Below are positions 1-64,000 of a stretch of DNA of 64,000 bases, piece by piece. Made by a program: the position numbers and the translations under genes. How positions within the stretch are numbered: position 1 is the first letter of the stretch; every line of letters starts with the position of its first letter. Source of the stretch: Plumapathes pennacea (Eukaryota; Cnidaria; Anthozoa; Antipatharia; Myriopathidae); the NCBI GenBank assembly GCA_964036295.1, contig OZ038464.1, positions 24,842,508-24,906,507 of the forward strand, given 5' to 3'. Below the pieces are notes generated by a model. The model ran no database searches, was not told where the DNA came from, and saw nothing but the letters and a program-made list of their open reading frames with translations.

Positions 1-2392
1 GTGTCACTCCGCCTCAGCCCCCACCGAGATGGGACTCTGCGTCTGATACTTCAGTGGAACAACGACTTATTCAGCACTTGTCAGCTGCGAAGAGCGAAGG
101 ACTAAACGGACCCATAACGGTAACGCCGCCTTCGCCCCGTAACGTGGAGGATCCCGACGAGAGTGGAGTTGTCGTGAAGGGTCCGCCGTCATACGAAGAA
201 GCGCTCGTGCACAGTCGGAGATCTTCGCGTCCGTCCGAGAGTCAGAGCTCGGACGGCGGAAGGAGCTCGAGAGAAGATCGTCGGTCGTGGAGTTTGGATA
301 ACCTTGAGGACGACAGTGCGTTTGTGCCCGAGAGTCCCCTCTCAGACCAAAATCCTTTCTCTAGAGAGGGCTTTGGGCGCCAGTCCATGTCGGAGAAAAG
401 AGGACGAGGAACACTGGACGCTAAACAATCGGATTTTTATATCAAGAGGGAACAGCACAAGTCGAACGAGTCGGTTAACTGTGAGTAAAATGTCGCACGT
501 TAATTATATCTTGTTTTTTTTTTTTTTTTTTTCTTTACTCCTTTGGTTTTCGTGTCTTGATGGTGGTGTTGTTGTTGTCGTAGTCTTTGTTGTCCTTGTT
601 CGCTGATGTTTTGTCGTGATCGTTCAAATGGACGTATTCTCAATGGGTTTAATGTTTTTCTTTGTAGCGAATTCCACTGAAAATTCACCCAGACGAAGGC
701 CATTACCCAAAACCCCGCTGAAACAAGTCAACTCTGTAGGGATAGTATCGCATCGAAATAATAACGGTATGCAAGTTCGTAATCTGCCAGGCCAGTTAGT
801 GAATTGCTTTGATTGGCATTTCTCCTTAATCTCCTCCTTGAAGATGTAAATATTGAGAACATGACATTTGACAGCTTGCTTAGACGCCACTCTCGTACGC
901 TTTTTCTTGATTGGTTGGGAGAATGTGCATCAAAGCATTCGAGAGTTATATGTTAGTTTTCAACGCAGTTATCTAGCATTTGCACCCCAGAACGATTTCA
1001 ACATGCTAATCAATGCATATGTTCCCCTTCCAGGTATTTCCCGGATGCAGAAGAGTATCTCGACTGGGAACTTGAGCCAGCACAGCGTCAACTCACCCGA
1101 GAAGCGGTATGTCCCATTGTAGCTAAACTCTGCCTACGTGTATTTATAGTTTGCATTACGTTTTTGCAAGAGTTGGTTCTTGTCACTATCCTTGGCAAGA
1201 GGACCCTTAGGTGCAACTGTCAGACATTAATTCCAGCTATTTCTTTTTTTCAGTGTGATGAGTGACGATAACCTTAGTTTTACAAATGCAGTCGAGTACA
1301 CCAACAAAGGTATAAACTTTAATCCAAATTTATATTGATTTTTTTTTTACACTATCTTCAATCTGTGCCCCCCCCACCCCAAAAAAAAAATAAACAAATA
1401 AATAAACAAAAATTGGAATTTCACTGTAAAACGCGTAAACACCTTTTTGCGTGGATCATGACCGATTCATGTAGAGAGACCCAAAGTTCTGCTGGACATC
1501 GACTGTGTTGTGGGCACAATGCTCCAACCTAACGCGGTGTTTTGTTTGTCTTGTCTTTTAGAGCGTGACATGCAAAACGGTCACGCACGTCTAAACCATT
1601 CAGATGAAGGACAAGACGAAATACCAATCACTATGACGAGTAACGCAGCCTTCAATGACGTACAGCAAAAACTCACCAAGAAGCCCTTTTACAAAGGAAT
1701 TAGCTCGGTGTTCAAGTGAGTGATCTAACGAGTTTTGTACTATTGGTAATCAACTTCTGCTCGCTACTTTCTCCGGGGTTGCTTGAAGGATTGCTCGTAT
1801 TTCCCCTGCTCTTTTAAAGCATGATTGAACGAAAACAATCTCTTTGTGATGTGACCAGTAGAACTTTTTGATTGTGAAATAAGATTTTGTTTGAACCTTG
1901 ATTCCATTGTCATTTCGAGTTTACGGATAATAGATTCGTGAGGCTCAAATGCAACGTCAAGTTTAAATTTATATATTCCCAGGAGACCTAGTTCTCTTAA
2001 ATTAGTTCCTTGGAGGTGCTTAAGTATATGGAAAGTGTAGTCGGGTAGAGTTCTGAGAATTAAAACATTACTAATCTCACTCACCTTCGCTTCGCAGGAT
2101 TGGAAAAGGCCGTCGAGGAGACTACACGCTGACGGACACCGAAGCCGCTGCATTAAAACATACATATACGAAGGAGGCACTAATCGATTTCCCCGCCGAG
2201 CAGCGCTATCGTCAACTTGTGCATAACTACGGCCAGGGAGAGAGCGAAGCTTGGCGTTCGCGCACACTGCCAGGTCGCGGCGGCCACAACAAAAAGGGCG
2301 GGAAAAGTGGCGGGAAAAATCCCGCGCCTGAGGAGCGGCCGCAGCCTGTGAAAATCGGAAGAATAACTGTGACCGAGCCCACGAGAGTTTAA
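1..2392 (+). CDS. 3' part of an unrecognised scaffold/receptor-tail gene with PPxY and PDZ-ligand motifs (partial, six exons)
   Basis: The frame is open at the first base, so the gene starts upstream of the window. Exons joined by GT-AG introns in consistent phase are <1-480, 668-766, 1034-1106, 1254-1309, 1562-1715 and 2098-2392, ending at TAA 2390-2392. The visible protein is of low complexity, rich in Ser, Arg and Pro, with no transmembrane segment and no catalytic domain. Motifs seen: GPPSYEEAL (a PPxY site, known to bind WW domains of NEDD4-type ligases), a proline/arginine stretch RRRPLPKTP that could bind SH3 domains, a Ser-rich RxxS segment (possible basophilic kinase sites), a Gly/Lys-rich tail and a C-terminal PTRV that fits the class I PDZ ligand S/T-x-V. 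This looks like the cytoplasmic tail of a membrane protein or the end of a polarity/junction scaffold. I do not recognise the family. Exon structure is well supported; function is inference. Confidence 0.75.
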
Positions 2393-3226
2393 CGACGACG
2401 TGTAGCCATTGGTTGCTGGAAATCTTAGAAAATTGCCTCCGTTTGACAGCTGCTTGCACGGACGAAGATTTCCGACAATGACCCGAGAACGTTCGTCAGT
2501 AGTCGCTGAATTTTCGGCATAGTAAGATCGTCGTCTTTTCGCGTAACCCGATGCAAGCAATTGTAACATGCAATATTAAAGCTTAGAGACTGTGCACATA
2601 TTTCTATGAGAAGCTAGAATTGAAGGTAGGATTAATTTTTTTCTTAATCAAGGACCAAAATTTAGTGTCACACTATATATGAAGCGCAAGGGGCGCCAAT
2701 ACTAGTTGGAAGACAGAATTCTTCTGTCTGTGACAGAATTAAGCATACAACTGGGTTGCTAAAATATCTTTATATTTTTGTATTGCTTGTGTCTGAAACT
2801 TTATTACACACAGAAACACTGCTGGTTGTTGTGTTATATTCTTGAACGCATAATATTCACCACCTGTTTGCGAATGGGGAAATTCTCATTAAAGGATGAC
2901 TATTCGGTGACCCCCGCTGTTGAAGCTAATCAATCTCATCATCATCATCATACTCTCTTAGTCTCATTGAAACCCTCTTTTTGTATGTAAAAGAAAACGT
3001 CCGTCACTCGTATTTAAAAATTGTCTAGTGTCTACAAGCCTGGTGGTCCAAAAAGTGTCGAAAATACTTTGATTTTTTTTTCTTTTTTTTTTTTTTACAT
3101 TATCACTCATTTTAAAAAAATGAAGTGCCTTGTTAACCACAACAACTGAATCACTTTATGCATAGTCCCTTCTATGCAAATGGACACAACACTTGCAAAT
3201 TTCAACTTTCGCCCTCAACATACATG
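2393..3226. other. Intergenic/3' UTR stretch between two convergent genes
   Basis: It holds the 3' flanks of the first gene (+) and the homeobox gene (-), AT-rich sequence, a CATCAT run near 2937-2950 and T- and A-runs near 3070-3120. No further coding signal is seen. Confidence 0.6.
2575..2580 (+). other. Probable polyadenylation signal ATTAAA
   Basis: ATTAAA lies about 180 bases after the stop codon of the first gene and is the best candidate signal in the 3' flank. ATTAAA is the commonest natural variant of AATAAA. No transcript evidence is available. Confidence 0.4.
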
Positions 3227-4316
3227 TCACACTAAGCAATAGTTGCGTTGTCTATACAATTCCTTGGCTTCAGCTTGACATCTCTGAGTGCTCCCCGTCC
3301 GTTCCTGGCTTTTTCTCCATTTTGTTCTTCTGTTTTGAAACCACACCTTTACTTGAGTCTCGGAAAGTCCTAAGGTGGCGGCCATGTGCACCCGATCGCT
3401 CTTTCGAACATATTTGTGAAGTTCAAAGCGTTTCTCCAGCTCCTGCCTCTGCTTTTTGGAGAAAACTGGTCGAGACGTAGAATGTTTTCGTTGTTTGCAA
3501 TCTTTCCTGCTTGGTGCGGAGGTGTCACTTTTCGCACTCCCTGGGCGGATATGAGAGGCAAAACGTTTTAAATTGAAAGAGGGTCGAGAGATTTTGTCTG
3601 GCAATCCTCATATATGAGCAGACGTGTATGGTTCGGTGGCTTTTTCCCGGATTAAAGATTGCAACAAACAGTAGCTACATCTAGTTTGGCCGGCCAAATA
3701 AAACACAAACAGCGTAAATCGAGAAATGACATCTCTGTGCTTTTGACACCACAGACTGGATGGCACCAAACTATTGCATCCATTCTGAACATATAAAGAC
3801 ATAAAACAGCTGACTACTGATTATGATCACGTCGTCCGAGATAACTTGGTTGAGAAAATCACCCGAGAATAAATGAAACTCCTCCGTCAGTCGTTGCAGG
3901 GATAAATCAGATTCATAGTTCACTATAAATCAGGTAAATAATTGCCACAGAACGTTCTGAAAAGTGCAAAACCAACAAGGGAGACATACACGAGGGTACA
4001 CGCCAGTAACCTTATAGTCATCAAAATAAGATGGGAAAAAGACTTGCACGAAAGACTGAGTGTCAATCGGCGATATACCTGATGATGTTCCGTACAAAAT
4101 AGTTTCGATTCCAAAGCTCAGTGCTCTGCTTTCTCCCGGACGTCGACTTCCATTACCACGCACTCCATCAGTTTCGTCTTGTGTGGTCACTCCTGGACAA
4201 AATTCCCGAGCGTCTTGAGACTGGTCCACAAAGCTAGGCCAAATTCTGAGATTAATCCACCGAAGAGTAGCCGGTTCGTACGGATGGTGATAAGTCGTAT
4301 AAGCGCTGGGCAGCAT
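3227..4316 (-). CDS. NKL-class homeodomain transcription factor with EH1 repressor motif (two exons)
   Basis: Exon 1 is 4316-4079 and exon 2 is 3540-3227, minus strand, joined by a GT-AG intron in phase 1. The product is about 183 residues. Exon 1 starts at an ATG with a purine at -3 and ends with [11 protein letters not shown], which fits the EH1 motif that recruits Groucho/TLE co-repressors. Exon 2 carries a full homeodomain: basic N-terminal arm, helix 1 around QELEKRFE, and the recognition helix [15 protein letters not shown] with W48, F49, N51 and R53 of the standard numbering. Helix 3 and the RP-F lead-in resemble Nkx6; LEKRFE...KYV also resembles HLX/H2.0. I therefore assign the NKL group of the ANTP class without a name. 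Expected role: nuclear sequence-specific repressor. The protein is short for the family. The start could be earlier if a further 5' exon exists. Confidence 0.88.
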
Positions 4317-4829
4317 TTCTCTACTGAGTCTCCTAAATACGGCAAACCGATGATAAGGACAAGCACGGCGCACTCAACTACAGATCACAGGCGGCCCAGG
4401 CTCCGGGGGGTATACTTGTTGCGTAACTCAAAATTGTAAGAGAATGTATGGGGATTGCACTGACTACGGAAAACCACATCCTCGGAGACCCAGGGACAGA
4501 TCGTGGAGTGGAGGGCAAAAAGCGGCGGAGGGGGAAGAATGAAAAGAGCTCCTGTGCTGTGACAGATAACTCGATTTTCACAGACCTCCCATGTCCAGCA
4601 GCGAACTTGTGATTGGTTAGATATAGCCAGTGTTTTCTTTATCTTGCTATACACATGCCCGCCCACTGTCACAAGTCTCAGTAAAATTGATCTGACTAAA
4701 AAGTATCTAAGATCCGGTTTTTGAGACCTTTTCCGAGTTTTACCGCAGATGATACAGTCTACTCAATTCTTGTCGCAAACTCTTTGTCACTCTGGCAACC
4801 CAGCCTGGGTGGAGGCTGAGCAAAAGGTT

Positions 4830-5010
4830 ATAGATTTTTTCCTTTTTGGGAGTGGAATGTGCAGGGTAGGATTTTTGACAAAAAATAATTTTGACATTTA
4901 AAACCAAGAACTGAGGCGAGTCGTGAGAAGGATGACAAACAAGGCATTGCGTGAAAACCATAGCTGGCACACCATTGCGGGTACTGTATACTCCTACTCT
5001 CACCTCCCGC
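4830..5010 (+). repeat. Dispersed repeat, copy 1 (inverted relative to 7835-7995)
   Basis: The segment shares long blocks with the reverse complement of 7835-7995, including GACATTTAAAACCAA, CGAGTCGTGAGAAGGA and GACAAAC/TAGGCATTG. The copies differ by many substitutions and small gaps, so the family is old. Family unknown. Confidence 0.6.
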
Positions 5011-5063
5011 TAGAAGCATAACTCAGGAAGACCCGACACGTACCTCGTTAGTTGCATTTGCCC

Positions 5064-5350
5064 CAGCTCATGCTCGCGCCCGCCAACCGCCGTTTGGAAA
5101 GAGAAGCAATATTGCAACGAAACAAAAAAGGCTTGTGCCACCTGCCTGCCACTCAGTCATCTTTAGTTGGAACATTAACCTAAGCCGTGGCGACTTTCTC
5201 AGCTTCACCAACAGGAGTTAAGGGAGAACTGTCAAGCCCTTGTCACCGCTTTTTTCTGAACCACGACATTCGGCTTATCAGGAGCGGCTCTTCTTCAGTA
5301 CCTGTTCGATTCTTAATTATAACTGGGTTGGCGGGCGCGAGCATGAGTTG
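5064..5350. repeat. 25-bp inverted repeat pair flanking about 236 bp
   Basis: The left arm 5064-5088 reads CAGCTCATGCTCGCGCC and onward; the right arm near 5326-5350 is its reverse complement with one mismatch. This could be the termini of a small non-autonomous DNA element. No clear target-site duplication is seen. Confidence 0.45.
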
Positions 5351-5772
5351 AGGCATTTTTCATCAATAGAATTGGGGGTTCGATATCAAAGAACATTACT
5401 CAATGCCAAAATGTACCAAATAACAAAAAATGAGTATCAAAACAATTAGAGAGCGTTTTTTGGTCACAGTACACAGGTCTCAAAAACCTACCCTTTTACT
5501 TCAATTCGTCACTATCTGACACCTATAACACAGAAATAAAACTTACATAGCTCTGCGAGAAACATTACTTGTCTATATAATAATTCTGCACGCATCCTGC
5601 AAAGTCATACCAACTGACGGGGCTACAAAATTTTTTTCTTCGTGCGACACTGACAATTCGCAGCCAACAGTGCCCAAAATTTTCTCCATTTTTTTTTTCT
5701 CGTTTCAAAATGACTTTCACGAGATGAAAAATCTCAAAAACGGCTACCAACTTTTAGCCGAAAGTTGTGTGC

Positions 5773-5933
5773 CCACAGGCAGCCCAATCTGAATCTTCGA
5801 GTGAGATTCTGTTAGAAATTTTTTTTTTTCAAAAATAAAAAAATACTGAACTTATCTTGTTTGTGTAAAAAAAAAAAAAAAAAAAAAAAAACATTTCTGA
5901 CAGAATTTCACATCAAGATTGGGCTGCCTGTGG
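5773..5933. repeat. Foldback (hairpin) MITE-like element
   Basis: The left end CCACAGGCAGCCCAATCT (5773-5790) is an exact inverted match to the right end at 5916-5933. Imperfect pairing continues inward for about 50 bases on each side, to T- and A-rich runs that also pair. The whole segment can form one long hairpin. No transposase or certain target duplication is seen. Confidence 0.65.
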
Positions 5934-6399
5934 TGTCCAGCAAATCCAGAATGCAGTGAAGGAAATTCAGGACCTTGTTTGATTACCTTAGACGGGGCGA
6001 AGAAAAGATTGAACTTGCATTTTCAAGCCACTCCCACCCCCAAGAACCATTACTGACTCCGTGCAACAAGCAATATTTTTATTTACATGCACAAAACTGT
6101 CGCTTTTAATAATCAATGACGGAACAATTTAAAAGAAAATGCTGAGAAAAAAAAAAAACAAAAAAAAAAACCGCGATGTACACAATACGGTTTGTATTGA
6201 AACATGACTGTTTCCTACATTACTACTTCATCTACCCAAGGGACGCACCAACCTGATACGTTACGGAGTTATTGATAGAGTACTGAAAACTAATCAATCA
6301 TCACCAAAGGGAAGAGGCCCTTGTCAGAAGCAGTTGTGAATAAGCATTGACATTATACTATACAGAACAAATGTGAATGTGGCTTTTGCTTACTTTCAG

Positions 6400-6989
6400 C
6401 AGCGGCAATTTTTTTTTTTTTTTTTTTTTGAGATTTGATAAGAGTTTGTATGCAGCCGTCATGTAAGTCGAACTCGGAACACGAAATGAAGTTGATCTGT
6501 GACTTAGCTTGATGTTTAGTTACTTCACATCTTTCGCAGTGCCAATTTTAAAATGTTTCGTGAAGGACCGATTCTAGTCGGCCACGCGCGTGTACACGCT
6601 CCCGATGGATATTTTGTATCGACTCAGAATTTGCTTCAAGTCTTAAGGCATGATAGTCAGTGTATCGGACTTATAGGATACGTTACTTTTGATGGCTTTT
6701 TATGACGTCACATTCAAACCAAGAAATGAAATACCTGACTAATTTTCATACTGTATGAACTTGTAAACATTCACCAGAAATGGATGTTTTTGGCTTTTTC
6801 ATAGCCGAGATTTAATATCTTTTCGGCCTAGTATCTTCCAAGCCGTATTTACTGTCACTACAGAAATTTTGGCAGATGCTAAACCAACGGCTTCAGATTT
6901 GTTTGCGATATATTAAAACGCCATCGGTGCCACTGATTGTTTGACCTTCATGGCACCGAGTCAAAATGTTGCAATAACAACGCAAAACA
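6400..6989 (+). repeat. Dispersed repeat, copy A (lacks the Harbinger MITE)
   Basis: It aligns end to end with 15351-16329, sharing blocks such as GTCGGCCACGCGCGTGTACA, TTTTTATGACGTCACAT and TTCGGCCTAGTATCTTCCAA. This copy is uninterrupted at GTGACTTAGCTTG, the exact place where copy B carries the MITE 15448-15793. Repeat class unknown. Confidence 0.8.
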
Positions 6990-7142
6990 GCTAAGGGTTT
7001 CGAAATAGCTGAAATAGCTAAGGGTTTTGAGAACTATGCAGCACAATAATAGGGTTGAGCGACCAGAGTTTTGCTTTAGGGACGGGATCTGACCACACAC
7101 ATTATCAAGAATATTGTTTATAGCTTTCATGGTCAAGTATCA

Positions 7143-7180
7143 ATAAAACAAACAAACAAACAAACAAACAAACAAATAAA
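7143..7180 (+). repeat. (AAAC)n microsatellite
   Basis: About nine copies of AAAC/CAAA in tandem. Nothing else is attached to it. Confidence 0.85.
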
Positions 7181-7834
7181 AGCAGACCCAGACTCTATGT
7201 ATAACCTTTAACAGAATTAAAACTATTCAGTTTGGAACGAATTAATTTTTCTGGAACCACCATATTACAAAATGTTAGGCACTAATAAGAAACATTTTTG
7301 TAGACAACATATATGTTATGAATTAATGCATCATTGTTTGAAGAAAAAACTGACATGGACCATTTTGAGACAAAGTTTAAATAATATACTCTCTGAATAC
7401 AACTCTACACTTTCTCTGCCACATCTACACACATTTCTACAAATATTGTATTTATGGACACAATCTTAGTTGATACTTTACATCTTCGTGTCACTGGCTT
7501 TTATGTTCTCTAGCCCATTCATGCTACTTTGTGTGCAAGTTGAGGGTACAGCTGAGTCATCACTAGCTTTTTCCCTCTCTGAAAAGTTTCAAAAGAAAGT
7601 GATTGTATTAGTGCAAAAGTTCAAGTTCAAGTTGTTTTATTCACACTTATTATTTTGTATTTACAGTAAGATATTTGAAAGTAGCAACTATAGAGAAAAA
7701 AGAAAGGAAGACAAAGGAGGAACAATTTCCATTCATAAAAGAAAAAGCATGTAAAATACTTGTAATAATATCAAAATATAATAACCACTGGAGGACTAGA
7801 GTACATAGCAGGAGTCTGATTTCATAACCATTGA

Positions 7835-7995
7835 TGAGTGTGATTACGCAAATACCCACGACCACTGTGCCACCTAGTTTCACACAATGCCTAGTTTGTC
7901 ATGCTATTGTCGTCCTTCTCACGACTCGTGTCAGTCCTTTGGTTTTAAATGTCAAAAATCTTACCCTTTTCCACTCCCTAAAACAACCACCTCTG
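7835..7995 (-). repeat. Dispersed repeat, copy 2 (inverted relative to 4830-5010)
   Basis: It matches the reverse complement of 4830-5010 over the blocks named there. The two inverted copies are about 3 kb apart. Not recognisably coding. Confidence 0.6.
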
Positions 7996-8571
7996 ACCAC
8001 CGTAACTTTCGTTTTGTCCTAGCTGCAACATCATAGCTGATGTACAAGGTATATATAAAATGCAGTGAACTGAGACAGGCTTTGCATTTCACACTTTTGG
8101 AAACAAAGTGGTTTTAATGTGTTAAATTAACAAGTTGCACTGGTCAGTTAATGTGGTTGCTGTATAGATAAGTGATCATAAATACATTTTCACTTGACTG
8201 TGAACCACCCTGAGAGCTTCCTCAACCCTTGGCATGCATACCAACATTGTAGGTGTCTGAAGTGTGAAAGTCAAAGCGGTTAAATCAACCAAGTGGACCA
8301 CAGTCTTGTCATCATTCAAGATATTGTTGCTGGCTACTAATGGCCTCCAAGACTAAAACAAATGGCATGCCACCACATCAATAAAAGAAAATGATCCATT
8401 AAGGGCTTCAGACTTTTTCCAGTGTGAAAACAATACCAGCTAGGTAGCAACTTCATTATAATGACCATGATACCAAAAACATATAGTACCAACCATGTTA
8501 CCAATCACATAACTGACCAGCGAAACGTTTTCACTATTAACTGCATGTGTCGACACGTCTTTGGGTGACAA

Positions 8572-11500
8572 TTAAAATATGTTATAGTACAGCAGATAGG
8601 TCTTAAACCTGTTGACATTACCTTTACAAGAGTTATGTCCTTGTTGCTCACCCAAGGAGTTTTCCAATGGTCTTCCACGATCTTCCAAAGCAATGTTTAC
8701 GTTTGCATCAGAAATTTCTTTGTTTTCCTCTGCTTGTAGTTCAGCAGCTATGTTATCAATGGCACCATCCACGACATTTTTGTCAGCTTCTCTCTTACGC
8801 ACATCAGATTTAGCTGCTGAACATCTGTACAGGATTGACAATTGGACAGGCAGAAAACATAAGCCATGAAGGAGCCCAAGAAACACCATGCTAAAGAACA
8901 TCTTGAAGAAGATCTGAAATATCTCTGACTTGGAAATGGCTGTCATGCAAATTCCAACCAGAGTACTGGCACCTGGTAAAATGCAAAACCAAACCTAACA
9001 TTACAATGAACACCAAACAGTAAAGTTACCTATACAAATAGGCTGTGCCCTATGTTTTTCAACACTGCTACACATGGAAAGGAATACTATGAGTATCAAG
9101 TGAAAATACAGAAAAAAATAGTCATGCTTTCAGAAATTTGAATGTTGTAGCTTGAAACCAGCAAAATTACAGCTATTTCAATTTTAAGAGATTTATATGG
9201 AGAAAGCCAAGCTGGTCTCACTACTTTTACTACTTTTCATTTTCTTACTACTCTCTACTTTCATGTTTTCTCTGCACTTTAGTTTATCATCTTTTTCCTG
9301 CACTCTGCTTCAATTAAATATATAGCATTCAAATTGCACAGAAATGCCATTGAAACATGCTTTTGCCTTGTAGTATTGGTGGTTCTCCTTTGAAGGTCTT
9401 AAGCCGTTCATTTCCAGTCCTCCACTCTTTTTGCATAGGTGTATAAAGCAAGAAAGCTGCCAGACTGATACACTGTTTCGTTGTAAGCATTGCTTTGTTG
9501 CTATCGCACAGCAAATGTTAGCTGAGAGACCTGGTTTATATGTTGCACATGGAAATTATTGAATTTGACTTGGACATCACAAAACACTGATTGTTATTGC
9601 CAGTGACTAAAACTAGTAATCCAGATTTAGCCTAATGTGCTTTGAACAACCAGGCTTTGATTCTAAACAATATATAATTTGGTGTCAGCGATGCACCAGG
9701 CATTGTTGCTGCACATTCTACAACATTTCATCCCTCACCTCCTAACAAAACACTTGCTCCAGTGTTGGTGAGTGCTCCAATCACTCGCTTCTCTGCTTTC
9801 TTGCCTGGTGTCCTCACAAAGGAATGTGCAATGTGTGCACTATAGTCCACAGCAAATCCTATGGCCATAACCAGGTTAATCATTGAGATGGAGTTAAGAG
9901 ACACACCCCATACGTACATCATGCCAAACAACTCAAAAATGAGGGACACAAAACCAAAGAAGACCAGGAAGGATGCAGTGAAATTGACAAGAAAGTTAGC
10001 TGTCACAAAGAAAATGACGAGTGACGCAATTGTCAAATTACGAACTGTCTCTGAGACAATGATAGCATACTGTTCGTAGAAGACAAAGTTGGGGCAGGCC
10101 ACATACACAGGCAGCTTAGATTTTGTGGTGACATCTTTTCGTATGGACAGCATGGCTTCCTGAAGGAACACTGAGCTGGTTGAACTTTTAATGTAGCCAA
10201 TGATACGTGCTGCTTCAATTTTCTCTTCATTCTGGCCAAATTTGACATCCGTTGCAAAATGAGAGAATGCAGAAGTGTTTAAGAAATGTTTCAAGTTAGT
10301 TGTGAAGCTCTTCTCTCCTAAACTTTTGTTATGGCTATGAGCATACTTCAAAAATTCCCCCATCCATGTAACAGTTCTTTTTTCACAATACTCATTCTTT
10401 GTCAAAATCTCAGATAGCTTTAGAATTTCAGTTTGAACTGCTGGCATCTTGTACAGCACATCTTCAGTAATGACACTGAATTCAGTTGGCAGGTTAAAGT
10501 ACTTGTGTTCCATGTTGAGAAAAGCCTTGTAGTATGAGTCCTTTTTCGCTAATAAAGCTCTGTCAAATTCTCTATCAGTGTGGATGGTGGCGTAAATACC
10601 TGCTCCAAGGAGAGCAAATGAGAGAAGCATAACTACAACCTTGGTCTTTGGGTGCATAAGAAATCTCCCCCATCTAGCCATCAATCTATTAGATGTCTGA
10701 GGACATGGTTCATCCCAAGGAGGCTGCCCCTCTTTTGGTGGTGATGCTTGACAGACTGGAAGACAGTTACGGCGATTGTCTTTGATTCTGCGCAAATCAA
10801 ATGACATCAGTGCCACAAAAATAGTGGTAATCATGATGAATGCAAAGGTGATAGTCAGTGCTGCATATATGCAGAAGTACCTGATAGATGGGAAATTTGA
10901 TGTTATACTAACTGCAAAGGCCACTAGGTCTGTTATGGTTGTCATAGTAATAGTCACACCAGTGCTAGACATCACTTGGCGTACTGCAATGGGCACAGTC
11001 AAATGGCGTTCCTGGCGATCCAGCTGGTCCATCATAATAAACATGTCATCAAGGCCAATTCCTATTACAAGAAAGGGCAGGACACCAACAATGCTAACAA
11101 ATGGAGTCTGCATGATTATAGCAAGGGAGAATCCAGCTGCAATGCCAAGGGCCACAGAAAAAGTTCCTCCATATGCCAGCAGCGAATGCCCAGTCAGTGG
11201 ATTTCTGAAGGCCTTCCCTACCATCATGCCAGCAAACTGCAACATGACAGTAAAGGTGAGGGCAAACCAGGGAATATCTGATGAACTGCTTGCAGAGATT
11301 GCATCATCCAAGCTTTTTTCAGCTGAAAAGTAGATGTTTATGCTTGAAATCTGCTCTTGTAGAGAGATGACTTTCATCACAAATGATTCCTCCCAGCGTT
11401 CCACTTGATCAACCTCTTTATCAGTGTCTGGGTCTCTGACATAGTATGTTATCCTTAATGCTTGTGCACTCACAACCTGACCAGTGTGCTTATCCTTCTG

Positions 11501-13985
11501 AACTCCACTTAACATCTTGGGCATGTTGAAACAGGATGGTTGGCCATTGCTCATCATATATCCTGGACAAATGGTAGCATCAGTCAATTTTCCTGTAATA
11601 TTGACAAAGTTTTTGTCATCATGGAAAAGTTCCAATGGATTGATAGCTGTACAGGATGCAGCAGATGCTGCTTCCATCTTGGGATTTCTTACACAAAAGT
11701 TTGCAAATCCTGACAGGTTCTGAATCATTCTGTGCACTTTTAAGGCCTCCTTGAGACATTCAGTAGTCAGAATGTCCCCTCCACGTTTGGGAACCATGAT
11801 TATCTGTTCTTGACGGAGTTTAAACTCAAAAAACTCACTTGCTTTCTCAAGATCTTTCACAGATTTACTATTCTGGGGGACATAGAGTTTCCTTGCCCTG
11901 TTCTCAGGATTTATCCACAAAAATCCCACTGAACATATTCCAACAAACAAGATACAGCTAGCTACAGTGATCAGTGGACAATTGCTTATTGACTCTCCCA
12001 TATGTCCATATAGTTCTTCTAAAGTTCTGTGTAGCCAGTTGCATCCAGACACCCAGACTGTATAGGGATTAGCACAACGAAAAGACCTACAAAAACAAAT
12101 GGTGACAATTTTAAGTTGACATAAACTGTGATGTGGCAACATGGAAAGAGCCTAGTTGGATATAGATGTTTACTCTTGGGTGATCAAATCTTGTCTTGCA
12201 TGTCCTTTTTTTACCTGAAACACTCACAAAGTAGATAAAGTCAAAAACGCTCTCCAGAGTGGAATATTTTTTAAAGCGCAATTTCCTGTTGTCCTGTGGA
12301 CAGCGAAAAAGGTTTTTGAAAACTCTGATGTTATGTCATGAGCACGTCAAAATTTGTATTTAGTGCTTTCCACTCATTTTAGTGTGGACGACAAATGAAT
12401 AAAAATCAATAATCTGAATGAAGATTGAGCAACAATTGTTGCATTTCGGCCTTCTGAGATATTTTTGTAGACTCCCATCAGCACCCCTCCTCTTAGCCAA
12501 AACTTGAAATAAGTGCCCCTCCCCTCTGGTGGATACTGAAGAAAAGCACAGAGAAAAGGTAAAAGGACTGGGGCAGGGATGGGTTAGGGCATCATAGGAC
12601 GGTGTGGGGGTGGCAGTTCTCAGCCATGGCGAAACTGCAATAGCTTGGTTTTTTTTTATTTCTTTATTTCTTTTTATGTTTTGTTTTGTTTTACTTTTTT
12701 CTATATTTTTACACTACTATAATTTATATTAACAAAATAACGCGAAATTTAAAAATTCTCATTTGATAGTCATTGTCAACCATCATTGTCTAGAAATTGT
12801 TTGCTGTTAATTTCAAACAGTTGTAGTAGATCTCTAATAGACTTTCTAAACAAAGGGCCTAAATCTTGTACAGAAAACATTGTGGACAGACATACTTTAA
12901 GTAAATCAGCATAAAGATCAGTGGATTTCAATATTGCCAGAAATGCATAAATTATGTGGGGCTAGGGGGTGAGGGTTATTATTTTTTGGTGTTTTGCAGG
13001 ACTAAACCAATTATTTTCTAAGCACAAAATTAAAAGGTACTTTTGACATTTTCTTTACTCATTTGGGACAGCATGTATGTTCAAATTTGGATTAGATTGC
13101 ACAGGTTTAACAGTTAGGCAACTAACTTTTGTTTTAGTAAAATTCAGGGTACATTACCCTGGAGTTAATTGAGTATGCCTATAGAAATCTATTGTAGATT
13201 TCTGGCAAGTATACTGCTTGCATTCCCATAAATTGTCCTTTGTTTATCGATTTGTTCTTGCAAATTTTCAATGTTTACTATGTACTGTCAATTTAGCAAA
13301 GTTTGCTAAATTTCGGTAAACAAATGGACTACCTTGGCTTACATGGCGCAATATTGTTGCAGTATTATTGCAAGCAATGTGGCATATCCACACTTATATA
13401 TGCTCACACAACATGCAACATGATCAGTACAGTTTTCAGACAAAAGATCTAATAACAGTGGAAATAAATGGATTTGCAGTGGTAGATCCAACCTTTCTTA
13501 AATATGATAACTGTATCAGAGCTGAGACCATTATGGCTAAATTTGTTTCCATCAAATTTAGCAATGGCAAATTTGCTGGACAATTTACTGTGTCATCCTG
13601 CTGTCAATCCAAACCTGTCACTAACACAGAATTTTACCATTCTTTCTTATTTGATTGACAAAAATTATCTTTCATATACACTAGTTAGGCTACTAGAAAC
13701 ATTTATTTTGCAAGCTCTACAGAATGATAATGTTCCTAAAATTTTCCAGCCCAAGAAAGGACTTAGCATATGTAATAAAAGTACATTAAATCCTAATCAT
13801 TCAGAATACAAATTACAGATCATACATTTTATGTGACAAACTAACCTGGAATGGCTAGATTCAGAGTTTCTTCTGTTGGATTTCATTGTAGTAGCAACTG
13901 AGTGCTTATCTACAGGAACCTGGTTCTCATCTTCGCTGGTGATGTTCTCAACTGATCCCATAGTCTTCAATCTAAAAGGTGCCAT
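8572..13985 (-). CDS. Patched domain-containing (PTCHD3-like) 12-TM RND-family membrane protein
   Basis: Exons on the minus strand are 13985-13846, 12086-9739 and 8972-8572, joined by GT-AG introns with matching phases (2, then 1), giving about 962 codons. The start ATG at 13985 has A at -3 and G at +4. After a 47-residue cytosolic N-terminal exon come TM1 (near NCPLITVASCILFVG), a large extracellular/luminal loop, TM2-6 with the sterol-sensing-type region, a cytosolic linker, TM7, a second large loop and TM8-12. The RND cation-relay motifs are intact: GIGLDD in TM4 and GFAVD in TM10. Patched-domain proteins are known to move or bind sterols and other lipids; the substrate here is unknown. 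The acidic C-terminal tail may continue, because a good donor (AAAG|GTAATG at about 8622/8621) precedes the stop, so a further small 3' exon is possible. It is collinear with the N-terminal module of the PKS fusion at 49291. Confidence 0.93.
8973..9738 (-). other. Intron 2 of the Patched-domain gene
   Basis: The 766-bp intron splits codon GGT between TM10 and TM11. Donor GAG|GTGAGG and acceptor TTTACCAG are canonical. Nothing else is seen inside. Confidence 0.8.
12087..13845 (-). other. Intron 1 of the Patched-domain gene
   Basis: A 1.76 kb AT-rich intron bounded by GT (13845) and AG (12087) on the minus strand. I see only low-complexity stretches, for example T-rich sequence near 12650-12700. 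No coding element is supported. Confidence 0.75.
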
Positions 13986-14014
13986 ATTAGAAAAGGTCAG
14001 CCCCTCTATAACTA

Positions 14015-14174
14015 CAGTCAAACCTCACTATTTCAAACTTGGTTAATTTGAAGTCAAGCTGAATCCCCTTGAATTTATTTTTTCAGCCATTTACTATCGG
14101 CTATTTCGACACCCTGCTATTTCAAACTTTTTTTTTCAAGTCCCGTGTGACTTTGAAATAGCGTGGTTTGACTG
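14015..14174. mobile_element. Tc1/mariner-pogo type MITE, 160 bp, at the 5' end of the Patched-domain gene
   Basis: Termini CAGTCAAACC and GGTTTGACTG are perfect inverted repeats, with further pairing inward (CTATTTCAAA / TTTGAAATAG). They are flanked by TA on both sides (14013-14014 and 14175-14176), the target duplication of Tc1/mariner-like elements. CAGT-starting ends suggest the pogo/Tigger group. It lies about 30 bases upstream of the ATG at 13985, so it occupies the 5' UTR or core promoter unless an upstream exon exists. Confidence 0.8.
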
Positions 14175-14176
14175 TA

Positions 14177-15350
14177 TTAGAAATGGTCAAAGAAGTGAAG
14201 GTCTATTCCAAACAAATCCAACAATGCCACCCAACACTGTTGACTCATTTGGCCACATGTTTAACACTATTGTATGATGTTGGCTTAAGTTTGAATTCCA
14301 TCGACCATTTATGTACAAAATTGTCCAATTACATTTCTTACGTTTTTGGGTTTGATGTACAATCATGTTTGATTCGTTTGGACTGCCTGTACTACACTGT
14401 TTGATTCATGCAAGCACGCTGGAGCCTAATAAGACAAGATGTGGGCCCCCTTTCAGTCTATGAATCCTTACCATTCAAAATGTTTTATAAACATGTTGGA
14501 TGACATTGGATTGTTTGGCCACGTGATAAAACATTGTGTTGGACGATGCTGGACTCGTTTGGTCAAGCTTATATAGAAACTACAAACTCAGTAAAATAAC
14601 ACTATCATGGAATTGTGTACATGTTCAACATACAAGTATGTGGAGGAATTGGCAGTGATACTGGGAAGACTTGAACAGAATGATGTAAATACATAAACCC
14701 CTGCAGGATCTTCCATATGATCCACAATTCACCATGTGACTGTAAATTCATCACCTCAGGCTACATTTTGTGAGCCTGAAATAGAAGGGGCATCAAAAAT
14801 ATATGTACAAGACATGTAAGTTTTCAAGAGATCCCAAATGAGTTTGGTAAACAGGCGGTCAGTCCTGAGGTGTGCCATTCAAAATGCAAAGCAAAAAAAT
14901 GCCTGCAATTAACGCTTGTTTGACATTGTTGTTCATTTCACTGTTTTGTTTTACTAGTTTCACTTTGTTTTGCATGTTTATCACTTTTTGCCTGTTGGCA
15001 TAAAGAAGTGTTAACTCAAGAAATAAATTCAAAATATTTGAGTGGAATCTTTGTTCAAGTCAAAGCAGCATTAGGCAGCGTAGGCTGGCAAATTTGTAAC
15101 AAGGACTTTTTTTTTGGAAGTAGCTATTTATAAAACTGGCTCAATTCACCACTTCATGGTGAACGCAGGCTAAAAAAGTGTTTTAGAATAATTGAGAGAA
15201 AAGAATTATTGACGCGGTTTTCACAGGTCACGTGACCGCAGCACCGTACAAAAAAACAGATTGTACCTGTTTGGCTACAGAACTAAAAAGAGCATGCCTG
15301 AATTAGTCCAGATGCCACTTTTGGATTATCTAGACTTCATTTTGGCGAAG
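14177..15350. other. Intergenic stretch, nothing recognised
   Basis: AT-rich, with no frame of recognisable protein similarity. It should include the upstream regulatory region of the Patched-domain gene. Confidence 0.5.
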
Positions 15351-16329
15351 CAGTGGCAATTTGTTTTTTTGAGATTTGATAACAGTTTGTATGCGGCCGC
15401 CATGTTAGTCAAACTCGGAACACAAAATGAAGTTGATCTGTGACTTAGGGCCTCTTCATATGAGCCCGGTTACCGAGATCTCGCCCTCCTACTATTTCCT
15501 TTGTTATAATTCCAATGTGTTCATATGAGAGCGGGCCAGCCCGGTTACCGAGATCTCGGTCTTTGCGACAGGGATCTCAGTTAACCGGGCTGGCCCGTTT
15601 CTCATATGAACACTCCAGCCCGGTTAACCAGGATGAAAATGTTTCAACTATGCGAGTCTGAAATGTACTTGCTTCTTAATTTGGCTTTAATGGCAGAATT
15701 GGCAAAAACTTTTGCTTTATAGACACTCTATCTCGGTTACCCGGGCTGAAATTTCCCATATGAACACACAACCAGGCTCATATGAAGAGGCCCTTAGCTT
15801 GATGTTTAGTAGTTACTTCACATCTTTCGCAATGCCAATTTTAAAATGTTTCGTGAAGGACCGCGATTTTAGTCGGCCACGCGCGTGTACACGGCTTTGT
15901 TGTCACGGTATTCAAACATCCATAGCTCTTGATAGATATTTTGTATCGACTCAGAATTTTGCTGCAAGTCTTAAGGCATGATAGTCTTGAACATATCAGT
16001 GTATTGGACTTATAGGATACGTTACTTTTGAGATGGCTTTTTATGACGTCACATGCAAACCAAGAATTGAAATACCTGACTAATTTGCATACTGTGTGAA
16101 CTTGTAAACATTCACCGGAAATGGATATTTTTGTTTTTTTTTTTTTTATAGCTGAGATTCAATACCTTTTCGGCCTAGTATCTTCCAAGCTGTATTTACT
16201 GTCACTACAGAAATTTTGGCGGATACTAAACCAACGGCTTCAGATTTGTTTGCGATAATGCAGTTTGTACCACTGATTGTTTGACCTTCATGGCACCGCG
16301 CCAAAATGTTGCAATAACAATGCAAAACA
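15351..16329 (+). repeat. Dispersed repeat, copy B (interrupted by a Harbinger MITE)
   Basis: Aligns with 6400-6989 on both sides of the MITE at 15448-15793. Small insertions and deletions relative to copy A are seen (for example extra bases near 15895-15925 and 15985-16000). Not coding. Confidence 0.8.
15448..15793. mobile_element. PIF/Harbinger-type MITE, copy 1 (346 bp)
   Basis: Termini GGGCCTCTTCATATGAGCC and the exact inverse GGCTCATATGAAGAGGCCC are flanked by a TTA duplication (15445-15447 and 15794-15796). TTA/TAA 3-bp duplications and GG-starting ends are typical of PIF/Harbinger elements. The interior has repeated CCCGGTTACCGAGATCTCG-like blocks that also pair. The empty site is copy A of the host repeat at about 6510. 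No coding capacity, so it depends on a transposase elsewhere. Confidence 0.92.
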
Positions 16330-16774
16330 CAACAGAGTGAAACACAACCAAGCTCAGAATTGATGGCCAAACAAATTTCGAACACATGACAAACCTTCAA
16401 AATGAGAACATGTTCCAAACAAAAATATGGTCACAACTATGACAACATCTTGCTTATAAACTGCGTTGCTCCACACACCCTGCAATGCAACCTTCATCAT
16501 GCCCAAATTTGGAAAACCGCAACTGCTTTATTTGGAAATCCATTGTTGACAACAGAGGGAAGTAGAGAAGGCAAAGTGATTACTATACCTCACAAATCCC
16601 ACAAAGTGGGATTCCAGAGCTAATAAGTACTTCTGAAATGCTCTGTGTATACAGCACTCTCTTGCTTACTGTAGGTTTCAGGGGTTTTTTTCAAACTCAC
16701 AATTCATTCCTTTCTGCAGTTCATCTATATGAGTTTATCATATATACATCTTATCATTCATATCACTATGCATG

Positions 16775-16880
16775 GCGGGTATATCGTGAAGGTCAAGGGT
16801 TCGATTCCCGTTGAAGTCCGGACTTCTTTTTTTCGGGCTCATTGCAACTGCTTAAGTTGCTTCACTTTATTGCGATGATC
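16775..16880 (+). repeat. tRNA-like B box, probable SINE fragment
   Basis: GGTTCGATTCC is a pol III B-box/T-arm consensus, in a short stem context (TCAAGGGTTCGATTCCCGTTG). No proper acceptor stem, D-arm or anticodon arm precedes it, and a T-run and unrelated tail follow. This suggests a tRNA-derived SINE remnant rather than a functional tRNA. Confidence 0.4.
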
Positions 16881-17184
16881 AAATTCACGAATCACGTTTT
16901 TTTGTTGATGAAAAAATTATAAAGCCCAAACGTTTGCCAGAAAATGAGATACATAGAACTGGATAAAAGTGGGGATAGCCAGGCTTTTAGTATAGTCTTG
17001 TCAGACAAGTATTGTAGATATGGGTAAAACAAAAATAGGTCCTTGATTCTTTTGTTTGGCTGTGTGCATATAAAAATCATCAGTCTACCAATGCAATCTT
17101 TTTGCATGGTCATCACACTTCATAGACGGAAAAAATAAAAGTTGAGACGAGTGGAGACAGTGCAAATTGACTCCCATCAGCGGA

Positions 17185-17276
17185 CTCACCTCACCTCCTC
17201 CATCAACTAGTTCTTTGACAAATCCATCCATAAATATCTTGTAAAAATGTCCATGTGACATTCGCTCAAATGACAA
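17185..17276 (-). other. Possible orphan coding exon
   Basis: On the minus strand a short frame encodes a peptide containing FYKIFMDGFVKELVDGGGE, followed by a GGTGAG|GTGAGT-type donor. Codon use looks protein-like but I cannot name a family or find partner exons. It may be noise. Confidence 0.2.
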
Positions 17277-18990
17277 CTCGTTTCTTATGTATATTCCGAG
17301 AGCAACAACCTGGAGAGTGTGTTGCAGAGTGGAGAATTTCCCGCGGTATCAACATGTAAAAACACAAGTGTGCGGATGCTTTTCTCTAACAAACTGCCGA
17401 AAGAAACGCAATTACTCATCACGTGGGGTATTCGGTACAAGAAACTGGGACCAAGTGACGAATCACATGTTAGGCGTGTGGCGTTTTATGGCATCCGTAA
17501 TCATTTTGGGCGGGGGATCGAGAACGTTCAATTTTTGAGGTCGCCCACGAAGTGACGATGTCCCTCCAGCCTTCCGTATCAACAATGAACTTCCAAATTA
17601 GGATTTGTCAATTCCAAATTTGGGCATGATCGTGTTACGCGTTATAATAGCAGTTCTTCAAGTAGGTTTTGCACGGGAGCTTTTCTGGAACTCGTCATTC
17701 TGGTGTTCAAGCATTCGAAGTTTGCTTGGTCACTGAGCCTAAAAGTTTCCGTGAATGTAGATTACATTGTGATTATTAAGGCACGAAAACATAACGCCGT
17801 TGAGCGCGGACGCTGAAGTCACTGAAATTATAGGTCAAACTGCACCATGGCTATACTGTTATCATGAAGCGCAGCCATTTCGTTATTTCTACTTTATAAG
17901 CGAAAACCAGCCGCTGAATGAGGGTGCAACAGCAGCTTGTCAACTTGAAATGTTTGACGAACGCTCGCGTTACTATTTAAACGGAGTGGTAAGGGTAAAT
18001 AATGTTGATTTATATTCAGAAGCGACTGACCAGAGAACCGTCGCATATTCTTTTACGCAAACTTCGAAGACTATTGGAAAAAAAGAAACAACGTCGCTGT
18101 CACTTGTTCAAATTGCCATATTCCACGGCAATAAAAACTGTACACAAATGAAGAAGAATAATGCGTGACCGAAACCGCAAGTCCTTGAACTTGAAACTCA
18201 GCCAAAAGAAGAACGGCACAGTTTTCTCTACATATATCATGGCTTTTGATAAATTTGTAGGTGTCAAATACTAGCTGTGCATGATACTGGATACTGGAAG
18301 AATTCAAAAGTGAATATGATTGACCAAAACCGCAAGCACAGTGTTGTCAACAAGTTAAGTGTATCAGATTTCCCTAAAATTTATTTAACTTGAAACTCAG
18401 CCAAAAGAAGAAAGGCATAGTTTTTATTGCGCCCGTATTTAGTTTGGATGCAGCCCAGGCTGGAATATCATGATCTCCGATAAATATTGAGGTGTCGAAA
18501 AAGTCACGGATAGACCGTTTTTTCTTTGCCGGCTTGGGAAGTCCCGTCACGGTTCAGAGTACTAAGGGCCTCTTCATATGAGCCCGGTTGACCGGGCTGG
18601 CTCAGTCAACCGGGCCAGCCCGGTCGTGTGTTCATATGGGAAATTTCAGCCCGGGTAACCGAGATAGAGTGTCTGTAAAGCAAAAGTTTTTGCCAATTCT
18701 GCCATTAAAGCCAAATTAAGAAGCAAGTACATTTCAGACTCGCATAGTTGAAACATTTTCATCCCGGTTAATCGGGCTGGAGTGTTCATATGAGAAACGG
18801 GCCAGCCCGGTTAACCGAGATCTCGGTAACCGGGCTGGCCCGCTCTCATATGAACTCATTGGAATTATAACAAAGGAAATAGTGGGAGGGCGAGATCTCG
18901 GTAACCGGGCTCATATGAAGACCCAGCAGGCATTCGACGTTGTCGCAACGTCGATGTTTCGTTGAAACGTGGTCGCGACGTCAGACAACC

Positions 18991-19640
18991 AGAATACAAC
19001 GTCTTTTCAACGTTATTTTTTCGACGTTTAACAAACGTTAGAATTTGACGTTGCATCAACGTAGAATTGTGGTTGTACTGAGCTCGCTGATTTCTCCTAC
19101 TTCCATTAATACGAATATCCCCAAAAAAACCAAAATTCAACGTCATTCCAACGTTATGTTTGCGACGTTTCACAAACGTTACAATTTGACGTTGCATCAA
19201 CGTAGAATTATGGTTGTGTGAGAACACCAATTTTCTCATAAACCCCCTCATTCGAATATCCCGTATAGAAACCAAAATACAACGTCATTCCAACGTTATG
19301 TTTGCGACGTTTCACAAACGTTAGAATTTGACGTTGCATCAACGTAGAATTGTGGTTGTACTGAGCACGCCGATTTCTCCTACTTCCATTCATACGAATA
19401 TCCCCCAAAAAAAACAAAATTCAACGTCATTCCAACGTTATGTTTGCGACGTTTCACAAACGTTACAATTTGACGTTGCATCAACGTAGAATTATGGTTG
19501 TGTGAGAACACCAATTTTCTCATAAATCCCCTCATCCGAATATCCCGTATAGAAACCAAAATACAACGTCATTCCAACGTTATGTTTGCGACGTTTCACA
19601 AACGTCAGAATATGACGTTGCATCAATGAAAACATAGTTG
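18991..19640. repeat. Tandem array of ~142-bp units in an alternating A-B pattern
   Basis: Five units begin near 18995, 19135, 19274, 19417 and 19557. Each carries CAACGTCATTCCAACGTT (or a variant) and GACGTTGCATCAACGTAGAA. Units alternate between two second halves: one with CTGAGC...CGATTTCTCC and one with GTGAGAACACCAATTTTCTC. The array is therefore built of ~284-bp dimers. It forms the left subterminal region of the CCCAGC element. Open frames across it are by-products of the repeat. Confidence 0.85.
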
Positions 19641-20259
19641 TTGCTGTGGTTCCAATTTTTTTTGCCGATCTGAATATATATAGCAATACCTGTAATACAA
19701 TATATTTTCAAGGTTACTGACGACACTGGATATTCATCAGAATTAGACGTTGCATCAACGTAGAATTGTGGTTGACGTCACCCACTCAAATGAATACCTC
19801 GCAAAAATAAAAACAGAGTTCTGCAAAGCTTTTTCTAATACCGAGCACTAATTTAAGAGAATATTCGGAATTAGAACCACTGTGGTCTGTGGACTGCATG
19901 AGAGCGTTAATACGGAGTCCAACCACAGGGCGAAATACGATATTTACAGTCTCTCCCCCAGTTCGTGACTGCTTTAACTAACGCCTTTGAATTTGCTTTG
20001 AACAAGTCCCTTCTCTTCTCCTGCATTAACTTGGTTTGTTAAATGTTGGCGGACTGTTGCTGAATTATTTTTTTGGGCAGAATGAATGTGGCCTTTCACG
20101 TCGACTGTCAGTATACGTGCTGGTCTGAATTCCATCTGTCAACAGCATAAATTATTTTTTATTTTTGTCACGCATCAGGATTACTCTCCGTGTACAAGCA
20201 GCACACAACTCCGTACAATGCACTGCTGCTGAAAATCATGTGATAATCTGCGTGGTTCA

Positions 20260-20632
20260 TGTCGCGTTCACAGCGCAGTGTTCACCTCAAAACACGTGGA
20301 TGATGGTGTGTTTAATATGGTGAAAACTAAAACGAGAGAAATAATACAAAACAAATAGCTAAAACAAAATGTAACCACGAAACAAGGCTAGAACTGAGAA
20401 CGAAGCGACGAAGGAAAAACTTACGTCGAAAATCCCCATGAGGCGAAACTAGAAGCGAACAAATAACCAGAGAATGAAGAGACTAATGGAACTAGAACTA
20501 AATGTAAACTTCGACCACGAGGTCTCCCCAGGAGCGGGGTCTGGGGATGATAAACAAACCGGAAACGAAACTAAGTGGGCCCCAGGGCCCCAACTGAATG
20601 AACGGAAACGACAAGTTTTGAGTTCAGCGACA
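20260..20632 (-). repeat. 3' LTR of the BEL/Pao element
   Basis: 373 bp, same length as and apparently identical to 27141-27513. The element reads on the minus strand, so this is the downstream LTR. Confidence 0.93.
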
Positions 20633-20676
20633 CTCCTCGCCCAAGGACAACGTCCTTGCTCTTTGAACGTTCCTAG

Positions 20677-23600
20677 CTAGAGAGAGCGCGAGTCCTGTGA
20701 CTCTACAATAAGAACCAGTTTGCTGATTGGGCGTAGATATATCTTCCGGACTCCTTCTTCGCAAACCAAGATGTTCGCCTTTCTGACCTTTCCATCGTCG
20801 CTGGTGAATGATTTGACCACTTTACCAAGTTGCCAGTTGTTACGGTGGGCCTGTTCGTCTTTTATTAGAACCACGTCTCCAGCAACAAGGTTGCGCTTAT
20901 GCTCGTTCCATTTTGGCCGTTTCTGTAAGGACTGAAGATATTCCCTGCGCCAGCGGACCCAAAACTGATCCGATAGGTATTGCACTCTTCTCCACCGACG
21001 GCGTGCGTACAAGTCTTGTGAGGTGAAGTTACCGGGAAGGGGAAGAAGTGGACGAGTCTTTAAGGTGAGCAGCATGGCTGGTGAAAGGGGCTGGGGTTCC
21101 TCTGCATCGGATGGGATAGTGGCGATAGGACGAGCGTTCACTATTGCTGTCACCTCGGCCAGGAGCGTGGTGAGTAGTTCATGCGTGAGTTGAGGTCCTC
21201 CCAACTCTAAAAGCATGGCATCCAAGACTCGGCGGATAGTCCCAATCTGCCGCTCCCAGATACCTCCAAAATGGGACGCATGGGGTGGGTTGAATAGCCA
21301 TTTGCAACCTTGGTCGGCGAGATAGGTCTTAAGCGCCCCTTCATCCATCTCCTGTAGAGCTTGATCCAGCTCGGATTTACCTCCTATGAAGTTCGAGCCA
21401 CGGTCACACCTTATTATAGCGGCAGGACCGCGAAGTGAGAGAAACCTGCGAAGCGCACAGAGAAATGCGCTCGTGTCCATAGACTCCAGGACCTCAATGT
21501 GGATGGCTCGACTGTTTAAACAGGTCAGAACCAGTCCCCAACGTTTTGAGTTGGCAGCACCTCCCCTGAGCTTTCTTGTCTGGATTGTCCAAGGTCCGAA
21601 CACGTCGCATCCAACATTGGTGAACGGTGGTGGGGTTTCTGTCCTGTCGGAGGGTAGGTCGGCCATATGTTGCGTGAGACTCGCTCCTCTCAATCTTTTG
21701 CAAGTTACGCATGAGCTGACTACTTTCGACACCACTCCATGGCCGCCTACGATCCAGTAGCCAGCTGCTCGGACGGCTCCGTGGGTGATCTGTCTACCTT
21801 GATGATGTACTTTCTCGTGTTGATGGCGGACTATGAGACGAGATAGGTGATGTCCTTTCGGCAGAACGGCTGGATGTTTCTCTGGGAAGTCGAGGTTGGA
21901 GCGGCGTAGACGACCACCTACTCTGAGAACTCCCTGGTCATCCAAGAACGGGTCTAGAGGGCGGAGGTCTGACTTCTTCAGTGTGATTTTCTTCTGGCGG
22001 GTGTGGGTATGATCCTCGGTATCACGAGAGTCACTCTTCACTTCCACTGATCCGATTTCATCTGCGAAACACTCACTTTGCACGGTCGTGATCATGACAA
22101 TTTCTGCTTGGCTTAACTCCTCTACCGACGGGCCACGTGGAACTCGTTCAGGCTCTTTGTGTGAAGATTGGTGCTTTGAGTTGTGGTTGTTGACGTGTTC
22201 GCCTGGGTTTCTCGACCTGTGATTGTCACGTTCTGACTTAAACGCCTTTATCTTGGTTATGAGAATGGCTAAGGCTCGTCGTAGAGATGTGAATCTGGAG
22301 AAGCGGGTGAATCGTTCAGAGCCTAGTCCCAGGGCTTCGTTGACTTCCGTGGCGTGGACAACGACTTGGCTTCTGACTTCGGGGTCTTGTGTATCTAAGC
22401 CGACCACTTCAGGAACGGGCACGCTGCTAGAGGTCTCTTTTAAGAACTCTGGGCCGTTTAGCCATTTGGAGTCTTTCAGGTTTTCGGCAGCTACTCCTCG
22501 TGTTGCGAGATCTGCTGGGTTCGAAGCAGTGTTGACATATCTCCACTGAGATGGATCGGATATGTTCCTGATGACCTGGACGCGATTGGCGACATATACA
22601 TGGAACCTTCGACTATCATTCTGGATATAGCCGAGGGTAACTTTGGAATCTGTGTAGAACACGATTTCGTGGATGGGTAGACGTAACTCCTTTAGAAGTT
22701 TCCTCACAGCCTCAGAGGATAAGACGGCGCCACAGAGCTCGAGCCGGGGAATTGTCGTTGGCTGCAGAGGAGCCATCCTCGCTTGTCCAAACAGGAATGC
22801 AACGTTCACCTCTCCCGATTCGTTGACTTGTCTGAGATAAGTGACGACTCCAATACCGTCCTTGCTGGCGTCTGAGAATGAGTGGATCTCGGATCGTACT
22901 ACGGGGCCGAAGTCTTTGGGGTGGTAGCATCTGGGGACATGGATGTTTTCCAGGTCCACGAGCGTGTCTCTCCAGGATTTCCATTGGCTCATCAACCTTT
23001 CGGGTAGTGGGTCGTCCCATCCTAATGGGGAGTCGCTGCTTTTCTTTCCCATGACGACCAACTGCCGGAGTAACAGCTTTCCATTTAGGGTGACTGGCGC
23101 AGCTAGGCCTAACGGGTCATATATCGAGTTGATAACGGATAGCACGCCTCTACGTGTGTACGGTTTCTCTGGTAGAATAACATGGAAGGTAAAGGTATCT
23201 CTCTCCAGGTCCCATTGAACTCCTAAGGAACGCTGTGTTGGGAGGCTGTCGTGGCGGAGATCTAAGTCGCGGACGTTTCTCCCCCGATCTTCTATGGGTA
23301 TGGCTTCCATAACAGGAACGGAGTTTGACACTGCTTTGTGAAGTCTGAGTCTGGCGGTGGCCAACATGGTTTGCGTGTTCTTCAGTAGTTCTATTGCCTC
23401 CTGATCTGTTGGCAGCGAAGTTAGTCCGTCGTCGACGTAGAAGTCGTTGTAAACGAACTCTTTGGCTGCAGAGCCGAACTCCTCCTCGCCGTCTTCCGCC
23501 GTTTTCCTCATGCCGTAGGTGGCTATGGCTGGACTTGAGACGTTCCCGAACAGGTGTACGAGCATACGATACTCCACGATTTCTTCTGAGGGGTTGTTGT

Positions 23601-26600
23601 CTTTGAACCAGAGGAATCTTATGAAATCCCTATGTTCCGGATTCACGTAGAATGAATGGAACATCTGTTCCACATCGCACATCAGGGCAACATCCTCTTG
23701 CCTGAAGCGGACGAGTACGCCGAGTAGGTTGTTCATCTGGTCGGGGCCTGGTAGGAGCTCCTTGTTTAGCGACACGCCTCGGAATTCTGCTGAGGAGTCG
23801 AAAACCACACGAATCTGGTCGGGTTTTTTTGGATGGTAAACTCCGAAGTGGGGTAAGTACCAGATTCGGCCATGTCTATCGGTGTTTGCTGACTTCCCAC
23901 CATCCTTTTCTTCTTCGACTGACAGCTCGTCAGGTGGTACTTGGGCGGCGTGTCCTCGATCGAGGATCTTTCCCATGAAGGCAAAATAGTCTTTCTCCAG
24001 TTGTGGTTTCCTCTTGAAAGATCGTAACAAGTTGTTCAGGCGGTTTGCGGCTTGGCTCCGATTGTTGGGCATTCTGATGTCATCTGAGCGGAAGGGTAAG
24101 GGCATCTCCCAATTCCCCTGCTTGTTCTTGTGGGCGGTATGTTTCATGACGTCTAAGAAGCGGCGGTCTTCCTGGGACAGACTGGCTTCGTTGTCATCCT
24201 CGGTTGTGCGGTAGACGTTGGGTGCAATTTGCCCCCCTCCAACATACTCCTCCTTGATCACAAAGTGATTCGGGCATGGGGCGATCCCATGAGGTGAGGG
24301 ACCTTCCCGGATAGCGGTAGGCTGTCCGTTGCCTCGGTCGGGGCAGAGCCAGCGTGGGGTTGGGATATCGACTGCGGTTCTGTGGGTCGAAATATGCACG
24401 GGTCCACCAACTCTATTTAGGCATACTTGGCCTGACACCGTCCATCCAAGCTTGAGCTTTTGCGCCCACGGAGCTCCCGGTGGTCCGTTTTTGAATGCCC
24501 TGACTTTCAACAATTCTGGTGCGTCACGACCAATGAGGATTTCAACGTTTGCGTTTGGGTCCAAAGGCGGGATCTGGTGGGCGATCTCCTTCAAATGAGA
24601 GAACTCACTGGCAATCGCTGGGGTTGGGATCTCGTTCTTGTCACGGGGGATGTGGTCGCATTCTATTAGCGTCGGTAGTTTAGTCTCTTCTCCCTCAACG
24701 GACCTCACTACTAGGCCGGTGACGCGGCGACCATACTTTACTTCCTTCTCGACGCTGCAGGTGGATAGCAGGAACTTCTCTCTGGGACCGTCTGCTCCTA
24801 GCCTGTCTGCTAGCAGGGGTGAGATCATAGACGCATTGCTCTGGTCGTCAATAATGGCGTAAACTCTGAGAATTAGATCTGGCCGGTCCTTCTGGAAGAC
24901 GTCTAGAAGAACAATCTTACTGCACGATAGTCCTCCACTCCTGTTGCGGCAGATGGCAGTGCAGGCTGATCTCAGCTCCTCGCCGTTGTCCCCAGTGTCG
25001 GGTGTTGTCTCCAGCTCCTCGCCATCGTCTTCGGTATCAGGTTTCTTTTTCTCTCTGTGTAGCAATGTGTTGTGCAGACTGCTTCCACATTTCTCGCAAT
25101 TGATGGTTGTAGTACAGGCATTGGCTTGGTGTTCTGATGATAGGCACCGGAAACAGAGTCCCGCCCTCAAGATCCAGTCCGTCTTTGTGGTTAGTGGTTT
25201 TCGCTCAAAGGCCTTGCAGTTTGCTAGGTCGTGGCCTTTTGTATCGTGAAATGGACAGTGTCTCTTCTCGTTCACCTTGTTGGTGGTTTCTCCGAGTAGG
25301 GGTTTAGCGCTCGAAACAAAGGTCCTCGCGTCCGGTCTCAGTGCTGACCTGCCGTTCAGAAATCCCGTGGGTTTGGTTTCTTTTGGTGAGGGGGTTCCAA
25401 TTGCAATGATGTTTGGATGGTTCTTCAGTGTCGCTTGCTTTCCAATCATGACAGTGAAGTCATGAAACCTGGGATAGGCGTCGTGGTTCTTTTCAGCGTA
25501 CTCGGCGACTTGTTTCTCCCACTTAGACTGTAGAAAGCGAGGCATCTTTTCCACGATAGGTTTGATGGTGTTGGGGTAATTCAGGCAGGCCAGACTCGGG
25601 AGGATTTCAAGTTGACTGTCTACGTCAGCGCATACGTCAGCAAACATCTGAAGTTTCTCTCTTTCTTTCTCGTTGAACTTTGCTGCGCTACTCAGTTTGT
25701 TCAGAAGTGCGTTGGTGATGACCGCTGTGTTTCCAAATCGTTTCTCTAGTTCGGTCCAGACTTCCTTTAGGAGAGAAGAGGGGTCTCTGTGCTGCCTCTT
25801 ACGGTAACTGTCTACTAGCCTCTGGGCGTCTCCTTTTGTGTACTGGCGGAGATAGTTCGTTTCCTGGTCAGGGGGGATGTCCGCGTTCTGTATCATGGCC
25901 TTAAACGCACTTTTCCACGGATAAAACAGTGTGGCATCCCCACCGAAAGTGTCCGGGTGACACTTTGGTAAGCTCTGTCTTGCTAAGCTGGTTATCAGCT
26001 GCTTGTTTGTCGCTAGAATAGCTTCTGTATAGTCCTCCGTTTGAACTTTGATTGCTTGTGGAAACGACCTGTCCTGGCTGCGGGTGGGTGTTTCTTGCTG
26101 TACAGTGCGTAACGGTGTCGGGGTATCGAGCGGCGTTTTATAAGCTCCGCTCAATGCTTTCCCGGGGTTCGAAGTGTCTGTCACTTCTTGCGGCGTCACG
26201 TATTGCATATAAGCGATAGTGTTCTCTTTTGTTCTGTTCGCGATCTCTTGGGCGTTAATCCATTGTTGAGTTCTGTGGCTTGCATCTTCTGACACAGCGT
26301 CTCTGCAGGAGGTGGAAGAGTTCTCCTCTTCGTCGAGTGACATCTCGATCGCGGCAAGTTTGGCGTCGGCAATTGCTGCTACCTTGTCTGCGGCGAGTAT
26401 TGCCATGTCTCGGTCATGTTGGGCGCGTCGCTGTTCGCGGAGCCGATTTTCTTCAGCCTCGCGTTGTCTTCGTTCGTGTTCTTTTTCTGCCATGAGTCGG
26501 TCGTATTCTGCTTGCTTCTTGGCGACGGCAGCCTCAGCTAGTGCCTTGGTCCTGATTGAACTGGATGATGAGTGCGAAGAGCCACGGGAGACACGGGACG

Positions 26601-27039
26601 AGCAGCGGGAAATTCGTGGGATGTGACCTTCTCTTACCGGTTCTTTGAACTGTATGTCTCTTGCCTTGTTTAAGGCAGCGCGGGCGTATTCTAAATCGGC
26701 TCTTCCAGATTGTAGGATTGTCTCTGCGTCGTCGAGAGTGTCTCCCCATTTGTCTTGTGCGTAGAGACTTTCCAATTCGTTCAGAATCTCCTCGCACTTC
26801 TTTGTAGGCGAGTGCAGCTTCGTTTCGTCTGCCGAAGATTTTTCGCGTAAGGATGCAAAAACGTTGTCGGCGGCTGTTCGGAGTGCCTTCGCCTGTCTTG
26901 ATAATTCGGCGGTGGTGAGCTGGATTGCATTTTGGAGGGCTTTCCTCGAGGGTTTTCTTTGACGTTTTTCGCCAAGTCCGTTTGAGTTCGCTGGCAGGGC
27001 GAGCGCCGGGATTGTTTGTGTTTCAGAAGATTCCGCCAT
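20677..27039 (-). CDS. BEL/Pao gag-pol polyprotein, 2120 aa, intact
   Basis: A single frame from ATG 27039 to the stop at 20677. Domain order by eye: coiled-coil Gag N terminus rich in Arg/Glu (about 60-250), DUF1759-like Gag core (about 350-500), zinc-knuckle-like Cys/His clusters (about 590-660), DUF1758/peptidase A17-type aspartic protease with DDQSN (about 720), reverse transcriptase with YVDD (near 1200), RNase H-like segment with FSDASKDG (near 1390), an HHCC-type zinc-binding segment ending CVTCKRL (near 1740), and an integrase core with D, D and E positions (CDVFGPW, RCDRGSNF, FGGIWERQIG) followed by a DUF5641-like C terminus. Gag and Pol share one frame, common in Pao-type elements. 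It encodes everything needed for copying and integration, with no stop or frameshift seen. Confidence 0.95.
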   Translation of the reverse strand: MAESSETQTIPALALPANSNGLGEKRQRKPSRKALQNAIQLTTAELSRQAKALRTAADNVFASLREKSSADETKLHSPTKKCEEILNELESLYAQDKWGDTLDDAETILQSGRADLEYARAALNKARDIQFKEPVREGHIPRISRCSSRVSRGSSHSSSSSIRTKALAEAAVAKKQAEYDRLMAEKEHERRQREAEENRLREQRRAQHDRDMAILAADKVAAIADAKLAAIEMSLDEEENSSTSCRDAVSEDASHRTQQWINAQEIANRTKENTIAYMQYVTPQEVTDTSNPGKALSGAYKTPLDTPTPLRTVQQETPTRSQDRSFPQAIKVQTEDYTEAILATNKQLITSLARQSLPKCHPDTFGGDATLFYPWKSAFKAMIQNADIPPDQETNYLRQYTKGDAQRLVDSYRKRQHRDPSSLLKEVWTELEKRFGNTAVITNALLNKLSSAAKFNEKEREKLQMFADVCADVDSQLEILPSLACLNYPNTIKPIVEKMPRFLQSKWEKQVAEYAEKNHDAYPRFHDFTVMIGKQATLKNHPNIIAIGTPSPKETKPTGFLNGRSALRPDARTFVSSAKPLLGETTNKVNEKRHCPFHDTKGHDLANCKAFERKPLTTKTDWILRAGLCFRCLSSEHQANACTTTINCEKCGSSLHNTLLHREKKKPDTEDDGEELETTPDTGDNGEELRSACTAICRNRSGGLSCSKIVLLDVFQKDRPDLILRVYAIIDDQSNASMISPLLADRLGADGPREKFLLSTCSVEKEVKYGRRVTGLVVRSVEGEETKLPTLIECDHIPRDKNEIPTPAIASEFSHLKEIAHQIPPLDPNANVEILIGRDAPELLKVRAFKNGPPGAPWAQKLKLGWTVSGQVCLNRVGGPVHISTHRTAVDIPTPRWLCPDRGNGQPTAIREGPSPHGIAPCPNHFVIKEEYVGGGQIAPNVYRTTEDDNEASLSQEDRRFLDVMKHTAHKNKQGNWEMPLPFRSDDIRMPNNRSQAANRLNNLLRSFKRKPQLEKDYFAFMGKILDRGHAAQVPPDELSVEEEKDGGKSANTDRHGRIWYLPHFGVYHPKKPDQIRVVFDSSAEFRGVSLNKELLPGPDQMNNLLGVLVRFRQEDVALMCDVEQMFHSFYVNPEHRDFIRFLWFKDNNPSEEIVEYRMLVHLFGNVSSPAIATYGMRKTAEDGEEEFGSAAKEFVYNDFYVDDGLTSLPTDQEAIELLKNTQTMLATARLRLHKAVSNSVPVMEAIPIEDRGRNVRDLDLRHDSLPTQRSLGVQWDLERDTFTFHVILPEKPYTRRGVLSVINSIYDPLGLAAPVTLNGKLLLRQLVVMGKKSSDSPLGWDDPLPERLMSQWKSWRDTLVDLENIHVPRCYHPKDFGPVVRSEIHSFSDASKDGIGVVTYLRQVNESGEVNVAFLFGQARMAPLQPTTIPRLELCGAVLSSEAVRKLLKELRLPIHEIVFYTDSKVTLGYIQNDSRRFHVYVANRVQVIRNISDPSQWRYVNTASNPADLATRGVAAENLKDSKWLNGPEFLKETSSSVPVPEVVGLDTQDPEVRSQVVVHATEVNEALGLGSERFTRFSRFTSLRRALAILITKIKAFKSERDNHRSRNPGEHVNNHNSKHQSSHKEPERVPRGPSVEELSQAEIVMITTVQSECFADEIGSVEVKSDSRDTEDHTHTRQKKITLKKSDLRPLDPFLDDQGVLRVGGRLRRSNLDFPEKHPAVLPKGHHLSRLIVRHQHEKVHHQGRQITHGAVRAAGYWIVGGHGVVSKVVSSCVTCKRLRGASLTQHMADLPSDRTETPPPFTNVGCDVFGPWTIQTRKLRGGAANSKRWGLVLTCLNSRAIHIEVLESMDTSAFLCALRRFLSLRGPAAIIRCDRGSNFIGGKSELDQALQEMDEGALKTYLADQGCKWLFNPPHASHFGGIWERQIGTIRRVLDAMLLELGGPQLTHELLTTLLAEVTAIVNARPIATIPSDAEEPQPLSPAMLLTLKTRPLLPLPGNFTSQDLYARRRWRRVQYLSDQFWVRWRREYLQSLQKRPKWNEHKRNLVAGDVVLIKDEQAHRNNWQLGKVVKSFTSDDGKVRKANILVCEEGVRKIYLRPISKLVLIVESQDSRSL

Positions 27040-27140
27040 CGGCGAATTTCGTGAATATCTGTGGCTGTTTCACGGTTTCATGCTCGCTCCAAATTACTCC
27101 TTGACTGCAGTAGGGTTAACTGTCCCTTTCGACTTTTCAC

Positions 27141-27513
27141 TGTCGCGTTCACAGCGCAGTGTTCACCTCAAAACACGTGGATGATGGTGTGTTTAATATG
27201 GTGAAAACTAAAACGAGAGAAATAATACAAAACAAATAGCTAAAACAAAATGTAACCACGAAACAAGGCTAGAACTGAGAACGAAGCGACGAAGGAAAAA
27301 CTTACGTCGAAAATCCCCATGAGGCGAAACTAGAAGCGAACAAATAACCAGAGAATGAAGAGACTAATGGAACTAGAACTAAATGTAAACTTCGACCACG
27401 AGGTCTCCCCAGGAGCGGGGTCTGGGGATGATAAACAAACCGGAAACGAAACTAAGTGGGCCCCAGGGCCCCAACTGAATGAACGGAAACGACAAGTTTT
27501 GAGTTCAGCGACA
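27141..27513 (-). repeat. 5' LTR of the BEL/Pao element
   Basis: 373 bp, upstream LTR in the element's own (minus) orientation. It should contain the promoter. About 100 bases of leader separate it from the gag ATG at 27039. Confidence 0.93.
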
Positions 27514-27518
27514 GTTCA

Positions 27519-28566
27519 TTCCTTTATAAAATATAAGGTAGAATTAAAACAAAGCAAACGTCTTAGTAGATGAAACCGATCTGCCCGTTCGTGAATGGGC
27601 AATGTGACGTCATCTGCCGTACACTTATTGTGACAACCCAGAGCAAGTGAGCTAGGATTTCAGTTGGCTTTTGGCGCTCCCACCGACAAGTATTAACGTC
27701 TTCTTCGGGGCTTCAGCGGGTCGTGTTTTCCAAGGTGAGTACAGTCATATCTCTTCAGTATTCTTTTGTGCAGTTATTTTTACACTAGCTTTATATATTC
27801 TACACTCATTTATCGGCTTGTATCACTTGTTATTACCGACGTAATTTACCAGTGGAAGCATTAACGGTCGCTCTGATACTGGCTGAGGCTGAACATATAG
27901 CCGTCGCCTTTGAAAAAAGATACATTAAATAGCCTGTGATAGTTTAATGGAATATTTCCCATTTCGTGTGCTTATATGTGATGCTGTCGTTCTCTCGCTG
28001 AGATTACGTTGAAAGTTTCTGTGATTCACAAGATCGCGTGCTCTTTCCTCCGATTTGAATCATGCCGTGACGTCGACGCCATCCGTGAGGCGCAGTCAAA
28101 ATGCATCACGAGAAAGAAACACTTATAGGATATGTAGACTATATACAAAATATTCTGACGTGTTTCATTGAGAATTGTTTTGTGGCAGTACTTTAAGTTA
28201 CTTTATCAGGGCTTGTAGGTATTTCAAGAGACAGTGGTTCGTTTATAGACTTAAAGAATTATATTTTTTTGTAACTGAGGTCCCTTTTATTCTGTAGTCG
28301 ACATTGTGCATTGTTCATTTTATGAATGGCACAATGCTTCATTGAGACAAAGCATTACGCTGTTTATTGCTGTGAACTAGCCTTTCATTATTTTTTAGCC
28401 TTTTGTATAGCCTTTGTTTTAGTGTATGACTATAATACGTGCACTCTAGACTTTCCAAAAGAGATTGCTGTATCGCTCGTTCCGTACAGACGTAAATTTT
28501 AATATACGTCTTGAAAAAGTGTTATTAGTAACAAATCTAATCTCGGGCTAGTACGAAGTATATACT
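27519..28566. other. Non-coding 5' part of the CCCAGC transposon
   Basis: About 1 kb between the retrotransposon and the transposase ATG. A GC-richer segment with possible donor CAAG|GTGAGT near 27730 could be a 5' UTR exon. No coding frame is recognised. Confidence 0.4.
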
Positions 28567-29406
28567 ATGTCATACTACAAACGCCGATGGAGAAAATGCC
28601 ATGCAGAAGTGAGAGCTCTTGCAGAGTCTAGTGGCGATAGCGAAGGTGGTAGTGATGAACGAGAAAATAGTCCAAACGCCGAATATTTAGCCGACTTATC
28701 ACCGAATGAGAGCCATGATGATGCAGACGTAAACGTGTATTCTTCAGAGGATCTCGTGTCTTCCTCAGAGTCGGAAACCGATAATATTGATTCGTCCCCA
28801 GATTCAGATGCAGAAAATCAACCAGATCTAAGCGAGGAACTCACATCTTGGGCAACAAAGAACAAGTGCACTCGTTCTGCATTGAATGAAATGTTGGTTA
28901 TTCTTAGGCGGCAACGGCATCGCCTTCCAAAGGACGCTCGCACACTGTTACAAACTCCCCAAGCAATAGAATCAGTGGATAAATGTGGCGGCCAGTACAT
29001 CTATTTTGGAATAGAAACGGGTATCCTAAGGATCTTGGTACAAAACCCAAAATTTTCAGAAAGCAACAATTCTATAGAATTACTTGTGAATATAGACGGG
29101 GTCCCTCTTTTTAAATCCTCCAATGTTCAGTTGTGGCCAATTTTGTGCTCTTTTGGTACCTTTGAACCTTTCATAGTTGCCCTATATTGTGGAGAAACTA
29201 AGCCTTCGTCTGTGGAGGAGTATCTTGCAGACTTTCTAGAAGAGTTTCGTCAGCTCACGGAAAATGGGGTCACTGATGTACACAAGGCGTATCGGTTGTC
29301 TATTAAAGCTTTCGTGTGTGATGCACCTGCCAGAGCATTTTTGAAATGCACAAAAAGTCACAATGCGTATTTTTCATGCGAGCGATGCGTCATAAAAGGA
29401 TCGTGA
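28567..29406 (+). CDS. Partial Tnp2/EnSpm-like transposase of the CCCAGC element
   Basis: ATG at 28567 to stop at 29404-29406, 279 residues. The first 100 residues are acidic and Ser-rich. The second half has features of the Tnp2-type (CACTA/EnSpm) transposase core: an Asp in NIDGVPLFKSSN followed by LWPIL, a KP motif in CGETKPSS, then VCDAPARAFL and a Cys pair SCERC. Full Tnp2-type proteins are much longer, and the remaining catalytic acidic residues and C-terminal part are missing, so this is the N-terminal half only. A short frame after an acceptor at 29654 might be a last exon. Assignment rests on motif recognition only. Confidence 0.65.
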   Translation: MSYYKRRWRKCHAEVRALAESSGDSEGGSDERENSPNAEYLADLSPNESHDDADVNVYSSEDLVSSSESETDNIDSSPDSDAENQPDLSEELTSWATKNKCTRSALNEMLVILRRQRHRLPKDARTLLQTPQAIESVDKCGGQYIYFGIETGILRILVQNPKFSESNNSIELLVNIDGVPLFKSSNVQLWPILCSFGTFEPFIVALYCGETKPSSVEEYLADFLEEFRQLTENGVTDVHKAYRLSIKAFVCDAPARAFLKCTKSHNAYFSCERCVIKGS

Positions 29407-29654
29407 GGATCGTGAGCACTGTGAGTTTTCTCTGTGGCTAAGCTAGAAAAAAAATCTTTCGGAAGTAACTTGCGTCATAGAAGCAAAAATGTTTTTGACA
29501 TGCTTCAGAAACATTTGGAGGCAAGAATTGCTCCCGCAACAATTTTGCTAAGTGAGATGCTTTCCAAGCAGATTGTTTTTATCTTGTAGAATTATGCATA
29601 CGTTTAGATTGGTTCTGAGGATGACATAATTCCTTTTCCTATTGCCATTTTCAG

Positions 29655-29772
29655 CATCTGTTGTGAAAACAAGGAGCACAACGGAATCGGAGGTTGCCAC
29701 TGCAGTAACAACCTGCTTAAAATATGCCCCGGACCGGAAAGGAGGAGGGGGAAGGAAGAGTGATGCAACGTA
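29655..29772 (+). other. Possible last exon of the transposon gene
   Basis: After the acceptor TTTTCAG a 38-codon frame ends at TAA 29770-29772, with a Gly/Arg/Lys-rich end (APDRKGGGGRKS). It may be spliced to an earlier exon of the element. No family recognised. Confidence 0.25.
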
Positions 29773-29869
29773 ACGTATTAAAATAAAAATTGTTTCTATA
29801 CGACGACTGAGTCTAATAATTTTCTTAATCTATACATAGTACAAATGAGTATTTTTGCTTATTTCAACG

Positions 29870-30515
29870 TATGTTTAACGTTGCATCTGAAGCCATTAAA
29901 CTTCATTTGACCACACTCACAGCTCCACGTTGTTTCAATGCCGTACTTTGACGTGGCGTTCGTTGCCAAAGTGATGTCGATTCTATTTGCGAATTCAATC
30001 GGTTTTCAACGTGTATCTAACCTTGGTCACCCAGCCACTATTCAACGTCAGACTTTCACGTTTAATCGACGAAAACTGATTCACAACGTTGATTCACAAA
30101 CCGAAATTATACGTTGATTTAAACGTCCAATTGCGACGTTGGATTGACGTCCGAAAAATTACGTCGATTCCATTTCCATATTAAATGAATATTCAACGTT
30201 GTTTCGACGTCAACAAATAACGTTGTTTCGACATATGTATTTCGACGTTGATTCAACGTCCAATTCCGACGTTGACTCGACGTCCGAAAAATTACGTCGA
30301 TTCCATTTCCATATTCAATGAATATTCAACGTTGTTTCGACGTCAACAAATAACGTTGTTTCGACATAAGTATTTCGACGTTGATTCAACGTCCGATTCC
30401 GACGTTGACTCGACGTCCGAAAAATTACGTCGATTCCATTTCCATATTCAATCAATTCTCAACGTCGTTTCAACGTACGTGAATAACGTTGTTTCGACGT
30501 TGTTTCGACGTACTT
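29870..30515. repeat. Right subterminal ACGTTG array of the CCCAGC transposon, ~133-bp units
   Basis: ATTCAACGTTGTTTCGACGT recurs at 30191 and 30324, a 133-bp period, with a third diverged unit ending near 30500. The hexamer ACGTTG or its complement occurs many times per unit. It mirrors the different array at the left end. Confidence 0.8.
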
Positions 30516-30537
30516 TTGCCCGCTGGGGAGGCCCTAA

Positions 30538-31451
30538 ATGATTGCCGCAGTGTTTTTGGAGATAAATCTAAATTCTCTCATTTCGAGCGCCACATATAGT
30601 TTTCACCCTCTGCCGCCTTATAAATGGATCGTTCGAATACTCAGTTTAGCAAAAGCGGAGGCCCGCGGAAACGGTTCCGAACTTTCACATACCAAAACTT
30701 GAGCAAATTATGAAATGTGACCTTAAGCCGCAAAAGTAACTTTCACAAATTCCCATGGCTATTATGCCGTGATCATGAATTATGCAGCCATTGTGCCGCT
30801 CTTTTGTAAACGGAAACCAGTCGGTTAACGAGGGTGTAGCTGTAACGCAGGCAATTATGCTCGAAACTCATCACCGTTTGGTTCTGTGGAACATGCACGG
30901 ATAAACTGGATTTTAGGGAATGATTTTGGCTTGCATTCTTAAGTTCACTGCGGAAATTTCGTGGATTCGATATTTGATGGATACCGCTACGCGATTACAA
31001 ATAACTGTCGCCGCTAACTATTTAGTCCCGACGAAACTTTCTGCGGTGACACGAAATACTTCTGGGAAGATAACAGGCCGAAAACGGAAACCAAAGCTAC
31101 GATGAGCTTTAGCCGTAAAACTGAATGTTTCATTCATTCCTTGCTTTCAGTCCCGCGGGCTTTCAGTTTTATATTTGTTACAGAGCACGAATACTCTAAA
31201 GCCTGAGAGAAGAAACGCATCCAGTTAATAAAAGGAGTAGATAAGTATTGGAGCGAAGGCTGGATTAATCGTGGCCTCTGATGAGAAATAAATGTTCGAA
31301 GTCAAACTACCAAAATCGATTGTGCATAAAAAGATATGTCACGCATTATTCAGCTTTTCTTGCCGCCTGACACTTTCGCTCCTAACTTCAAAATACAGAG
31401 TCGCTCAACCTTTAAGAATCAGGTGTATGAGTGCTGTAATGATAATTTATA
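30538..31451. other. Intergenic stretch, nothing recognised
   Basis: Between the nested insertion and the Mutator-like element. No supported coding frame or repeat was found by eye. Confidence 0.5.
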
Positions 31452-31927
31452 GTTTAGTTAGGGGTGTCTCGAAAACTAAGACCTAAGACCTCGAAAACTA
31501 AGACCCCCGAAAATATGCTCAGCGAAACGCTCGATTCGCCTCGGAATTGTTTTTACCGGAAGCTGGTTGTGTGACACTTCAAACAATGCGGTATTTTTAG
31601 ACGTTTGGCAATTATTCCAAAGGGTCTTAGTTTTCGAGATCTCGAAAATATGCTCAGACGGATAATTACGGAGCTCTATTTGTTCTTCAAAATGTACAAT
31701 ATCTTCAAGTACAGATAATAGAATTATTCTCCATTAATGCAACGCAGACAACACACTGCGCCTTGCTTATCGTGTTGTACATCGGGGATTGGTTTAAACC
31801 TAATTAAAGGCTCTATTCAAGTCTGGAAAATCCCATGACGTTATGGCTAAGCTTTCAAACAGTTCCGTCTAGAATTTCTGTCCGCAAACTCATCGTTGGA
31901 AATTCTTGCCCACGTGCGACGACAAGT

Positions 31928-32218
31928 ATGGCGTTCAAACTACCAATATTTTCCCGAAAGAAACCCCCCGAAAGCAACGATCTACCTGGATTCCGGTATA
32001 CAGACCTGCAGCACTTGGAAGTTATAGGACAGGGCTCGTTTGGTGCCGTGTTTACTGCAAGGCTCGGTGTGGAGGATGATCGGTCCGAGACAGTAGTTGT
32101 GAAAAAGCTGCTAGATGGGCGTGATGAGAAAGAGTTCATGAAAGAAATCATGAAATCGTTAGCTTTGCAGCGACAAAGATTAATCTTTCATAGAAGTATG
32201 TTACGAGTTGTATACTGA
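31928..32218 (+). pseudogene. Protein-kinase N-lobe fragment captured in the MULE-like element
   Basis: The frame opens earlier, at ATG 31835, but kinase-like sequence starts after the in-frame ATG 31928. A basic leader is followed by a glycine-rich loop GQGSFGAVFTA, the ATP-binding Lys in VVVKKLL and a helix-C-like segment EFMKEIMKSL. It then loses similarity and stops at 32218. The catalytic HRD and DFG parts are absent, so it cannot be an active kinase. The frame may be the first exon of a captured kinase gene, ending near 32160. Which kinase group it came from cannot be told from the N-lobe alone. Confidence 0.7.
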
Positions 32219-32301
32219 TCCCGATTATAGTTGTAATTTGATTCGGTTTATTATTTTGCGTCCCGATAATGTATTTATGCTGTTTTTTGTGTGTATTTAT
32301 G

Positions 32302-32304
32302 TAT

Positions 32305-32347
<43 letters not shown>

Positions 32348-32348
32348 T
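32302..32348 (+). repeat. (TTTA)n microsatellite
   Basis: About eleven tandem TTTA units inside the MULE-like element. Confidence 0.9.
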
Positions 32349-32665
32349 GCTGTGGAACAATTATAACTCCATAATTACACGTATTTTTTTTTCAACTTCT
32401 GCTTATTTGGTCCTCACTGCTTAATACGAGAAAAAAAGCAATTCCTTCCTTCCTCTTCCTTCCTTCCCCCCCATCCCCCCCCATTTTGTTGTCACACAAC
32501 CAGCTTCCTGTAAAAGTAATTCCGAGGCGAATCAAGCGTTTCGCTGAGCATATTTTCGGGGATCTTAGTTTTCGAGGTCTTAGTTTTCGAGGTCTTCCTT
32601 TTCGAGGTCTTCGTTTTCGAGGTCTTAGGTCTTAGGTCTTAGTTTTCGAGACACCCGTTTAGTTA

Positions 32666-33816
32666 GGTTTCATTTGAGCAAGATGTCAAAAGCCAAGTTC
32701 TCTATGTGTGATATTTTTCTGGTGAGAAACTGGGAAGTCTCTCTTGGGAGTTCCGCTCTTGTCCCTACTGTCCATTTTAGTATATTCTGGTCTCGACGCA
32801 ACTCACGCCGCGAACTCGCTGGCAACGCCAAATCAACTGGGTCCCTGCAACTTCATCGTTTGAGAAAGCTCGCCATTTCTGTCCGTTGGTACTTTTTCCG
32901 GTCGTCTTTGTTAAAACTAGATTACCCTTGACGGGATTCAACTAGCGATCCAATTCTTAAAATTTTGTGAACTTAACCTCCGTGCGGACGTCCTCCCAGC
33001 CTTGCACAATACAAGAGAAGCTTGGCACGGCCGCGAGCGGTGCGAGAAGACGAGACTCGCTTAGTGTGTTCAATTCACATTAGAGAATTTAGCGTCTTCA
33101 AATTGCAGTCACTTGAAGCCGACAGGCGTTCGCATTTGGAAATAAAGAGGAAACGTAATATCATCTCCACACCTTGGCTGTCATAATTACGTTTTTGCGA
33201 ACTGTTCATCAACATGGCTGCTATTAGAAAACGTTTTTAGCGCTAAAGTTTCCTGCGTATAATTGACCGTTCCACTTGGGTTCATTCACATCGAATGGTA
33301 CAATTAATGCCGATAAGCAAGCGAAGAAAAGCTTCGAGATCCACACATAGAGTAACCAGAGAGAACCAGAGAATCACAAACTTCAGATGTCATTTGCTGT
33401 CATAACCCTGTTTCCGGCATTAGTGGATCTGCACTGTGATTGGCCGGGATCACATAGATTGTTTACTTTGCTAGCTCCAGGCCATTTGAAAAGTAGTCTA
33501 CTCAAAAATAAAATTCAGATCTTCGCGCCGCCGTGAAATATTCTCTATTTATGCATCGTTATCAACATGCTACCCCTATAAATCACATCATAAAGTAAAC
33601 TATCAACACCAAGCTACAACTAGGACATTTTATGCTTGATTCAAAACATTTAGAAAACTATTTTTTACCACAACACACTAGATTCTCTCTCTCTGATTGG
33701 TCAATTTACTGTGGTAAATAAGAGTCCAGACAACGATGCTGACGCCAGCATGTCACGCTTTGCAGCAAAATACAACGAGACTTTCCTGTTTATTTCTAAA
33801 TATCTTGGTAAAAAAC
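32666..33816. other. Intergenic stretch, nothing recognised
   Basis: No coding frame with recognisable similarity. GTGGTAAATAAGAGTCCA near 33711-33728 is an outlying copy of the arm sequence of the palindrome 33817-33997. Confidence 0.5.
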
Positions 33817-33997
33817 AAATTTCCACTAGTTTGCCATGGTGTGGACTCTTATTTACCATGATTTACGTCATCACATGGTCAAAATTTGTTGTGGACTCAC
33901 TCGGCAAAGCGCCTCGTGAGTCAACAACATTTAGACCAAGTGATGACGTAAATCGTGGTAAATAAGAGTCCACACCATAGTAAACCAGTGGAAATTT
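33817..33997. repeat. Near-perfect 181-bp palindrome (foldback element)
   Basis: The left arm starts AAATTTCCACTAGTTTGCCA and the right arm ends with its inverse near 33997. Arms of about 85 bases pair with few mismatches, including TGTGGACTCTTATTTACCA and the ATTTACGTCATCAC block, around a short GC-rich loop. No transposase or clear target duplication is seen. Confidence 0.8.
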
Positions 33998-34800
33998 ATT
34001 AAATTCATGTCCAAAATACTGTGGAATGATCCAGCATCGTACCTATCATTTGCCTGTTTATGCATGTTTATAATATACTGAATGAAGCCTACCAGTAAGT
34101 CATTAATGTGAATTTGTAAAGTTTTTGGTAATGCTCTGAGATTATTAAATTATTGAATTTACACTGAGGTTTTGTAGTCATTTGTCTAATTATACTGCTA
34201 AAGTTTTCATTCTTTGGTCTCTTGTTCAGTTGCAGACTCCTGTGGTTGTTTTAAGGACTTCACTTAGACTGTCTCTTTAAACCATAAGCATCCAGAGTTA
34301 TTTCTGTACTCTCTTAGGTATGCTGGGTTAATATGCAGTTTAAGTTGTTCTGGTTTTATCTTGCAATTTTGTTTAGGTATTACAGACTTTAGGCTAGGGT
34401 TGTAACAGCACAACTTTCTGGGGAATAATCCAGAGATGGAGGAGGAAGTACTCCTCAGAATTTCTGGTGGGGGTGTGCTACATGGTTTTATAGCCCTGCC
34501 CCTTTTTCAGACCAAAATTGTCAATTTTGTGTATCTTTCACAGACCACCCCCCAAATTCGTAGCCTCTAATATTTTATGTCTCATATCAAAACCACACCC
34601 TATCCCAGGCAAAACAGGCAAATCAACCTGTAACCCTTTGGGACAGCACATACCTATATGGCTTATCTAAGGGAGTAGCCCTATGGGAATCCAGAATATA
34701 AGAAGACAATTTTTTCACTGAAATCTGCAGGAAACTATGTATCTTTTTTTTGTTTTTAATTTAATACATTATTATAATACAAACAGTTTCACAACATACT
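33998..34800. other. Intergenic stretch, nothing recognised
   Basis: AT-rich, no supported gene. Confidence 0.5.
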
Positions 34801-35045
34801 ACAATCCCGGACAAAATGTGTTGACACATGCTTTAAATGTCGTACTTTTGTCAAAATTACCATGCTGTGAGTCACCAGTTCCGAAGAAAACTGCTTTTAA
34901 TCACCCCCCTCCCCGTATCAATGTTGTAGCTTGAATTTGGAAGAGTTCCTGTAAGCCTTTGACGGAAAATCGTTGCTAAATAATTAATTTATCAACATTG
35001 AATGGGGGGAGGGGAAAATGTGTCAACACTTTTGTCCAAGATTGT
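34801..35045. mobile_element. 245-bp MITE with ACAATC ends, copy 1
   Basis: Starts ACAATCCCGGACAAAATGTG and ends with the inverse of ACAATCTTGGACAAAAGTGT, giving imperfect terminal repeats of about 30 bp. A second copy of the same length lies at 36357-36601 in the same orientation, and the two look identical or nearly so. No clear target duplication, so the superfamily is not assigned. Confidence 0.8.
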
Positions 35046-36356
35046 CCGAATACAAAATAGCAAGAAAGTAACTTCTGTCATAGCTAAGGGCCGTGAAAAG
35101 CCTTCTCTTTTGTTAAACGCGAGGGTTGAATGCAGTTATAAAGGCTAGGTTGTAGCGGTAGTCTATTTTGGGATGCCAGAGGCAGAAAAGTAAGATTTAT
35201 TTATAGGCCGGAGCCAGTAGTTCATTTAGTTATATCGGATTTTGATACTCAGAAAGCGACAACTGCCAAAAAGTTCATGAAGATGATTATGTGAGTACAC
35301 ACGTTTCAAATTAAGAAATAAGAGCACCTTATGTGAAAGTACAACATTAAATTGGTGCCGTTCCGTGCCCTGGAAAGCAACCTAAATGCATTTCGAGAAC
35401 CGCGTCCTACACAGGAGATATACGAAAGGTTGACAATATTGACTCCGAAATCCCACAGAAAGGGCAATGTCATATTGAAAATGGTCTTAAATGTATCGCA
35501 AATGGTTGCCTATGTGGAATTTTATGATCTGGAGAGGTTGAAATATGACACGGTTTACAACGGTTTACACGGTTTACACTACGAACTATAAATAGAATCT
35601 GTCTAATCCTCTTTACTCTGTGGTGTAAACCGTTGAAAGTGTAAACCGTTGGAAATCCTAAATAAATGCAACACAAACTATAGTTTTATATCGTATTCGG
35701 ATAAAATATCACTCTTTATGCCATTCCAAGTGGTTTTGTAACAATTTTTCCAATTTTTTAGTGAAATTTACCTAACGCGAGGGCGTGCGTTATTCTGCCA
35801 ATTAAAACTAATTAACATAATCGTCTGATTCAGTTGCGTTGCATGTCATTTTATCAAGCTTTTGGCTGTTGAGCGACACTTAAAAACTTTCACCGACGAC
35901 AAAGCAGTTCTGTAGCCGACTTTTCCATTCACTCAGTCGCTCTAATTGGGGCACAATTCGCACTTAGAAATGTATTGCTCGTTGTATGTGCGCTTGTCAT
36001 GATGTATTATTCGTCTATTTTCGAGTGACTTTCACCCGTATTGATCTCGAACAGGTTGCACTGCCCACTGTTGAATCACGCAAATTCGATGGAAATACGG
36101 TACCCCGTATAGGATCATAAGAAAACACACAAACTCTTACGATCTAAAGAAATCTTCTCTTGAAACATGATCTGACTCGACGCGCATTTATTCAACTACT
36201 GTAAGCGGATGCTTCATTCAACTGTCAATTTCTAACTCGAGGTGATATAAGCTTACATTTCAGCCAAAATAAAGCACTCGGTGTTTCTCAATCTTCACTG
36301 CGTTTTCAAACTTTTCTGGAAAACCATTACGTGTACAATTAGAAAACCGCATTCAG
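35046..36356. other. Intergenic stretch between two copies of the ACAATC MITE
   Basis: Holds a small cluster of ACGGTTTACAC motifs in both orientations (about 35550-35655) that could form a hairpin. No gene recognised. Confidence 0.5.
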
Positions 36357-36601
36357 ACAATCCCGGACAAAATGTGTTGACACATGCTTTAAATGTCGTA
36401 CTTTTGTCAAAATTACCATGCTGTGAGTCACCAGTTCCGAAGAAAACTGCTTTTAATCACCCCCCTCCCCGTATCAATGTTGTAGCTTGAATTTGGAAGA
36501 GTTCCTGTAAGCCTTTGACGGAAAATCGTTGCTAAATAATTAATTTATCAACATTGAATGGGGGGAGGGGAAAATGTGTCAACACTTTTGTCCAAGATTG
36601 T
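36357..36601. mobile_element. 245-bp MITE with ACAATC ends, copy 2
   Basis: Same sequence and length as 34801-35045. The flanks differ, which shows that these are the element borders. Confidence 0.8.
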
Positions 36602-37197
36602 AGGTGCGGAAAGAGAATGACATTGATAACGACGAAAAACTTCAGGGCTCCAACCGGAATCGACCTTCTTGAAATAATTGCGAAGACATTGACAAATCTT
36701 GGTTTGATCGAGTCTTTGACCATCCTTGTGCCCTAACATATATATATGCTAGAAGTACAGTGAGGATCGAGAACATGACATTCACTGAATAGATACTTTA
36801 GTGAGACGACTAAAAGTTAAATCGGACGACTGGTTTTCTACCGAACGGTCGGAAAGAGAAGCGAGAAAGAAGGCCCCAAGAAACGTGGGCAACCAGTTTC
36901 TTAGGCTTGGTCATCCAACATTTAGCGTCGGACAACATGGATTTTTTTTACTTCGAGCATTACGTTAGCCCAACAAACAGAATACCACAAAAGCAGAGAA
37001 TTGACAGAACAAAAATTTGCAGCAAAGACAGTTAAATGCGTGTAGGTAACACGAACGAGAAGAGACCACCGAAACACGAGAGTAAACATCTCTTTTATAT
37101 AGTCCTCATTGATGTAATTTGTGTTTATAGCTGATACGCACCCAGCAAAAATCGTCAGAATGTGAAATGGAAACTAAGGGAGAACTGTATCAGTTCG
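36602..37197. other. Intergenic stretch, nothing recognised
   Basis: Overlapping frames on both strands at 36532-36739 extend the MITE into unique sequence and have no recognisable similarity. Confidence 0.5.
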
Positions 37198-37202
37198 CTA
37201 CT

Positions 37203-38049
37203 CAGGGGTGGATGCAGCCTTTTTCGTGACCAGTGCGAGCGCCGAGAAATTGTAAATTTGCAATTTTCCGCTTGAATGGATTTTACATTTTTCACATGCC
37301 GTTGTCCAAAACGTGAGCGGAGATCGAAATAGCTTGTTCAGCTTTGCGCCATTCTTTCCATATTCCATCCCAAAACAGACACAAGGCAAACAGAACGCGC
37401 CATCCAAGTACTTGGAATAAACCAGCCAAGAGTGACGAACGAGCCAGTCTGGTTTAAGTCGTCTAAGTCGGCCGCCGCTTTCTTTCGTCAAAGGGAACTC
37501 GAAGAGCGTATCTGGCTTCCAGATATTTTGAATAAATCGGAACTTTTCTGCGTCAGAAAATCTAGCGATTTCTTGATACACTATTCCGATATCGAACGCT
37601 GAACAATCGCGTCTTTAAGACAAACAGGATTTCCTCGAGCATGTGACGCCATCGCACGGGTATTTATAAAGGCTGACCAGTTCACGACCGGTGCACAAGA
37701 ATCACGAGGGCCAATAGGAGGCGATCATGACCAGTGCACAAATTGGCTAACCAATCATAGCGAGTCTTGATGGGTGCACTTATTTGACCTTTGCACTCAT
37801 TGACGTCTATTTGCGGAAAGACCGATTTTTCCCTTGCGATGTTTCACGACACGAATCGAATGTCGCAGGGTTGATTTAAACGGTACAATTCATTTTGTCA
37901 CTGTGTCGCAAGTGGGATAAACAATAGTCGCGTCTGTGTAAGGATGTATTGAAGAACAGTTTTCAACCTCATAAATTGCGAGTATGCTAATATTAGAAAG
38001 ATTTGACTGGTTTATTGGAACTGGTGGCACTGGTCTGGATCCACCCCTG
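37203..38049 (-). mobile_element. hAT-type transposon relic with ZMYM/TTF-like transposase N terminus
   Basis: Ends CAGGGGTGGATGCAG and the inverse of CAGGGGTGGATCCAG fit hAT termini. CTACT flanks both sides (37198-37202 and 38050-38054), a 5-bp duplication as in the hAT5 group. A minus-strand frame (about 37620-37198) encodes a fragment with RHSWLVYS and AFCLPCVCF, typical of the TTF-type zinc finger of ZMYM1-like hAT transposases. It has no ATG and runs out through the element end, so it is a decayed, internally deleted copy. Confidence 0.75.
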
Positions 38050-39055
38050 CTACTGATATGGTGAAGAGGGAAACATGTAAAAATTCAGTTGGAAAAGGGT
38101 CTAAAAATAACCCAAACGATAGTGTCATTGATTTGAGTTTGTCGGTTGTCACAGTAGATGCAAGGTGTGCTGGGCGAAAGTTGTTATAATCTTGTCGATA
38201 AGAAAAGAGAGACATCGACGATTCGAGATCTTAAACCACCCCTTCTTAACATTTCCCCCAAAGCGCGAACAAGTAACCACAAGCGTGATTTTTTTAAAAG
38301 AATATTCAGTACGTCTAACCAAAACGATCATATGAGCGCTATAAACGAAGAGAAACTTTGAGGTGCAGGACGGTTTGCAACAACGAACGACGCGCTTCTT
38401 TAGGCATACGCATGCAAGGTGCATCGACTGACATGAAAGGTCAACAAATAGGAGCAGCCGGATTAAAACATAAACTCGCAAAACATAGCGTAAACTTACC
38501 TCGAGCTCTTGTCCAAGGCAAACGAATATTGGGTTTTGTACGAATATGACAATTCGCGGACCTGAGTAGACGAAAATAGTGGGATTAAACAGTCAGCTGG
38601 ACTATTTGAACAGCTCTGTGCGCGAAATCCACGATACAATACACATTATCTTGGGGGTGGGACCAAATATACTTCCTGACATGTGTCAGAGAGGCTACCA
38701 CTATTTGATGGTTCAACTGACAGATTTTAATATCACCAAGTATAAACGGATCAAATGTTGAAACGAGGCCAGAGTCAAAACGTAAAGCGATGGGGGGAAA
38801 TTTCGTCACCCGAAAATTGCCTGTGAATAAAATCAGAGTGGCGCTTGTATCTCCTGCGCGTACAGACTTTACAGTACAGTTTGTGCGTACAATTTTTTTT
38901 CTTGCTTCAATCGTCTTCCTTCTACTTCCTTGTATGTCTTTTCGCTGACATGCCCTGTGATATGTTGCTTGTTTCAGCATGGTGTGTGCACCGTCTCACG
39001 CCACACGATCCACTTCCCTTTGCGATGAAGCGTGTTGAATGGTTCCTCTGCTCAC

Positions 39056-39239
39056 CTGTTCCCCTTTGAAAAGTGACTCGCCATCAGTCAGGTTTGTCCA
39101 GTAGACAAGTTTTCCCCAACTGCGCACGGTCAACGTTGGAGAGGCTTTTTTCCACACAATAAGTTGTTCAAATCCATTCAGTAAAACATGTAGGGTGGTA
39201 AGTGATGGAAGTGTTACTGTCACCTCTTTAAGGGTTTTC
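39056..39239 (-). other. Possible orphan coding exon
   Basis: Minus-strand frame between acceptor CTAGCAG and donor GAACAG|GTGAGC, about 61 codons with protein-like composition (contains LLNGFEQLIVWKK and SWGKLVYWTNL). Neither the family nor neighbouring exons are recognised. Confidence 0.3.
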
Positions 39240-39479
39240 TGCTGCTAGAGAACTTTCATAAAATATTGCAATGTGATTTGAAAAGGTAAAAGTTAGCCAA
39301 AACCTACCGAGAACTTCAGTTTAAAGTTTCGATAACTGAGTAAAAGTTTGCACATGCAGCACACATTAATTTTGTTAGTGTATAATACTTCACATGAACG
39401 AGTTACGTGTTTTTGTCAAACGTAAGGTTTTAGCTAGGATTTAGCTCTTTACTGATCTGTTTTCTTTTTCTGGTGGCAG

Positions 39480-39543
39480 ATTTAAAGACCTTATACCGCA
39501 ACATGGAGATTCTCGAAATAGACTCCGGAGGCAGGAGTTACCG
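39480..39543 (+). other. Possible small exon
   Basis: 64 bp between a pyrimidine-rich acceptor (TTTTTCTGGTGGCAG) and the strong donor ACCG|GTGAGTAT. It encodes LKTLYRNMEILEIDSGG in one frame. No partner exons identified. Confidence 0.25.
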
Positions 39544-39823
39544 GTGAGTATAGCATGCTACACAAAGCAACTAAATTAAGCAGTCAGAGTCGTTTTAATG
39601 AGTCAGAGTCATTTTTCAAATGATACCACTTAGGTATTGGTGGTTTGCACGATCGGGCATCGGAAAATTATCTTCTAAATCATTGATCTCAAACATTGTT
39701 TGATGTCTCGAATCGATAGATATGTTGAAAATACATCATTAGGCAAAATTATAGAGGAATTTCACTCTGCGGTGTGAGTGTATCGAGACCTGATCTCCGA
39801 CGAAATTTAATAGGGCTTTGCAT

Positions 39824-39860
39824 GCCATGTTGGTGTACAGCTTCTGTACACCAACATGGC
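39824..39860. repeat. Perfect 17-bp inverted repeat with 3-nt loop
   Basis: The arms read CCATGTTGGTGTACAG and CTGTACACCAACATGG around CTT, and one more base pairs outside. The right arm runs on into CCAACATGGCGAC, which resembles a YY1 site. Could be a regulatory palindrome or a small foldback element. Confidence 0.7.
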
Positions 39861-41015
39861 GACCTTTTTCTTGTGGCACGAACTAAAGCTAATTTAATTC
39901 TTAATTTGATTCTGTATTGCTTGGAATTAGTTCCCATCCACTCTTTAAATAATTCTAGAATTAAAAGATTCTTTTCACCGCCGCCCTACGATCTGCCCCT
40001 GGGTAACGGAGGATGGATTCATTGCAATTTCAGCGACGTCAGTAAATTTCCCTCGAAAATTGAAGCCGTCGCAAAACAAAACATGCCAGTCGTTTCAACA
40101 ATGCTTTGGGCACACAAAGCTTTCCTTCAAATTTTTTATGTCAAAGTTCCATGTCTTTCAAAGTGAAATACGTATGTGCAACGAATACCTTGACCGCAAA
40201 GGCGGTAAACAAATGAATCGGATTTTGTCATTGTTTAGTTTTAGTTTTACTAGAAATACGATAATCGCATATACCCCCTCACTCTGCCATTGATGGGACT
40301 TTTACTTTGGTAACTCCCAACAAGAGTAGCCTTTGTTTTACCGAAATGTTGACTCAATCTTTTCTTCGAACTCAAGTGCTACACGCAAAGGAAAGAGAAA
40401 AAGAATGGTGTGTGTTATACTTTTGCGTTGAAAAAAGAATCGATTGCGTGACGAAGTACGTATTTCCCACGGTCGGCACGTCAAATTAATTCATACAGTC
40501 TGCCAAGCACGTTCTCAAAATTTAATACTCAAAGTTTGAAGTTGGTCGGCCGTCGTAGTACGGGAAAAAAGGAACACTGATTTTCCAATTTTGAATTCAT
40601 AGGCAGTACAATTAAATAGGCTTCCTGTGCGATTTGTTTTTACTCTGGACTGCATGCTCCAGACTCAGGCATGCATATTTAATAGGCTCGAATTGTTTTG
40701 TATGTGAACCCACTCAAAACAGCAAGATTTCTCCCAGAATCAAAGCAAAACTTGAACAGTTTACTTCAAATTATACACGGGCTTCAGACCTAGTAATACT
40801 TCTAAGGGCTTGTGAACGATTCTCGCTGCAATCACCGCGTGTCAGATTACAGAAAAATAAGACATCTGACTAAATCATTCAAGACTCCAAGTTCCGATTG
40901 CTCTGAGCGAATACGGTAGCCGAAACTGGCGACAGAAGCGTAGTAAAACAATACTTCGAGGGAAAATGATCAGCATACAGATTTTAATACATTCTTGAAG
41001 TGATCGAGTTACAAG

Positions 41016-41574
41016 CTATACGGGATAGAATATATTTGTCACGGTGATTGTTCGATTTCCACTGACTAACCTTTGTTGCTTGTCCTTTCTAAATAAGTAT
41101 CTGAGTTTAACACAAAACGGCGTCTGAAGCTCCCGATTTGCTTTCAAGCGCTGTTCCCTTTGCGGAGTTGTCTGTGTTACCCGCTTCTGTTCATGTCGCT
41201 TTTGGTCGGCATTCATGCGCTGTTGTCTTTGCGGAGTCTTCTCTTCGGCCCGCTTTTTCTCCTGAAGGTCTCGATTCGCTTTCAAGCGCTGTTCTCTTTG
41301 CGGAGTTGTCTGTGTTACCCGCTTCTCTTCATGTCGCTTTCGATCGGCATTCATGCGCTGTTTTCTTTTCGGTCATGGTTCCGTCTTTTGTCGAGACGAA
41401 CTGGCGCTGTTCGATCGTTTCACGATTCCGCCTTGCTCGTGCCTGTTCCCTTCTCTTTTGAAGACGAGCTTCGCGAGACTGTTGTGTTTCAAGTTTCCGG
41501 TTTTCAAGTTTTCCATTTTCGTGAACACAGCTACGATATACTGTAGTTGCTTCGTTCAATCTAATTTCTCTCAT
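41016..41574 (-). pseudogene. Frameshifted REQR-repeat protein fragment
   Basis: Minus strand. A frame starts at ATG 41574 and becomes strongly basic (REARLQKRREQARARRNRETIEQRQ-like). Around 41330-41355 the same repeat theme continues in another frame (TPQREQRLKANR, TPQRQQRMNADQKR), suggesting one frameshift or an unseen intron. The units are about 24 residues with a T-P/E-Q-R-x-x-R-L core. Such Arg/Glu-rich repeats occur next to Helitron- and PIF1-helicase-like proteins in invertebrates, but no helicase is visible. No transmembrane or catalytic part. Confidence 0.4.
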
Positions 41575-41576
41575 TG

Positions 41577-41750
41577 CGAGTAAAACTACAGGGCCACACG
41601 TGATCGATCCGGCCTTTGTTATTGGTTCTGCAGCGACGCGATAGGAACTGGGGACGAGGTCGCACGCAAGACTGACAGACTGACAGACTGACAGACGAAC
41701 ATTAGATTTCGAGATGGCGGCAGGCTTGGAGTCTCCGATAAGGCGATAAT
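41577..41750. repeat. Direct duplicate, copy 1, upstream of the REQR-repeat frame
   Basis: Shares GAGTAAAAC, CACACGTGATCGATCCGGCC, a GACTGACA microsatellite and TTTCGAGATGGCG with 41817-41980. It contains an E-box CACGTG and may be a duplicated promoter of the minus-strand REQR frame. Confidence 0.7.
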
Positions 41751-41816
41751 ACTACTGCATTAGCGTCGTGAGTATTTCCCTCACTTCGTTCGGGGATTAA
41801 TTTCTCTAAGCTATTC

Positions 41817-41980
41817 CGAGTAAAACAACAGGGCACACGTGATCGATCCGGCCTTTGTTATTGGTTAGCGGGGTAACCGCGCCTAAAGTCGTACGCCAGA
41901 CTGACTGACTGACTGACTGACAGACAACGTTAAATTTCGAGATGGCGACAGGCTTGGAGTCCCCAAGTAGGCGGTATAAC
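41817..41980. repeat. Direct duplicate, copy 2
   Basis: See copy 1 at 41577-41750; the GACT repeat length and scattered bases differ. Confidence 0.7.
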
Positions 41981-44900
41981 ACAAGTAGGCGGTATAATAT
42001 ACCTCGGAAGCCGTTGAAAAGAAGCAGCCGGGTGGATCACTCTGCGTATTTCTTAGCCAGGCGACGTACAACACATCTATTCGGACAAAGGTTGACTTTC
42101 ATAAATTTTTGCATTGAAATCTGTATATGGAGGTATAGTTGCGACTTGCGTGATGAACGTGACTATCCGGTCAAGGCTTTAACTGGCACAAGTGCGACAA
42201 ATATCGCCTACCAATCGTATAATCGAACTTTAGGGAACCCGAGACAGAACTTTCGAAAGACTATAGGCAACGAGGCGAGCTTAGCGGCGACGCTTCTTAG
42301 ATTACAGTTTGCAACAACATTAGCCCGACCTTCATCTCATTGATCAGGGCAAAGGTTACGCCGGAAGATGATATCGTTTACAGTTGCTAACATCTGCCTG
42401 CTTTTACTGTGATTAGAGCTTCGCGGATGAGTGCAGCTACAGCTGTGGCAGTGTTAGTCACAAGTTTTGTTGAGGCTCTGTTAAACTTGTTAAACATATC
42501 CGTGAGTCAAAAACAGTTGCGCAACAATGACGGTTGGATATTGCGAAACTCGACTTTTACGGGCATTTTAAACGTATCTTGGTTTCTGTGTGCATTTCGT
42601 TGTCATTGTAGCAATTTTTGCTCGCTTTTTCCAAAAATAGGTGTCTACTGCATTTCTTCTATTTTTTTGCATGAAGAAATGGCATTTGCCACAGGCATCC
42701 CTCTTGCACCACATAATGATTTGTGACGTATTTCCGTTAGTTAACACCTATTTCGCATGCGAAAGAAGTGGGCAGTGAAATAATGACACTCAGACAAATT
42801 GCGGTTAAATGGGTGACTGATACCTGGGAGCTCAGAAGCCAGAGGCGCAGGGATGAGCCAGCTAGTGAGGTGCTTGTACCACACTAGGCGCGGGGGATGA
42901 GCCAGCTAGTGAAGTACTCGTAACAATAGGCGCGCGGGATGAGCAGCATGGATAGGGTATGCAAACCCTAGGCATGAAGGGGTCGTAGACCCACATTCAC
43001 CAGCAAGTGGTGTAGCACTGGCAGGTGAGCACCCGAGGCCAGTCACCAGTTTAATGGGATATGGGTGGGACGGGAAAATAACTGCACTACAGATATAACT
43101 GCGTGTTATCACCACACAAGCTCAACTAAAAGGACTAATGCGTAAGTGATACGGAGTGTATCAGGTTCTAAAAGCATTCCCATATCAAACTCTTCCCATA
43201 CAAATGGGAACATTTGTTGTTTTCTAGTCCCAATCTCACGCGGCCGAAAGCGGCCACGATAGATTTCAAAATGGCGGATAGATTCAAGAGGACTGAATAA
43301 CCGAATTGGTTTGTTTAGAAGACAAAATCGGATAAAAATATCAGAAAACCTTGTGAGATTGAAGTAATTTATGTCGACAAGGTTCGCCAGCAGTTGGAGT
43401 TCCACTATAAAGACTGAACTTCGAAATTCGATGATTGGTGGCGGTTCGATGTGGAGGCTCTTCAGTGTTTCCCGTTCCAGCGCGTGCAAAAATGTTTGTC
43501 CTGAGCAGTGAGCCGTTTAATGATCAAGCAATATGATTCTTTGGTCAGACTTCCCGTGAAACTAAAATAAAACTACGACGCCATATAGATTCAAACATGA
43601 CATGCATGCATGGCTGTTATCTGCATTTATACTGATCATGTTTCCAAGGAATTTTACAAGGAGTTTATATTTAAAGAATGCTTTTCACGCTGGCTCGCAA
43701 ACTGTCCACACAAAATGTGAGACACCTGATTTGTTCTACCTATTTTCCCCTCCTTCCAATGTTTTAACTTGAATAACAATAAATTGCAAGCTGTTTGAAA
43801 ACAGAAATGTAGCACATCCTCCAATGTTTCACATTGCACATGGCTTCCATGTGCCATCCTATTCTATAATGTGGCCAGAGATTAAATGCTTTGCACATAA
43901 AAAAGTGGAAACCATTAACATATATACAGTTTACCCATTTGTCAGCTACTGCTTCAAGAAACTAAATTTCCTGTTTACAAAAACCTGTTAGAAAAGACAA
44001 TTAACTTCATTATGATTTATAGGTCTAAAGTGTGTTTTTAAACTGTTTATCTCAGCCAACAGTATTTTGAGAATAAATTGATGTTTGCAAAGTCATTCCA
44101 TTTTAAAGTAGTGTTACCTGAAATCTGCACTCTGAGATTTTAACTGTTGGCTAAAACATCAGTATTTTAACTTTAAGTTTTTTATATCACCTGCACCATA
44201 ATTAATACTATATTAACTAAGATATAATTTTTTTAGTATGTACAATTTATTAGTATAGCACTGCACCTGCACTTCAATCTTTTAGTATTAGTGTATTCAC
44301 TAGTTGGAAGTATACTGTACATTCTAAGCTTAAGTTCAAAGTGTACACAGTTGTTGATATACAGAGCTATATCAATTTTTGACTGGAATATATGACAAGA
44401 AATACACTAAAATGTGGGTTGTGATTGTCCGAGTGACAATTTTCCTGAAGACTACTCTTACCCAGACAACCACAATCTACATGCTGTTCAAACTCTGGTT
44501 CAAACCATGCAAATACACTCAATCTTCTGATTTGTGATATATGCCTCATTCTAAAAATATTCCCATCGAGACAGCTTTATATGTGTTCTTTTAGAGCCCT
44601 TTTCACACAAAATACAAAGAGGAACGAGTTTTCTATTTTTTAATGAACCAGCCATTTTCATATTTCATGTGCTTACAAAACTATACATCTGAGAAATCAA
44701 AGCTATAATGGTTCCCCGCGAAATATGCCGGCGAGAGCATTTTCGGCGTATAAATACCGTATTTGAAAGTTACTGTTATCGTTCGAGACTCTCCGAATCA
44801 CAAAACAGGAATACGAAATTCATTTACTTGCTTATTTTGTAGCCAAGTGACCAAAGTTGTGCTCCAAAGGGGCCTTCCGAACCTTGATAAATCCTCTTCA

Positions 44901-45989
44901 GCTGCACCGTACACGACGCTGGCCGCTATCTCAACATCGAGCACATCTGGAGATTTGAATGTCGTTTTCCCGCAGCTAAATTTTACCGAATGTGCAAGTT
45001 TTATATACCAAAATGCGGGGAATTTAACCGTCTTTCGCAATCCGTTGGTGCATCTGAGATACACGCTTGCGCAGAAGAACTAGAACCCAATGTTTGCGGC
45101 CAGCTGTCTCAAAACGCCAAAATGCCTTGTTAATTTCGTCCAACTGATCGAAAACAACCTAAAAAACCCGCAGCTAAAATGTTGTTATAAGGGCCAAAAA
45201 ATATATACTTGGAAAGCATGAAGATTACATTTTTCAAATCCGGAGGTGCATCGATGGATTTTTAAACGAGAAACGAGCGCGAGAAGAAAAAGTGCGAAAA
45301 ACGCGATGATTCTGAGTGAGCCATTGTTATGGGCGTGGCAGTAGATACGTCATAAGACCTTTTGTTAAGAGTGAGTTTCATATGACATGTGCTGCAGAGA
45401 TAAGGCTATTGAGCTGTCAACAAGATATTGTAAAATGCCGATGTGTCGATGGCAAGCTATGGCTAATGCTAATAATAAGTGGGCAAGCAAGCACAGGCAG
45501 CCCAGGCTCCGGGGGTCTGTCTGTCACACAATGATACCTTTGTTATTACGAAACATGACCGTTGGCGATTATAAAGAAATGTATGGGGATTTTGGTCGTT
45601 CGCCGAACGGCGGTCTTCGGCAACTATTAAACCTAAAAACTGGCTAAATATGTTTAGTTGCGCGTTATCTTACCTCTCTACGAACCGGTAAAAATCTCTT
45701 CTTCACCCCGAAATTTTAAGATAATCACATGATTTCTTGTGCAATTTTGGAATAAATTAGCACTCGCGCGGCGCTCGTGCAATTTTGTCGTCTTTGAAAA
45801 ATTTACGAGTGCTAACTTATTCCAAATTGCACTCGAAATCATGCGATTACCTATACAAATTATATCCGTCTAGCTTTGGAAAATTTTAAGATTTGGCTCT
45901 CTAAAATTTCATTTCCTGTCTTCTTAAGAACGAAAATCCACTTGGGATATTGGAACATCCTAAACGATGAAAACGTTCTTTTTCATGTT
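41981..45989. other. Gene-free interval
   Basis: Only a short partial duplication near 42845-42955 (GGGATGAGCCAGCTAGTGA, twice) and one weak coding relic (44798-45064) stand out. The AT-rich part 43560-44700 has no supported gene. Confidence 0.5.
44798..45064 (-). pseudogene. Unidentified coding relic
   Basis: Minus-strand frame without a proper start and with coding-like composition, containing AFWYIKLAHSVKFSCGK and EEDLSRFGRPLWS. It looks like a fragment of a larger protein that I do not recognise. It may equally be chance. Confidence 0.2.
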
Positions 45990-46183
45990 TTAAGGTATCA
46001 GGATACCCTCCGGACTTTGCCAGATTCGAAAAAAAATTTTTTTGGCTTAACGAAATTACTACATGTTTTACCTTGTGTTTCTGAAAACAAAATTTGGATA
46101 CCTATTTTTTCCCCCGATATATTCAAACGAAAGGATTTTATCTTTCTCTTTCCCACCGGAAACTACCTGTCAACAGATCGTTA

Positions 46184-46625
46184 AGCCCTGGCCAAACGAC
46201 GTGCAAGTCAATGCAAGTCGATGCAAGTTTTCAAACTTGCGCGGACTTGCGTTTCGTTTGGCCACCAACTTGCACGGACTTGCATCGACTTGCAGTGACT
46301 TGCATGGAATTTGAACATGTTCAAATTTTCATGCAAGTCGACGCAAGTTTTTCACCTAATACAGCAAAGAGCGCGTTAGCAAAGGCAAGTCTAAATCAAA
46401 AAAATCAAAAGTAAAACCCTCCTCATTAAGTTCCAGCTCAAGAGAGACTTTTTACTCGGTTTCTGACTCAGAACCGTCTAAAAAAGAAAAAGTTTTTACA
46501 AAACTTGCATGAGCTTGCATCGACTTGCGTCTCGTTTGGCCACCTTTTGCAAGTCGATGCAAATTTTTTTGTCATGTCGAACTTGCATCGACTTGCATCG
46601 ACTTGCATCCCGTTTGGCCAGGGCT
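46184..46625. mobile_element. 442-bp TTA-flanked MITE packed with ACTTGCATCG motifs
   Basis: Ends AGCCCTGGCCAAACG and inverse CGTTTGGCCAGGGCT (a two-base difference inward), flanked by TTA (46181-46183 and 46626-46628). This fits PIF/Harbinger. The interior holds well over ten copies of ACTTGCA/TGCAAGT, most followed by TCG, in both orientations within about 145 bp of each end. Confidence 0.8.
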
Positions 46626-46910
46626 TTAGTATCATCCGTAACTGCGCAGCATGCGGCTTGCGCGTCAGTCATGCAAAACAATAACGTACAAATTTTAACC
46701 GCGCGACGGGAACGTATGACTAACAGCAAATCCGCAAGAATAACAAAATGCCGCAAGAAATTTTTCCTTGTACGCCTTTCTGAACGCTTTTCTATGTTTA
46801 CGCTGAAACAAATTAAATATAGCCACGTGAGCGACGAAATGTCACAACGTGTAATTCTTGCACAATGCCGATTTATAAACCTTGAGCAGCGCGTGGACCA
46901 TGGAGCACTC

Positions 46911-48048
46911 GAGTTTGACTAATGGTCGTGGGTCGTGGGTACAAAGTCGTGGGTGTGGGTACAAAGTCGTGGGTGTGGGTATGAAGTCGTGGGTGTGGGT
47001 ATGAAGTCGTGGGTGTAGAAATAGGTCGTGGGTACCTAAAAACTGTAAAAGTATGTTAATTGATAATATTTATTTATTAATTGGCAGCCAAAATAAGTTT
47101 AAACAAAAAAAATTCGCAAAATTAATTCTGTCTGTCCGTCTTAGAAGGCTATTTCTCTGGAATTACTCCGATATATTTTAATCAATTTCAATCAACTCCC
47201 CCCCCCCCCCCGCCCCCCCTGTCAGGGACAGGTATAGTGCAGAAGCAATGTAGACCTCGCCAGTGAACAATGGGTTTTTACGGCAAATGTGGGCAGAGTT
47301 GAGATGATAATATGTGTTGCTGAAATCAGCACTATACTGAAACTGACCAGTATGCTCATCTCGCCGCATAAGTCTTCGGTCAATATGTTTAACGACAGCA
47401 GAACAGAGGCATGTTGTTGATTCATGCGATTTAAACGTCATTCTTATATAGCCAGCGCGGTTATTTTACATGTTCGGTACCAATGCAAGGCGTTTCACTG
47501 TTATGTAGATTGTAGTTTCGTTTGCAAAACACAAGCCAGAATAAAATAAACCAACCCTGTTGATTTGATTATCATTGACTGAATCATTATAATGGACATT
47601 TTTATATGCGTGAATTTGTGTGAAATGATCCACGTGCACAACCAGCCAGTAAATACACAACTAGGCCCGGTTGCTTGTGTGCGGGAGTTTCTCTTATCCG
47701 GTCCCCGGCATGTGGATGTGAGGCACAAAGTTGTGGATTTTGAGGGGGGCGGGGGGTTGATTGAAATTGATTAAAATATATCGGGGTAATTCCAGAGAAA
47801 TAGCCTTCTAAGACAGACAGACAGAATTAATTTTGCGAATTTTTTTTGTTTAAACTTATTTTGGCTGCCAATTAATAAATAAATATTATCAATTAACATA
47901 CTTTTACAGTTTTAGGTATCCACGACCTATTTCTACACCCACGACTTCATACCCACACCCACGACTTCATACCCACACCCACGACTTCATACCCACACCC
48001 ACGACTTTGTACCCACGACCCACGACCCACGACCATTATTCAAACTCT
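46911..48048. mobile_element. 1.14 kb giant foldback element with ~300-bp arms and GTCGTGGGT arrays
   Basis: The left arm 46911-47212 and right arm about 47745-48048 are near-perfect inverted repeats. The outer 130 bases of each arm are an array of about 20-22-bp units GTCGTGGGTGTGGGTATGAA. The inner part includes GGCAGCCAAAATAAGTTTAA and GGCTATTTCTCTGGAATTAC. The 530-bp centre starts with a C-run and ends with a G-run and has no recognised gene. No target duplication is certain. Confidence 0.8.
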
Positions 48049-48897
48049 GCTTTTCGCAGCTCTCTTTTTAGAACGAGTTTGTCGTTTGCTTGAACTCATT
48101 CCGAATTCCAACTGTGGCTGCAAAAGGTTAAATTGGTGTTGAGTGGTGAGTGCAACTGTTAAGCGGGGAAAATAGATGTTGCGAAACGCACGCCCGAACG
48201 AAGCGTTGATGTCCGTAGTTATACCCGTCGGTCTTTTGTGCTGCGTGTTTCAATTACCTACAAGATGCCTGGAAAGTCTATGCGACTGCGGTGTTTTGAC
48301 AGATTGCTGACAGATGAGGCGATTATGTATACAGGTTTCCGGCTCCCTGGTCAGAATCTTTAAATGTGTTTTTCTCGGTGTTTTTAAAACGCGGAAAAGT
48401 GTTACCTTCGGAAACCTGCATTTCAATGGATTTTAATCGATTGGCTTGAAACTTTGCAAATATGTGAATCAATATCAAAGCTACAAAAAGGTGTCTCCGA
48501 TTTTATTTCTTTTTTTTTTCGTTCGGAAGATATGTCCGCGTAGCTAGAAATATGATCGGCCAACTTTAAAAGTCAATAACTTTGTATATGGACAAGATAT
48601 CAAAATTCGGAGACACTTTTTTTTTCTTCATTGTGTCAACAGTAGGCTGAAACAATAAATAATCAAATCGGGTAAAATCCGAGTGACATTAGGCTTTTTT
48701 AATGAGGCAAGGTCAAAATTCACTCGGAAGCTGATAACTTTCTTTCTTTAGCAAATTCAAAAAAATTAAAGCTTTAACCTAAATCTGTGATTGTTGAGCT
48801 TTCAGAAAATATATACTTTATTATTAGTTAAATGTAACGCTAGCGCGAAAAATTGGTTTGAACGCATGTCGTTCACGAGGGTATCCTGATACCTTAA

Positions 48898-49290
48898 TGA
48901 ATTTCATTAGATCTATGTACTGAGTATTTCGCAAAATTCAGGAGCTTTGTTCAGCAAACTCTGCTTTATATGTTTTAGCAAGTTCTTAAACTTTAGACGG
49001 TCACCGCTGAATGTTAGTATTTGTGAACTGCTATGAACTTGAAAGTTTACCTATTTATGCCTCAAGAAAAAGTAAAATATGTTGTCTTCCGAAAATGATT
49101 TGACCGTTTTCCGCAAAACGGTGGATAACCTGCAATCAAGCCCTTTTCCCAGTTCACTTGATAACGCGCACTTAAAGGTTCAAGCTACTCGGCTTCTGCG
49201 CAGTCTTTCTTTGTACCACCTTGCAAAGTTAAGTTTAGCCATTTTGCCCGCAAAATTGGGAAGTAACGGGGCCTTGAAAGAGACGCGAAT
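48898..49290 (+). promoter_or_regulatory. Presumed 5' flank/UTR of the Patched-PKS gene
   Basis: About 390 bases between the TTAA element and the ATG at 49291. An in-frame stop TAA at 49264-49266 precedes the start. No clear TATA box; AT-rich. A 5' UTR intron cannot be excluded. Confidence 0.4.
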
Positions 49291-52012
49291 ATGGCGGGTA
49301 TGGCGGGTAATGCATGTACTTTACGATTGGTAGGTCAATTTCCCAATGTCTGGCATTTCTGGCCGTGTAATTCAGAGCAAAAAAGCAAAATGAAAAGAAT
49401 ATTGCCATTACTGTTGTGGTATAAGTATAATAGCACCATTTCGGTTCCTACTTTCTACAGGCTTTCTGGTAAGAAAGAAGAAAGAACAAGCAGTAAATTG
49501 GGGAAACTTGGTGGAATCTTATTATTATGCCTGCATTTTATACTCATCAAATACCAGAGAGTTCTGGAGAGCCTTGGCACAATTGTAGTTCGGCATCCAA
49601 AGAAAATAATTGTCACCATGTGCCTGATCACTGCCCTCACCTGTTTGGGATTCTCAACAAAAACATCTAAGCAATCGGAAGAGCTCCATACTTCCGAAAG
49701 TAGTCAATTTGCTAAAGATTTAAAGATGGCACGAAACTATTTTCCATCAGTTGACGCTAGGCGTCAAGAGGTTATCCTAACTCCTATGGTTAAGTCAGGG
49801 AACAACGTTCTCTCAACTGGTTGCTTAAGAGATGCACTTCTAGTACACCAGACAGTTGTTCAACTAAACAATTTTCAAGACGTGTGCATGGCAAGACAGG
49901 ATGAAAAGCATTCACGACAGCATAACTCTTGCATGATGACTAACCCCTTGGAACTGTGTGACTTTAAAGCAGAAAACTCTAAAAACTGTCTAGAAGCGAT
50001 TGCAAGAGAATGGAAAAACTCAAGCAAACTGCTTTCGGACGGACGGTCATTAAGGTTTGACGAACGTCTATTATTTGCTGGTTTAAGTATTCAGCAGAGC
50101 AGGAACGACTCCAAGACGGAAACCATCATCGCGCAAGCTGTGAAGATGACCTATTACATAAAGAACCCTCCAAAAGGAGATCCATCTAGAAACGACGTCC
50201 TGTCGTGGGAAGCGAAATTTGTCCAAAAAATGAAAGAGGTTCGGTCGAACCTGTCATGTGCATCACTGTACTTCATGTCGTCGCGCGACCGCGAAGACGT
50301 CAGTACTTTACTCCTGTCACTTGACACCACGGCACTTCTTCTTTCTTTTGCTGTTCTATTGTTTACTTCCATCATTCTTTCCATGTACACGATGGCCTCC
50401 GTGCACATTGTGGCCATTTGTCTCGGATTCTTGGCTGTTGTGTGTGTTGCCATGACCATAGTTTCAGCAACGAGCATAGGAAACCTGGTGGCTGCTAACG
50501 TCCTGGACGCATTGTGGATTGTAATCATCTTCATGTATTGTAAAGGAGCTGGTGACTCGTTGGTCCTTACTCAAGACCTGCACGACCAAAGCCAAGTGCC
50601 ATCCATTGAGCATCGAATTACAAGGTGTATGACAAAAGCTGGTCTGGCCCTTACAACATCTAGCATAATCTGTTTAGCAGCTTTTGCTACTGCTTTCCAC
50701 TCCTCCTTTCCAGTTCTAAGGGAACTATTCTTTGTGGCATTTGTAAATGTTCCTGTCTGGTACATAATCTCTTTAAGTTTATTTCTGGCATGTCTGCGTG
50801 TTGGTCTTGGAAAGTACCGAAATGATTCACGAAAAGCTTGCTTTCCCTGCTGTGTCAATCGTGCGAATCCACGCGGAGAAGACTCCCTGCCTAACACAAG
50901 CAGTGTTATGAAGATTTATGGAAACATAATTTGTAGCATCCCGGGCTCTTGCCTAGTTGTAATCCTGTTTGTAGGGCTAGTTGTTGGTAGCTCATACTTG
51001 GTACTGCGGCCTGGGTCTACATTTGACAGTCCGTTTGCCATGGTCCCTGAGGATGAAACAATCGAATTCGCGAAGATAAAGAGAGAACATTTTAAGGACG
51101 AGATACAAGTCAAGATAGTGTTGCATGGCAGTGTCGATTACAGCAACAGCAATGTTCGACGACAGCTGCAGAAGTTTGGAAAAATCTTGAGCAGTGCTTC
51201 TTATAGTGAACGCCCTGTGGTGAGCTGGATTGACACTTTTGAAGAATGGGCAAAGCGTAATGGCTTAAATTGTAGTGGAACTTTATTTCGTGGATGCTTG
51301 GTCGACTTTCAAAATTACCGTGGACACGCCTCTTTCCGTGAAGATCTACATTTCGAGAAAGGCACTCTCAATCTAGCTGCAACCTGTTTCCACTTGTACA
51401 TGATATCCTCCTCAGAATTTACCTTCAACGAGAAGTCCCTAAACTCTCTCCGAGAAGACATATCTGGTTTCAAGAACGAACAAACTATATCTGTTTTGGT
51501 TGCGTCCCGTCAACTTGAAGAAACAGATCAACTGGAAATAGTAAAGAAGGAATGCTTTAGGTTAACGATAATAGCAGGAATTACTACCTTGGCCATTTCA
51601 TTAATCTTCACAGCCAACCCTCGCCTTTCTGTAGTACTCACAGCTGGATTCGTTGTTCAGATCCTCGAGTTACTTGCTTTGCTGAATCTGTGGAATACGC
51701 CTCTAAACGATGTCAGCTTAATCTGCGTCATCTTTGGGCTTGCTATCTCTTTAAGTTTCAGTGTACAAATGAGCCAAATTCGAGCCTTATCAGTAGATGT
51801 TACTGCACGGGAGCGAACTATGGCTGCTCTGACCTCCGTTGGAATGTCAATATTATGTGGGGTCGTCCTGACAATCGAGGGATCTATAGCACTTGGGTTT
51901 ATATTTCCAAACTTGACACCGATCTTCCACTGGGTACTCCCTATTCATTTTGGGCTCAGTCTCTTTCATGCCCTTGCCTTTATACCCTCAGTCTTGCTGA
52001 TTACAAGCAAAC
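49291..52012 (+). other. Patched/RND-like membrane module of the fusion (residues 1-907)
   Basis: It is collinear with the PTCHD gene at 8572-13985: TM1 after [39 protein letters not shown]2-6, TM7 ([16 protein letters not shown]), [22 protein letters not shown], then TM8-12 ending [14 protein letters not shown]. The RND cation-relay acids are degraded: the TM4 position equivalent to GIGLDD reads CKGAGD (D422 kept, first Asp replaced by Gly421), and the TM10 position equivalent to GFAVD reads GLAIS (Ser820). In known Patched/RND proteins these acids support ion-coupled transport, so this module may bind or shuttle lipid passively or serve as anchor. Unlike the PTCHD gene it has no introns. 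Confidence 0.9.
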
Positions 52013-55000
52013 CAGCCGAAGCCTGTGCAACAGCTATGACAAATGATGTGTCACCCTTTGAACTGTCGTCTTTGATAACGCATGAATCCGCAGAGGAACA
52101 CATTCCGAACCCAAATCATTCTCACGGAGAACCTTTCCACAGGTCCAAACACACTGGTGTTGCTATTGTTGGGATAAGTTGTAGATTTTCTAACGCCGAG
52201 AGTAAAGACAAGTTTTGGGACATGCTCACTGAAGGAAAATGTGGTTTTCGACAGGACTATCCAGCTAATAGACCAGACGAGCGTAAAAGCTATAATGCCC
52301 TCTACAATCCCAAGCGTTTTACACCGGGGAAACTTTGCGCACTGGGAGGTGCCTATCTCAACAACATTCGTGGTTTTGATGCCGACTTCTTCAACATCTC
52401 TCATCAAGAGGCTAGAAAGATGGATCCTCAACAACGAGTTCTCCTTCAAACTGTTTATGAAGCTATTGAAGACGCAGGACTACGTTTGGAAGATCTCCAG
52501 AAAGGCAGTACTGGTGTTTTTGTTGGAGCCATGAATTTGGATTATGCAAGTCGTGCGCTGCAGCCGGAAAACCTCCCCAATGTTGACCAGTTTTTGTCCA
52601 CTGGTATAACAGCTTCAATTTTGGCAAACCGGATATCATATTGTCTTAACTTCACAGGTCCCAGCCTGACAGTAGACACTGCATGTTCGTCTTCTCTTGT
52701 TGCACTTAAGATTGCCTGCGAGTGCCTCCATAGTGGAGAGTGTGATGTTGCAATTGTCTGTGCACCAAATATAATCTTAGATGCAGCAGTGCAGGTTACT
52801 TTCAGTATCGGCGGATTACTAGCACCAGATGGACGCTGCAAGTCCTTTGATGCATCTGGAGACGGCTACGGAAGAGGAGAGGGATTTGCAGCTGTAATCC
52901 TGAAGCCCAAAGATACTGCAGTCGTAGATAAGGATGACACGTACTGTGAGATCATAGCTTGTGGTATGAACAATGATGGTCAAAGTGCAGTGCCTATCAC
53001 GGCTCCCAGTGCGCAAACCCAGGCGAAGCTTTCTCAAAGAGTCCTGGAGGAATCTGGCGTGGATTCTGAAGATGTTGAGTATCTAGAAGCTCATGGTACT
53101 GGAACTGCCATTGGGGATGTGGTTGAAATGAATTCTACTGCCGAGACATACTGCAGCAAAGTAACCGACAAAGGTCGATACCTTCGTGTCGGCTCAGTAA
53201 AGTCAAATCTAAACCACACAGAGTCAGCATCCGGCCTGGCTGGTCTCATCAAGGTGGCGTTGATGCTCAAGACGAAAACCTTCGTTCCAACAGTTAACAT
53301 CAACATCCTTAACCCCAAGTTAAAGTTAAATGAGAAAGGAATAAAAGTGCAAGTTGTCTGTGAACCTTGGACAAAGGAAGACGGAAGACCTCGTATGGCA
53401 GCCATAAATTCGTTTGGATATGGTGGAACAAATGTACACGCCATACTACAGGACTGTCCAAGCGTCCGAAGCGTTCCCCAGAAGAAACATGCCCGAGAAA
53501 ATTGTGTCCTCGCCCTATCTGCACGTTCAAAACCTGCACTTCATGATTTGGCAAAACAACATGCTCAGTGGCTCAAAGAAAACCCCGAATATGAAGAAGT
53601 TAAAGGTGACATTTGCTGGTCCCTTAACGAGAGGCGCAGTCAGCATAAACATCGGTTAACAGTGGTGTTCGACTCCCTGCAAAACGCAGCGCAGATGTTG
53701 GAATTGTTTGGGGACAACAAGCCAGGATGGGAAGCGCACATATCCCTGGGTGAAGCCATCAGCCATCCTTCTAGAGTAGCTTATGTTTTTGGTGGCCAAG
53801 GAGCAAACTGGAGTGGCATGGGAAGGCAACTTATGAAATGTGAGCCCCTCTTCAAGGAGATTATCAGCTCCATTACAAGTATTATCAAATGTCTGGGCGA
53901 AACGTGGTCACTAGAAGATGAACTGCTCTCCCACGAAAGCAGTGAAAATCTCATGGGAAACCTGATTGGTCAGCCTGCGACCTTCGCCGTGCAGTATGCC
54001 ACAGCAAAATTGCTAGAAAGCTGGGGAGTTTCACCTGCAGCTGTAGTTGGTCACAGCTTGGGCGAGCTTACAGCAAGTTGTGTGGCTGGTGCGCTAACTC
54101 TTGAAGAGGCCCTAAAGATTGTCTTGGTACGCTCGAAATGCCACGAGCGGTGTACACGTGGAGGCTCCATGGCAGCCCTTGGAATGTCTGAAGAGGATGC
54201 ATGCCAACTAATACGTCAACTCAATTTACAAAACAGTATCGGTGTTGCTGCAATAAACGACAGGAAAAGCGTCACACTCTCGGGTGACACCGAAGCAATC
54301 GAATGCTTCCACACTCACCTCCAACTGAATGGAATACAAGTCTTCTGGAAGGTTCTTTCGACTCCAAGAGCTTTTCATAGCTCTCACTTAGAAGCCGTCA
54401 AAAAGAATTTCCATGCTCAAATGAAGTCTCTTCACCTCACTCCCCAAGCAACGAAGATCCCTTTGTATTCCACAGTCACTGGTGATCTTATCTCTGGGAA
54501 ATCAATGAATGCAAACCACTGGTGGGGCAATTTTCGCAGGCCTGTCCAGTTTTGTGAAGCCGTAAAGAATGTCTTAAAAGATGGATACAGGATCACACTT
54601 GAGATTAGTGCCCAGCCCACACTTGGCTATTACGTCGAAAAGATAGCTAAGCAAGAGCAATATTCATCTCAGCCCAACGGCGCCATATCCCTCGCAACAC
54701 ATCCTCGCAAGTCTGTTAAGGACCAGCATAAGGTATTTCTTCACAACACTGTTGGTCGCCTGTACACCATGGGGTACTCTGTAAATTGGGACCGTGTGCA
54801 AGGGGAGGGAAATAACCAGTTTGTTCGCTCACCAACATACCCTTGGCAGGAGAAAGACTACTGGTACAAAGAAGAGTCGACAGACCAAAAGACAGCAGTC
54901 CAACGTCAACGTCACGCGTTTCTTGCCAATGTGAAGCTAACTCCAAGTTTCTCTGGCCTGCAATCGTGGGAGGTGGAGATCGACCTGTATCGATTCCCTA

Positions 55001-58000
55001 CGTTGAAAGATCATGCACTGATCCAGGGTGGTCCTGTGCTTCCAGGATCTGCCTGCGTGGAAATGGCTATTGCTATGGCAGTAGAAAAATTCTGTTGTGA
55101 CGAAGTTGAGGTTAAGAACGTCCAGTTCACCAACATTCTTACCCTACCCGAGAACCAGGTTCGGTTGCTGAGACTTCAGCTCCAAGATGGCAAACAGGCG
55201 TGCACGGCTGATTTCCAGGTGAAGAGCATTCCAAGTGGTGGTGGTCCAGAAATACTTCTTGCGAAGGGTGAGATAACCGCTGCCGTTGGTGAAGGGAAAT
55301 TGCGAAGGCAACAACGGAATGCTAGAAGCGGTCAAGAAAAGTTGGGGGGCGCTTCCGCCAACACCGATGTGGCCCACTTCAGTGAGATTACTGCACGAAT
55401 GAAGCCAGTGGCACTACAAGAATTCAGACACCTGACTGAAAAGTATGGCTTCAACTTTGGTCCTTCCTTCTCCTTGATAAAGATGATTTGGAGGGGTGAT
55501 GCAGAAGCGTTCTGCGTAATTGAAATCGACGGTAAGGAGATCGCTTGTGAAATGGACAAATACGTTCTTCACCCTGCCTTTTTGGACGCTTGCTTTCAGA
55601 CTTCAGCAGCCGTCGAAGAAGATGATGACGAAAACGGCACCAAGCCAACCACTTTTCCAGTTGAAGTAAAGAGACTGTTGCTTGTGGACCGAAAGATCCC
55701 CCTGCAAACATTTTGTCACGTCTCGAAACATTCACAAGGGAACAAGGTAACCTACAACATAAACCTAATGGATGCCCAAGGGAAATTGATTCTCAAAATA
55801 GATGGATTTCAATCAACAGAGATAAGCAGCCTAATTAGGTCTCAGAAGTTGGATAACATAGCGTATGAGATGAAGTGGGTAGAGTCCGTGGTCGAAATCT
55901 CTCCAGCCGAAGGCAGTGCAGAACAAGAAGTGGTCATTGTCTTCAAGGACTCCCAGGGAATCGGAGAATCTTTCGCTGAGATGCTCAAGATGAGAGGCGC
56001 TCACGTCATGAGTGTAAACGTTCCAATAACTGCAACGACCTTGACAAGTGCAATTGGTTCTGTAATATCCTCTGTGCCTACACCTCACAGTAAAGTCCAA
56101 CTGATCAGCTTCCTTCCTGTGGATGCATTTCTTTGCCCAGCATCATTTGAGGCAGCAGACCACTCCCAGATCCTCGCTTTTGCCGGAAGTGTCCAAATTT
56201 TGCAGGCAATCTCTAAAGGCAACTTGAGCAATCCTCATGTGGTCTTCGTAACAAGAAACTCCCATGCGATCTCTTCGAACGACTATGCACACTTTCCATG
56301 GGCTACCTCTATTCTCGGGCTGCGTAGAACAGCTTCACTCGAGATGTCAAGCATCAGATGTACAGCGGTTGACCTCAGCAATGATACCACTGACCTTGCT
56401 CTACTAGCAAGAGAGATTCAAGCGACAACGCTAGAGGACGAGATTGCATACCGAAATGGAAAACGTTTTGTCAATCGCATTGTCAGGCTCGATTCTTCCG
56501 CGAATCCTGCTCCAGCACCACAAGTAAACAGTACCGATTTGCCTCTTTGTGTGGTTCAACATCCGAAAACACAGGAAATTTGTTTTAAGAGGGACACATG
56601 GCCACGTCTTGCTGACAGTAAGATTCAAGTGGACGTCTTTTTCTCCTGGATTGCTAATAAAACCAAAGGCGCCGTCGTCGGCAATGGCACTCAATTTGTT
56701 GGCTTCAGCGGCCAAGTTCGTAAAATTGCTTCAGAAGATGGAGGCATTTGTGTTGGAGACAAAGTATGTGGCATGGTAAACACATTGGAAATTGCAAACC
56801 AAATTCAAGTAAATGCAGATCAAGTCATTCTCAAACCTAAACAGATGAGTGATGAGCAAGCAGCAAGTCTCCCTGTTGCTTTGTCAGTTGCGTTGTACAT
56901 GGTACAGAGAGCTGTGAACGAAAAGCAACACATGCGCCTTCTCATACAAGAGACAAATAGCGGTCTTGGATTAGTTGCAGCCCTTGTAGCCAAAGCCTTG
57001 GATCACAAAGTGGTACGTGCATATGAAGAAGAAACATCTTTCTCACGTGAAAGCACACCAGTATGTGGTACAATGTCAACATCGGCTGAGCAAGTTTCTG
57101 ATGTTGATGCTGCCATATTTTTCTGCAAGCCCAAAGCCAAAATCATAGAGAAGGGGTGTCATTCTCTTAAGAAAGGAGCAAAGTTGGTCGTCCTGTGTGA
57201 AGATATCAGCGATACTATCGCTATTCCCAGTGGTAGCAGCATCACCTATGAAAGAAGCAGTTTTAAGGAGATTCTCCAGAGACCTGGAGCGTTCCCAGAA
57301 TTGTGGGCCACCGTCGAACAGCTGATGGAATCTGTTGGTTGGATGGCAGAAGTTCTACAAATTCCCCAAAACAGATTGAGTGTCCTAGAGGCAGTGCGTG
57401 ATGCTAACGAGAAAGGCCAACAGTTCTTGTTCTTGGATGACAACTCGTCTGGCCCATGCTTTACATCGCTTTCGTTCAGTCCAAAGGATGACTTGGTAGA
57501 TGCCTCCCTGACAGTCTTGCCACCTGGCCTAGATCAACGTGGACTGAAACCTGACCGTACTTACATGATTGTTGGTGGCATGCGTGGTTTTGGCTTTGAA
57601 GTTGCAAGATGGATGGCTGAATCTGGCGCAAAGACCATCGTTCTTGTGGCTCGTTCCAAACCGTCAGAGTCGAAACTTCTGGAAGTATCTCAGCTGGAGC
57701 AAGTGACTGGGGCCAACATAATCATGCATCAGGCAGATGTCTCAAGTGCTGAGTTCATGTTTACCTTGGCACAAAGACTGGAAACGCTTCCCAGTGTGGC
57801 AGGGATCGTACACACAGCAATGGTGCTGAAAGATGAGCTGATACAAGACTTGAGCATTACCAATTTCCAAGTGGTTGCAGCACCCAAAATCAAAGGTGGG
57901 GAGAATTTAGATTTTTTTTATTTTTTAGATGCTGGGTTTACTCCGTATAGTTGCTATAAGCTATAACTGCAGACTGAAAAAGCTTTTGCATACAACGAAT

Positions 58001-61000
58001 AAAGTGTAATAAATTACTTCTTTTTCGTAGAACCTGCGGTAGAAGTATGTTCAGCTTGAATAAGAGCTGTTTTTAAACACTTTTTATATTAAGTATTTGC
58101 ATTTAGTGACCAATGATTGGGCCATGTTATACATATCTGATAAATACTTTAATCGTTAATTGTCGACATTATTCTTTTTACAGGAGCATACCTGTTACAT
58201 GAGATGAGCTTGTCAATGGACCTCGACTTTTTTGTGTTATTCTCATCAATCGCATCACTGCTGGGTAACGCGGGTCAGGCTTCATATGCAGCAGCCAACG
58301 CCTTCTTAGATGGTCTTGCGCACTACCGACGGCATGTGCTGGGTCTTCCAGCACTCTCAATCAACTGGGGACCAATCAAAGGAGCTGGTGTTCTACAACG
58401 CGAAGAGAAGATTGCAGAACACCTTTCCAGAGCAGGATACTTTCTGCTACCTGCCACACAAGGTAAACACGTGTTCTTATACAACGCATAGTAACCACTC
58501 AAAGATTATGCTTATGTTCATATTGTTTCTGGATTTTAACAACATTATACGACAACCTTTATCCTTTGTCTTTCTTGTTTGACATACAGTTGTTGTGTAT
58601 CTGTCAATTATTGTCCAAATTGTGTTTCTAAACTTTAGCAATAGAACACATGGAGAAAATTCTGCTTGTGGAACCTGAAAAGGCACAGATAGGTGTGTTT
58701 GATGTCGATTGGCAAAAGATCCAATCAGGCTCAGCTGAATTTGCCAGATCCACTCGCTTGAGTGACACCCGAAAGGAAGGCGACTCGGCAGAGAATCTTC
58801 AGAACCTTCAACAACTGGCTCCAAGTATACTAATGGAAAAAGATCCCAAAAAGCAGTTTGAAATGGTCCAGCAGTACGTGACTGAGCTGATGTGTTCATG
58901 GACAGGAAACGCTCCTTCTGATCTCGACTTCAGCTCCAGTCTGTACAACTACGGTATGGACTCATTTGTGGGCCTGACGTTCAAAATGCAGCTCGAGTCT
59001 TCACTTCAGTTATCCTTTGAGGTTAGTTTTCTGAATATACTTGGTAACTGATGCACACAGTGTAGATCGACTGAGGTATAATTGGACTTGAAAGAAGGTT
59101 GTTCCCCGGGGGGGGGGGGGGGGGTGCTCCCTATGATCGGCTATACGGGGAGGCTCCGCCCGAAAGAGGTGTATTTTTACGATTGAGGTATAAAAAAGGT
59201 ATAGGAAAATGACGTTTTTTAGGTATTTTAAAGGGTCAATAAAAAGGGTGGAGTGAGGAAATAATTTTGGTATTTTAAAGGGGTACGAAAAACGCCAGGA
59301 AAAACCGGGGAAAAAAAAAACGGCGGAAGACCGGAAACTCCGCCTTGTTAAAAGAGGGAAGCACCCCGCCTTGGAATCGTCTGCCGGACGCATCAAAGGT
59401 ATAAAAAAGGGGTGCATTTGTACTGGAGGTATATAAAAGGGTCCCGATTTTGCCCCCAGGATGGTATTTTAAAGGGTAAGGGGTTGACAGTCCGGGCGGA
59501 GCCTCCCCGTACAAAAGTCCTTTGAGTACCCCCCCCCCCCCCCCGGGGGTTGTTCATGATCAACTCTTTATTCTATGTAACTGAACAATACCACAGACAT
59601 TAATTTAACTGATTCTATTAACTAATATAGAATATTATTGTATACGTGCAATTCTTGTTATCAAAATTTATGCTACTTTTTGACACTGGATAGAATTTGT
59701 TGAGTTTCTAACAAGTAGCTGTCTTTAAGACTGTGATACTTTTCCGGCTAATAAAATTGTTTCTAGTTATTTAATCTCTATTAGTTTTTTGTCTACTGAA
59801 ACTCGGTCAGTAATACTGGTAGGTATCATCATTGACTATTGTCTCATCTTCATCAACAGGTATTCTACTTTACCCAACCTGAGACCACACCCACTAAACT
59901 GGTCCAAGATATCATTGGCAGGCTTAGGAAGGAAAAGATTGTCTCTATTCAAAACGAGAACCAAGAGATCCAAGAACCACCTGCCACAGCAAAACCTGAA
60001 CATGATGATGGTATTCGAAAGAGGCCTCCCCCTACAGAGGAAATTCATCCAATGGACACGACATCCACTTCGGCCACCTATCATCTCATACCTCTGTTTA
60101 AACCCGAGCAAGCAGAGGTGAAGCTTTTTTGTGTTCACCCGGCAGGGCGATATGTCGCAAATCTTGTTCCTATTTCTAATGGCTTCACGCACCAGGTAAG
60201 AGTGAAGTTTTGGATTCAGCGGTCATCCAGATTAGTCATCTGAATGACCGTTCAACAATGTGAATACTGCTTTTAGAATGTATTGATTGGGACTTTCATT
60301 TGAGTAGTCACGCTATTTAGATTGATTTGACACTTCAGCTAATGACTTAAAAAGCTGTGCAGCATAAATAGTTTCTTTGTTTGATCACTGACCTTTTCGA
60401 TTTTGTTTCAGTCCACGGTTTCATTTTACGCCATTGGCTATACAGAGCCCACCATGAAAGCAGATAACCGAAGTGTGCGACAGCTCGCCCACAGCTACTT
60501 AAAGATGACGAAAGAGATCCAGCGGCATGGACCCTACTACTTAGCTGGTCAGTCCTTTGGTGGTCTAGTGGCTTTTGAGATGGCTAACATTCTGACGGAA
60601 CAAGGAGAAGACGTGGCATTTGTAGCAATGATAGACACATTTCCTTGGTACCTGCCAAATAGGTCTGGAGCTGCCAGGCTGGAACTGCTGTTTAATGGTT
60701 CGAAGCTGGAAAACTTAATGGAGGGACTATTTGAGGTATGGCTACCTTAGTATTATCCTCATGTAAAAGGCGTATTACTTTTCAATTATTTTCTATCATT
60801 TCCGGACTATGCAAACACAGCTATAAAACAATGCTCTCATATTATAAATTCCACATTGGAGGGACAAGAACCACATCAGTTGGAAGCTACTGCGGCTCTC
60901 CTATTACCAAGGATTGATTGTATGACGCAGACATACCGTTAGTTGTTATGACAAGTTAAAAGACTCGGAACAAAAGTCTGTTAACTATTGTTAAACATTA

Positions 61001-63272
61001 ACTAGATAATGCAAAGTAAATACTCTGGATATTTTGCTATGAACTTCAATTTCAATATCAAGTTATTGTTTCTTACTTTGCTATGGAAGTAGTCTAATGA
61101 GCTTCTTTGCTGCCATCTTTTTCTCAGGCGACGTTTGAACAAGTGCTTTCAAAAATGGCCATTACCAGCCTGTCCATGGCAGCTGAGGAGTATAAACATC
61201 TCAGAGAAAAGGAGACTCAAGCCGGTACAATACGCTTTCTGCAACAGACAGCTCTGGAGAAGAACATTCCTCTGTATGATATCACGGTACTCCGAGATTC
61301 TTTGCGCCACGATAACCGCATAGCAACTCAGAAACACAGGGAATGGAAGCCCCCACAGGTGAGACACGGACTGACAGTTTCATACTTTGGACCGGTCATT
61401 AATTAGTTAATGATGAATGAATGAGTTGCTTTTTTAGCGTGGAGAACTTTGAATGCACAATATAACAGTTTCGGAGAAACTCACTGACAAGAAGAGCTGC
61501 ACGTTTTCACGTTTGTACGTGTATGCACATATCACTAAGAAGCAGTCGGAACGCGTACATTTACCTCCCTGAGACATGCCAATTTCGAATCTCTGTCTTA
61601 GACTTGATCAATATTTACGTACGATATTTTGAGAAAATCGTGAAAACGTGCAGCTCTTCTTGTCAGTGAGTAAGGAAAGAGTGCAGGCTTGTGCCCTTTG
61701 ATTCAAGAAATTTAATTACAATAAAATCACTGAAAATTGACTACCAGCAAATGAAAAATAAAATAACAAGAAAGAAATTATTTATTGATCTATTAACAGG
61801 TTCGTTTCAAAGGCCCCCTCACCTTCCTGAAGAGCGCAGACCAGCGATACACACCAACCAGACCACTTCAGGAAGAGTCAGATGCCTCGTGGTCCTTGTT
61901 AGTTGACGGTTAGTAAATGTTGGTGTTCATAAGTAAAAAGCGACAAAAAGTATAGAATGTATCTCTATAAACATTTATACCTTGATCTACGCAGGTAATA
62001 TTAATGTTTACATCTGCCCGGGCGACCATCTGGCTCTCAGTGAACCTGGTGATTCCGTGGTTGTTGGACGTATTCTTGCTTCTGCTGTAGGCATAAGGTA
62101 TAGGACTCAGTGTCCGGATCTTCCGCGCCTTCCCAGGACCTATAAGCAACAGCGAGCTATTCGTAAATTCGAGGCTGGAGTAGACGTTGTTCTTTATTCC
62201 AAGAAAGGTATGCTATCACAGTAGACTTGTAAGATGAGAGTATAAAAAGCACACAGTTTTACAAAAATCATTACTTTTGCCAGGGAAATTGTCCGCTTTC
62301 ATATTCGCTAAACCCACGCTTAGGGTATACAGGATCCAAAGAAAAATAAACAATAGAACATTCATAGATACTCATTACCAGGAGTATTGTCACTGATATC
62401 CTTGCCTTGGTTTTTCCTTGAGATTACATTTGAACGTCAAGACTACAGCTCTTCTAAATGCCATGCACAGTCATGTGTCTGATTTACGGCACTCCATATT
62501 GCACGCTGCATCAGTGTATACAGTGGCAACGATAAAACTCTAGTGGGCTGCCATGGTTATATTTATAGTTATGTATTCATTTTTACTTTAATCAGGTAAT
62601 CAAGCAAATGAGTTATAACCTGTTGCACTGGAGTGAACGTAAATCTCATAACATTATTGAAAATCTTTAAAACATTTTAGGATCTAAAGCTCCACGTGTT
62701 GGTACTCTGTACCTGGACGTAAAAAACCAAACATTAGCGTTTCGAAACAATGACGGAAGGCTGGGTCACACCAATCGGAAGATTCATGAGAAGACCATCT
62801 GCTTTAAAGGTGATGCTCTACCCCCACTGCTGCTGCTGCTAGTTTGACTACTAGACTACTGGTGCTAATGCTACAGCTACTATTACTGTTGGGCTATTAC
62901 TAATACAAGACTATTACTACACTCTTGCTCAGCTGCTACTACAGCTACTATTATGACTAGACTACTACTGCTACTGCTGCCGCTAATACAACTACCACAA
63001 CCACCACTATACTACTGAGCCTGACCTCAATACCATCCTTTACTTCGGCAGAATTTCGAAATGTCCTCCCAGGGAAACACGAGCCAACTGCTATCAAGTA
63101 TGTCTCCAAACTCCGCGAAGCAAGAGAACGTACGACCGTCACCCTGGAACGTATTACGTCCGTTGTAACTGCAAAGAGGGCTTATAACTTTGGATGGCAC
63201 AACTTTCAAGACATGAGGGAATTTGCTAGCGTAGTGGAAGCAGTCATGGGTGTTACTGCTTTTACGAAGTAA
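49291..63272 (+). CDS. Patched/RND-like membrane module fused to a type I polyketide synthase with TE and PH-like C terminus (ten exons, 3609 aa)
   Basis: Exons: 49291-57895, 58184-58462, 58639-59021, 59860-60195, 60412-60735, 61128-61358, 61800-61908, 61995-62207, 62681-62809, 63052-63272. All introns are GT-AG, all phases match, and the total is 10830 nt = 3610 codons including TAA. ATG 49291 (A at -3, G at +4) is the first after an in-frame stop. Order: 12-TM Patched-like module (about 100-907), 45-residue linker, KS (about 950-1390), AT (about 1500-1800), DH (about 1890-2190), pseudo-KR and ER-like region (about 2230-2700), KR (about 2750-2960), ACP (Ser3070), TE (Ser3249, Asp3276, His3434), PH-like end (about 3475-3605). 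The PKS part follows the animal FAS-like PKS plan. Expected reaction: iterative malonyl-CoA condensation with beta-keto reduction and hydrolytic release. By Patched topology the enzyme faces the cytosol. Product unknown. Confidence 0.95.
52140..54880 (+). other. KS and AT domains of the PKS
   Basis: [12 protein letters not shown] start, active-site Cys1132 in DTACSSS, His1268 in EAHGTGT and His1309 in SNLNHTES, so the Cys-His-His set is complete. Two usual motifs are altered: GDPxE reads GDVVE, and NIGHTE reads [18 protein letters not shown], Ser1589 in GHSLGE and His1696 in RAFHSSH. AFH at this place goes with malonyl-CoA selectivity, whereas methylmalonyl-specific ATs tend to have ASH. Both enzymes therefore look active. 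Confidence 0.92.
54960..57895 (+). other. DH, pseudo-KR/ER-like and first half of KR
   Basis: DH: His1908 in [13 protein letters not shown] has one residue more than the usual HxxxGxxxxP spacing; Asp2099 in FLDACFQ matches the DxxxQ/H motif. The structural pseudo-KR and an ER-like stretch follow ([33 protein letters not shown]), but the NADPH-binding loop of ER reads ETNSGLGL in place of the usual AAGGVG, and later ER sequence is eroded, so enoyl reduction is doubtful. KR: cofactor loop VGGMRGFG (2761-2768). The exon ends within KR at 57895; Ser2890, Tyr2903 and Asn2907 are in exon 2. No methyltransferase domain. Confidence 0.85.
57998..58013 (+). other. Two AATAAA signals inside intron 1 of the Patched-PKS gene
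   Basis: AATAAA at 57998-58003 and again at 58008-58013, 32-47 bases after the in-frame stop (57964-57966) that is met if exon 1 reads through its donor. Use of these signals would give a product cut within KR, without ACP, TE or PH-like parts. Confidence 0.45.
59104..59549. mobile_element. 446-bp G-run-ended MITE in intron 3
   Basis: Ends CCCCGGGGGGG...GTGCTC and the inverse GAGTACC...CCCCGGGGG, then GTACGGGGAGGCTCCGCCCG-type inverted blocks. TTGTT flanks both sides (59099-59103 and 59550-59554). The interior has many AAAGGTAT/GGTATTTTAAAGGG motifs. Non-coding. Confidence 0.75.
61479..61671. repeat. 193-bp foldback MITE in intron 6
   Basis: ACTCACTGACAAGAAGAGCT at the left end is inverted exactly at the right end, with pairing extending about 36 bases (to GTTTTCACG). 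Lies within intron 61359-61799. Family unassigned. Confidence 0.75.
62681..63272 (+). other. C-terminal PH-like domain exons (9-10) of the Patched-PKS
   Basis: Starting in exon 8 ([16 protein letters not shown]) and through exons 9-10, about 130 residues show strand-turn-strand features ([15 protein letters not shown]), a block [11 protein letters not shown] like the EVRPGK segment of phospholipase C PH domains, and a closing amphipathic helix with Trp ([18 protein letters not shown]). This is the layout of a PH-type fold. It follows the TE and is not part of usual PKSs. PH assignment is by pattern only. Confidence 0.5.
62820..63005 (+). repeat. Degenerate (CTA/CTG/ACT)n trinucleotide stretch in intron 9
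   Basis: Intron 9 is mostly diverged trinucleotide repeat (CTGCTGCTGCT, TACTACTGCTACTGCTGCCG). It is expected to be length-variable. Confidence 0.8.
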
Positions 63273-64000
63273 AATGTAGAGTAAATACTGTCTATCAGAA
63301 CCTTGGGCCGTATTCACCAAACTTTCGTACGAACGAAAATGTTTCACGTACTCAACCATCTCGCGTAAGTCGCTATATTCACCAAAGAAGAAGTTCGTCT
63401 GTTGTGTTTGCATCTTTGCAAAAACCCTTGACTAACGGTTTCTTACGACTTTCATGTCCGCGGTGAAAAGTTCAGAGCTTGATGCAGCAAAATTTTGGTT
63501 GAGTAGCAGCTACAATCTCGCTTCCGACCCTACGAAGAGTTTTGTAAATACGGTTTAAGCTTACTAGACTAGGGCCAGTAACAAAATCGCCAGTTGATCC
63601 AGTAACGGCATCAGTTAATCGTTTATATCATGCATTTGTAACCAACAGTGAAGTAATGTTAATTTTGCGGAGGCTTTGAATGTGATTACACCATTCTATT
63701 GCGACTTTCATAACTCAAACATTACATCGCAAGAAGAATATTCTCAAGAATTCAAATATCCATGGACTTTCAATTATGCTCTGCACAGTTTAGATTCTGC
63801 GAGTCTTTTTTATGAACAATGGACGTTTACACACGGTTCAAAAACACCCATTATTGCTGGGCCCAATATTGTTGGCGGTAGTGTTCAAATCATGGTTCCA
63901 ACAATGCATTCTGGGATAAAATCATATCATTTTCCCGCCATTTTATTGCTTGTAACACAGGCAGCCCAGACGGCCGGGCTGATGCGGGCATGACTTGCAA
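63273..64000. other. 3' flank of the Patched-PKS gene
   Basis: No AATAAA was found soon after the stop codon. GGGCCGTATTCACCAAAC near 63304 and an imperfect inverse near 63538-63556 may bound an old MITE. The frame at 63676-63993 lacks an ATG and recognisable similarity. Confidence 0.45.

Follow-up and report, generated by a model that had tools for sequence, protein, structure and literature searches.

We describe a gene whose single reading frame joins an NPC1/Patched-like membrane half to a complete type I polyketide synthase (PKS). It lies in a stretch of 64,000 nucleotides from Plumapathes pennacea (contig OZ038464.1, positions 24,842,508 to 24,906,507; hereafter the window) and belongs to a family of five such genes in the same genome. 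In all five, the cation triad known from Patched-type proteins is incomplete, whereas it is complete in the ten unfused Patched genes found in this genome. From these sequence features we favour, with moderate confidence, a membrane-tethered, cytosol-facing iterative type I PKS, in which the membrane half would serve as an anchor and as a lipid- or sterol-binding platform and the product would be released at the membrane.

One reading frame encodes a membrane half and a polyketide synthase

The fusion gene occupies positions 49291-63272 of the forward strand in ten exons. It encodes 3609 amino acids, ends with a TAA codon and keeps its frame throughout, and the introns of the ten-exon model have GT-AG borders in nine cases out of nine. 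Exon 1 (49291..57895, +, 8605 bp in one frame) contains the membrane half, the linker, the ketosynthase (KS), the acyltransferase (AT), the dehydratase (DH), the pseudo-KR (ψKR) and ER-like regions and the start of the ketoreductase (KR). The stop-to-stop frame around it (49267..57966) is 2899 aa long with no internal stop; given the exon's own base composition, the chance of a frame of this length staying open is about 10^-71. The junction between the membrane half and KS sits uninterrupted inside this exon. The nine remaining exons (2-10) contribute the acyl carrier protein (ACP), the thioesterase (TE) and a C-terminal domain without assignment. The order of domains is therefore an NPC1/Patched-like half with a sterol-sensing domain (SSD), a linker, KS-AT-DH-ψKR-(degenerate ER)-KR-ACP-TE and the C-terminal domain.

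The membrane half, probably with 12 TM, covers residues 1-901 (49291..51993, +) as judged from profile matches and hydropathy, and includes the SSD (PF12349) at 50419..50853 (+). The linker between TM12 and KS (residues 902-955, about 54 residues; 51994..52155, +) has no intron and no NPGP 2A motif. Since the first ~70 residues of the protein are not conserved among the fusion paralogs, its true start is unsure.

Two features of the surrounding DNA were seen by eye. Intron 3 holds, at 59080-59550, an element that has inverted-repeat-like ends and lies between runs of poly-G and poly-C, and GTCGTGGGT-type repeats stand opposite their own reverse complement at 46915-48030, slightly more than 1 kb 5' of the fusion gene.

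The fusion is a family of five genes

The genome (290 Mb, 24 contigs) was searched with the KS-AT part, the membrane half and the KS family as queries. The KS-AT query detected five genes of PKS type plus a single divergent KS gene, and the membrane-half query ranked the same five genes first, followed by ten unfused Patched genes. Besides the window copy (W), the fusions are paralogs A (C5:19.06 Mb), B (C5:18.97 Mb), C (C7:11.95 Mb) and D (C5:22.08 Mb). In all four paralogs a single open frame, 1095-1183 residues long, carries the membrane half on into KS. The 11 rows of the KS-family search comprise the five fusions, a gene on contig C4 termed FAS-like solely for its divergence (36-39%), one short piece on C3 and four rows that are second KS exons belonging to the paralogs. 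Each of the five PKS-type KS genes detected is fused, although these counts may be lower bounds. The paralog models come from a custom spliced aligner and contain some tiny doubtful exons; in paralog D the aligner skipped part of the ACP, which was then read directly from the sequence.

These data bear out the original prediction of a single-frame fusion over ten GT-AG exons: the 2899-aa frame is open, the nine introns are intact and the arrangement is found in five genes. An assembly or prediction artefact is ruled out by the same junction at five loci on three contigs, and a pseudogene is ruled out for the window copy by the intact ten-exon model. Separation of the two halves by a 2A-type mechanism was also rejected, NPGP being absent from the 5 models.

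The polyketide synthase part retains most active-site motifs

The original prediction of a complete type I PKS (KS-AT-DH-pseudoKR/ER-like-KR-ACP-TE) on the membrane half is confirmed by profile matches together with active-site motifs. In the window protein, the KS (52159..53301, +; E-value 3.7e-76) has its Cys and both His motifs, the AT (53782..54669, +; 5.7e-56) has GHSLGE and RAFHS, and the DH (54946..55833, +; 2.5e-20) has its His and Asp motifs. The pseudo-KR region (55888..56520, +), placed by position, has no Pfam match. It is followed by an ER-like MDR region with a degenerate nucleotide loop (56521..57510, +; best match 56704-57027) and by the KR (57559..58462, +; 1.6e-56), which is split by the intron 57896-58183 and contains the Gly loop, Ser, Tyr and Asn. 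The ACP (58872..59021, +; 9.8e-6) carries YGMDS and the TE, spread over exons 4-8 (60121..62044, +; 3.5e-23), carries AGQSFGG and CPGDH. We take these KS, AT, DH, KR, ACP and TE motifs to mark the catalytic residues.

The KS Cys and both His, AT GHS[LI]GE and RAFHS, DH His and Asp, KR glycine loop and Ser, and ACP Ser are present in 5/5 genes. The KR Tyr is found in four of the five and is Ser in paralog D; the KR of D is therefore probably inactive, and D may yield a less reduced product. The TE Ser and His were found in four genes, and the TE of paralog C was not found within the 20 kb examined there.

The earlier domain reading had to be amended at two points. The ER-like part proves to be an MDR-type domain that has diverged; it matches the MDR reductase model TIGR02824 with an E-value of 4.4e-12, under the model's cut-off. 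ERs carry a GGVG-type loop; the nucleotide loop here is degenerate in all five genes (TNSGLG or ANRGPG). From this motif reading we infer that the ER is not functional, although the ER-like region is under constraint. The second point is an additional C-terminal domain of about 130 aa, encoded by exons 8-10 (62150..63272, +) and common to paralog D with 37% identity. It has no Pfam match and its best PDB match (E 0.11) is an unrelated protein, and on these grounds a first guess of a PH-like domain, made from its pattern, was dropped.

By score ranking, the KS-AT part is closer to the bacterial PKS structures CurL (4.3e-160) and MAS (1.1e-155) than to animal FAS (2.1e-112) or EcPKS1 of a sea slug (1e-89), which speaks against membership in the animal FAS-like PKSs (AFPKs). 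Bacterial KS relatives in the genome collection amounted to 76 loci; the best of them reaches only 41% identity, so no close donor was seen. Among 255 pattern stretches on viral contigs, none was confirmed as a relative.

The membrane half resembles NPC1 more than Hedgehog-receptor Patched

The SSD match of the window protein (PF12349, 5.9e-12) lies above the family cut-off. The NPC1 model TIGR00917 (1.1e-27) and the Patched-receptor model TIGR00918 (2.6e-6) also match, both far under their curated cut-offs, while Pfam Patched (PF02460) reaches 0.0026, its 18 bits falling short of the cut-off of 23. Matches of PF02460 in the genome include paralogs A, B and C; the window gene and paralog D are absent from them. 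Among PDB profile matches, NPC1 is best (7e-31, in two stretches), followed by PTCH1 (2e-24).

Hydropathy of the window protein gives 12 peaks that do not correspond one-to-one to TMs, one of them merging residues 345-419 and one being extra at 76-87; the mean over the five fusions gives 11 peaks. A number of 12 TM is thus probable and compatible with hydropathy, which does not prove it by peak count. Cysteines 178, 199, 214 and 323 of the ectodomains are present in 5/5 fusions, and in 10, 10, 10 and 9 of the 10 unfused Patched genes, respectively. The 12-TM Patched-like segment of the original prediction accordingly stands as a Patched/RND-type half with SSD, its 12 TM as a count that fits hydropathy; as judged from these matches, NPC1 is a closer relative of it than the Hedgehog receptor Patched/PTCH1.

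Matching trees are consistent with one old fusion

In the tree of the Patched half, a branch with support 100/100 separates the five fusions from the ten unfused genes; under a midpoint root, the fusions follow the order (W,(D,(C,(A,B)))). The KS tree, rooted on the FAS-like gene, groups the five fusions in one clade (SH-aLRT 100) in the same order, with 84 for the A-B fork. This tree contains 43 of 80 rows (37 bacterial, the 5 fusions and the FAS-like KS); of the 76 bacterial loci, one was omitted, one was lost to the length filter and every second of the remaining 74 was kept. This agreement in branching between the Patched and KS halves fits one old fusion followed by duplication. W forms a long branch in the Patched tree, where long branches may meet, and its exact placement there is less sure for this reason.

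All five fusions have introns at model positions 2961 and 3089, and W, A, B and D also those at 3309 and 3386, while those at 1168 and 1888 are present in the four paralogs and absent from W. Either introns disappeared from the 5' two thirds of the gene in W, or they were gained on the line to A-D. Intron loss in W, if it occurred, would account for the 8.6-kb exon.

Between A and C, dN/dS is 0.36 for the membrane half (796 codons), 0.26 for KS, 0.15 for AT, 0.42 for DH, 0.39 for ψKR, 0.22 for the ER-like region, 0.30 for KR and 1.24 for the linker, the last over 39 codons with few changes. The youngest pair, A-B, gives 0.52 for Patched, 0.04 for KS, 0.92 for AT and 0.91 for DH, the AT and DH values resting on very few changes. 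Since the TE of C was not found, the TE ratios of the pairs A-C and B-C carry no meaning. W and D share 27% identity in the membrane half against 61% in KS, which identifies the membrane half as the faster evolving part. By these ratios, the membrane half nevertheless appears to be held by purifying selection.

The cation triad is incomplete in all fusions

PMC9949057 describes a proposed cation site in PTCH1 that combines the Asp pair of the TM4 motif GxxxDD with a Glu in the TM10 motif GxxxD/E, and PMC3078328 reports that C. elegans PTC-3 requires the TM4 Asp. The corresponding columns (421, 422 and 822) were read from an alignment of the five fusions and the ten unfused Patched genes of this one genome. 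In 10/10 unfused genes they are D, D and D. In W, A, B, C and D, column 421 is G, T, T, T and T, column 422 is D, L, L, L and L, and column 822 is S, N, N, N and N, the TM10 acid missing from all five. The complete triad is consequently found in 0/5 fusions: the window copy keeps one acid of three, a TM4 Asp, and the four paralogs none. The TM10 change is also visible in the alignment to NPC1.

These residues suggest that the membrane half departs from ordinary RND transporters, and the loss of the triad speaks against an ion-driven exporter. Incomplete in the fusions and complete in the unfused relatives, the triad favours a membrane-tethered PKS over a self-contained maker-plus-pump. The original prediction had proposed a carrier (or anchor) in cis; its carrier part is weakened by this comparison and the anchor becomes the better alternative. 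The motif is missing from some PTR proteins, and according to PMC3078328 DAF-6 works without needing it, so that loss of the motif does not exclude lipid movement. The family provides a natural case of a Patched-type protein without its cation triad, with unfused relatives in the same genome retaining it.

An unfused Patched gene stands head-to-head with most fusions

One of the ten unfused, triad-complete Patched genes lies in the window on the reverse strand, head-to-head with the fusion. Its main exon is at 9731..12151 (-), and a probable last exon without Pfam match was placed by eye at 8575..8994 (-). The same arrangement, with the unfused gene 25-37 kb upstream, is found at 4/5 fusion loci (C5:18.94, C5:19.04, C7:11.92 and the window); at paralog D, none of the ten unfused Patched genes is nearby. 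Three of these pairs resemble copies of one block, as the unfused genes cluster together and so do A, B and C, and they therefore represent, with the window, two independent cases at most. The pairing could reflect a division of labour between a fused anchor and a separate unfused pump; the neighbour may also be unrelated to the polyketide product.

Between the unfused Patched gene and the fusion, the window contains a BEL/Pao-type retrotransposon (20680-27069, -, a 2130-aa frame; Peptidase_A17 4.3e-43) and a kinase-like ORF (31808-32215, +), a weak protein-kinase match (2.8e-5) that is perhaps an exon of a kinase gene. A homeodomain exon (2e-20) is located at 3230-3607 (-). In search of genes common to the window and the paralog B locus, 618 window ORFs (1-49200) were compared with two 10-kb stretches at B, on either side of a 2-kb piece. 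The sole match (40161-41759) is repeat-like, occurring in several frames and in both stretches. Elsewhere in the assembly, the small contig C24 carries a split cox1 whose frame contains TGA (and one TAA), a state that fits a hexacorallian.

A proposed membrane-tethered synthase and its alternatives

In the explanation that we favour, the N-terminus and the PKS would both be cytosolic, where malonyl-CoA and NADPH are found. AT would load malonyl-CoA, RAFHS being presumably a mark of malonyl-CoA specificity. KS, DH and KR would then build a partly reduced acyl chain, probably a polyene, since a non-functional ER would leave it unsaturated, and TE would free the chain beside the membrane. The membrane half would place the hydrophobic product in the bilayer, or couple the location or stability of the enzyme to membrane lipid, and would not act as an ion-driven pump. 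Active export, if any, would fall to separate proteins such as the unfused triad-complete Patched protein encoded head-to-head. A spliced or alternatively started PKS-only product might also be made.

The membrane half could instead regulate the enzyme. HMG-CoA reductase has an N-terminal SSD membrane domain of eight TM on a cytosolic enzyme, and Insig binds its YIYF motif. A similar control, in which the SSD would determine the location or degradation of the PKS and product placement would be secondary, is a real though minor possibility: the layout of the fusion is the same and its SSD match is clear (5.9e-12), but YIYF is found in 0/5 fusions, which makes a copy of the control of HMG-CoA reductase less likely, the membrane half has an RND-type layout with ectodomains in place of eight TM, and HMG-CoA reductase is absent among the 26 PDB sequences matched. 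That the joined frame never becomes one protein, either because transcripts break between the halves or because the chain is cut, appears highly improbable. A linker without constraint (A-C omega 1.24 over 39 codons, few changes) and a Met in the window linker would agree with it, but the same-frame junction in five diverged paralogs, the matching trees and the absence of NPGP argue against it.

Other explanations give the membrane half a part in moving the product. The original proposal, a maker and pump in one protein whose Patched half actively exports the polyketide of its own PKS, is consistent with the retained membrane half and ectodomain cysteines and with the cooperation of the RND relative MmpL7 and the PKS PpsE in mycobacteria (PMC1238737), but it is very doubtful in view of a triad that is incomplete in 5/5 fusions and complete in 10/10 unfused genes. 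Loss of ion coupling would be accommodated by a passive conduit or exchanger, in which the triad-less NPC1-like cavity moves the chain to the outer leaflet, with or against sterol. The ectodomain cysteines and SSD are kept, and the membrane half is under selection despite the triad loss, all of which points in this direction, yet we consider it rather unlikely. It also seems unlikely, if slightly less so, that the fusion is a one-chain machine whose NPC1-like half, lacking ion coupling, passes the TE-released chain via the sterol path into or across the bilayer. If it were, an animal lineage would have hard-wired polyketide-lipid synthesis and membrane delivery in each of the PKS genes detected in its genome. 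We retain the membrane-tethered PKS as the preferred reading.

Comparison with known systems

To our knowledge, the destination of animal PKS products is mostly unknown. The medaka PKS is described at the apical cell side, its product proposed to seed ear-stone mineral (PMC4604110). With a gene family that anchors the PKS on a sterol-type membrane protein, questions of where the product is made and how it is delivered can be put to a direct test in cnidarians. For Acropora digitifera, Table 2 of PMC4604110 gives three PKS models of the form other-KS-AT-DH-KR-(ACP*)-TE, two of them on one scaffold, with ACP* for one model and none for two. Like the fusion, these models have an additional N-terminal part. 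The fusion may explain this unnamed part, in print since 2015; the term 'other' is also used for a turtle PKS in the same paper (PMC4604110) and so need not mean Patched. That paper lists no PKS in Nematostella or Hydra, and two multidomain PKS genes are mentioned, as data not shown, for a Palythoa genome (PMC11413580). The vertebrate and sea urchin PKSs OlPKS and SpPks2 and the AFPK EcPKS1 resemble the fusion as animal type I PKSs, but Table 2 of PMC4604110 gives no membrane domain for them, SpPks2 being listed as KS-AT-DH*-KR-ACP-TE. The word Patched is absent from the main text of the AFPK paper PMC10764717. A literature search pairing Patched or SSD with PKS or KS, conducted on titles and the beginnings of abstracts and with few subscription papers and bioRxiv preprints within its range, yielded no Patched-PKS fusion among the papers listed. 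What appears to be new here is the combination of a Patched/NPC1-type membrane half and a complete PKS as a gene family, with the loss of the triad as the main new result; coral 'other'-PKS models were already known.

With NPC1, its best match, and with Patched1 and Dispatched, the fusion shares the SSD, and its ectodomain cysteines recur in the unfused Patched genes; it differs from them in its incomplete anionic triad and in the ~2650-aa enzyme at its C-terminus. MmpL8-Pks2 is a mycobacterial RND-PKS partnership. Both MmpL8-Pks2 and MmpL7-PpsE combine an RND membrane protein with a type I PKS and a hydrophobic product, as the fusion does, but these pairs are two proteins acting in trans, whereas the fusion is one chain with an incomplete triad. 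PpsE binds its own RND transporter MmpL7 in trans (PMC1238737), and the mycobacterial parallel drawn in the original prediction finds support only as an analogy to this pairing. For the logic of a tethered PKS, MmpL7-PpsE may be regarded as the closest working analogy. For the layout, the closest is HMG-CoA reductase, in which an SSD membrane domain at the N-terminus precedes a biosynthetic enzyme in the cytosol; the fusion differs from it in its membrane fold, its enzyme and its lack of YIYF.
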